Notes under the pieces: model-generated
Database searches by the model: none
Seen by the model: only the letters and a program-made list of their open reading frames with translations
Told to the model about the DNA's origin: nothing
Translations under genes and position numbers: made by a program
NCBI RefSeq assembly: GCF_001419695.1
Contig: NZ_LIRG01000043.1
Span: 1-45,640, forward strand
DNA: 45,640 nucleotides
Direction of reading: 5' to 3'
Source of the DNA: Streptomyces prasinopilosus
GTDB taxonomy: Bacteria; Actinomycetota; Actinomycetes; Streptomycetales; Streptomycetaceae
Shown here: one piece after another, positions 1 to 45,640 of the stretch
Layout: each line of letters begins with the position of its first letter
Numbering within the stretch: position 1 is the first letter of the stretch

Positions 1-933
1 GCGCTCGCGGTGCAGTGGGCGCACCGAGCCGTCCAGGACGGCCACTTCCCCGACGGGCAGCTGTTCGTCAGCCTTCAGGGGCCCGAGCCGGACACCGCGG
101 CCGCGCCCTTCGACGTGCTGGGGGATCTGCTGCGCGCCGTGGGCACGCCTCCCGAGCGCATTCCCGCGCAGCGGGATCAGCGGGCGGCCACCTTCCGGTC
201 GTATCTGCACGGCCGGGAAATGCTCCTGGTGCTGGACAACGCCGCGGACGCCCGGCAGATCCGCCCCCTGCTGCCCGGATCTCCGGGATGCGCCGTCGTG
301 GTGACCAGCCGGTCGCGATTACCGGGGCTGATGCCCTTGGTGGACGCCGTCTCGCTCCCCCTGCCCGAGCTGTGCCAGCCGGAAGCCGCCCAGCTGATCG
401 GCGCGGTCATAGGCCAGGTGCGGGCCGACGCCGACCCGGGCGCGGTGGCCGTACTGGCGGAACGCTGCGGACGCCTTCCCCTGGCACTGGTCCTGGCCGC
501 CGAGCGGATCGTGAGCCGTCAGCACCGCAGCGCCGAGGCCCTCGCCGCCGAACTCAAACCCCGTCAGGCCCGGCTGAACCTCGCCGAGGGGGACGTGGTG
601 CTCCGCGACGCGTTCGAGACCTCCTACAAGGCGCTCGACGAGCAGAGTGCCCGTGTCTTCCGGGGGCTCGGCCTGCTCCCGGGGCACCTGATCGACGTGG
701 CCAGCACGGCGTCGGTCACGGGTGTCCCCCCGGAGGAGGCCTCGCTGTCGCTGTGCAACCTGGCCGCCGCGCACCTGGTCCAGCGCCACGACGAGCGTCA
801 CTACCGCATGCACGACCTGTTGCGGGCGTACGCGGCCGATCTGGCGGGTCGGCCGAACGGCGACCCCGGGCGCGCGACGGCGAACGGCCGGGCGGCCGAC
901 CCGATGCCCGCGCTGAACTCCCTCGCCGCGTAG
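1..933 (+). CDS. AfsR/SARP-type NB-ARC regulator, 3' part only
   Basis: The reading frame is open from the first base, so the N-terminus lies outside the window. What remains is an NB-ARC (STAND ATPase) domain: the opening ALAVQWAHRA normally follows a Walker A P-loop, MLLVLDNA (about residues 72-79) is the Walker B strand, VVTSRSRL is the sensor, GRLPLAL is the GLPL motif and MHDLLRAYA is the winged-helix end. Such modules sit behind a SARP DNA-binding domain in AfsR-like activators. The protein stops soon after the NB-ARC and has no TPR region, so it is shorter than AfsR. Codon 319-321 is a TTA, the rare leucine codon that makes translation depend on bldA tRNA. It could regulate the neighbouring cluster, but nothing here proves it. 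A strong terminator follows at 942-977. Confidence 0.82.
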   Translation, partial: ALAVQWAHRAVQDGHFPDGQLFVSLQGPEPDTAAAPFDVLGDLLRAVGTPPERIPAQRDQRAATFRSYLHGREMLLVLDNAADARQIRPLLPGSPGCAVVVTSRSRLPGLMPLVDAVSLPLPELCQPEAAQLIGAVIGQVRADADPGAVAVLAERCGRLPLALVLAAERIVSRQHRSAEALAAELKPRQARLNLAEGDVVLRDAFETSYKALDEQSARVFRGLGLLPGHLIDVASTASVTGVPPEEASLSLCNLAAAHLVQRHDERHYRMHDLLRAYAADLAGRPNGDPGRATANGRAADPMPALNSLAA

Positions 934-941
934 GACCCCGC

Positions 942-977
942 CGGCTGCCGGGACCGGGAGGCCGGTCCCGGCAGCCG
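942..977 (+). terminator. Strong hairpin terminator after the NB-ARC gene
   Basis: A perfect 16-bp inverted repeat (CGGCTGCCGGGACCGG at 942-957 with its complement at 962-977) closes over a 4-base loop, 8 bases after the TAG stop. It lies between this gene and the convergent tetR gene and probably serves both. No U-tract follows, as is usual in Streptomyces. Confidence 0.85.
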
Positions 978-1029
978 ACGCGGACCCGGGCTCACCCCCC
1001 GCGCGGCACGGGACCGGGGGCCGGAGCGG

Positions 1030-1647
1030 TCACCCGGGGAGCGACCTCTCGATGAGGACCGCGGCCACCTGTTCGGCACGGTCGACGGCCCGGTCCATCG
1101 ACCGCATGGAGTCGGCCACGCAGGCCCCCTCGTGCAGGATGAGCACCTGGGCGGCCAGTCCCGCGGGATCCTCGACACGCGCTTGCGCGGCCAGTCCTTC
1201 CAGGTAGGCGAGCAGCCATGCCTTCTGGTCGCGGGCGACCTCCCGGCCCGGGTGGTCCTCGGGGAGTTCCACGGACGCGTTGATGAAGGCGCAGCCCCGC
1301 AGGTTCCGCTCGCGCGTCCACTCGCGCAGGGCGCCGAACGTGGCCAGGATCTTCTCCGCCGGGGGGCCGTCGTGACCGTTGACGTACTTCACCAGCGTGG
1401 AACGCCACAAGCCGTCACGAGCGCGCAGATAGGCGACGATGAGGTCGTCCTTCGAACCGAAGCGGTCGTAGAGGGTCTTCTTGGTGACGCCCGCTTCCTC
1501 CGCGATCGCCTCCACGCCGACGGCGCGGATCCCCCGTTCGTAGAAGAGCCGCGAGGCTGTCTGGAGGACCTTCACGCCGGCCGGCGTGAGGTGCTGCATG
1601 CCGCGTCGTCTGCTGCTCCGGCCGACGCTCTCGCTGTTGACAGTCAC
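1030..1647 (-). CDS. TetR-family transcriptional regulator
   Basis: A 205-residue protein with an N-terminal TetR helix-turn-helix: AIAEEAGVTKKTLYDRFGSK (about residues 48-67), preceded by the helix containing SRLFYERGIRAVGVE. The C-terminal two thirds look like an all-helical ligand-binding domain ending in a TetR_C-like segment with LILHEGACVADSM. It is divergent from the HAD hydrolase gene. The start used is GTG; an internal ATG at residue 17 (MQHLTPAGVK) would give a more typical TetR N-terminus and cannot be excluded, because neither start has a strong ribosome site. Target and ligand are unknown. A palindrome just upstream (1657-1674) is a likely autoregulatory operator. Probably host flank rather than part of the anthracycline cluster. 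Confidence 0.88.
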   Translation of the reverse strand: MTVNSESVGRSSRRRGMQHLTPAGVKVLQTASRLFYERGIRAVGVEAIAEEAGVTKKTLYDRFGSKDDLIVAYLRARDGLWRSTLVKYVNGHDGPPAEKILATFGALREWTRERNLRGCAFINASVELPEDHPGREVARDQKAWLLAYLEGLAAQARVEDPAGLAAQVLILHEGACVADSMRSMDRAVDRAEQVAAVLIERSLPG

Positions 1648-1656
1648 AGCCCAACG

Positions 1657-1674
1657 CTACACCCAGCGGTATAG
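1657..1674. promoter_or_regulatory. Candidate TetR operator
   Basis: Imperfect palindrome CTACACC-CAGC-GGTATAG (6 of 7 arm positions complementary) 10 bases upstream of the tetR start. On the minus strand it overlaps promoter-like elements (TTGTAA and TAGCGT). Position and symmetry fit an autoregulatory operator. This is inference from pattern only. Confidence 0.45.
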
Positions 1675-1913
1675 TTACAACAGCCGCCGCGCAGGGGGTG
1701 AACGCCCGGGGGCGACCCGCGGACGCCGGGGCGTTCCCCCCCACCGGAGAAGCGGACCGACCCGCGCGAGACCGCCGGCGCGCATGCCGGTCATCCGTTG
1801 CCGGTCATCCGTGGAGCCCGTGCGTGCGACATGCCGCTGACGGCGTAATGACGCGCCCGGTCGGCCGGCCCGGTCCACCGTGTTACGCCGGAACGCCGTG
1901 ACGAGGAGGCCGG

Positions 1914-2618
1914 ATGAGCGGGGCATGCGACATCGAGGTCGTCGTCTTCGACGTCCTCGGCACGATGGTCGACGAACCCGGTGGGCTGCGAGCGGCCGTG
2001 CGGGAGGCGGCCTCCGCATCGGGGGCGGAGTCCGGGGAGGCGTCCGTCGACCGGCTGCTCGACGTGTGGCGGGAGCACGTCGAGCGCGAGCAGCGCCGCA
2101 TCGCGGAGAACGTGCGGCCCTACGCCAACTCGCAGGTCATCGCCCGGGAGGCGGCCGAGCGCGTGGCCGGCCGCATCGGCCTGACCGACGCCGCCGCCCT
2201 CGATCGACTGGCCACCGCGGCACAGCGCGTGAGGCCCTGGGACGACTCCCTCGCCGTCCTCGCGGGTCTGGCCGGGCGTTTCCCGGTGCTGGCCCTCAGC
2301 GACGCCAGCCGCACGTCACTGCTCCGGCTCAACGCTCACACGGGACTGCGCTGGCACCACACGCTGTCCGCCGAGGACGCCCGGGCGTACAAGCCCGCGC
2401 CGGAGGTCTACCGGCTCGCGCTCGACGCGGCGGGATCTCCACCGGAGCGCGTGCTCATGGTCGCCGCGCACGCCTGGGACCTCCGCGGGGCCCAGGCCGT
2501 GGGCATGCGCACCGCTTACGTGCGGCGGCCGGCCGGGGACCCGCCGCGCAGGGACGACTCGTTCACGTGGCGGTCGAGCGGCCTGGAGGAACTGGCCGCC
2601 GCACTGACGGGGGCGTAG
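1914..2618 (+). CDS. HAD-superfamily hydrolase, haloacid dehalogenase type II-like
   Basis: A 234-residue protein close to the usual size of type II 2-haloacid dehalogenases. Motif I is FDVLGT with the nucleophile Asp13; motif II is around ALSDASRTS (Ser); motif III is the lysine of AYKPAPEVY; the acidic motif IV is not canonical (VAAHAWDLRGAQAVGM replaces the usual acidic pair), which is also typical of this subfamily. The ATG start has a strong GAGGAGG site 6 bases upstream. Substrate unknown; the fold covers dehalogenases and small-molecule phosphatases. It is divergent from the tetR gene and followed by a hairpin terminator, and probably belongs to the host flank. Confidence 0.85.
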   Translation: MSGACDIEVVVFDVLGTMVDEPGGLRAAVREAASASGAESGEASVDRLLDVWREHVEREQRRIAENVRPYANSQVIAREAAERVAGRIGLTDAAALDRLATAAQRVRPWDDSLAVLAGLAGRFPVLALSDASRTSLLRLNAHTGLRWHHTLSAEDARAYKPAPEVYRLALDAAGSPPERVLMVAAHAWDLRGAQAVGMRTAYVRRPAGDPPRRDDSFTWRSSGLEELAAALTGA

Positions 2619-2731
2619 TACCGGAACGCGACGGGCCCCGGCCGCCGGGACCCGCTCGTCGTGGGGGCGGGAGGCGGCAGCGGCCCGGCCCGGGACCGTT
2701 CGCCCGCGACGGCGGCCCCGGAACGCGCCGC

Positions 2732-2769
2732 CCCCCTCGACCGGCCGGCCGCCCTGCCGGTCGAGGGGG
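2732..2769 (+). terminator. Hairpin terminator after the HAD hydrolase gene
   Basis: A 13-bp perfect inverted repeat (CCCCCTCGACCGG at 2732-2744, complement at 2757-2769) with a 12-base loop that can pair further. It lies about 115 bases after the stop codon. Confidence 0.7.
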
Positions 2770-2789
2770 TCAGTAGCCATACAGGTGGG

Positions 2790-2795
2790 TATACT
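2790..2795 (+). promoter_or_regulatory. Possible -10 element TATACT
   Basis: TATACT is a near-consensus -10 hexamer, conspicuous in this GC-rich DNA, directly after the terminator. An AAGGAGG lies 2 bases downstream. No good -35 is seen 16-18 bases upstream. It could drive the small ORF starting at 2852. Confidence 0.35.
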
Positions 2796-2851
2796 CCAAG
2801 GAGGGCGTTTCCGCGTCTTGTTCGGCAGTCGAGACTGCTTGGGGATCCCGC

Positions 2852-2983
2852 ATGAGGATGTTGCTTCAGCACGTATGGAATCTCCTGCGGGACATCGCGT
2901 ACGGGATCGACGCCGGACACGCCATCAGGCACGGAGCGCCGGTTCCCGCACGGAGACCTCCCCGCCCACCCGCCGGCCGGTAG
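2852..2983 (+). CDS. Small ORF, 43 residues, function unknown
   Basis: ATG at 2852 to TAG at 2981-2983. The product begins MRMLLQHVWNLLRDIAYGID and is amphipathic at the N-terminus, then basic and proline-rich. Upstream are a TATACT box and GGGG just before the start. A second ATG lies two codons in. Streptomyces genomes carry many such short predicted proteins, and I cannot name this one. The ORF ends 14 bases before the rhomboid-derived repeat. Confidence 0.35.
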   Translation: MRMLLQHVWNLLRDIAYGIDAGHAIRHGAPVPARRPPRPPAGR

Positions 2984-2997
2984 GAGGGTCCCCCCGC

Positions 2998-3246
2998 TGC
3001 CCGGCCCCTGGCGGGTGGTCCTGCCAGGAGCGTCGGGTCTGCCGTCCGAAGAGGACGCCGCCCGGTTCGGGCGGTGGAGGAGGGCCGGGTTCGAGGGGCC
3101 GGGCGATCAGCGTGTCGGCCACGAAGCCGGCGGCGTGGGCCAGGTGGGCCACGGTCCCGGCGCCGGTGACGCCCGCGCCGGAGGAGTACACCGCCCGGAG
3201 CACGAACCACAGGCCCGGCACGATCCAGGCCGGTAGCCGCAGCGGC
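2998..3246 (-). pseudogene. Decayed C-terminal fragment of a rhomboid protease gene (left copy of the flanking direct repeat)
   Basis: This 249-base stretch aligns without gaps to 42618-42866, the 3' end of the intact rhomboid gene, with 13 mismatches by direct reading (about 95% identity). Read on the minus strand it encodes the last rhomboid membrane segments and tail (LRLPAWIV...AGFVA...GGVLFGRQTRRSW). Ten of the twelve coding differences change the amino acid or the stop codon (for example Tyr to His, Gly to Asp, Met to Thr, Trp to Arg, and TAG to CAG). This is the pattern of a sequence no longer under selection. The catalytic serine region is absent. Both copies have the same orientation, so they form a direct repeat around the anthracycline cluster. 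Confidence 0.93.
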
Positions 3247-3552
3247 GATGGCCGGAGCCCCGGGCCAACGCCGGACGACAGCCCGTCCTCCGCGTCCTCC
3301 AGCAGGGTCGTCCCGTACTCCTGCGAGGCGTCCCCGGGCACAGGATCGTGCAACGATCCGGCGTCATGGGCCCGTTGGTGGCGCGGATGCTCCCCGGTGT
3401 CCCGTGAACCGGTGACCGGGACGCCGCTGCGGCCGGAGGTGGCGAGCGATGGCGTCACAGCGGTGGGCCGGCGGTGAAATCCCTGGTCCTGCCCGGCGGA
3501 AACACGCCGGCCGTCAGGCCGGGTCCGTCATCCGGCGACGGGCCTCGTCGAT
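3247..3552. other. Gene-free stretch between the rhomboid fragment and drrC
   Basis: No convincing gene is visible. The minus-strand frame that runs into the rhomboid fragment is open here, but its sequence (rich in Gly, Ser, Pro and Arg) resembles no rhomboid N-terminus and does not align with the right copy. It is probably junction DNA plus the drrC promoter approach. Confidence 0.5.
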
Positions 3553-3577
3553 ATTGCGGCCGGAACCTGTCCGCAAT
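3553..3577. promoter_or_regulatory. Inverted repeat in the drrC promoter region
   Basis: ATTGCGG (3553-3559) and CCGCAAT (3571-3577) form a perfect 7-bp dyad with 11 bases between, about 50 bases upstream of the drrC start. A TAGCGT box follows at 3584-3589. The geometry suggests a repressor operator controlling resistance, but no binding protein can be assigned. Confidence 0.4.
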
Positions 3578-3625
3578 CGCCGGTAGCGTGAGAAGCCGCC
3601 CTCTTCCGTCGATGTGAGGATGCTC

Positions 3626-5920
3626 ATGCAGCAGAAGGCTATCCAGATCACCGGTGCCCGTGAGAACAACCTCAAGAACATCTCCGTAGAGGTGCCGAAA
3701 CACAAGGTCACCGTGTTCACAGGGGTATCGGGATCGGGAAAGTCGTCCCTGGTGTTCGACACGATCGCGGCGGAATCCCAACGGCAGCTCAATGAGACGT
3801 TCACCGCGTTCGTACGCAATCGCCTGCCCAAATACGGTCAGCCCGACGCCGATGACATCGCGAACCTCTCCGCCGCGGTGATCATCGATCAGAAGCGGAT
3901 CGGGGGGAACGCGCGGTCCACCGTCGGGACGATCACCGACATCTACGCCTTGCTACGGCTGTTCTATTCCCGGGTGGGCAAGCCTTGGATCGGTTATTCG
4001 AACGCCTTCTCCTTCAACGACCCCTCGGGGATGTGCCCCGACTGCGAGGGTCTCGGCCACCGGGTGCAGCTCGACCTCGACAAGCTGCTCGACCGGTCCA
4101 AATCCCTCAATGAGGGCGCCATCCGGCATCCCGCCTTCAACGTCGGTGGCTGGTTCTGGAAGCTGTACGCCAATTCCGGCCTCTTCGACAACGACAAGAA
4201 GCTCCGCGACTACACCGAGAGCGAGTGGCAGGCGTTCCTGTACGGGACCCAGGGATCGATCGCTCTGGAGTGGCAGGGCGGAAAGATCAACTCCAAGTAC
4301 GAAGGGCTGATGGACAAGTTCAACCGGCTCTACCTGCGCAAGGAGCCGGACGAGATGAGCGCCAAGAACCGGGTGGCGCTGGAACAGGTCGTCACCCGAG
4401 GTCCCTGCGACACCTGTGAGGGGCAACGGCTCAGCCAGCGGGCGCTCGGCTGCCGCATCAACGGCCGGAACATCGCCGAACTCGCCTCCCTGGAGATCGC
4501 CGACCTGATGGAGGCGGTCAAGAAGGTCGACGCGCCCTCCGTCTCCACCCTGACGGCCAGTCTGCTCGAGCGGCTCCAGCACCTCATCGAGCTGGGGCTG
4601 GGGTACCTCAGCCTCAACCGCGAGACCTCCACGCTCTCCGGCGGCGAGTCGCAGCGCATCAAGATGGTGCGTCACCTGAACAGTTCACTCGTCGACATGG
4701 TGTACATCTTCGACGAGCCCACGATCGGCCTGCACCCCAGCGACGTCCAGCGACTCAGCCGGCTCCTGATGGAACTGGCCGAGAAGGGCAACACCGTGCT
4801 GGTGGTCGAACACGACCGCGACATCATCGAGATGGCCGAGCACGTCATCGATCTCGGGCCCGGGGCCGGGCGGCACGGAGGCGAGATCGTCTACCAGGGC
4901 GACGTCCGGGGCCTCACCGAGGCGGACACGCCGACCGGGCGGTTCCTCCGCAGGATCATCCCGATCAAGGAGCGATTCCGCGAGCCCAGGGGTCACCTGG
5001 AGGTGACGGGAGCCCGGATCCACAACCTCAAGGACATCGGCGTACGGATTCCGCTCGGTGTACTGACCGCCGTCACCGGACCGGCCGGCTCCGGCAAGAG
5101 CACGCTCATCCACGACGTGCTCCTGCGGCAGCACCCCTCGGCAGTCGTCATCGACCAGTCCGCGGTCACCACCAACCGGCGTTCGAACCCGGCGACCTAC
5201 ACCGGCATCATGGACGAGATCCGCAGGCTGTTCGCCCGCGGGAACCAGGTCAGCCCCTCGCTGTTCAGCTTCAACTCCGAGGGTGCCTGCCCCGCCTGCC
5301 AGGGACACGGCATCATCTACACCGACCTCGCCTTCATGGATCCGATGATCACGACCTGCGAGGTCTGTGCGGGCATGCGGTTCACCGAGGGCGTCCTGCG
5401 CCTGACCCTGCGCGGGCAGAACATCCACGACGTGCTGTCGATGAGCGCCGCGGAGGCGGCCGACTTCTTCACCGAGCCCAAGATCACCACAACCCTCCGT
5501 TCCCTCAACCAGGTCGGCCTCGGCTATCTCCAGCTCGGGCAACCGCTCAACACCCTCTCCGGCGGCGAGTGCCAGCGCATCAAGCTCGCCACGGAGCTGG
5601 GGAAGAAGGGCAGCGTCTACGTCATGGACGAGCCCACCACCGGGCTCCACATGTCCGACGTCGACAGCCTCGTCCACCTGGTCGACGGCCTCGTGGAGAA
5701 GGGGAACTCGGTCATCGTCATCGAACACAACCTCGACGTCGTCAAGCACGCGGACTGGGTCGTCGACCTCGGCCCCGGAGGCGGCAGCGAGGGCGGCCGG
5801 GTGATCTTCGAGGGTACCCCCGCCGACCTGGCGGAGGCCGAGCACTCCGTCACGGGGCGGTTCCTCGCCGCGTCCCTGCCGGGCGCCGGTTCCGAGGCCG
5901 GCCACCGGGCCCGGCGCTGA
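3626..5920 (+). CDS. drrC: UvrA-like ABC protein, daunorubicin self-resistance
   Basis: A 764-residue class-2 UvrA homologue with two ABC ATPase halves. The first half has Walker [11 protein letters not shown] (about residues 34-43), zinc-type CPDCEGLG, a second cysteine pair CDTCEG, signature [10 protein letters not shown] and Walker [11 protein letters not shown]. The second half has [34 protein letters not shown] and MDEPTTGLH. DrrC of S. peucetius is recalled as 764 residues and binds DNA in the presence of daunorubicin, probably releasing the drug from DNA. I chose ATG 3626 because GAGG sits 6 bases upstream and the length then fits; GTG 3614 would add four residues. It is transcribed alone toward the tailoring operon and followed by a hairpin. 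Confidence 0.93.
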
Positions 5921-5922
5921 TC

Positions 5923-5941
5923 CTCGGCCCCGGAGGCCGAG
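5923..5941 (+). terminator. Short hairpin after drrC
   Basis: CTCGGCC-CCGGA-GGCCGAG, a 7-bp stem with 5-base loop, 2 bases after the drrC stop. The rest of the interval to 6187, between the convergent drrC and dnmS genes, shows nothing recognisable. Confidence 0.6.
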
Positions 5942-6187
5942 CGGCGTCCCGCTCCGCGCGCGTCCGGCCAGGAACGCCGCGGCCCCGGCCGGACCGCGGG
6001 GGCGGCGCGCGGACCCCGTCGAAGCGGGCGCGCGCACCCGCCGTGGTGCGTGCCGGGACCCCGTGATCACCGGGGCGGGACCCGGAGACCGTCGTCCGGA
6101 CCGTGGCGCAGGGCCTCGGCAGCACGTGTCGGTGCCGGTGAGCGCGTGCCGGGCCCCGTGTCCGCGGCGTGATCCGGGCGGCAGGCC

Positions 6188-7483
6188 CTACCCCCGGACG
6201 CCCTGCCCGGCCGGCGCACGGTGCCGGGCCGTCAGCCGTTCCAGCGTCGGCACCACCGCACCGGGTGCCGGGATCCGCAGCATCTCCGCGCGGATCCGCG
6301 CCGCGCCCTGCCGGAAGGACGGCTCGGCCAGTACCTGGGCCAGCCTGTCCCTGACCCGGGCGGCCGAGGCGCCCTCGCCGTGCGGCGGGAGGAAGATGCC
6401 CGCGCCCAGCTTCTCCAGCTGCCCGGCCCGGAAGACGTCGTCCCACTGCCAGGCGAGGGCGAGCTGAGGCACCCCGTGCAGCGCCGCCGTCGCCCAGGTG
6501 CCGGCGCCGCCGTGGTGCACGACGGCCGCACAGCTCGGCAGGACGACGTGCAGGGACAGGCTGTCCACCACCCGCACGTTCTCGGGCAGCGGCGGCAGGC
6601 CCGCGCGCTCCTCGGCCTTGACCGTGGCGACCACCTCGGCGTCCAGCTCCGCGATCGCGGCCAGCAGCTCACCGGCCCGGGGCAGCCCCGTGAAGCCCGT
6701 CGAGCGCTCCGTGATGCCCTGCGTGAGCAGGACCCTCGGGCGTCCCGGATCCGCCCGCAGCCACGGCGGCACCACCGCCGGGACCGGGCCGTTGTACGGG
6801 ACGAACCGCATCGGCACCGTCGGGCGGGACGTGGCGAACCGCACGCTCGGCGGCATCTGGTCGATCGTCCAGTGGCCGCTGATCACCTCGGGGCCGAAGG
6901 CCGCACCGTGCCGCTCCAGCGTCCACGTCAGCCACTCCTCCAGGGCGTCGTCCCGGTGCTCGGCCGGCGCCTCGTCCAGCGCCTGCCGGAACCGGTCGTG
7001 CACCCGCAGGAAGAGGTCCGGGCCCCACAGCAGGCGGGCGTGCGCCGCGCCGGTCACCCGGGCCGTCACCGCGCCCGCGAAGGTGAAGGGCTCCCAGATC
7101 ACCAGGTCGGGATGCCACCAGCGGGCGAAGTCCACCATCTCGTCGATCATGGAGTCGTTGTTGATCTGGGCGTAGAAGGCCGCCGTCAGCATCGACGCGG
7201 ACGCTTCGAGGAACTGGAGGTCGAGCAGCTCCGGCCGGTTCTCCAGGTAGTCCGGGTTGCGGTGCAGCGCGAACACGCCGGGCGCCATGGCCCCCATCGC
7301 CGCCTGGACCTGGTGGTCCGCGCCCACCGGCACGGCCGTGAGTCCCGCCCGGGTGATGCTGTCGGTGAGGGCGGGCTGGCTCGCCACCCGGACGTCGTGC
7401 CCGGCCGCCCGCAGCGCCCAGGCGAGCGGCACCACACCGTTGAAGTGCGCGTCCATGGCGAACGCGGTCACCAGCACCTTCAT
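6188..7483 (-). CDS. dnmS: TDP-daunosamine glycosyltransferase
   Basis: A 431-residue GT1/GT-B glycosyltransferase of the DesVII/EryCIII/DnrS type. The N-terminal acceptor domain begins MKVLVTAFAMDAHFNGVVPL. The C-terminal nucleotide-sugar domain has the characteristic HHGGAGTWATAALHGVPQL and a DDVFRAGQLEKLGAG segment. By position, last gene of dnrD-dnrK-dnrP-dnmQ-dnmS, it transfers daunosamine to the C-7 hydroxyl of the aglycone. Transferases of this type need a P450-like partner, supplied by dnmQ directly upstream. The start ATG has GGGAGGGTGA in front and lies 18 bases after the dnmQ stop. Confidence 0.9.
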   Translation of the reverse strand: MKVLVTAFAMDAHFNGVVPLAWALRAAGHDVRVASQPALTDSITRAGLTAVPVGADHQVQAAMGAMAPGVFALHRNPDYLENRPELLDLQFLEASASMLTAAFYAQINNDSMIDEMVDFARWWHPDLVIWEPFTFAGAVTARVTGAAHARLLWGPDLFLRVHDRFRQALDEAPAEHRDDALEEWLTWTLERHGAAFGPEVISGHWTIDQMPPSVRFATSRPTVPMRFVPYNGPVPAVVPPWLRADPGRPRVLLTQGITERSTGFTGLPRAGELLAAIAELDAEVVATVKAEERAGLPPLPENVRVVDSLSLHVVLPSCAAVVHHGGAGTWATAALHGVPQLALAWQWDDVFRAGQLEKLGAGIFLPPHGEGASAARVRDRLAQVLAEPSFRQGAARIRAEMLRIPAPGAVVPTLERLTARHRAPAGQGVRG

Positions 7484-7501
7484 GGGGTCACCCTCCCTGG
7501 G

Positions 7502-8818
7502 TCATTTCTGGGCCAGCCGCAGCGAGAGCGGGGCGCGGACCACGGGGGAGCGCCCGCGCCGCAGCGGCTCGCCCTCGGCCCGCAGCCCGGGCAGCCGCTC
7601 GGCCACCGCCCGCAGGACGGCGGTGCACTGCACGCGGACGAGCGGGGCGACCAGTCCCAGGTGGTCCCGGCCCGTCAGGGCCACGTGCGTGAAACCGGGG
7701 GTCCGGGGGCGGTCGAGACGGAAGCGGTCCGGGTCCTCGTACAGCTCCGGGTCCCGCTGGGCGGCGTCGACCAGTACCACCACGTGCTGGTCCGCCTCCA
7801 GCGTCTCGCCGCCGATCTCGACCTCTCCCTGGGTGATCAGGCTGCGCAGCGTCACGGGCGGGGCCCAGCGGAGGGTCTCCTCGACCGCCTCCGTCGCCCT
7901 GTCGGGGTCGGCCCGCAGCAGCGACCACTGCTCGCCGTGCTCCAGCAGGGACATGACGGCGTTCGCCACGGTGGTGATCGCCGCCTCGGCCCCGACCACC
8001 GCGCTCAGCACCGCGGCCGTGACGGTGTCCCCGGGATCGCGTCCGCCGTCGGGGTCCACGGCCAGCAGGGCGCTCAGCGCTCCGCCGGCCGGTGCGGTGA
8101 GGTGGCCGGCCACGGCCGTCGCCATCAGCTCCCGGACGCGGCGCAGCGCGCGCGTCATCGCCCGGGCCACCGGGAGGCGCGGCGGGCAGAGGGCGGAGTC
8201 GAGCACCGGGCCGCAGGCGGCCAGCAGGTCCGGCAGTTCCGCCCGTGCCGTGTCCGGGAGGCCCAGGAGGGTGGCGAGCGCGTCCGTGACCGCCGGCCGC
8301 GCCAGGTCCGACACCAGGTCGAAGTGCGGCGGCAGACCGTCCAGCACCCGGTGCGCCGCACGCTCCGCGTCGACCCGCCACGCCGTGCACGTACGGGGCC
8401 CGAGGACCGGACCGAGCAGGGCCGCGAGGCGGTCGTGGTCGGCGGCGGCCGGGGTCAGCAGGTCCTCGCCGAGCGGAGTGACGTGACAGGTCCGCCAGGT
8501 CTCCCAGACGTTCTCGCGCACATGCTCCTGCGGGCCCTCGAAGGCGGGGTGCCGGGGGCCCAGCAGCGGGTCGTCCAGCAGGCGGGCCGCCAGCCGGCCG
8601 TCCGCCGTCACCCATGTGCCCAGCGCACTGCGGTGGAGCGGGCCCCGGCCGCGGACCAGCTCACCGAGGGACAGGTGATCGGCTTCGCCGCGCAGGCGCC
8701 GGGCATAGGGGTCGCCCAGCGCGCCGAAGACGAAGTGGAAGCCGCGCACGGTCAGCAGATGGCGCCCCAGCTCACTGTCGGTCGGGGCGGTCGGCGGCGC
8801 GGACGTGGGTGTGGGCAT
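7502..8818 (-). CDS. dnmQ: P450-like glycosyltransferase activator lacking the haem cysteine
   Basis: A 438-residue cytochrome P450 homologue of the DesVIII/EryCII/AknT/DnrQ group, which have no oxygenase activity and activate the partner glycosyltransferase. The ExxR helix survives as [10 protein letters not shown], but where a P450 has the haem-binding HxC(L/I)G motif this protein has [13 protein letters not shown]: Gly replaces the ligand cysteine. The I-helix is also altered ([15 protein letters not shown]). ATG 8818 was chosen because GAGGAG lies 8 bases upstream; a GTG at 8833 overlaps the dnrP stop codon but has no ribosome site. It lies between dnrP and dnmS in the same operon. Confidence 0.9.
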
Positions 8819-8829
8819 CGTCGTGCTCC

Positions 8830-9726
8830 TCACACTGTCGCGGCCCGGGTGTGGGCGCAGATGGCGGCGGCCAGCGGCTCATGGACCGAGAGGGGCAGGG
8901 CGTGCCCCATGTTCTCGATCTCCACGACCCGGGCGCCGGGGATCCGGTCGGCGAGGTGCCGGGCGTGCGGCGGCGGGGCCGCGGGGTCGCACATCGCCTG
9001 GACCGCCAGCACCGGTGTGGTGACGCGGGACAACTCCGCCCCCCGTGACACCGGCGGCTGCGGGATCATGTGGTGCACGACCGGTTCGTCGAACGTTCCC
9101 GCGTGCCCGGCGGCCAGGAGTTCACGGCGTCGGAACTCGTCCGCGTCGAAGGGCACTCCCTCCCCGTTGAGCAGGCGCCACTTCTCCACCCGGCGCTCCA
9201 GTCGCTCCTCGTCCGTCCCGGCCGGCTGCTGGAGCAACGTCATCATGTCGAGGAACCGCCGGGTGGGCGCCGGCAGTCCGCTGACGGACGGCTCACCCTT
9301 GAGAGCCGCCTCCAGGTCGGCGTCGAAGTCGACGTCGAGCGCGCCCCCCAGCATCACGGTGAGGGTGAGGAGCCGCTCCGGAGCGTCCAGGGCGAGCAAC
9401 TGGCCGATGGTGTGCCCCAGCGACATGCCCACCACATGGGCGGCGCGGACCTGCCAGCAGTCCAGTACGGCCAGCGCGTCGGCGGCCAGCTCGTCGAAGC
9501 CGTAGGGGCGGAGCGCGAAGTCGCACCGGGAGGAGCGCCCGGTGTCCCGGTGGTCGTAGCGGATCACGAAGTGTCCGGCCGCGACCAGGCGTTCGACGAA
9601 CTCGTCCGGCCACGACCTGGCCGAGAGGTTGCCGCCGGCGATCAGGAGCATCGGGGCGTCGGCCGGATCGCCGAGCCCCTCGCTCCACAGCGTCACCCCG
9701 TCGTTGGTGCTCGTGCGTGTCGGCAT
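8830..9726 (-). CDS. dnrP: Anthracycline 15-methylesterase (RdmC/DnrP type)
   Basis: A 298-residue alpha/beta hydrolase. The nucleophile elbow GMSLG puts the catalytic serine at residue 102, the same number as in RdmC. The acid is probably Asp247 (QAMCDPAAP) and the base His275 (NMGHALP). The oxyanion region is [11 protein letters not shown]. The family removes the methyl ester at C-10 of glycosylated anthracyclines. In daunorubicin formation this precedes loss of the C-10 carboxyl, and DnrK or DoxA then act. Start ATG with GGGAAGGG about 10 bases upstream; 30 bases separate it from dnrK. Confidence 0.93.
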
Positions 9727-9756
9727 CGCTGATGAACCCTTCCCGTTCCTCGTGCG

Positions 9757-11309
<1,553 letters not shown>

Positions 11310-11409
11310 TATTCTTTCCCTTCCGTATCGGAAACGGCGACACCGGCGGTGACCGCGGCAACAAGTGTTGTTTCTTTCCGCGGTGGCGTACAAGGGTTTC
11401 GGAGGCGCC

Positions 11410-11449
11410 TCGAACGGCACTCCACCACCCTTCAAGTAGGGGTCGAACA
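11410..11449. promoter_or_regulatory. SARP (DnrI-type) heptamer repeats between dnrD and dnrC
   Basis: Heptamers TCGAACG (11410), TCAAGTA (11432) and TCGAACA (11443) lie in an 11-bp register, with a weaker TCCACCA in the empty slot at 11421. Direct heptamers at 11-bp spacing with a TCGAG-like core are the known binding pattern of DnrI and other SARPs. They lie between the divergent dnrD and dnrC genes, whose transcription DnrI is expected to activate. Confidence 0.7.
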
Positions 11450-11494
11450 CTGGGAAGTCGGGAAGAGCCCGAATCGCAGAGGCAGGAGCCGACG

Positions 11495-12355
11495 GTGCAG
11501 GATTCGTCCTACAAAGAGCAGGTGGCACACGCCTTCGACCAGTCGTCGTCGACCTACGACCGGCTGGGAGTGGAATTCTTCACGCCCATGGGTTCCCGCC
11601 TGGTGGAAATCGCGGAGCCGGCCGCCGGTGAACGAGTGCTCGACATCGGCTGCGGGCGTGGCGCGTGCCTTTTTTCGGCTGCGCGGAAGGTCGGTCCCCG
11701 GGGGCGTGTCCACGGGATCGACATCGCTCCCGGAATGATCGAGGAGGCTCGCGGGGAAGCCGCCGAACGCGGTCTGCGGAATATCACCCTCGAGGTGATG
11801 GACGCGGAGGCGCCCGAACTCCCGGCGCGCTCCTTCGACCTGGTCATGGGGAGCTACAGCGTCATCTTCCTGCCGGACGCGGTGGGGGCGCTGGCGCGCT
11901 ACGCCGGAATCCTCGACCACGGGGGCAGGGTCGCGTTCACCAGCCCGGTCTTCCGCGCCGGCACGTTCCCGTTCCTGCCGCCGGAGTTCACCCCGCTCAT
12001 CCCGCGGACGCTGCTGGAGCACCTGCCCGAACAGTGGCGGCCCGAGGCGCTGGTCCGGCGGTTCAACAGCTGGCTGGAGCGGGCCGAAGACCTCGTCCGC
12101 GCCCTGGAGGGCTGCGGCTACACCTCGGTCGCCGTCACCGACGAGCCGGTGCGGATGACAGCCCTGTCCAGCGAGGCGTGGGTGGACTGGTCCCACACCC
12201 AGGGCATGCGTCTGCTGTGGCAGAACCTCCCGCAGGCACAGCGGACGGAACTGCGCGCACGGCTCGTCGAGGGACTCGACGAGCTGAGCGACGCCACCGG
12301 GGCCCTCGCCATCGACGTGCCGGTCCGCTTCGTCACCGCCCGGGTCGCCCACTGA
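11495..12355 (+). CDS. dnrC: Aklanonic acid O-methyltransferase
   Basis: A 286-residue class I SAM methyltransferase. Motif I is [16 protein letters not shown] (about residues 49-64), followed by the acidic [14 protein letters not shown] and post-motif [17 protein letters not shown]. In the pathway it esterifies the carboxyl of aklanonic acid, the step before DnrD. Start is GTG with AGGAG 8 bases upstream. Its 3' end overlaps the convergent dpsD gene by 23 bases. The deduced sequence fits DnrC/DauC. Confidence 0.93.
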
Positions 12356-13349
12356 GCACGGTGCCCCGCTCGCGCACCACGGCCAGCGCCGCCGCCACGG
12401 ACGTCCGGTCCGCCTCGGCGGTGCCGGCCCGCGGCGGTAGCAGGGGCACCACCGCGTTCTGCCCGGACCGCACCGTCGGATGGCGGCGGGCGAGGGTGCT
12501 CAGCCCCTGCCCCGGCCCCGTCTCCAGGCAGATCACGCCCGTGCGGGAGCTGAGCACCGCGTCCAGGGCCGGCCAGAAGCGGACCGTCTCCACGGGGTGC
12601 CCGGCCCAGTACGACGGGTCGGCGGCCAGCTGTCCGGTCACCGGTCCCGGCCGGTAGCCGGAGCGGAGGGGGATGGACGGCGCCGCCACCGGCGTGGCGG
12701 CGAACCGCTCGGCCGCCCCCGCCGCGTACGGGGCCAGCATCGGACTGTGGAAGGCGGTCAGCGAGGGCACCTCACGGCACGTCAGCCCCGCTTCCCGCAG
12801 CGTCCGGGCGACCCGGGCGAGCGGTGCGAGGGGCCCTGCGAGGATGGTCTGGCGGGGCGAGTTGACCGCCGCGACCACCACCTCCCCGTCTCCGAGACAC
12901 GGACCCAGCGCGTCCTCGCCCGCGGCGACCGCCAGCATCCCCCCGGCCGGTGCCCGGGCCAGCCGTCGCACCCGGTCCAGCAGGAGGTCCGCCGCGTCGC
13001 GCAGGGTGAACACCCCGGCGAGCGCGGCCGCCGCCATCTCCCCGACGCTGTGGCCCAGCAGCGCCCACGGCCGGCCGGTCGCGGCCGTCACCGCCCGGCC
13101 GAGGGCGTAGTCCACCGCGAACAGCAATGGCTGGGAACGGGTGACGTGGTCCAGCGGCACGGCGGGACGGTCGCTCAGCCAGTCGGCACGCAGCCGCCCA
13201 CCCTCGCCGTGACCGACCTCGTCGTACGCGTCGAAGACCTCGTCCACGGCGGCCGTGAAGGCCGGTTCGGATCCGTACAGGCCGGCGGCCATCCGCGGGT
13301 GCTGGGACCCCTGTCCGGGGAACATCAGGAGAATCGCGGGCGCATCCAT
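12333..13349 (-). CDS. dpsD: Acyltransferase homologue of the starter module
   Basis: A 338-residue malonyl-CoA:ACP acyltransferase-like protein. It has the FPGQGSQ N-terminal motif, the nucleophile in GHSVGE (about residue 98) and a catalytic His candidate in TAFHSPM. In daunorubicin-type synthases DpsD accompanies DpsC for propionyl starter use, though it was found dispensable for product formation in S. peucetius. Ribosome site GAGGAG precedes the ATG, 10 bases after the dpsC stop. It is the last gene of the dnrG-dpsABCD operon. Confidence 0.92.
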
Positions 13350-13359
13350 GACGGGCTCC

Positions 13360-16947
<3,588 letters not shown>

Positions 16948-16951
<4 letters not shown>

Positions 16952-17337
16952 CTCGTCCGCCCTCCGGGCCCGCTCGGGGCCGCGACGTCCGGCGCGACAC
17001 GGACCTGGCGGTGCCGGTACAGAGTCGGTTCGCTGGTGCTCAGGGCCCGCAGGGCGGACGCGTGGGCCGGGAAATCCGGGTGTGCCACGGCGGCGCGGAA
17101 GGAGGCTTCGTCGTCCCAGACCGCGATGTTCACGTACTGCGGGCGGGCGTCCGCCGGGCCGCGACCGGTGTCCGCGGGCACCAGCAGGGTGTGCCAGCGG
17201 AAGCCGGGCCGGCGGCACAGGAACTCGGCCGTTCCGGCGAACGCCGCCTCGAAGTCCTCGGCGGATCCGCTCAGGGTGAATCGGTTGACGAACGTCACCG
17301 TTCCGGAGCCGGCGTCGTTCGGTTCTGGCAGAGGCAT
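16948..17337 (-). CDS. dnrG: Anthrone oxygenase (ABM family)
   Basis: A 129-residue cofactor-free monooxygenase of the antibiotic-biosynthesis-monooxygenase fold (ferredoxin-like; conserved PGFRWHTLLVPA and YVNIAVWDDEASFRAAVAHP). It oxidises the anthrone at C-12 to the quinone, giving aklanonic acid, as AknX and ActVA-6 relatives do. GGAG 5 bases before the ATG. It is the first gene of the minus-strand PKS operon and divergent from dpsE. It shares a GTGA with dpsA, so monooxygenase and ketosynthase are translationally coupled. Confidence 0.92.
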
Positions 17338-17470
17338 CGCTGCTCCACGGGTCCGTTGGTCCAGGTGTGGGGAACATCGGTGAGACGGTGCGGCCGGGCC
17401 CGCGCGGGGGCGGTCACGCCGGACTCCGAGGCTCTGCGGCGCCGCTCGACCCCCTCTGGAAGCCGGGTCG

Positions 17471-17488
17471 TCAAGCGCGGCTCGAGCG
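17471..17488. promoter_or_regulatory. SARP (DnrI-type) heptamer repeats between dnrG and dpsE
   Basis: TCAAGCG (17471) and TCGAGCG (17482) are 11 bases apart, close to the known DnrI consensus. Less good copies may extend upstream (TCGACCC at 17446). The last repeat is about 38 bases before the dpsE start, a normal position for SARP activation of that promoter; the same site may serve dnrG in the other direction. Confidence 0.72.
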
Positions 17489-17525
17489 CGGGGTGTGAGG
17501 TTGATGCTCCGTCGAAGGGAGGACC

Positions 17526-18311
17526 ATGTCCGAGGCAGCCGACCGGGTCGCACTCGTGACCGGGGGAACCAGCGGCATCGGTCTCGCGGTGGCGCGCAAG
17601 CTCGCCCGGGACGGGACCCGGGTGTTCCTGTGCGCTCGCAGCGAGAGCGCCGTCACCGGCACCGTGAAGGAACTTCAGGCATCGGGACTGGAGGTGGACG
17701 GCGCGCCGTGCGACGTGCGGAGCACCGACGACGTCGACCGGCTGGTCCGTACGGCCCGGGACCGCTTCGAGCGGATCGACATCCTCGTCAACAACGCGGG
17801 CCGCGGCGGTGGAGGTGTGACCGCCGAGATCACCGACGACCTCTGGCTGGACGTCGTCGACACCAACCTCAACGGGGCCTTCCGGGTCACCCGCGCCGTC
17901 CTCGCCGCCGGCGGCATGTCGGAGCGCGGATGGGGCCGGATCATCAACATCGCCTCCACGGGAGGCAAGCAGGGAGTGGCCCTCGGCGCCCCCTACTCCG
18001 CATCCAAGAGCGGCCTGATCGGGTTCACGAAGGCCGTCGCGCTGGAGCTGGCCAAGACGGGCGTCACCGTCAACGCCGTCTGCCCCGGGTATGTCGAGAC
18101 ACCCATGGCACAGGGCGTCCGGCAGCGCTATGCCGCCTTCTGGGGCGTCACCGAGGACGACGTCCTGGAGAAGTTCCAGGCGAAGATCCCCCTCGGACGC
18201 TACTCGACGCCCGAGGAGGTGGCCGGGACGGTGCACTACCTGGCCTCCGACAGCGCCGACCCGATCACGGCCCAGGCCATCAACGTCTGTGGTGGCCTCG
18301 GCAGTTACTGA
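17526..18311 (+). CDS. dpsE: Polyketide C-9 ketoreductase
   Basis: A 261-residue short-chain dehydrogenase of the ActIII type. NADPH motif TGGTSGIG (about residues 12-19), NNAG (about 91-94), catalytic YSASK, and the PKS-reductase region VCPGYVETPMA. It reduces the C-9 carbonyl of the nascent decaketide and thereby helps fix first-ring cyclisation. Start ATG with AGGGAGGACC upstream. dpsF follows after 29 bases in the same direction. Confidence 0.95.
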   Translation: MSEAADRVALVTGGTSGIGLAVARKLARDGTRVFLCARSESAVTGTVKELQASGLEVDGAPCDVRSTDDVDRLVRTARDRFERIDILVNNAGRGGGGVTAEITDDLWLDVVDTNLNGAFRVTRAVLAAGGMSERGWGRIINIASTGGKQGVALGAPYSASKSGLIGFTKAVALELAKTGVTVNAVCPGYVETPMAQGVRQRYAAFWGVTEDDVLEKFQAKIPLGRYSTPEEVAGTVHYLASDSADPITAQAINVCGGLGSY

Positions 18312-18340
18312 TCGTCCGAGACCCGAACCCAGGAGGGCAG

Positions 18341-19288
18341 ATGTCCGCGTCGCCGCTTCAGCAGACCGAACACGAGATCCACACCTCCGCCGCGCCGGAC
18401 GCCGTGTTCGCCGCACTCGCCGACGCCCGGGCGTGGCCCGCCGTGTTCCCGCCCAGCGTCCACGTCGAACAGATCGAGCGCACCCGCTCCACCGAGCGCA
18501 TCCGCATCTGGGCCACCGCCAACGGCTCGCTGCGCACCTGGACGTCGCGGCGCGAACTCGACGAACGGGCCCGGCGCATCCGCTTCCGGCAGGAGGTGTC
18601 CGCCCGCCCCGTCGCCGCGATGGGCGGCGAATGGATCGTCGAGGAGGCCGGTGACGGCGGCGCCCGGGTGCGGCTCACGCACGACTTCCGGGCCGTGAAC
18701 GACGACCCGGAGACGATCGACTGGATCCACCGGGCCGTGGACCGCAACAGCGAAGCGGAACTGGCGTCCCTGCGCACCGCGCTCGAACGGCCCGACGGCA
18801 CCGCGCCGACGACCTTCGAGGACACCGTCACCGTCCACGGACGGGCCGAGGAAGTCTACGACTTCCTCCACCGCAGCGACCTCTGGGAGGAACGTCTCTC
18901 CCACGTCGCGCGGATCGCGGTCAAGGAGGAGGAACCGGGGCTCCAGCACATGGAGATGGACACCCTCACCGCGGACGGCTCGGTACACACCACCGCGTCG
19001 GTGCGGGTGTGCTTCCCCGAACGGCACGTCATCGTCTACAAGCAGCTGCGTACGCCGCCGCTGCTCTCGCTCCACCTCGGCCGCTGGTCGGTCCGGCCTG
19101 CCGACGACGGGGACGGGATCGCCGTCACCTCGGCCCACACCGTGTCCGTGGCCCGGTCGGCGATCCCCGGCGTCCTCGGTGCCGGGGCGAGTGAGGCGGA
19201 CGCCGTGGACTTCGTCCGCCGGGCCCTGGGCCGCAACAGCCTCCTGACCCTGGAAGCGGCCAGGCGGTACGCCGAGTCCGGCGCCTGA
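18341..19288 (+). CDS. dpsF: Aromatase/cyclase, didomain
   Basis: A 315-residue protein with two START/Bet v1-like domains (about 1-150 and 160-310), as in other didomain aromatase/cyclases acting on C-9-reduced chains. Domain starts are TEHEIHTSAAPDAVFAALAD and EDTVTVHGRAEEVYDFLHRS. It dehydrates and aromatises the first ring. ATG with AGGAGGG 4 bases upstream settles the start. Followed by a strong terminator. Confidence 0.94.
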   Translation: MSASPLQQTEHEIHTSAAPDAVFAALADARAWPAVFPPSVHVEQIERTRSTERIRIWATANGSLRTWTSRRELDERARRIRFRQEVSARPVAAMGGEWIVEEAGDGGARVRLTHDFRAVNDDPETIDWIHRAVDRNSEAELASLRTALERPDGTAPTTFEDTVTVHGRAEEVYDFLHRSDLWEERLSHVARIAVKEEEPGLQHMEMDTLTADGSVHTTASVRVCFPERHVIVYKQLRTPPLLSLHLGRWSVRPADDGDGIAVTSAHTVSVARSAIPGVLGAGASEADAVDFVRRALGRNSLLTLEAARRYAESGA

Positions 19289-19393
19289 GGCGTACGTCCC
19301 GAGCCCGTACGGGCCCTGTCCCGGTTCCCCCGGGGCGGGGCCCGCCGCGTCCCGGTCGGTGCCCGGGACGATCTCCCCCCGGCGAGCGCGGGC

Positions 19394-19424
19394 GGGGCGC
19401 CCTGCGGTGAGCGGAGGGCGCCCC
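19394..19424. terminator. Strong bidirectional terminator between dpsF and dnrE
   Basis: Perfect 10-bp arms GGGGCGCCCT (19394-19403) and AGGGCGCCCC (19415-19424) with an 11-base loop, between the convergent dpsF and dnrE genes. It can end both transcripts. Confidence 0.85.
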
Positions 19425-19447
19425 GCGGGTGTCCGGACCGGGGGGCC

Positions 19448-20203
19448 TCACGTCACCGAGAGACCCCCGTCCACAGCCAGCACGGCGCCGCTGGCGTAGA
19501 CGGCTTCGGGATCGGCGAGCCGCACCACCCACCACGCGACGTCCTCGGGCCGGCCCACGCGGCCGAGCGGGACGCGCCGGCCCATGGCTTCCAGGAAGCC
19601 GTCGTACGCCTCCCGGGACATCCCCGCCCGGACCCCCGCGCCGGTCTCGATCACCCCCGGGGCGACACCGACCACGCGGATGCCGCGGGGACCGAGTTCC
19701 ACGGCCCAGGACCGCGTCAGCAGGTCCAGGCCCGCCTTGGCCGCCCCGTACACCGCGTTCCCCGGCCAGGCCCGCCGGCCGAGCGCGCCCGCCGAACCGA
19801 TGTTCACCACCAGGCCGGAAGCGGTCTCCAGCGGGCCGAGCAGCGCCTGGGTGAGCAGCACCGGGGCCACGAGGTTCGTGGCCACTTGCGTCTCCACCGC
19901 GGCGCGGTCCAACTCGCCCAGGTGTCCGAAGGCGGCCGTGGCGGCATTGTTCACGAGCACGTCGACCACGCCGCCGAGCCGCTCGCGCGCCTCCCGGGCG
20001 ACCGCCTCCGGCGCCGCGGGGTCGGTGATGTCCACGGCCAGCGTGTGCGCGTCCTTGTGCCCGTCCACCGTCTCCGCCAGCGGGCCCGGGGTCCTGCCCA
20101 CGACGAGGACACGATCGCCCCGGGCGGCGAAGGCGCGGGCGACGGCTCGTCCGATGCCGGAGCCGCCGCCGGTCACGATCACGGATCGCTGTGTGTTCTC
20201 CAT
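19448..20203 (-). CDS. dnrE: Short-chain reductase, probable aklaviketone reductase
   Basis: A 251-residue [11 protein letters not shown] (about residues 11-18), NNAA, serine in NIGSAG, catalytic YGAAK, and C-terminal [10 protein letters not shown]. Aklaviketone C-7 reductases (DnrE/AknU) are SDRs of this size, and the place between dpsF and dnrH agrees with the dnr map as I remember it. The other SDRs are better explained as dpsE and dnrU, leaving this one for C-7. The ribosome site is weak, and the gene starts 9 bases after dnrH, so translation may depend on dnrH. Confidence 0.8.
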
Positions 20204-20212
20204 GCGGCGAGG

Positions 20213-21544
20213 CTAGGCACCGCCGGTGGAGGGTGGCTCGAGGGCCGGGCGTCGCTCTGCCCTGCCGGTCCGGTGCTCGGCAGTCAGCCGCTCCAGCACG
20301 GGCACGATGTCGTTCGGGCTCGGCGTCCCGACGATCTCGGCGCGCACCCGGTGCGCCCCGGCGGCGTAGGAAGGGTCGTCGAGCAGGGCGAGGACGCGCT
20401 CGCGCAGCAGTTCCGGCGAGACGTCCCGGGCGTCCACGTAGCCGCCCGCACCGCTGCGGGCCAGGCCGTGCGCCTTCTCCATGGCGTCCCACATCATGTC
20501 GGGCACGATCAGCTGCGGCACCGCATGCACCAGGGCGGTCATGAACGTGCCGGACCCGCCGTGATGGATGATGCCCGAGCAGGACGGCAGCAGGGCGTTC
20601 AGCGGGACGAAGTCCACAGCCCGCACGTTCGCCGGCAGGGTGCCGAGCTCCTCGCGCAGCTCCCGCGGCAGGGTGGCGACGACCTCCACGTCCAGGCCGT
20701 CCACGGCCGCCAGGACGTCGGAGGCGGCGACCGTGCCGGCGCCCGTGGCCTCGCCGAGGGACACACCGAGCGTCAGGCACAGGCGCCGCGGGCGGCGGGG
20801 CGGCTCGCGCAGCCAGTCCGGGAGCAGGGAGGGCCCGTTGTACGGCACGTAGCGCACCGGCACCCAGGGCAGGTCCAGGGGGATGCGCATCGACGGCGGC
20901 GTGGGGTCGATCGTCCACTGCCCGAGGACCAGTTCCTCGCTCATGTCCCCGGCGCTGCCGCCGCACCGCTCCAGCGTCCAGGTGAGCCACTCGGCCAGCG
21001 GGTCGTCGCGCAGCCCGGGCGGTTGCCGGTCGAGCAGGGCGCGGAACGCCGTCCTGTTCCGGCCCATCTGGTCCGGGCCGAACAGCAGCCGGGCGTGCGC
21101 CGCCCCGCTGAGCCGGGCGGCCACCGGACCGGCCAGGGTCAGCGGGTCCCAGACCACGAGGTCCGGCCGCCAGTCGCGGGCGAGGTCGACGAGGTCGTCG
21201 ACCATGGGCTCGGGGTTCACGTTCTGGAAGACCATGGCGGTCATCGCGGTGAACATGCCGAGCGCGTGGTCCCACGGGAAGGGGTCGTGACGGGTGTTGC
21301 TCATGGCGAGACCGCCGAGGTTGCGGTCGTCCTGGAAGCCGGCGTTGGCCTCCCGGGTCTCCTCCTCGATGTTGAGGTCCTCCCCGATCCGCACGGCGGT
21401 GAGACCGGCCCGGACGATGTCGTCGAGGACGTCGGGCTGGCTGGCCACGAGCACTTCGTGCCCCGCGGTCCGCAGTGCCGACGCCAGGGTGACCTGGGCG
21501 TAGACATGGGACCGCGCGGCCATGGTGGCGAACAGGACGCGCAC
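20213..21544 (-). CDS. dnrH: Second glycosyltransferase
   Basis: A 443-residue GT-B glycosyltransferase related to DnmS but distinct. It has IIHHGGSGTFMTALVHAVPQLIVPDMMWDAMEKAHGLARSG in the donor site, with Asp in the DMMWD segment. The N-terminus is MRVLFATMAARSHVYAQVTL. It lies next to dnmT, as dnrH does in S. peucetius, where its loss affects formation of higher glycosides (baumycins). It therefore probably adds a further sugar to daunorubicin. No P450-like partner is adjacent. GTG start with GGAGGTGA upstream, 7 bases after dnmT. Confidence 0.85.
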   Translation of the reverse strand: MRVLFATMAARSHVYAQVTLASALRTAGHEVLVASQPDVLDDIVRAGLTAVRIGEDLNIEEETREANAGFQDDRNLGGLAMSNTRHDPFPWDHALGMFTAMTAMVFQNVNPEPMVDDLVDLARDWRPDLVVWDPLTLAGPVAARLSGAAHARLLFGPDQMGRNRTAFRALLDRQPPGLRDDPLAEWLTWTLERCGGSAGDMSEELVLGQWTIDPTPPSMRIPLDLPWVPVRYVPYNGPSLLPDWLREPPRRPRRLCLTLGVSLGEATGAGTVAASDVLAAVDGLDVEVVATLPRELREELGTLPANVRAVDFVPLNALLPSCSGIIHHGGSGTFMTALVHAVPQLIVPDMMWDAMEKAHGLARSGAGGYVDARDVSPELLRERVLALLDDPSYAAGAHRVRAEIVGTPSPNDIVPVLERLTAEHRTGRAERRPALEPPSTGGA

Positions 21545-21551
21545 GGGGAAC

Positions 21552-23117
21552 TCACCTCCGGGGCGGGGCGGACGGCACGGCCGAGCGGGTGGCGGGCGAG
21601 CCCGTGGACAGGCTGTGCAGACAGGCGACCAGGGTGCGGGCCTGGACGTTGACGTAGTGGGAGTGACGCAGCAGCCCGACCAGTTGGTGGAGCGTCAGCC
21701 AGCGGTAGTCGCCGCCGTCCGGGATGTCGCGGTCGGCCTCGACGATCATGTAGGTGTTCACCGCGTGGTGGAAGCGGCCCCCCTCCTCCGCGAGGGCGGT
21801 CGCGTAGCGCACGCGCTCGGGCGGAGCCTCCAGCACGGCGTCGAGGAAGCGGGGCCTGGCCTCGGCGGGCAGGGCGTGCAGACTGCCCGGGGTGCACTGC
21901 ACGGTGGGCGCGATCTCCACGACGTCGACATAGCCGGGCTCCACGCGCGCGTGCGCCAGAACGTGGAGGACCCCGTCGATCCGCCGGACCAGGAAGGCCG
22001 CGACCCCCTGGTCCCTGGGCTCGATCATCGGCTGGCTCCAGCCGGGCACCTCCCGTGAGGCGGCCGTCACGTCGACGGCCATCACCTCCAGGAAGCGGCC
22101 GCTCTCATGGGCGATCGCGCCGTCCCGCTCGTACCAGTGCGGCAGGGCGTTCAACGCGGCCGGGCGGGTCACCACGTCGGTGCGGCTGCGCAGGTCGGAG
22201 ATCCAGCTGACGATGTCCACGGTGCTGTGCAGGCTGCCCTCGGTCGCCGCGCACGACCGCACGAGGGAGTGGTGGAAACCGGCGTCCACCCGGCTCTCGC
22301 CGCCGTCGGGGCGGGCAGGGGCCACCGGGTGGCCGCCCCCGGGGCCGTCGGCTCCGGCCGGTTCCGCGTCGGCCAGCGGGTGCGCTCCCTCGCTCGCGAA
22401 CGGCAGGCAGGCCAGCACCGTCCTCGCGTCCATGTTCACGAGGTTCTCGACCCCCAGCAGCCGGTGCAGCTGGCCCAGCGTCAGCCAGTGGAAGTCCTCG
22501 TGCAGCGGGACCTCGCCGAACACCTGGACGATCATGTTGCGGTTGCGCTTGCGGTAGAACCAGGAGCCCTGTTCGGACTGGAGCACGTCGGCAACCACCT
22601 GCCGTCCGGCGGTGTCGCGGAAGTGCTCCAGGTACGGGACGGCCTTGCCGCCGTGCACCCGCGTGTAGTTGCTGCGGGTGGCCTGGACCGTCGGGGAGAG
22701 CTGGAGCCCGCCCGGGTTGCCGGGCTCGAACTTGGCCTGGACGAGGCAGTGGAGGACCCCGTGGCGCTCCTTCACCAGGAAGCCGAGGATGCCCACCTCG
22801 GGCTGGTTCACGATCGGCTGGGACCAGCGCGGCACGGGGGCGCCCGGGATGTGCACGTCCAGTCCCTCGATGCTGAAGAACCTCCCGGTGTGGTGGGAGA
22901 CGGCCCCGGTGACCGGGTGGCGGTCCCACCCCTTGAGGGCGTCCAGTGGAATCCGTTCGGTGCGGTGCACCACCCGCGCCGAACGGTCGGCGTACCACGC
23001 CCAGAAACGGTCCATGCCACCGCCCAGGCCGTCCCGGGCGAGGACGGACCGGGCGATCTGGGCGGTCATCGCGGCGCCGCTGTGCCGGCGCACCGAGAGG
23101 GCCGGGAGGGCACGCAC
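21552..23117 (-). CDS. dnmT: TDP-4-keto-6-deoxyglucose 2,3-dehydratase
   Basis: A protein of about 521 residues of the EvaA/DnmT/TylX3 family that removes the C-2 hydroxyl in 2-deoxysugar synthesis. Two homologous halves are visible: HHTGRFF...VPRWSQPIV...GFLVKERHGVLHCLVQAKFEPG and HESGRFL...VPGWSQPMI...AFLVRRIDGVLHVLAHARVEPG, each followed by SPTVQ or APTVQ. This is the tandem-repeat architecture of the family. I favour GTG 23117, two bases after the dpsH stop, because the alternative ATG 23069 has no ribosome site; the difference is 16 residues. Upstream of dnrH in the same operon. Confidence 0.92.
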   Translation of the reverse strand: MRALPALSVRRHSGAAMTAQIARSVLARDGLGGGMDRFWAWYADRSARVVHRTERIPLDALKGWDRHPVTGAVSHHTGRFFSIEGLDVHIPGAPVPRWSQPIVNQPEVGILGFLVKERHGVLHCLVQAKFEPGNPGGLQLSPTVQATRSNYTRVHGGKAVPYLEHFRDTAGRQVVADVLQSEQGSWFYRKRNRNMIVQVFGEVPLHEDFHWLTLGQLHRLLGVENLVNMDARTVLACLPFASEGAHPLADAEPAGADGPGGGHPVAPARPDGGESRVDAGFHHSLVRSCAATEGSLHSTVDIVSWISDLRSRTDVVTRPAALNALPHWYERDGAIAHESGRFLEVMAVDVTAASREVPGWSQPMIEPRDQGVAAFLVRRIDGVLHVLAHARVEPGYVDVVEIAPTVQCTPGSLHALPAEARPRFLDAVLEAPPERVRYATALAEEGGRFHHAVNTYMIVEADRDIPDGGDYRWLTLHQLVGLLRHSHYVNVQARTLVACLHSLSTGSPATRSAVPSAPPRR

Positions 23118-23119
23118 GG

Positions 23120-23575
23120 TCAGTCCAGCCCGTCCCGGGTGACGGTGCGGTGCTTGACGCGCCACTCGCCCGCCTCCCGCACCAGGACGTCCGTGCACAC
23201 CGTGCTGCGGCGCAGCACCGGGTCGCCGTCGCGCGGCGTCTCCAGCACCACCGCGTAACTGCGGGCCGTGGCCTCGTCGGGCTTTCCGCCGACGGTCAGC
23301 ATGCCGATCCAGTGCCGTCGGGTGACCCCTTCGGCGGCGAACCGGTCCGTGGTCCGCCGCGCGGCCCGTGCGATGTCCGTGACCCCGCGGACCGCCTCGC
23401 CCCCCACCTCGAAGACGCCGTCGCGGGTGAACGTGCGCGCCCAGTCCTCGGCCCTGCCGTCGTCCAGGAGCTGCATCTGCCGGGCGTAGAACCGCTGTAT
23501 CTGGAGGTAGGTGCCGGGGTCCGCCGAATCCGCCGACTCGGTCGTCGGCACGTCGTCCGCCGCAAGCGCGTCCAT
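23120..23575 (-). CDS. dpsH: SnoaL/NTF2-like protein of early cyclisation
   Basis: A 151-residue NTF2-fold protein (RFYARQMQLLDDGRAEDWARTFTRDGVFEV, then a C-terminal beta sheet ending VKHRTVTRDG). Related proteins act as polyketide cyclases, isomerases or cofactor-free hydroxylases. By place next to dnmT and dpsG it corresponds to dpsH, which in S. peucetius influences starter choice and cyclisation pattern. The direct reaction is unclear. ATG 23575 has GAGGG at the right distance; ATG 23581 lies immediately after it and is less likely. Confidence 0.75.
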   Translation of the reverse strand: MDALAADDVPTTESADSADPGTYLQIQRFYARQMQLLDDGRAEDWARTFTRDGVFEVGGEAVRGVTDIARAARRTTDRFAAEGVTRRHWIGMLTVGGKPDEATARSYAVVLETPRDGDPVLRRSTVCTDVLVREAGEWRVKHRTVTRDGLD

Positions 23576-23699
23576 GGTCATCCCTCGAGTCGTGTGATGG
23601 CCTCAGGTGGCCCGGTCCCGGTCCGGCCGCGTGCGCCCGCAGGCCGGCGCCGTGCCCAACCTGTTCCGCGTGTCTCGAGGCGGGGCGGACAACCGCCGG

Positions 23700-23728
23700 T
23701 CCACCGCCGCTCCAGTACGACTGGACCC
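23700..23728. promoter_or_regulatory. Possible SARP repeats between dpsH and dpsG
   Basis: TCCACCG (23700), TCCAGTA (23711) and TGGACCC (23722) keep an exact 11-bp register but match the TCGAGCG core only partly. They lie about 75 bases before dpsG and between two divergent operons expected to be DnrI targets. Weaker than the sites at 11410 and 17471. Confidence 0.4.
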
Positions 23729-23803
23729 GCGGAACCGAGGGTGGTCGCCGCGGTCCCGGACGGGCCGTACACGTCGTGCAGCAACCGGTACGGAGGAGCA
23801 GGG

Positions 23804-24058
23804 ATGGCTGAGCTCAGCCTGGCGGAACTGCGGGAGATCATGCGGCAGAGCCTGGGGGAGGACGAGGTCCCCGACCTCGCGGACGCGGACGCCGTGACCT
23901 TCGAGGACCTCGGGCTCGACTCCCTGGCCGTCCTGGAAACGGTCAACCACATCGAGCGGACCTATGGGGTGAAGCTGCCCGAGGAGGAACTGGCGGAGAT
24001 CAGGACGCCGCACGGCATGCTGGCTTTCGTCAACGAGAGGCTGCGGGCGGCGGCATGA
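23804..24058 (+). CDS. dpsG: Acyl carrier protein
   Basis: An 84-residue type II PKS ACP with the phosphopantetheine site Ser40 in [11 protein letters not shown]. Unusually for type II clusters it is far (about 7 kb) from the ketosynthase genes, as in other daunorubicin clusters. GGAGG upstream of the ATG. The stop overlaps the dnrU start in an ATGA, so it is the first gene of dpsG-dnrU-dnrV-doxA. Confidence 0.96.
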
Positions 24059-24918
24059 CGGCCTCCACTGCGCACCACGGGACACCGCGCGGCGGCCTGC
24101 CGGGCCGGACGGTGCTCGTCACCGGGGCCACGTCCGGCATCGGCCGAGCGGCGGCCCTCGCGCTCGCCCGCCAGGGGGCTCACCTCGTGCTCGTCGGCCG
24201 GGATCCCGAGCGTCTGCGGGCCGTCACGAACGAGGTGTCCCGGACCGCGGGCCCGGCCCCGGACGCCTTCCGCGCGGACTTCACCGAGCTGCGCCAGGTG
24301 CGCGACCTGGGAGAGCGGCTGCGGGACCGGTACCCGCGCATCGACGTCATGGCCAGCAACGCCGGCGGCATGTTCTGGTCGCGCACCACGACCCCGGACG
24401 GGTTCGAGGCCACCCTCCAGGTCAACCACCTCGCGGGCTTCCTGCTGGCACGGCTGCTGCGGGAGCGGCTCGCGGGCGGGAGGCTGATCCTCACCTCGTC
24501 CGACGCGTACACCCAGGGCCGGATCGACCCGGACGACCTCAACGGCGACCGTCACCGCTACAGCGCGGGCCAGGCGTACGGCACGTCCAAACAGGCCAAC
24601 ATCATGACCGCGGCGGAGGCCGCCAGGCGCTGGCCGGAGGTGCTGGCGGTCAGCTACCACCCCGGCCAGGTCCGCACCCGCATCGGACGGGGCACGGTCG
24701 CCTCGTCCTACTTCCGGTTCAACCCCTTCCTGCGCTCCTCGGCGAAGGGCGCCGACACCCTCGTGTGGCTGGCGACCGCACCGGCCGGGGAGCTGACCAC
24801 GGGCGGCTACTACAGCGACCGGCGGCTGTCCCCGGTGAGCGGCCCGACCGCCGACGCCGGCCTCGCGGCGAAGCTCTGGGAGGCCGGCGCGGCCGCCGTC
24901 GGCGACACCGCGCACTGA
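24055..24918 (+). CDS. dnrU: Short-chain reductase, 13-keto (daunorubicin) ketoreductase type
   Basis: A 287-residue SDR of the retinol-dehydrogenase-like branch: TGATSGIG (about residues 23-30), [16 protein letters not shown] (serine), catalytic YGTSK, then SYHPGQVRT. In S. peucetius DnrU reduces the 13-carbonyl of daunorubicin, and its loss raises doxorubicin. Coupled to dpsG by ATGA; dnrV follows after 73 bases with its own ribosome site. Confidence 0.9.
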
Positions 24919-24991
24919 CCGCCGCGCCCGCATGTCCGTCTCATCCGCGAGCGCAGACGCTCGTGTGCCGATCCATCGAAAGGAACGACTC

Positions 24992-25819
24992 GTGACCAGG
25001 TTCGCGCCCGGCGCCCCCGCATGGTTCGACCTCGGTTCGCCCGACGTCGCCGCCTCGGCCGACTTCTACACCGGCCTGTTCGGCTGGACCGCCACTGTGG
25101 TCAGTGACCCGGGCGCCGGGGGGTACACGACGTTCAGCTCCGACGGGAAGCTGGTCGCCGCGGTCGCCCGCCACCAGATCGACACCCCCTACCACCGGCC
25201 GTACGGGCCCGGGAACGACCAGCACGGCATGCCGGCCATCTGGACCGTGTACTTCGCCACCGACGACGCCGACGCGCTGACCAAGCGGGTCGAGACGGCG
25301 GGCGGCGAGGTCATCATGACCCCGATGGATGTCCTCGGCCTCGGCCGGATGGCGGTCTTCTCCGACCCCGCCGGGGCCGCGTTCGCGGTCTGGCGCAAGG
25401 GATTCATGGAGGGCGCGGAGGTGACCGGTGTGCCCGGCTCGGTCGGCTGGGTCGAGTTGGTGACCGACGGCCCCGGGGCCGCCCGGGACTTCTACCCGGC
25501 GACTCTCGGACTGGCTCCGGTCGACACCGGCCTGGAGGGCGTGACCGACCCGGTCTGGTACATCGCAGACACACCTGTCGCCGGTACCCGGACGCTGGGC
25601 GTCACCGGCGCGGTACGGCCGCACTGGGCCGTGCTGTTCGCCGTGCGCGACTGCGACGCGACGGCCCGGCGCGCCGTGGAACTCGGCGGCTCCGTCGAGA
25701 ACGAGCCCGCCGACACGCCCAGGGGGCGGCGGGCGGACCTGCTCGACCCGCACGGGGCCGGCTTCTCGGTGGTCGAACTGCGGGAGGGGTACCCCGCGGC
25801 GGCGGGCGGTGCCGCGTGA
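24992..25819 (+). CDS. dnrV: Glyoxalase-fold accessory protein for DoxA
   Basis: A 275-residue protein with two glyoxalase/bleomycin-resistance (VOC) domains: [20 protein letters not shown] at the start of the first and [20 protein letters not shown] at the start of the second. In S. peucetius DnrV is needed together with DoxA for efficient C-13/C-14 oxidation; the mechanism is not settled and product binding is one idea. The GTG start follows AAAGGAA. The stop overlaps the doxA start (GTGA), tying their expression together. Confidence 0.93.
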
Positions 25820-27084
25820 GCGGCGGGGCGCCCCGGGTGGCCGTCGACCCGTTCGCGTGTCCCGTGATGACCATGCAGCGCAAGCCCGAGGTGCACGACG
25901 TCTTCCGGGAGGCGGGCCCGGTCGTCGAGGTGAACGCCCCCGCGGGCGGACCCGCCTGGGTCGTCACCGACGACGCCCTCGCCCGCGAGGTGCTGGCGGA
26001 TCCCCGGTTCGTGAAGGACCCCGACCTCGCTCCCGCGGCCTGGCAGGGGGTGGACGACGGTCTTGACAGCCCCGTTCCGGAGCTGCGTCCGTTCACGCTC
26101 ATCGCGGTGGACGGCGAGGCCCACCGGCGCCTGCGCCGCATCCACGCGCCCGCGTTCAACCCGCGCCGGCTGGCCGAGCGGACGGACCGCATCGCCGCCG
26201 TCGCCGACCGGCTGCTCACCGAACTCGCCGACGCCTCCGACCGGTCGGGCGAACCGGCCGAGCTGATCGGCGGCTTCGCGTACCACTTCCCGCTGCTGGT
26301 CATCTGCGAGCTGCTCGGCGTGCCGGTGACCGATCCGGCGATGGCACGTGAGGCCGTCAGCGTCCTCAAGGCACTCGGCCTCGGCAGCCCGCAGAGCGGC
26401 GAGGGGGGCGGCGCGGACCCCGCCGGGGGCGTGCCGGACACCTCGGCCCTGGAGAGCCTGCTCCTCGAAGCCGTGCGCTCGGCCCGGCGGAACGACACCC
26501 GGACCATGACCCGCGTGCTGTACGAGCGCGCGCAGGCCGAGTTCGGCTCGGTCTCCGACGACCAGCTCGTCTACATGATCACCGGGCTCATCTTCGCGGG
26601 GCACGACACCACCGGCTCCTTCCTCGGCTTCCTGCTCGCGGAGGTCCTGGCGGGCCGCCTCGCGGCGGACGCCGATGACGACGCCGTCTCCCGGTTCGTG
26701 GAGGAGGCGTTGCGCTACCACCCGCCGGTGCCCTACACGTTGTGGCGGTTCACGGCCACGGAGGTGGTCCTCGGCGGCGTCCGGCTGCCCCGCGGAGCGC
26801 CGGTGCTGGTGGACATCGAGGGCACCAACACCGACGGCCGCCATCACGACGACCCGCACGCCTTCCACCCCGACCGCCCCTCGTGGCGGCGGCTCACCTT
26901 CGGTGACGGGCCGCACTACTGCATCGGGGAGCAGCTGGCCCAGCTGGAGTCGCGCACGATGATCGGCGTACTGCGCAGCAAATTCCCCGAGGCCCGACTG
27001 GCCGTTCCGTACGACGAACTGCGGTGGAGCCGGAAGGGGGCCCAGACGGCGCGGCTCACCGAACTGCCCGCCCGGCTGCGCTGA
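25816..27084 (+). CDS. doxA: Cytochrome P450 C-13/C-14 hydroxylase
   Basis: A 422-residue class I bacterial P450. I-helix AGHDTT (about residues 257-262), ExxR as EEALRYH, and the haem loop [17 protein letters not shown] with the ligand cysteine intact. DoxA oxidises C-13 twice, giving the ketone of daunorubicin, and then C-14, giving doxorubicin. No ferredoxin or reductase gene is in the window, so electrons must come from elsewhere in the genome. The GTG start is coupled to dnrV. Confidence 0.95.
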
Positions 27085-27311
27085 TCCGCGTGCCGTGCGC
27101 CCGGTGCGGACACCCCGGTCGGCGGACCCCTGTGACTTTCTCACATCAGGACGTGCTGAATTAACCCTGATAGGTGTCGAACACACTTTCACAGCGGGCG
27201 TTCACTTGCGAGGATGGACCGAACAAACGGGGCCGCCCAAGGACATCCTTCGGCCGCCGGAAACATGCCACCTGCTGACGCGATCCGAACGCCACAGAGG
27301 GAGCACCGGCA

Positions 27312-28130
27312 ATGCAGATCAATATGTTGGGCCCGCTCGTCGCACACCACAACGGCACGTCGGTGACCCCGATAGCCAGAAAACCCCGGCAAGTGTTCTC
27401 CCTGCTCGCCCTCCAGACAGGAACCGTCGTGCCGGTGCCCGCGCTGATGGAGGAACTCTGGGGGACCCAGCCCCCGGCGAGCGCGCTGACCACCCTTCAG
27501 ACCTACATCCTCCAGGTGCGCCGGGGCATCACCGTGGCCCTCGGCGCGAGCCACAACGGGCCCGCCAAGGATGTGCTGCGCACCTGCTACGGCGGCTACC
27601 TGTTCGACGTGGACCCCACCCACACCGATGTGCACGCCTTCGAGCGTCTCGCCGAGGAGGGCAAGCGGGCGTGCGAGCGCGGAGAGCTCGACCTGGCGTC
27701 CGCACGCTTCCGCCAGGCCCTCGACCTGTGGCGCGGGGACGCGCTTGTGGACGTGCACGCCGGCCTGCGGATCGGCATGGAGGTGGCACGCCTGGAGGAG
27801 AGCCGGCTCGGTGTCCTGGAGGCCCGCGTGGAGACCGACCTCAGGCTGGGCCGGCACGCGAGCCTGCTGCCCGAGTTGTCAGCGCTCACCGCCCGCCACC
27901 CCATGCACGAGAACCTGTGGGCCCAGTTCATGATCGCCCTCCACCGCTCGGGCCGCACGAGCCAGGCCCTCGAAACCTTCATCAAACTCCGCAAGACACT
28001 GGTGAACGAGCTGGGGGTGGAACCGTCCGCCCGTCTCCAGCACCTCCAGTACGCGATCCTGCGGGCCGATCCCGGCATCGACCGGAACGGTCCGGAAGTC
28101 CCGGCAGCCGCCTCCGTCGCGCTCGCCTGA
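27312..28130 (+). CDS. dnrI: SARP pathway activator
   Basis: A 272-residue Streptomyces antibiotic regulatory protein: N-terminal OmpR-like winged helix ([33 protein letters not shown]) and bacterial transcriptional activation domain (about 95-245) ending with [20 protein letters not shown]. The length equals that recalled for DnrI. DnrI binds TCGAG-like heptamers and activates the dps, dnr and dnm operons; candidate sites are seen at 11410, 17471, 23700 and 32162. The gene has about 230 bases of upstream DNA, in which dnrN is expected to act. Confidence 0.96.
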
Positions 28131-28152
28131 CCGCGCCCCGACAAGGAGTCCC

Positions 28153-29265
28153 GTGTCCACCCACGTCTGGCAATACCTCGATGAATACCGGGAAGAACGC
28201 GCCGACATTCTCGATGCGGTGGAAACCGTATTCGAGTCCGGCCGGCTCATTCTCGGAAGCAGCGTCCGCTCTTTCGAGGAGGAGTTCGCCGCCTATCACG
28301 GGCTGCCGCACTGCACCGGCGTCGACAACGGCACCAACGCGCTGGTCCTCGGCCTGCGGGCACTCGGCATCGGTCCGGGGGACGAGGTCGTGACGGTCTC
28401 CAACACCGCGGCCCCCACCGTGGTCGCCATCGACGCCGTAGGCGCCACCCCCGTCTTCGTCGACGTGCGGGAGGACGACCACCTCATGGACACCGACCGG
28501 CTCCGGTCGGTGATCGGCCCGCGCACCCGTTGCCTGCTGCCGGTCCACCTCTACGGACAGAGCGTGGACATGGCCCCGGTGCTCCGGCTCGCCGCCGAGC
28601 ACGACCTGAAGGTACTGGAGGACTGCGCTCAGGCCCACGGCGCCCGCCGCCACGGACGGCTGGTGGGCACCCAGGGCCATGCGGCGGCCTTCTCCTTCTA
28701 CCCGACCAAGGTCCTCGGCGCCTACGGCGACGGCGGCGCCGTCGTGACGCCGGACGCGGAGGTCGACCGGCGCCTGCGGCGGTTGCGCTACTACGGCATG
28801 GAGGAGCGCTACTACGTCGTGGAGACCCCCGGGCACAACAGCAGGCTCGACGAGGTGCAGGCCGAGATCCTGCGCCGGAAACTGCGCCGCCTCGACGCCT
28901 ACGTCGAGGGCCGCCGGACCGTCGCCCGCCGCTACGAGGAGGGACTCGGCGACCTCGACGGCCTGGTGCTGCCCACGACCGCCGAGGGCAACGACCACGT
29001 CCACTACGTGTATGTGGCGCGCCACCCCGAACGGGACCGCATCCTGGAGGCGCTCACCGCCTACGACATTCATCTGAACATCAGCTACCCGTGGCCGGTC
29101 CACACCATGAGCGGATTCGCCCACCTCGGCTACGGCCCCGGCGACCTGCCGGTGACCGAGCGGCTGGCCGGCCAGATCTTCTCCCTGCCGATGTACCCCT
29201 CGCTGCGCGCCGACGTGCAGGAGAAGGTGATCGACGCGGTCCGGGAGGTCGTCACGGGCCTGTGA
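28153..29265 (+). CDS. dnmJ: TDP-daunosamine 3-aminotransferase
   Basis: A 370-residue DegT/DnrJ/EryC1 PLP-dependent sugar aminotransferase. The PLP lysine is in [15 protein letters not shown]; the cofactor-binding acid is in [10 protein letters not shown]. It installs the C-3 amino group of daunosamine. GTG start with AAGGAG upstream, 22 bases after dnrI, so both are probably co-transcribed. It ends 2 bases before the convergent dnmV stop. Confidence 0.95.
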
Positions 29266-29267
29266 CC

Positions 29268-30191
29268 TCAGCCCGGGGTGCCGTGCGCGGTCCGCCACAT
29301 GCTGTGGACGGAGTCCCTCAGACCGATGCGCGGCGCCCAGGGCAGCAGCCGCCGGGCTCGCCCGATGTCCAGCCGGGTCCAGTCGCCGCCCTTGCTCCGG
29401 ACCGGCGCGGCCCGGCGGTCGACCCGGTCCTCCGGAAAGGCGGCGGCCTCCAGCAGCCAGTCGACCAGGTCACCGATCGGCACGGCGTCGCCGCGCCCGA
29501 TGTTGACGACCAGCCCGCCGACCTCCGGAGCCCGCCCGGCCCGCACCACCGCCTGCGCGACGTCCCGCACGTCGACGAAGTCCCGCCGGGCGTCGGCGAC
29601 GCTCAACTCCAGCCGTCCGCCGTGCGCGAGGGCGGCCTTGACCCGCGCCATCAGGGCGGCCAGGAAACTCTCCTGCGGCGGGTGCGGGCCCGACATGTTC
29701 GCCGCGCGCAGCACCACCGCGTCCAGCACACCGGCCCGCGCGGCGGTCAGGACGGCCGACGAGGTCTCCAGTTTGATGCGCGCGTACGGCGTGACCGGCT
29801 CCGGCACCAGGTCCTCGCGCAGCAGCGTGCCGGCCGGGACGGGACCGTACTCGTGCACCGAACCCAGATGGACCAGCCGGGGCCGGTACGGGAGCAGTGC
29901 GAGGGCCTTCACCAGATGCCGCACCAGCCGCAGGTGCGAGTACGTCATCTCCTCCTCGGTGTCGCCCCAGCCGCCCGCCGCGTTGACCACGACGTCCGCC
30001 GGGGGATCGCCCAGCACCGCGGCGATCCGCCCGGGCGCGGCGGCCGCGAGATCCAGCCCGGTGAACCCGCACCCGTTCAGATGCGGTGCCGGGTGACGGG
30101 CCACGCCGTGCACGTCCCACCCCTGCGCCGCGTACGCCGCACAGACCTGCCGGCCGACGCTGCCCGTCGCCCCCAGCACCACGACCCGCAT
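29268..30191 (-). CDS. dnmV: TDP-sugar 4-ketoreductase
   Basis: A 307-residue extended SDR/epimerase-type protein: GATGSVG at the N-terminus (about residues 7-13), catalytic tyrosine in TPYARIKLE, and FVDVRDVAQAV in the C-terminal half. DnmV makes the last reduction, at C-4, in TDP-L-daunosamine synthesis. The ATG follows the dnmU stop by 7 bases with GGGGAGGGG upstream. Last gene of dnmZ-dnmU-dnmV. Confidence 0.92.
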   Translation of the reverse strand: MRVVVLGATGSVGRQVCAAYAAQGWDVHGVARHPAPHLNGCGFTGLDLAAAAPGRIAAVLGDPPADVVVNAAGGWGDTEEEMTYSHLRLVRHLVKALALLPYRPRLVHLGSVHEYGPVPAGTLLREDLVPEPVTPYARIKLETSSAVLTAARAGVLDAVVLRAANMSGPHPPQESFLAALMARVKAALAHGGRLELSVADARRDFVDVRDVAQAVVRAGRAPEVGGLVVNIGRGDAVPIGDLVDWLLEAAAFPEDRVDRRAAPVRSKGGDWTRLDIGRARRLLPWAPRIGLRDSVHSMWRTAHGTPG

Positions 30192-30198
30192 GCCCGCC

Positions 30199-30825
30199 TC
30201 ACCCCTCCCCACGTGTCCCCGCCGGCGGCCACAGCTCCGACTCGACCGCCCGGCACGCGGCGTACTCCGGAAGGGTCCCGGCGGCCCGGGCCCGCCCCAG
30301 GGTCGGTGCCGCCCGGTCCCGGCCGGACAGCAGGGGCTCCAGGTCGCCCGGCACGGGCAGCCCGAGCGCCGGGTCCAGCACGGACACGGCGAGTTCGTTC
30401 GCCTGCACGTACTCCCCGGACAGCATGTACGACATGACGGTGTCGTCCTCCAGGGCCACGAAGGCGTGTCCCACTCCGACCGGGAAGTACACCGCCCGGA
30501 ACTCCCGGGTGTCCAGCTCGACGGCGTCCCACTGGCCGTACGTCGGGGAGCCGACCCGCACGTCGACGACCATGTCCAGCGACCTGCCGCGGGCGCAGTA
30601 CACGTACTTGGCCGAGCCCGGCGGTGTCACGGTGTAGTGCACGCCCCGCACCACCCCACGCCGCGACCGGCTGTGATTCGTCTGCCGCACCGGGAAGAGC
30701 CGGTGGCCGACCGCTGCCGTGAACGCATCCTCCCGGAACGGCGAGACGAACAGCCCCCGCTCGTCCGGGAACACCTCCGGCTCGAACGTGAACGCCCCTC
30801 GCACCGTCAGTTCCCGTACCTTCAT
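30199..30825 (-). CDS. dnmU: TDP-4-keto-6-deoxyhexose epimerase (RmlC type)
   Basis: A 208-residue cupin of the RmlC family: FPDERGLFVSPFRED, QTNHSRSRRGVVRGVHY with the catalytic histidine in RGVHY, and the basic and tyrosine region FPVGVGHAFVALEDDTVMSYM. It inverts C-5 (and possibly C-3) so that the L-sugar is made. GGAGG upstream of the ATG. 62 bases downstream of dnmZ. Confidence 0.94.
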   Translation of the reverse strand: MKVRELTVRGAFTFEPEVFPDERGLFVSPFREDAFTAAVGHRLFPVRQTNHSRSRRGVVRGVHYTVTPPGSAKYVYCARGRSLDMVVDVRVGSPTYGQWDAVELDTREFRAVYFPVGVGHAFVALEDDTVMSYMLSGEYVQANELAVSVLDPALGLPVPGDLEPLLSGRDRAAPTLGRARAAGTLPEYAACRAVESELWPPAGTRGEG

Positions 30826-30886
30826 CGACGTCCTCCGACTCCAGGGATCCCGGTCCCGTGCTGCCCGGTACTGATCGGCCCGGTGC

Positions 30887-32107
30887 TCACCGGCCGAGTG
30901 CCACTTCGCTCAGGTAGTCGACGCCGTCCGTGAAGTTGTAGGGGTGCATGAACCCGCCCGCCCGGACATCGCGGTACAGGCGTGCCAGGGGATGGGAGTT
31001 GCTGTAGCCGACCCCGCCCACGAGCGTCAGACAGTCGTCCACCACATCCACGGCGTGCCGGTTGACCAGCAGCTTGGCGTACTGGAAGGGCGTCATCATC
31101 GCGCGGCCCCGGGCGGCGAGGTCGCCGCTGAGGTCGTCGGCGAGCCGGTCGGCGGTGGTCAGCGCGCTCGCCACCGCGGTGTGCAGCGCGAACAGCCGGG
31201 CGTCGATCCCGGCCATCGTGGTCCGCACCCCGGCCGGCGGCGCGCCGCCGCGCCTGCGCAGTTCCGCGACGGCGATCCCACGGGCGGCCCCGGCGATGCC
31301 GACGTAGATACCCAGCATGGCGATCGAGCTGACCGTCTGCCCGGCGAGCGCCGCGTCGTCGCGGACGCCCGGCTCGCCGCGCGGCAGGACCCGGTCGCGG
31401 TCCACGGGACAGCCGTCGAAGACGATGTCCACGCTGCCCGAGGACCGCATCCCCATGCCGTCCCAGTTGTCCAGCACGGTCAGGCCCGGGCTCGTGCGCG
31501 CGACCACCGGCGCGGCCAGCCGGACGGGGGCGCCCGCCTCCTCCAGCCGGGCCGACACCACGTAGTGGGTGGCGATCCCGGCCATGCTGACCAGTGTCTT
31601 GCGGCCGTCCAGCCGGTAGGATCCGTCCGCGGCGCGGGTGAGCACGGTGGTGCCGCGCACGTCCTTCACCGCTCCGCAGATCACGGCCTCGCCCGCCCCC
31701 ATCTGCCGGAGCAGGTCCTCGGCGAACGGCCGTGTCGACGGCGCCCCGTGCCGCCGCTCGAAGTCCAGGGTCAGGCCCCGGCTGAACTGCATGTGCAGGG
31801 CAAGTGCCACGCCCGCGTCCCGGCCGGCGATCCGGGCCAGGGCCAGCGCGACGTCGTGCAGCGAGTGGACGCCGAGCCCCCCGAGGTCCTCCGGGACGGT
31901 GGCGCCCAGCGCTCCCTCCTTGCGCATTCGGTCGAACAGGCTGACGGGCAGAGTGGCCTCGCGGTCGTTCTCCCGGCTCTCCGCCTCCAGGGTCGGCAGA
32001 TACCGCTCCAAGAGGTCGAGCAGCCGTCGCCCGGCCGGAGTCTTGGGTTCGCACAGACCGTTGTCGGCCAGGACACCGGAGTGTTCGTGCACAGACGCCT
32101 CTGTCAT
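30887..32107 (-). CDS. dnmZ: Flavin-dependent amino-sugar N-oxygenase (nitrososynthase)
   Basis: A 406-residue acyl-CoA-dehydrogenase-fold flavoprotein (N-terminal helices with PEDLGGLGVHSLHDVALALARIAG, middle beta domain, C-terminal helices with LVGGVGYSNSHPLARLYRD). DnmZ and its relatives ORF36, KijD3 and RubN8 oxidise TDP-3-aminosugars to nitroso compounds. Daunosamine itself keeps a free amine, so this enzyme does not belong to the main route; it was linked to the modified sugar of baumycins. Start ATG with GAGGAGCC. Divergent from dpsY across SARP-like repeats. Confidence 0.93.
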   Translation of the reverse strand: MTEASVHEHSGVLADNGLCEPKTPAGRRLLDLLERYLPTLEAESRENDREATLPVSLFDRMRKEGALGATVPEDLGGLGVHSLHDVALALARIAGRDAGVALALHMQFSRGLTLDFERRHGAPSTRPFAEDLLRQMGAGEAVICGAVKDVRGTTVLTRAADGSYRLDGRKTLVSMAGIATHYVVSARLEEAGAPVRLAAPVVARTSPGLTVLDNWDGMGMRSSGSVDIVFDGCPVDRDRVLPRGEPGVRDDAALAGQTVSSIAMLGIYVGIAGAARGIAVAELRRRGGAPPAGVRTTMAGIDARLFALHTAVASALTTADRLADDLSGDLAARGRAMMTPFQYAKLLVNRHAVDVVDDCLTLVGGVGYSNSHPLARLYRDVRAGGFMHPYNFTDGVDYLSEVALGR

Positions 32108-32161
32108 GGCTCCTCGTAAGGATGGGAGACAACTCCTGAGGAGCAGGCTGCCGACCGCCGT

Positions 32162-32201
32162 TCGAGAGTCACTGGAGCGGAGGTTCCGGGAACGTGGTCC
32201 A
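32162..32201. promoter_or_regulatory. SARP-type heptamer repeats between dnmZ and dpsY
   Basis: TCGAGAG (32162), TGGAGCG (32173), TTCCGGG (32184) and TGGTCCA (32195) lie in an exact 11-bp register. The first two fit the DnrI core well, the others poorly. They lie in the 159-base divergent promoter region of dnmZUV and dpsY-dnrX. Confidence 0.6.
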
Positions 32202-32266
32202 CCGGCGTTCCGCCGCCGCTCTAGGGCTCACCGGTGTGCTGGGGTGGCCCGAGAGGAGCGGAGGCG

Positions 32267-33052
32267 ATGAGCATGCGGATCATCGACATCTCCAGCGCGG
32301 TGGACGCGTCGGGATGGGAACCGGACGAAGTGCGGCACGAGGTGCTCAGCCCTCGGGACGGCGCCGTCCACATGAGTGAGGAGATGCGGCGTCACTTCGG
32401 CGTGGAGTTCGACCCCGACGAATTGCCCGACGGTGAGTTCCTGTCGCTCGACAGGCTCACGCTCACGTCCCACACCGGCACGCACATAGACGCTCCCTCC
32501 CACTACGGCTCGCGGGCGCACTACGGCGACGGCAGGCCGCGGAACATCGACGAGCTGCCGCTCGACTGGTTCTACGGCCCGGGGCTGCTGCTCGACCTCA
32601 CCGGTTGCGAGGGGCCGACGGCCGGCGCCGGGGACCTGGAGAAGGAACTGGCCCGCATCGGCCGGGTGCCGGAGCCGGGCACCATCGTGCTGCTCCGCAC
32701 CGGTGCCTTCGAGAGGGTGGGGACGGAGCGGTACTTCACCGACTTCACCGGTCTGGACGGTCCCGCCGTGAACCTGCTGCTCGACCACGGTGTGCGGGTC
32801 ATCGGCACCGACGCGTTCAGCCTGGACGCGCCGTTCGGCGCCGTCATCCGCCGGTACCGGGAGACGGGTGACCGGTCGGTGCTCTGGCCGGCGCACGTCA
32901 CCGGCCGGCAGCGGGAGTACTGCCAGATCGAGCGACTGGGGAACCTGGCCGCGCTGCCGGGGTGCGACGGCTTCCACGTCGCCTGCTTCCCGGTGAAGAT
33001 CGCCGGCGCGGGCGCCGGCTGGGCCCGCGCGGTCGCCTTCGTCGACGAATGA
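32267..33052 (+). CDS. dpsY: Kynurenine-formamidase-like cyclase
   Basis: A 261-residue protein of the metal-dependent 'putative cyclase' family with its signature HTGTHIDAPSH (HxGTHxDxPxH, about residues 77-87). In S. peucetius DpsY is needed for correct second/third-ring cyclisation toward aklanonic acid. ATG 32267 has GAGAGGAGCGGAGG upstream; a second ATG is two codons further. dnrX follows after 62 bases. Confidence 0.92.
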   Translation: MSMRIIDISSAVDASGWEPDEVRHEVLSPRDGAVHMSEEMRRHFGVEFDPDELPDGEFLSLDRLTLTSHTGTHIDAPSHYGSRAHYGDGRPRNIDELPLDWFYGPGLLLDLTGCEGPTAGAGDLEKELARIGRVPEPGTIVLLRTGAFERVGTERYFTDFTGLDGPAVNLLLDHGVRVIGTDAFSLDAPFGAVIRRYRETGDRSVLWPAHVTGRQREYCQIERLGNLAALPGCDGFHVACFPVKIAGAGAGWARAVAFVDE

Positions 33053-33114
33053 GTGTCCCGGAACGTTCCCGGCGGTGGCCCCGGCCCGGCGGCCACCCAG
33101 CATCGAGAGGGATC

Positions 33115-34344
33115 ATGGAGCCGAACGAATCGACATGTCGTATCTGCGGTGGTCGAGTACGGGAGTTCTTCGACTTCGGCCGCCAGCCGCTGTCCGACCA
33201 CTTCCCGTCGGAGGACGAGCTCGACGACGAGTTCTTCTTCCGGCTCGCGGTCGGGATGTGCGCCACGTGCACCATGGTCCAGCTGCTGGAGGAGGTGCCC
33301 CGGGACCGCATGTTCCGCTACGACTACCCGTACCACTCGTCGGGGTCCGAGCGGATGCGCGAGCACTTCGCGGCCACCGCCCGCCGGCTGATCGACACCG
33401 AGCTGACCGGGCAGGACCCGTTCTGCGTGGAGATCGGCAGCAACGACGGGGTGATGCTCCGCACGGTGCGCGACGCCGGTGTCCGGCACCTGGGCGTGGA
33501 GCCCTCCGGGGGTGTCGCGGACGTGTCCCGGGCCGAGGGCGTCCAGGTGCGGACCGCGTTCTTCGAGGAGTCCACGGCCCGGGAGATCGCCGAGCAGCAC
33601 GGGCCCGCGAACGTCGTCTACGCGGCCAACACCATCTGTCACATCCCCTACCTGGACTCCGTCTTCCGCGGCGTCGACGCCCTGCTCACTCCGGACGGCG
33701 TCTTCGTCTTCGAGGATCCCTACCTCGGCGACATCATCGAGAAGAACACCTTCGACCAGATCTACGACGAGCACTTCTACCTGTTCACGGCCCGTTCGGT
33801 GAGCACCACCGCCCAACGCTTCGGGTTCGAACTGGTCGACGTCGAACGGCTCCCGGTACACGGCGGCGAGGTCCGCTACACCATCGCCCGCGCGGGCAGG
33901 CGGCAGCCGAGCCCCCGGGTCGGCGAGCTCATCGCCGAGGAGAACCGGCGCGGGCTCGCCGACCTGACGACGCTGGAGAAGTTCGGCGCCCAGGTCAAGC
34001 GGGTCTGCTGGGACCTGGTGGCCCGGCTGCGCGAGTTGCGTGACCTCGGCTTCTACATCGTCGGGTACGGGGCGACCGCCAAGAGCGCCACGGTGCTCAA
34101 CTACGCGGGGATCGGCCCTGATCTGCTGCCGTGCGTCTACGACACCACGCCGGCCAAGATCGGCCGCCGGCTCCCCGGATCGCACATCCCCATCCGCTCC
34201 GCGGAGGAGTTCCGAGCCCCCTACCCCGACTACGCGCTGCTCTTCGCCTGGAACCATCTGGAAGAAGTCCAGGCGCGAGAGGCGGAGTTCACGAAGCAGG
34301 GCGGCCGCTGGATCCTCTACGTCCCGGAGTTCCGGATCGGCTGA
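33115..34344 (+). CDS. dnrX: NDP-sugar C-methyltransferase-like protein
   Basis: A 409-residue protein with the full architecture of TylC3/EvaC-type C-3 sugar methyltransferases: N-terminal zinc site CRICGG plus CATC, central SAM domain VEIGSNDGVMLRTVRDAGVRHLGVEPS, then the C-terminal Rossmann-like part GYGATAKSATVLNY and DTTPAKIGRRLPGSHIPI. Daunosamine has no C-methyl branch, so the substrate must be another sugar. The place after dpsY equals dnrX of S. peucetius, connected with formation of acid-sensitive (baumycin-like) products. ATG 33115 has GAGAGGG in front. The 3' end overlaps the convergent oxidase gene by 56 bases. Confidence 0.8.
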   Translation: MEPNESTCRICGGRVREFFDFGRQPLSDHFPSEDELDDEFFFRLAVGMCATCTMVQLLEEVPRDRMFRYDYPYHSSGSERMREHFAATARRLIDTELTGQDPFCVEIGSNDGVMLRTVRDAGVRHLGVEPSGGVADVSRAEGVQVRTAFFEESTAREIAEQHGPANVVYAANTICHIPYLDSVFRGVDALLTPDGVFVFEDPYLGDIIEKNTFDQIYDEHFYLFTARSVSTTAQRFGFELVDVERLPVHGGEVRYTIARAGRRQPSPRVGELIAEENRRGLADLTTLEKFGAQVKRVCWDLVARLRELRDLGFYIVGYGATAKSATVLNYAGIGPDLLPCVYDTTPAKIGRRLPGSHIPIRSAEEFRAPYPDYALLFAWNHLEEVQAREAEFTKQGGRWILYVPEFRIG

Positions 34345-35980
34345 TCCCGGGGGCGTCGTCCCCGGGCAGCCGGACGGAGAGGGCGTGCCGGAAGACGTCG
34401 TCCGGATCCCAGCGTTCCTTGGCCCGCTGGAGCAGGGCGTAGTTCTCCCGGAAGTACAGACGGTGCCAGGGCACGCCGCTGCGGTTGAGGTCCGGCTCGG
34501 CCAGGTCGGCGTCGGCGTAGTTCACGAAGGCACCCCCGTAGCCGCGATCGGGGTCGGGCACTCCGCCGGCGTCGCCGAAGAACTCCTCGTAGGACGCCCG
34601 GACCCAGTCCAGGTGGAGGGCGTCCTCTGCCTCGTCGAACCAGAACACCGACCAGTAGGTCTTGAGCACCGCGTCCCGGTGGGCCATGGCCGTGTCCGCC
34701 GGGCCGGGCCGGTTCACCTCACCGCCGTGCGAGAGCAGGTAGACCGTCGCGGCGGGGTTGTGGTAGTCGGACGTGTCGGTGAGCCGCCGGTACACCAGCC
34801 GGGCCTGCCGTTCGTCCCACCCGGTGCGCAGGAAGGCCGCCTTGGACTTGAACCGGCCCTTGACCCCGGCGAACTCGTCCGGGACGAGTGTCGCCGCGAG
34901 CCACGGCAGCGTGGTCGCCGAGACCTCCGGGCGGGCGCCGACGTTCCTCGACACCTCCGCGATGAACCGGTCGGTGAGCTCCTGCGCGTCGGGCCGCATG
35001 GCGTCGACGGCCGTCTCCAGCGTCAGGGGCCCGCCGCCGGTCCGGGGCAGGGCGAGACTGTTGTCGAGCCGGGTGCCCGGGTCGTCGGGGGCCGCGTGCC
35101 GCTCGTGCCAGGTGCCGAAGTTCCCCACGAGCGTGAGGAAGGCGGCCTCGTCGATGCTCTGCCAGTCCCAGCGCACCGTCTTGCGTAACACCGAGGCCGG
35201 TGGCGCGGGCAGCAGCCGGCCCGGGTCCGCGGGCCGGGAGCCCGCGTCCGCGCCGGGGGAGCGGAACAGGTAGCGCGTGACCAGACCGAAGCCGCCCGCG
35301 CCCCCACCGGTGTGGGCCCACCACAGGTCACGGTGCGGATCCGACGGCTCCCGGGTGGCCCGCACCAGCCGTGCCCGCCCGCCTGAGTCCACCACCACGA
35401 CCTCGACCCCGTGAAGATGGTCGACCGACAGCCCGTACCTGCGGGACAGAGCTCCGCCCCCGCCGCCCGCCACATGACCGCCGACCCCGACCTCGGGGCA
35501 GCGTCCGGCCGGGACGGTCACGCCCCACCCGAGGTACAGGCTCCGGTACATGGTTCCGAGGGTGGCCCCCGAGTCGACGGAGAACGCGTCCAGTTCCTCG
35601 TCGTAGTACACCGACCGCATCTCGGACACGTCGATCACCGTGGTGACGGCGGGGTCGTCCACGAGCGACTCGAAGCAGTGCCCTCCGCTGCGCACCGCCA
35701 GCCGGGTGCCGTCGCGCACGCTGTCCTGCACCGCCCGTACGGCCTGCTCCGCGGTGGCCACCACCCGGATGGTGTCGGGGTCGGGGGCGAAACGGGCGTT
35801 GATGCCGCGGCCGACCAGATCGGGGTAGCGGGGATCGTGCCGGCCGACGACGGAGGCCGGCCGTGTTCGTGTGTGCGCCGCTGAGGGAGTCTGCGGGAAC
35901 CGGACCACGGGAGGCGCCCCTTCCAGGTGTCGGTGAAATCTCCGGGACATGTCTCCGGGGACAGTAGGTGTGCCGCTCAC
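34289..35980 (-). CDS. Berberine-bridge-type FAD oxidoreductase (AknOx-like)
   Basis: A protein of up to 563 residues of the BBE/p-cresol methylhydroxylase family. Both covalent FAD anchors are present: His in RSGGHCFES and Cys in AGRCPEVGVGGHVAGGGGG, as in bicovalent AknOx. The C-terminal BBE motif is YFRENYALLQRAKERWDPDDVFRHALSV. AknOx oxidises terminal sugars of aclacinomycin, so this enzyme may oxidise a further sugar. It might be the gene called dnrW in dnr maps, but I am not certain. The start is open: GTG 35980 has GAGG upstream, ATG 35950 and a GTG near residue 24 are alternatives. One codon (35186-35188) is TTA, suggesting bldA dependence. Downstream of drrB on the same strand. Confidence 0.85.
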   Translation of the reverse strand: MSGTPTVPGDMSRRFHRHLEGAPPVVRFPQTPSAAHTRTRPASVVGRHDPRYPDLVGRGINARFAPDPDTIRVVATAEQAVRAVQDSVRDGTRLAVRSGGHCFESLVDDPAVTTVIDVSEMRSVYYDEELDAFSVDSGATLGTMYRSLYLGWGVTVPAGRCPEVGVGGHVAGGGGGALSRRYGLSVDHLHGVEVVVVDSGGRARLVRATREPSDPHRDLWWAHTGGGAGGFGLVTRYLFRSPGADAGSRPADPGRLLPAPPASVLRKTVRWDWQSIDEAAFLTLVGNFGTWHERHAAPDDPGTRLDNSLALPRTGGGPLTLETAVDAMRPDAQELTDRFIAEVSRNVGARPEVSATTLPWLAATLVPDEFAGVKGRFKSKAAFLRTGWDERQARLVYRRLTDTSDYHNPAATVYLLSHGGEVNRPGPADTAMAHRDAVLKTYWSVFWFDEAEDALHLDWVRASYEEFFGDAGGVPDPDRGYGGAFVNYADADLAEPDLNRSGVPWHRLYFRENYALLQRAKERWDPDDVFRHALSVRLPGDDAPGISRSGTPGRRGSSGRPAS

Positions 35981-36031
35981 ACTCCCTCAACAACGCTCCA
36001 GCGCGGTGCGAGCGGCACTCCGGCACCCGTG

Positions 36032-36883
36032 TCAGTGGGCGTTCTTGTTGCGGTACAGACGCATGGTCAGCGGTGCGAAGACGGCCACCAGACCGGCGGA
36101 GACGCACAGGACCAGGCCCACGTCCCAGAAGCCGGCGGTACCGTGCATGAGCTCGCGGGAGGCCGTCGCCGCGTGGCTCATCGGGTTGGCGTCGACGACG
36201 GCCTGCATCCAGCCCGGCATCGTCTCCGGCATGACGAAGATGTTGCTCATGAACAGCAGCGGATACAGCACGATCATGCTGGTCCCCGAGACCCGCTCGG
36301 GCTCGCTGGCCACCACGCCCAGGGCGGCGAAGATCCAGCTGACGCTGAACCCGAAGACGATGAGCACCAGGACCGCGGCCAGTACGCCGAGGAAGCCGCC
36401 GTCGGGCCGGAAGCCCAGCAGCAGGCCGAGGGACACCGTGGTCGCCAGGGCGACGACGTAGCGGAGCACGTCACCGAGGAGACTGCCCGCCAGCGTCGCC
36501 GGCTGCCAGAAGGGGAGCGTCCGGAAACGGTCGAAGATGCCCTTGTGGATGTCCGTGTTGAGCGAGGTGCCGGTGTAGACCGTCATCATGACGACCGCCT
36601 GCACCGTCACGCCCGGAAGGTAGAACTGCAGGTATTCCTCGGTGGAGTCCGCGAACGCCCCGCCGAACAGGTATGTGAACATCAGCAGGAAGATCAGCGG
36701 CATCAGGACGATGTCGATCAGTTGCACCGGGAAGTGCTTGAACGCCATCATCGCCCGCCACAGATGGGTCAGCGTGGCGGACACCGCCGTCGCGCGGGCC
36801 GGGCGTTCACCCGCGGACAGCACCGTCCGCAGCCGGCCGCCCGCAGCGGTCGTGGAATCCACGGTGTCGGGGGATGTGGTCAT
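36032..36883 (-). CDS. drrB: ABC-2 type membrane exporter, anthracycline efflux
   Basis: A 283-residue ABC-2 permease with about six hydrophobic segments; examples are [36 protein letters not shown] and [20 protein letters not shown]. The end RLYRNKNAH and length agree with DrrB. Together with DrrA it exports daunorubicin/doxorubicin through the cytoplasmic membrane. The ATG overlaps the drrA stop (ATGA), the known translational coupling of this pair. Confidence 0.96.
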
Positions 36884-37872
36884 GCCGCCCTCTCCTCTTC
36901 CGCCGTTTCCTCGGCGTGCCGGTCCTCGGCCGGATGGCCGGTCAGGGCCAGGAACACCTCGTCGAGACTGGACTGGCCGAGGGAGAAGCTGCGTACCTCC
37001 AGCGGCGTACGCGACAACTCGGCCAGGGCCCGCATGGCCTGCCGGGGGTCGTCGATCCGTGCGGTCAGCGCCGCCGGGTCGGAGTCGCGGTGGACCGTGA
37101 CGCCCAGTTCCGCGCTCAGCAGCCGTTCCGCCTCGGCGCGCGACCGGGCGTCGTGCAGGCGCAGCCGCAGGACGTTGGATCCGAGCGAGGACTTCAGCTC
37201 CCCGGTGGTGCCCTCCGCGATCATCCGGCCGTGGTCGATGACCGCGACGCGGTCGGCCAGTTGGTCCGCCTCGTCGAGGTACTGCGTGGTCAGCAGCACC
37301 GTCGTGCCGGCGTTCACCAGTGCTCGGACGATGTCCCAGACCTGGTTCCGGCTGCGCGGGTCGAGGCCGGTGGTCGGTTCGTCCAGGAAGAGCAGGTCGG
37401 GGGTGACGACGATGCTCGCGGCGATGTCGAGCCGCCGCCGCATACCACCGGAGTAGGTCTTCAGGAGCCGGTCGCGGGCGTCACCGAGGCCGAACCCGTC
37501 GATCAGTTCGGCGGCGCGCTCCCTGGCCCGGGCCCAGGAGTAGCCCTGGAGCCGGCCCATCATGACGAGATTCTCCGTGCCGGTCAGGCCCTCGTCCACG
37601 GAGGCGTACTGACCGGTGACGCTGATCCTGCGGCGGACCGTGTCGGGCTCGTCCGTCACGTCGTGACCGAAGACCCGGGCCGTGCCGCCGTCCGGACGCA
37701 GCAACGTCGCCAGCATGCGGATGGTGGTGGACTTGCCGGAGCCGTTCGGTCCCAGGATCCCGTAGACGAGACCGGTCGGGACGCTGAGGTCCAGGCCGTC
37801 CACCGCCCTCGTTCCGTTGTAGACCTTGACGAGCCCGGACGTTTCGATGGCCCATGTCGGCTGCGTGTTCAC
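36880..37872 (-). CDS. drrA: ABC transporter ATPase, anthracycline efflux
   Basis: A 330-residue ABC ATPase, the length recalled for DrrA. Walker [11 protein letters not shown] (about residues 44-53), Q-loop TGQYASVDE, signature [12 protein letters not shown], Walker [14 protein letters not shown]-loop replaced by [11 protein letters not shown] (Gln instead of the usual His, as in many DrrA-type ATPases). The C-terminal extension ends in an acidic EETAEEE tract. GTG start with GGGGGG upstream. Divergent from dnrF. Confidence 0.96.
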
Positions 37873-37926
37873 AGAACGCCCCCCGTAGTCACATGGAGCG
37901 GACAAAACGTGCACTGTAAATGATTT

Positions 37927-37987
37927 CGGTCACTCGGCTTCACGTTGAGTACCGTAGCTTCCAATGAGGACACTTCATGGCCGCGAT
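37927..37987. promoter_or_regulatory. drrA/dnrF intergenic operator candidate
   Basis: The sequence CACTTCATGGCCGCGAT at 37971-37987 recurs with one change at 40738-40754 in the dnrO/dnrN interval, and the preceding bases (AATG.GG.) also agree. A separate CGGTCACTC at 37927-37935 also recurs there (40734-40742). The site centres on a CCATGG/TCATGG core with flanking CCGC. Shared placement in two regulator/resistance promoters suggests a common regulator, possibly the WYL-type protein. Inference from sequence only. Confidence 0.5.
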
Positions 37988-38103
37988 GGCCCGGTTCGCC
38001 GAGCCATTTTCCGTGCGGCGCTCCACCGGTCCTCGTGACCCATTCGAGCAGGGCGCCCGACGCTGGGGTGCGGCCGCAGGCGCCGCGAACCCGGGAGGTT
38101 GAG

Positions 38104-39714
38104 GTGGCCTTGACGAAGCCGGATGTCGATGTCCTCGTGGTGGGCGGCGGTCTCGGAGGGCTGTCCACCGCCTTGTTCCTCGCCCGCCGGGGCGTGCGGG
38201 TCCTGCTGGTGGAGCGGCACGCCACCACCTCGGTCCTGCCCAAGGCGGCCGGCCAGAACCCGCGCACCATGGAGCTGTTCCGCTTCGGCGGCGTGGCCGA
38301 CGAGATCCTGGCCACGGACGACATCCGCGGCGCCCAGGGCGACTTCACCATCAAGGTCGTGGAGCGGGTGGGCGGCCGCGTGCTGCACAGCTTCGCGGAG
38401 AGCTTCGAGGAGCTGGTCGGGGCGACCGAGCGGTGCACGCCCATGCCCTGGGCGCTCGCCCCCCAGGACAGGGTGGAGCCCGTCCTGGTGGCCCACGCCG
38501 CCAAGCACGGCGCGGACATCCGGTTCGCCACCGAACTGGTTTCCTTCCAGGCGGGAGACGACGGTGTCACCGCCCGTCTGCGCGACCTGAACACGGGAGC
38601 GGAGAGCACGGTGAGCGCCCGCTACCTGGTGGCCGCCGACGGACCCCGCAGCGCGATCCGGGAGAGCCTGGGCATCACCCGACACGGCCACGGCACCCTG
38701 GCCCACTTCATGGGCGTCATCTTCGAGGCCGACCTCACCGCCGTCGTACCGCCCGGCTCCACCGGCTGGTACTACCTGCAACACCCGCTCTTCACCGGTA
38801 CGTTCGGCCCCACCGACCGGCCCAACCGGCACACCTTCTACGTCCGCTACGACCCCGAACGCGGCGAGACGCCGGACGACTACACACCGCAGCGCTGCAC
38901 CGAGCTGATCCGGCTGGCCGTCGACGCGCCCGGGCTCGTCCCGGACATCCTCGACATCCAGGCGTGGGACATGGCGGCGTACATCGCCGACCGGTGGCGC
39001 GAAGGGCCGGTGCTGTTGGTCGGTGACGCCGCCAAGGTCACCCCGCCCACCGGGGGAATGGGCGGCAACACCGCCATCGGCGACGGGTTCGACGTGGCCT
39101 GGAAGCTGGCCGCCGTGCTGCGCGGCGAGGCGGGCGAGCGGCTCCTCGACAGTTACGGAGCGGAGCGGTCGCTGGTGGCCCACCTCGTCGTCGACGAGTC
39201 CCTCGCCGTCTACGCCCAGCGCATGGCCCCCCACCTGCTCGGCAGCGTTCCCGAGGAACGCGGTACGGCGCAGGTCGTCCTCGGCTTCCGCTACCGCTCC
39301 GACGCCGTGGCCGCCGAGGACGACGACCCCGAGCCGGCCGAGGACCCGCGACGTCCGTCCGGCCGGCCCGGCTTCCGCGCCCCCCACGTCTGGATCGAAC
39401 AGGACGGGACGCGGCGTTCCACCGTCGAGTTGTTCGGCGACCGATGGGTGCTCCTGGCGGCGCCGGAGGGCGGCCCGTGGGCACGGGCCGCCCTCCGCGC
39501 CGCAGGAGAGCTGGACGTGCGCCTCGACGCCCATCTCGTCGGCCGCGATGTCGCCGACCCTTCCGGCGAACTGACGCGGGCCTACGGGATCGGCCGGGCG
39601 GGGGCCGTCCTGGTGCGCCCGGACGGCGTGGTCGCCTGGCGCACGGCGGCGGCGCCCGGGCCCGAGGCCCAGGACCTGCTGAGCGCCCTGTTCACCCGGC
39701 TGCTGGCCCGCTGA
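38104..39714 (+). CDS. dnrF: Aklavinone 11-hydroxylase
   Basis: A 536-residue class A flavin monooxygenase of the RdmE/PgaE/DnrF group. FAD motif VVGGGLGGLS (about residues 11-20), DG motif AADGPRSAIRESLG, and second FAD motif LLVGDAAKVTPPTGGMGGN. The thioredoxin-like C-terminal domain lies at about 400-536. From memory it is nearly identical to S. peucetius DnrF. It hydroxylates C-11 of aklavinone, giving epsilon-rhodomycinone. GTG start with GGGAGG 6 bases upstream. Its end overlaps the convergent regulator gene by 23 bases. Confidence 0.95.
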   Translation: MALTKPDVDVLVVGGGLGGLSTALFLARRGVRVLLVERHATTSVLPKAAGQNPRTMELFRFGGVADEILATDDIRGAQGDFTIKVVERVGGRVLHSFAESFEELVGATERCTPMPWALAPQDRVEPVLVAHAAKHGADIRFATELVSFQAGDDGVTARLRDLNTGAESTVSARYLVAADGPRSAIRESLGITRHGHGTLAHFMGVIFEADLTAVVPPGSTGWYYLQHPLFTGTFGPTDRPNRHTFYVRYDPERGETPDDYTPQRCTELIRLAVDAPGLVPDILDIQAWDMAAYIADRWREGPVLLVGDAAKVTPPTGGMGGNTAIGDGFDVAWKLAAVLRGEAGERLLDSYGAERSLVAHLVVDESLAVYAQRMAPHLLGSVPEERGTAQVVLGFRYRSDAVAAEDDDPEPAEDPRRPSGRPGFRAPHVWIEQDGTRRSTVELFGDRWVLLAAPEGGPWARAALRAAGELDVRLDAHLVGRDVADPSGELTRAYGIGRAGAVLVRPDGVVAWRTAAAPGPEAQDLLSALFTRLLAR

Positions 39715-40711
39715 CCGGAACCTCCCGTGGCGGCGCCGCCACGGAGGGGCCCGGCCCCGGCGACGCGGCTCGGGCCAGCCGTTCCGACAACTCCCGGATG
39801 TAGTCGATCAGTTCAGGCGGCTCGTGCACCTCGAACTCGATGCCGAACATCCCGATGGTGAGCGCCAGCCACTCCAGCGAGTCGGCGGCCGAACGCAGTC
39901 GGCACGTCCGGTCGTCGACCGCGGTGAGGATCCCGTCGCGCGGGCGGATCCGCTCCGCCACCACCTCGACCGGCGCGTGCAGGGTGACCAGCGCCCGGTA
40001 GCTGGCCAACGAGGACGTGATCGACTGCGCCACGTAGGCCGCCGCGTCCTCGGCCGGCAACTCGCGCTGCTGGAAACGCACCCCCGTCGACAGCAACGAT
40101 TCCATGCGGTCCACGCGGAAGGTGCGCCAGTCCTGCCGCCCCATGTCCCAGGACAGCACGTACCACTTGCGGTTCACGTGGACCAGACGGTACGGCTCCA
40201 CCAGGCGGTTGCTCGTCTCCCCGTCGCGCTTGCGGTAGGTGAACCCCAGCCGCTGCCGGTCGCGGCACGCCTGGGCCACCGACACGAGGTGCTCGGGGCT
40301 CACGGTCGGGGACACCGTGAACATGGGAACGGTGTACATCTGCAGGGCGTTGACCCGGCTGCGCAGCCGCTTGGGCAGCACCTGCTCCAGCTTGGCCAGC
40401 GCGCGGATCGAGGTGTCCTCGATGTCCGCCACGCTTCCCCCCGCGGCCGTCCGCAACCCGACCGCGATGGCGACCGCCTCGTCGTCGTCGAGGAGCAGCG
40501 GCGGAAGACTGGCACCGGCCTCCAGCCGGTAGCCCCCGCCGACGCCCGGTATGGCGTGAACCGGGTAGCCCAGATCCCGCAACCGCTCCACGTCCCGGCG
40601 CAGCGTCCGCGGACTGATCCCGAGCCGCTCCGCCAGCTTGTGCCCCGGCCAGTCCCGGCTGTTCTGCAGGAGGGACAGCAGACGGAGCATGCGGGACGGC
40701 GTCTCAGTCAT
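39692..40711 (-). CDS. dnrO: WYL-domain transcriptional regulator, dnrO position
   Basis: A 339-residue regulator: N-terminal DeoR/HTH_11-type winged helix (HKLAERLGISPRTLRRDVERL, about residues 18-38), then a WYL domain (about 135-215; LGFTYRKRDGE, RLVHVNRKWYVLSWDMGRQDWRTFRVDRM) that may sense a ligand. It is divergent from dnrN and has about the length I recall for DnrO, the daunorubicin-binding repressor of dnrN and of itself. I therefore use that symbol, with the reservation that DnrO is often described with other family names. A repeated motif 27 bases upstream of its start is a plausible own operator. Confidence 0.72.
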   Translation of the reverse strand: MTETPSRMLRLLSLLQNSRDWPGHKLAERLGISPRTLRRDVERLRDLGYPVHAIPGVGGGYRLEAGASLPPLLLDDDEAVAIAVGLRTAAGGSVADIEDTSIRALAKLEQVLPKRLRSRVNALQMYTVPMFTVSPTVSPEHLVSVAQACRDRQRLGFTYRKRDGETSNRLVEPYRLVHVNRKWYVLSWDMGRQDWRTFRVDRMESLLSTGVRFQQRELPAEDAAAYVAQSITSSLASYRALVTLHAPVEVVAERIRPRDGILTAVDDRTCRLRSAADSLEWLALTIGMFGIEFEVHEPPELIDYIRELSERLARAASPGPGPSVAAPPREVPVSGPAAG

Positions 40712-40737
40712 GTTCCCAGAGTGGCACGAAATGCGGT

Positions 40738-40754
40738 CACTCCATGGCCGCGAT
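40738..40754. promoter_or_regulatory. dnrO/dnrN intergenic operator candidate
   Basis: CACTCCATGGCCGCGAT, one mismatch from the copy at 37971-37987 between drrA and dnrF. It lies 27 bases upstream of the dnrO start codon and contains the palindrome CCATGG, flanked by GCGG on the left and CCGC on the right. It is well placed for autoregulation of dnrO. Confidence 0.52.
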
Positions 40755-40814
40755 ATCGCCATCTTTTCCCTCCGCCCCCACAGTGACCCCGTAGCCACTG
40801 CCCGAATCGCCTCT

Positions 40815-40820
40815 TATAGT
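40815..40820 (+). promoter_or_regulatory. Possible -10 element of dnrN
   Basis: TATAGT is an excellent -10 hexamer, but no clear -35 is seen 16-18 bases upstream, as is common for activator- or regulator-dependent promoters. If used, it gives dnrN an untranslated leader of about 300 bases, which includes a small ORF and a terminator-like hairpin. Confidence 0.45.
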
Positions 40821-40880
40821 CGTACGTGGGCTCGGTTGGTGAGACCGTGCCAGTTTTGCCGGGAGAGGACGGGGGAGTCG

Positions 40881-40997
40881 ATGAGTGGCGCTCGGGCGTG
40901 GTCCTCAGGTGCGTACTCGCCTGCACCGTTCATTCCCTGCGGGGTCCGCGGGCGCCCTCGTGAAATCACCCGGTCGGCAGAGCGGGCCGGTCCTTGA
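40881..40997 (+). CDS. Small leader ORF upstream of dnrN, 38 residues
   Basis: ATG at 40881 preceded by GGGAGAGGACGGGGGAG, a rich ribosome site, ending in TGA at 40995-40997. The product starts MSGARAWSSGAYSPAPF. It has no recognisable family. Its place between the TATAGT box and the hairpin at 41025-41061 makes a leader-peptide role possible, but no run of regulatory codons stands out apart from several Arg and Ser codons. It could also be chance. Confidence 0.3.
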   Translation: MSGARAWSSGAYSPAPFIPCGVRGRPREITRSAERAGP

Positions 40998-41024
40998 GGT
41001 CTGGGCGCTGCGTCATTCCCTTTC

Positions 41025-41065
41025 CGGCTCTGCATGGACTCGGTTAATCGTGGCAGAGCCGTTTT
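41025..41065 (+). terminator. Intrinsic-terminator-like hairpin in the dnrN leader
   Basis: CGGCTCTGC (41025-41033) and GCAGAGCCG (41053-41061) form a perfect 9-bp stem with a 19-base loop, directly followed by TTTT. A stem plus U-tract is rare in Streptomyces DNA and here lies upstream of, and in the same direction as, dnrN (start 41124). It may attenuate read-through into dnrN or end a short leader transcript. Confidence 0.6.
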
Positions 41066-41123
41066 AGTTGAAACTCGCATTACCAAGGATGGGGTTCTGT
41101 CGGTAACAATACTGAGGAGATGT

Positions 41124-41732
41124 GTGACCATACGAGTTGTGGTTGCCGAAGGGCTGGAAATGGTTCGTGCGGGGCTGGTCCTCTTACTGGAACGTGAATC
41201 GGACATCAAAGTCGTCGCTTCCACCGGCGTCGGCAGCGAGTTGATCCGGACGGTTCTGGAATACAGCCCCGACGTGGCGGTCATCGATGTCGACCTGCAC
41301 GAGCAGGAGGGCCTCCTCGCCGCCATGGCGATCCAGGAGCACCTGCCGGACTGCCGCACACTGCTCACCGCGCGATTCGCCCGGCTGGCCACCGTGCGGC
41401 AGTCGCTGGCGTCCGGTCTCGGCGGCCTGGTGCTGAAGAGCTCCCGCCCGACCAACCTCGTCGACGCCATACGCAGCGTGCACGAGGGCCGCCGCGTCTT
41501 CGACACCGAACTGACGCTCGCGGCCTGGGGCAACACCGGGTGCCCGCTCACGGAACGGGAGATGGAGATTCTCCAACTCGCCGCCGCGGGGGATGACATC
41601 AACGAGATCGCCGTCAAGCTGTCGCTCTCCCCCGGGACGGTCCGCAACTACTTGACGACGACCGTCCGGAAGATGGACGCGCGCAACCGGCTCGACGCGG
41701 TACGCATCGCCAGCATGTCCGGCTGGATATGA
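41124..41732 (+). CDS. dnrN: Response-regulator-type activator of dnrI
   Basis: A 202-residue NarL/FixJ-type response regulator: receiver domain (TIRVVVAEGLEMVRAGLVLLLE; phospho-acceptor region PDVAVIDVDLHEQEG) and C-terminal LuxR helix-turn-helix (PLTEREMEILQLAAAGDDINEIAVKLSLSPGTVRNYLTT). No sensor kinase is adjacent, as in S. peucetius, where DnrN activates dnrI. GTG start with GAGGAG 4 bases upstream. Codon 21 (41184-41186) is TTA, so production may depend on bldA tRNA and thereby on growth phase. Confidence 0.94.
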   Translation: MTIRVVVAEGLEMVRAGLVLLLERESDIKVVASTGVGSELIRTVLEYSPDVAVIDVDLHEQEGLLAAMAIQEHLPDCRTLLTARFARLATVRQSLASGLGGLVLKSSRPTNLVDAIRSVHEGRRVFDTELTLAAWGNTGCPLTEREMEILQLAAAGDDINEIAVKLSLSPGTVRNYLTTTVRKMDARNRLDAVRIASMSGWI

Positions 41733-41786
41733 GCTCCGGTCACCGGCGGCGGAGGGCCCGTCGACCCAGGATCCCGTGAGCGGCGC

Positions 41787-42376
41787 TCACCAGGAGCGGT
41801 GATCGCGGCACCAGGCCACGGTCTCGGCGAGCAAGTCCCAGAAAGTCCCGGCGCGGCCGGCACCCGGGCAGCGCGGTGATCTTCCCGTGGTCGACGGCGC
41901 AGCGCCGGTCGTGCCCCTTGCGGTCGGCGACGAACTCCACGGAGTCCCGGCCGGCGTCCACCGCGTCCGGCAGCAGAGCCGTCGGCTCCTTGCCGGGAAG
42001 CCCGGCGCCATCGCCGATGTCGTAGATCTTCCCCGGGGGAGCCCGCCTCCCCGACCGGTTCCACCGCGTCGACGTGGTCCTCGACGTGCAGTCGGTTCCG
42101 CAGGTTGCCGCCGTCACCGTGGAGCGGTACCCGGCCACCGCTCGGCAGGGTCGTCACGAAACGCGGAATGACCTTCTCCGGATGCTGAGGGGTGCCCTCC
42201 GCCGCACCGGAGCCGGACGGGTCGGAGGCACGCGTGAGCAGGATCCGGGCGTCGGGGCGCTCCGTGCGGAACTTGTCGACGAGGTCCGCGATGCCGCCGA
42301 CCACGAAGCCGTCCCCGAGGTACATGACGAAATCCCCCTCACCGAGCCAGTCACGGGCGATCCGGCCTCCCCCCAA
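41787..42376 (-). pseudogene. Fused remnant of TDP-glucose synthase (dnmL) and TDP-glucose 4,6-dehydratase (dnmM)
   Basis: On the minus strand the first part reads IARDWLGEGDFVMYLGDGFV and VDKFRTERPDARILLTR, the middle of an RmlA-type nucleotidyltransferase. Near 42185 it jumps into an RmlB-type dehydratase (IPRFVTTLPSGGRVPLHGDG, LHVEDHVDAVEPVGE). The frame then shifts near 42030 (KIYDIGDG, FVADRKGHDRRCAVDHGKIT) and again near 41840 (FWDLLAETVAWCRDHRSW). Both N-termini and all catalytic parts except the RmlB C-terminus are missing. So at least one large deletion and two frameshifts destroyed dnmL and dnmM. S. peucetius also has a frameshifted dnmM, compensated by a gene elsewhere. Convergent with dnrN. 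Confidence 0.88.
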
Positions 42377-42617
42377 GGCCCTCGTGAGTGATCACCTGCC
42401 CGGGAACCTCCCGGCGCCCCGGGACGCTCCGTACAGGCCGTCCTTGAGCACCAGGGGCGGCCTGCTCCCGACGGAGTCCGGCCTCGGCGAGCCGGCGGTC
42501 AGGACGGCCGGCTCGGCGGGGGTCCGGGACGTCAGCGCCTGCCCCGGACGCGCATCCGGCTCGTCGAGGCCGATGCGGCCCTCGGCCGCCGCGTCGCGCG
42601 GGCCGCTCCACCACCAC
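42377..42617. other. Junction between the sugar-gene remnant and the rhomboid repeat
   Basis: No gene can be assigned. A minus-strand frame reading RPPLVLKDGLYGASRGAGRF and stopping near 42398 looks protein-like but matches nothing I recognise; it may be a further remnant. This interval is the right border of the cluster. Confidence 0.4.
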
Positions 42618-42866
42618 TGCCCGGCCCCTGGCGGGTGGCCCTACCAGGAGCGTCGGGTCTGCCGTCCGAAGAGGACGCCGCCCGGTTCGGGCGGTGGGGG
42701 AGTGCCGGGTTTGAGGGGCCAGGCGATCAGCATGCCGGCCACGAAGCCGGCGACGTGGGCCAGGTAGGCCACGGTCCCGGCGCCGGTGACGCCCGCGCCG
42801 GAGGAGTACACCGCCTGGAGCACGAACCACAGGCCCAGCACGATCCAGGCCGGCAGCCGCAGCGGC
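42618..42866. repeat. Right copy of the 249-bp direct repeat flanking the cluster
   Basis: Matches 2998-3246 without gaps (constant offset 39,620 bases), with 13 mismatches. It comprises the last 226 bases of the intact rhomboid gene and 23 bases beyond its stop. The same orientation in both places makes the intervening cluster a potential unit for deletion or amplification by homologous recombination. Confidence 0.93.
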
Positions 42867-43465
42867 AGGAAGATCAGGAAGGGGACGAGGACCCAGACCC
42901 GGGCCCTCGGGTAGAGGACCAGGTAGGCGCCGAGGACGCCGGCGATCGCCCCGGAGGCGCCGATCAGCGGCTCGCCCGAACCGGAGTCCGCGAGGGCGAA
43001 GACGTACGCCGCCGCGTACCCGCACACCAGGTAGAACAGCAGGTACCGCACGTGCCCCATCCGGTCCTCGATGTTGTTGCCGAAGATCCACAGGAAGAGC
43101 ATGTTGCCCAGCAGGTGCAGCCAGCCGCCGTGCAGGAACATCGCCGTGAGCACACTCAGCTCGGGGGACTTGTCGTACGCCGGCGGCGCCACCACGCATC
43201 CCGGCCCCTGCGGGCCCACGCCCGTCTCGCCCGTGGGCACCAGACGCGGCATGTGGTGGTGGATCAGCTCCTGCGGCACGGCCGCGTACCGGTCCAGGAA
43301 CGCCTGGAGGCCGCACAGCTCCGCGAGACCGCCCCCGCCGCCCGTCAGCGAGCCGACGACACCGGGCGTGAGGAACACGAAGACGGCGAAGTTCGCGGCG
43401 ATCAGCGCATAGGTGACCCAGGGGGTGCGCCGTGCCGGATTCACGTCGTGAACGGGGATGACCAC
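42641..43465 (-). CDS. Rhomboid family intramembrane serine protease
   Basis: A 274-residue rhomboid with about six membrane segments. The catalytic serine is in GASGAIAGVLGAY, the histidine in AYLAHVAGFVAGM, and HGGWLHLLGNMLFLWIFGNNIED holds the conserved His/Asn residues of the second membrane segment. A cysteine/glycine-rich loop lies between TM1 and TM2. The tail RTRRSW-like end (GGVLFGRQTRRSW) is the part duplicated at 2998-3246. GTG start with GGGGAA upstream. Substrate unknown; likely chromosomal flank. Confidence 0.92.
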   Translation of the reverse strand: MVIPVHDVNPARRTPWVTYALIAANFAVFVFLTPGVVGSLTGGGGGLAELCGLQAFLDRYAAVPQELIHHHMPRLVPTGETGVGPQGPGCVVAPPAYDKSPELSVLTAMFLHGGWLHLLGNMLFLWIFGNNIEDRMGHVRYLLFYLVCGYAAAYVFALADSGSGEPLIGASGAIAGVLGAYLVLYPRARVWVLVPFLIFLPLRLPAWIVLGLWFVLQAVYSSGAGVTGAGTVAYLAHVAGFVAGMLIAWPLKPGTPPPPEPGGVLFGRQTRRSW

Positions 43466-43617
43466 GTTCCCCGTGTGCCCTGGGGGCCGTCCGGTGAACC
43501 ACCCCGCCCCGCCGGTGGATCCCCGCCCCGCTGAACACCGCCGTCCGGTCCCGCGTATCCCTTCCCGACCGCCCGCGGCGCGGGGAAGGGGCCGCGGGGC
43601 CGACGTGAGGACGGGCC

Positions 43618-44028
43618 ATGGACGACCGAGTGACCACTGCGATACAGGCGCTGCCCGACGGAGAGGCGGAACTCACGCTCGTGGTGCGCCTCCCCTGGGA
43701 GGACGTCGCCCGGCTCGGCCAGGAGGCGGGACGGCTCGCCTCCCGGATGCGGCGGCCGGTGACGCTGGACGAGGCGGTGGCCCACCGCCTGCGCTCGGCG
43801 CGGCCCACCGCCGCGCACGCGAAGCCGGCCGGGGAGCAGCCGCCGGCGGCCGCGGGCACGGCAGGCACCGGTGCGGCCGGTTTCGCCGCCGCCGGCGGCA
43901 CCGGTGCCTCCGTGTCGCCGCTGCCGCCCCGCCCCGCTACGGAGTACGCACGGCCCCCGGTGGAGCAGGCGCGGCCTCCTGCGGAGCAGGCGCGGCAGGC
44001 GATCGAACGGATCAACGGGACCGCGTAG
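43618..44028 (+). CDS. Hypothetical protein, 136 residues
   Basis: An N-terminal half of about 65 residues (LPDGEAELTLVVRLPWEDVARLGQEA) looks folded; the remainder is rich in Ala, Pro, Gly and Gln with a near repeat (ARPPVEQARPPAEQARQA). No known domain is recognised. Start ATG with GTGAGGA upstream and normal Streptomyces codon usage support a real gene. It ends 12 bases before the convergent flavoprotein gene. Confidence 0.7.
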   Translation: MDDRVTTAIQALPDGEAELTLVVRLPWEDVARLGQEAGRLASRMRRPVTLDEAVAHRLRSARPTAAHAKPAGEQPPAAAGTAGTGAAGFAAAGGTGASVSPLPPRPATEYARPPVEQARPPAEQARQAIERINGTA

Positions 44029-44040
44029 GCGGGGCGGCGG

Positions 44041-45486
44041 TCAGGACGGGCGCGGCGACGGCCGTCCCGCCGTGGCGCGGATCTTCGTGGTGGCCTTGCG
44101 GGCCGCCACCAGGACCGGGTCCCAGACGGGGGAGAACGGCGGGGCGTAGCCCAGGTCCAGCATCGTCATCTGCTCCACCGTCATCCCGGCGGTGAGGGCG
44201 ACCGCCGCGGTGTCGACGCGTTTGCCCGCGCCCTCCCGGCCGACGATCTGGACCCCGAGCAGGCGGCCCGTGCGGCGTTCGGCGAGCATCTTCACCGTCA
44301 TGGGGGAGGCGTTCGGGTAGTAGCCCGCGCGGCTGGTCGACTCGATGGTGACCGTCTCGAACCGCAGCCCCGCCCGGTGGGCGTCCTTCTCCCGCAGGCC
44401 GGTGCGCGCGATCTCCAGGTCGCAGACCTTGCTGACCGCGGTGCCGACCACGCCCGGGAAGGTGGCGTAGTCGCCGCCGACGTTCGAGCCGATGACCTGG
44501 CCGTGCTTGTTGGCGTGCGTGCCGAGCGCGATGTGCCGCTCCTGGCCGGAGACCAGGTCGAGCACCTCCACGCAGTCGCCGCCGGCCCAGATGTTCTCGT
44601 AGCCGCGGACCCGCATCGACCGGTCGGTGAGCAGGCCGCCGTGCCGGCCCAGGGGCAGCCCCGCGGCCCGTGCCAGACCCGTCTCCGGTCGCACCCCGAT
44701 GCCGAGCACCACCACGTCCGCCGGATACTCGGCGTCCGCGGTGGTCACGGCCCGCACCCTGCCGTCGTCCCCGGTGAGCAGCCCGGTGACCTCGGCGTCG
44801 TTCACCATGGTGATGCCCAGGCCCTCCATCGCCTCGTGCACCAGGCGCCCCATGTCGGGGTCGAGGGTCGCCATGGGCTCCCGGCCGCGGTTGACGACGG
44901 TCACCTCGTAACCGCGTCTGATCAGCGCCTCGGCCATCTCCACACCGATGTACCCCGCGCCCACGACCACCGCGCGGCGGCCGGCCGTGCGCTCCAGCGT
45001 GTCGAGCAGGGCCTGGCCGTCGTCCAGGGTCTGCACCCCGTGCACCCCGGGGGCGTCCATGCCGGGCAGCTCCGGGTGGACCGGCCGGGCACCGGTCGCG
45101 ATCACGAGCTTGTCGTACGACGTCCAGGACTCGGCGCCGGAATCGAGGTCCCGCGCGCGCACCCGCCCCCGGCCGGCGTCGATCTCCGTCACCTCGGTGC
45201 GCATCCGCAGGTCGATGCGGCGCGCGCGGTGCTCCTCGGGCGCGCGGGCGATCAGCTCGTCGCGCTCGGTGACGTCCCCGGCCACCCAGTAGGGGATGCC
45301 GCAGGCCGAGAAGGACGTGAAGCGCCCGCGTTCGAACGCCACGATCTCCAGCTCGTCCGGCCTCTTCAGCCGGCGCGCCTGCGACGCCGCGGACATCCCC
45401 GCGGCGTCGCCGCCGATCACCACCAGGCGTTCCGGCCCCTTCGGGGCGGGACCCGCGCCGCCGCCCGCGTCCGTACCCGTGCTCAT
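44041..45486 (-). CDS. FAD/NAD-dependent disulfide oxidoreductase, CoA-disulfide-reductase-like
   Basis: A protein of 481 residues of the pyridine-nucleotide-disulfide oxidoreductase class I/III type: N-terminal FAD motif VVIGGDAAGMSAASQARR, redox cysteine in FTSFSACGIPYWVAG, NAD motif VVGAGYIGVEMAEAL, second FAD motif IWAGGDC, and C-terminal dimerisation domain. The single cysteine in the SACGIPY context fits CoA-disulfide reductase, NADH oxidase or NADPH-dependent persulfide reductase. ATG 45486 has GAGGACAGGG upstream; ATG 45510 would add eight residues. A primary-metabolism flank gene. Confidence 0.88.
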   Translation of the reverse strand: MSTGTDAGGGAGPAPKGPERLVVIGGDAAGMSAASQARRLKRPDELEIVAFERGRFTSFSACGIPYWVAGDVTERDELIARAPEEHRARRIDLRMRTEVTEIDAGRGRVRARDLDSGAESWTSYDKLVIATGARPVHPELPGMDAPGVHGVQTLDDGQALLDTLERTAGRRAVVVGAGYIGVEMAEALIRRGYEVTVVNRGREPMATLDPDMGRLVHEAMEGLGITMVNDAEVTGLLTGDDGRVRAVTTADAEYPADVVVLGIGVRPETGLARAAGLPLGRHGGLLTDRSMRVRGYENIWAGGDCVEVLDLVSGQERHIALGTHANKHGQVIGSNVGGDYATFPGVVGTAVSKVCDLEIARTGLREKDAHRAGLRFETVTIESTSRAGYYPNASPMTVKMLAERRTGRLLGVQIVGREGAGKRVDTAAVALTAGMTVEQMTMLDLGYAPPFSPVWDPVLVAARKATTKIRATAGRPSPRPS

Positions 45487-45532
45487 CCCTGTCCTCGTGC
45501 TCGTGGTCATACGCCCACGCTACGGGGACGGG

Positions 45533-45640
45533 TCACTTCGTATCCGGCCCCGGGGCCTCCTCGGGGGCTCCGTCCGGAGTGCGGGCCGTCGTCCCCGCGG
45601 ACGCGGGCCGCGCCGCGGGGACGGACGGGGAGGCGGGAAC
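45533..45640 (-). CDS. C-terminal tail of an unidentified protein (partial)
   Basis: A minus-strand frame is open from the window end to TGA at 45533-45535 and reads an Ala/Pro/Ser-rich tail ending EEAPGPDTK. Low-complexity tails of this kind are common in Streptomyces proteins. Only 35 residues are visible, so neither family nor reality is certain. Confidence 0.35.
   Translation of the reverse strand, partial: VPASPSVPAARPASAGTTARTPDGAPEEAPGPDTK

Follow-up and report, generated by a model that had tools for sequence, protein, structure and literature searches.

The DNA analysed here, called the window throughout, is a stretch of 45,640 nucleotides from Streptomyces prasinopilosus, namely contig C427 in a 6.4-Mb draft assembly that comprises 1,058 contigs and is 89.5% complete. 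It carries a daunorubicin-type cluster, recognised by DnmZ, by genes of the dnmT, dnmU, dnmJ and dnmV types and by a DrrA/DrrB-type transporter, all in one collinear block that also holds a UvrA-like gene of the drrC type, type II ketosynthase genes and a gene of the dnrN type. Cluster gene names that go beyond the Pfam and PDB labels are our own assumption. The cluster and its sugar genes are placed as follows.

3473-42361, no strand assigned: stretch collinear, the deletion described below apart, with the daunorubicin-type cluster of the related genome G009, by genome comparison
21552-23198, minus strand: dnmT-type NDP-hexose 2,3-dehydratase gene, open and constrained
28153-29265, plus strand: dnmJ-type aminotransferase gene, open and constrained
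29268-30212, minus strand: dnmV-type ketoreductase gene, open and constrained
30199-30825, minus strand: dnmU-type 3,5-epimerase gene, open and constrained
30887-32107, minus strand: dnmZ, open and constrained
41034-41732, plus strand: response regulator gene, presumably of the dnrN type, convergent neighbour of the relic and anchor for synteny

An earlier note on this DNA described the later sugar genes dnmT, dnmU, dnmJ, dnmV, dnmS and dnmQ as intact. That holds for the first four, but for dnmS and dnmQ only candidates can be named: two open EryCIII-type glycosyltransferase genes (6188-7483 and 20213-21544) and, at 7502-8833, an open frame that matches P450 weakly. Frame-changing indels relative to G009 occur in the ORFs checked at 11313, 29269, 33051, 38064, 38098, 40753-40784 and 41074-41114; every one of them falls either before the first Pfam domain or at the stop codon and may therefore be non-coding. 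The gene at 32962-34344, also within the cluster, belongs to a sugar C-methyltransferase family (Pfam Methyltransf_13 and Methyltransf_14); daunosamine needs no C-methylation.

Searching the contig database with the dnrN-type protein returned 24 loci, two of which were close (85% and 87%) and belong to S. coeruleorubidus ATCC 13740 (L020) and S. ruber JCM 3131 (L021). Of the 392 genomes of the genus that were sampled, which include that of the window, two more had matches of at least 70%, G009 (90%) and G347 (70%); together with the previous two they make up the four relatives used for comparison. Intact dnmL and dnmM frames lie beside dnrN at the syntenic place in all four relatives examined. 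Gene order beside dnrN in S. coeruleorubidus and S. ruber is the same as in the window, which is 90% and 82% identical to them, respectively, over the block 41125-42196; unlike the window, both have complete reading frames and 1,175 bp of extra DNA. What the window holds instead is a relic at 41766-42361 on the minus strand, a piece of dnmL (RmlA) joined to a piece of dnmM (RmlB).

41766-42196, minus strand: dnmM (RmlB-type) relic, running from codon 183 to the end; it carries two +1 insertions and a new stop and no longer has its old one
42196/42197: deletion junction, at which 1,175 bp of all four relatives are missing and dnmL and dnmM are in phase
42197-42361, minus strand: dnmL (RmlA-type) relic, equivalent to codons 91-145 of the intact relatives
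42361/42362: limit of homology with the relatives, where dnmL lacks codons 1-90 and a piece of another gene adjoins

The distance between the flanks of the junction is exactly 1,175 bp in each of the four relatives, and the fusion of dnmL to dnmM was made by a deletion of that length, not by a frameshift, while a second break, at 42361/42362, took the first 90 codons of dnmL. The earlier note had read 41787-42376 as dnmL and dnmM collapsed into one pseudogene with at least two frameshifts. The collapsed pseudogene itself is borne out, both by profile matches below cut-off and by the intact orthologues in the relatives, but its limits have moved to 41766-42361, since 42362-42376 is not dnmL. 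Two frameshifts do exist, as +1 insertions at 42029 and 41840, both within the dnmM part; the passage from RmlA to RmlB, however, is the work of the deletion.

Little of either gene remains. The RmlA profile TIGR01208 matches 42197-42361 (1.6e-9) over positions 91-145 of 353, and its 38.4 bits compare with a curated cut-off of 320.25 bits. The RmlB profile TIGR01181 matches 42029-42196 (2.1e-10) and, in another frame, 41842-42042 (1.2e-6), at 41.6 and 29.5 bits in the two frames against a curated cut-off of 365.1 bits; profile positions 183-300 of 321 are covered, 42196-42029 accounting for 183-238 and the other frame for the rest. The last 44% of dnmM is left, with a new stop at 41789-41787 that derives from a former tryptophan codon, and the place of the ancestral stop, 41768-41766, now reads TGG. 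Because the dnmL piece amounts to 55 codons and the dnmM piece starts at a codon boundary, the two genes are fused in phase; a reading frame 242 codons long is present there. An active fused RmlA-RmlB enzyme was rejected, as too little is left of either domain.

Changes on the window branch were scored where G009 and G347 agree, with 16 cluster genes as controls. The relic has changed at 7/173, 22/176 and 14/133 sites of codon positions 1, 2 and 3, and the controls at 87/5,356, 57/5,532 and 207/4,233. Constraint at positions 1 and 2 has been lost: taken together, these positions differ at 29/349 sites in the relic and at 144/10,888 in the controls (Fisher 8e-14), a rate about six times faster that is found on both sides of the junction. 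Since positions 1 and 2 have changed so much faster than in 16 neighbouring genes, the decay of the relic is real and old. Its total (43/482) exceeds the rate at third positions of the live genes (207/4,233); the age is an estimate from rates, and within the relic only positions 2 and 3 exceed control third positions, position 1 being about equal to them. Transitions and transversions stand at 35:8 in the relic and 232:119 in the controls, with no clear difference (P = 0.056).

At each edge the cluster abuts short, broken remnants of unrelated genes, and a pair of direct repeats lies there as well.

2991-3246, plus strand: left, decayed copy of a 256-bp repeat, identical to the right copy at 241 of 256 positions and 39,620 bp away from it
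3237-3427, minus strand: decayed fragment whose 191 bp share 77% identity with a gene on contig C625 of this genome, where the reading frame is open
42362-42624, minus strand: broken gene fragment, like a gene in genomes G027 (75%) and G036 (70%)
42611-42866, plus strand: right copy of the 256-bp direct repeat, the 3' end of the rhomboid gene
42641-43465, minus strand: rhomboid-family protease gene, chromosomal flank

The fragment at 42362-42624 gave no Pfam match in the single frame scanned and is presumably of a DUF1707/SHOCT-like family, and the gene on C625 is one that we take to encode a penicillin-binding protein. Eleven of the 15 differences between the rhomboid copies fall on the left copy, by the majority of four relatives, and all eleven lie inside the gene; two others, outside the gene, were assigned to the right copy from a poor alignment, and the remaining two are ambiguous. 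The left-edge join, 3237-3246, is an overlap of about 10 bp. As the direct repeats bracket the whole cluster, recombination between them, looping out about 39.6 kb, is conceivable. Insertion of the cluster next to the rhomboid gene, duplicating the target, was considered as a simple origin and set aside: positions 1-2990 of the window had no match in the rhomboid neighbourhoods of G009, G026, G027 and G017, and weak matches elsewhere.

The breaks could perhaps have been made by error-prone end joining, which is suggested by a deletion junction without microhomology (no base is shared at 42196/42197, judged against G009) and by the short pieces from other genes at both edges. Scars of double-strand breaks in S. 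ambofaciens, as presented in the available part of PMC5869714, arise by end joining with insertion of endogenous DNA; they show micro-homologies and deletions and, in three clones, pieces of the strain's own DNA of 30, 42 and 83 bp. It is in the deletions and the short pieces of the strain's own DNA at a healed break that the likeness lies. The scars described in that part of PMC5869714, however, were induced by a nuclease in the laboratory, whereas those in the window are putative, old and decayed, with pieces of about 190-260 bp, and the micro-homologies of the former have no counterpart at the window's deletion junction.

The relic and the edge fragments provide a small natural test of the direction of change in unconstrained Streptomyces DNA, a direction that codon selection usually obscures. 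At relic sites where S. coeruleorubidus agrees with G009 and with either S. ruber or G347, AT>GC changes affect 32/170 ancestral sites and GC>AT changes 15/376 (Fisher 6e-8); a strict count, with all four relatives agreeing, gives 25/146 and 11/309. The rhomboid duplicate at 2991-3246 shows 9/45 and 2/149, and the per-site ratio of AT>GC to GC>AT is 4.7 in the relic (95% limits 2.6-8.5) and 14.9 in the duplicate (3.3-66). The fragments at 42362-42624 (16/44 and 16/156, ratio about 3.6) and 3237-3427 (16/45 and 18/145, ratio about 2.9) have weaker polarisation, and in raw counts neither is GC-ward. As controls, the two relic pieces on the S. ruber branch have 6/152 and 11/329, and the live stretch 33950-41760 on the window branch has 80/2,024 and 142/4,952. 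Third positions of the control genes are GC-ward as well (34/134 vs 95/4,099), an excess that parsimony may inflate. For S. ambofaciens, mutation-accumulation counts in table 2 of PMC11109965, the part of that source used, give per-site ratios of 1.66 (1.1-2.5) in the wild type and 3.95 in a nucS-deleted strain, computed on the assumption of 72% GC. Selection-free DNA in this Streptomyces might drift towards GC beyond the wild-type S. ambofaciens mutation spectrum, a tentative proposal to which we give somewhat less than even odds. The counts are few, and the two remaining edge fragments give a less distinct picture. If the proposal is true, a genome-wide push (biased gene conversion, a bias in repair or selection acting on GC itself), and not only codon choice, would underlie the high GC. 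That nucS has been lost, making the strain a mutator, was rejected, a NucS_C match over cut-off being present in an open frame.

With a relic as all that is left of dnmL and dnmM, the cluster has lost both first steps to TDP-4-keto-6-deoxyglucose, just as the earlier note had it; its expectation of intact rmlA- and rmlB-type genes elsewhere in the genome was also correct. In the assembly a single RmlA and a single RmlB exceed their curated cut-offs; the two genes are adjacent on contig C801, both open and beside RmlD, although further copies may be missing from it as it is 89.5% complete. This rhamnose-type operon is the likely substitute source of TDP-4-keto-6-deoxyglucose, judging by the pathway and by the precedent of S. 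peucetius discussed below, and the C801 pair would cover both first steps and so make the cluster copies dispensable. In G009 there are three RmlA and three RmlB over cut-off, its own cluster pair included, and that pair has been kept; in G347 the one RmlA is the cluster's own and there are two RmlB, one of them with an internal stop. Across the three genomes compared, loss of the cluster pair is seen in one that has an outside pair, but G009, with outside pairs of its own, retains its cluster genes, and redundancy by itself is therefore not enough to force the loss.

Our preferred reading, to which we assign a probability of roughly 85%, is that dnmL and dnmM are a non-functional relic produced by deletion and edge truncation, with the outside RmlA/RmlB pair on C801 as the probable substitute. 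What is left of the two genes has acquired the two +1 insertions and the stop, has lost its old stop and has changed at many once-constrained positions. A different history, in which the sugar is no longer made, the cluster is on its way out and the loss of dnmL-dnmM is an early step of decay without replacement, would suit the dead-gene fragments at both edges, but it is unlikely given that the relic is old by its rate of change while the controls, on the same branch, are still low at positions 1 and 2, and that the frame-changing indels in the ORFs checked may be non-coding. The summed counts for dnmT, dnmU, dnmJ, dnmV and dnmZ on the window branch are 43/3,259 at positions 1 and 2 and 70/1,274 at position 3; that five sugar genes have kept a coding pattern on this branch argues that the pathway may still be under selection after the death of dnmL-dnmM. 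Assembly or sequencing errors at the junction and frameshifts would be easy to imagine in so fragmented a draft, yet errors would neither raise change at positions 1 and 2 about six-fold on both sides of the junction nor yield a coherent GC-ward spectrum, which makes an artefact very improbable. Equally improbable is a retained function, whether as a small chimeric protein, for which the in-phase fusion and its open frame might speak, or as a site between the cluster edge and the convergent dnrN at which transcription ends, given that the N-terminal signature of RmlA and the cofactor and catalytic regions of RmlB, at the places where we take them to lie, are gone and that constraint at positions 1 and 2 has been lost.

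The relic, by our preferred reading of deletion and truncation with an outside substitute, is an ordinary pseudogene in kind, unusual in its extent and in hitting both first steps. DnmZ of G009 (L119, 16589-17803) differs at 2/405 residues from the DnmZ of PDB 4zxv, which we take to be of S. peucetius origin, and G009 is therefore a close relative of the 4zxv source strain; DnmZ of the window is 94% identical to that of G009. An inherited S. peucetius frameshift is unlikely, since G009, whose DnmZ is nearest to PDB 4zxv, has an intact dnmL-dnmM pair, and from these sequence comparisons the loss in the window is probably independent. A second, probably independent, loss is thereby added to the single S. 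peucetius case, and the first two daunorubicin-type sugar genes can be shed where a housekeeping-type copy exists. The gene list of a cluster can consequently understate what is needed from the host, which bears on the transfer of such clusters into other hosts.

According to the title of Gallo et al. 1996, cited in PMC11676270, S. peucetius dnrM (dnmM) carries a natural frameshift, and a locus elsewhere than in the cluster suppresses it. The two cases are alike in having a broken TDP-glucose 4,6-dehydratase gene in the cluster whose role is taken over from outside, the takeover being a putative one in the window. Decay in the window has gone further than that dnrM frameshift, as the earlier note proposed, through a deletion, a truncation, two insertions and a stop; unlike in S. 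peucetius, dnmL and dnmM are both gone, by deletion plus truncation.
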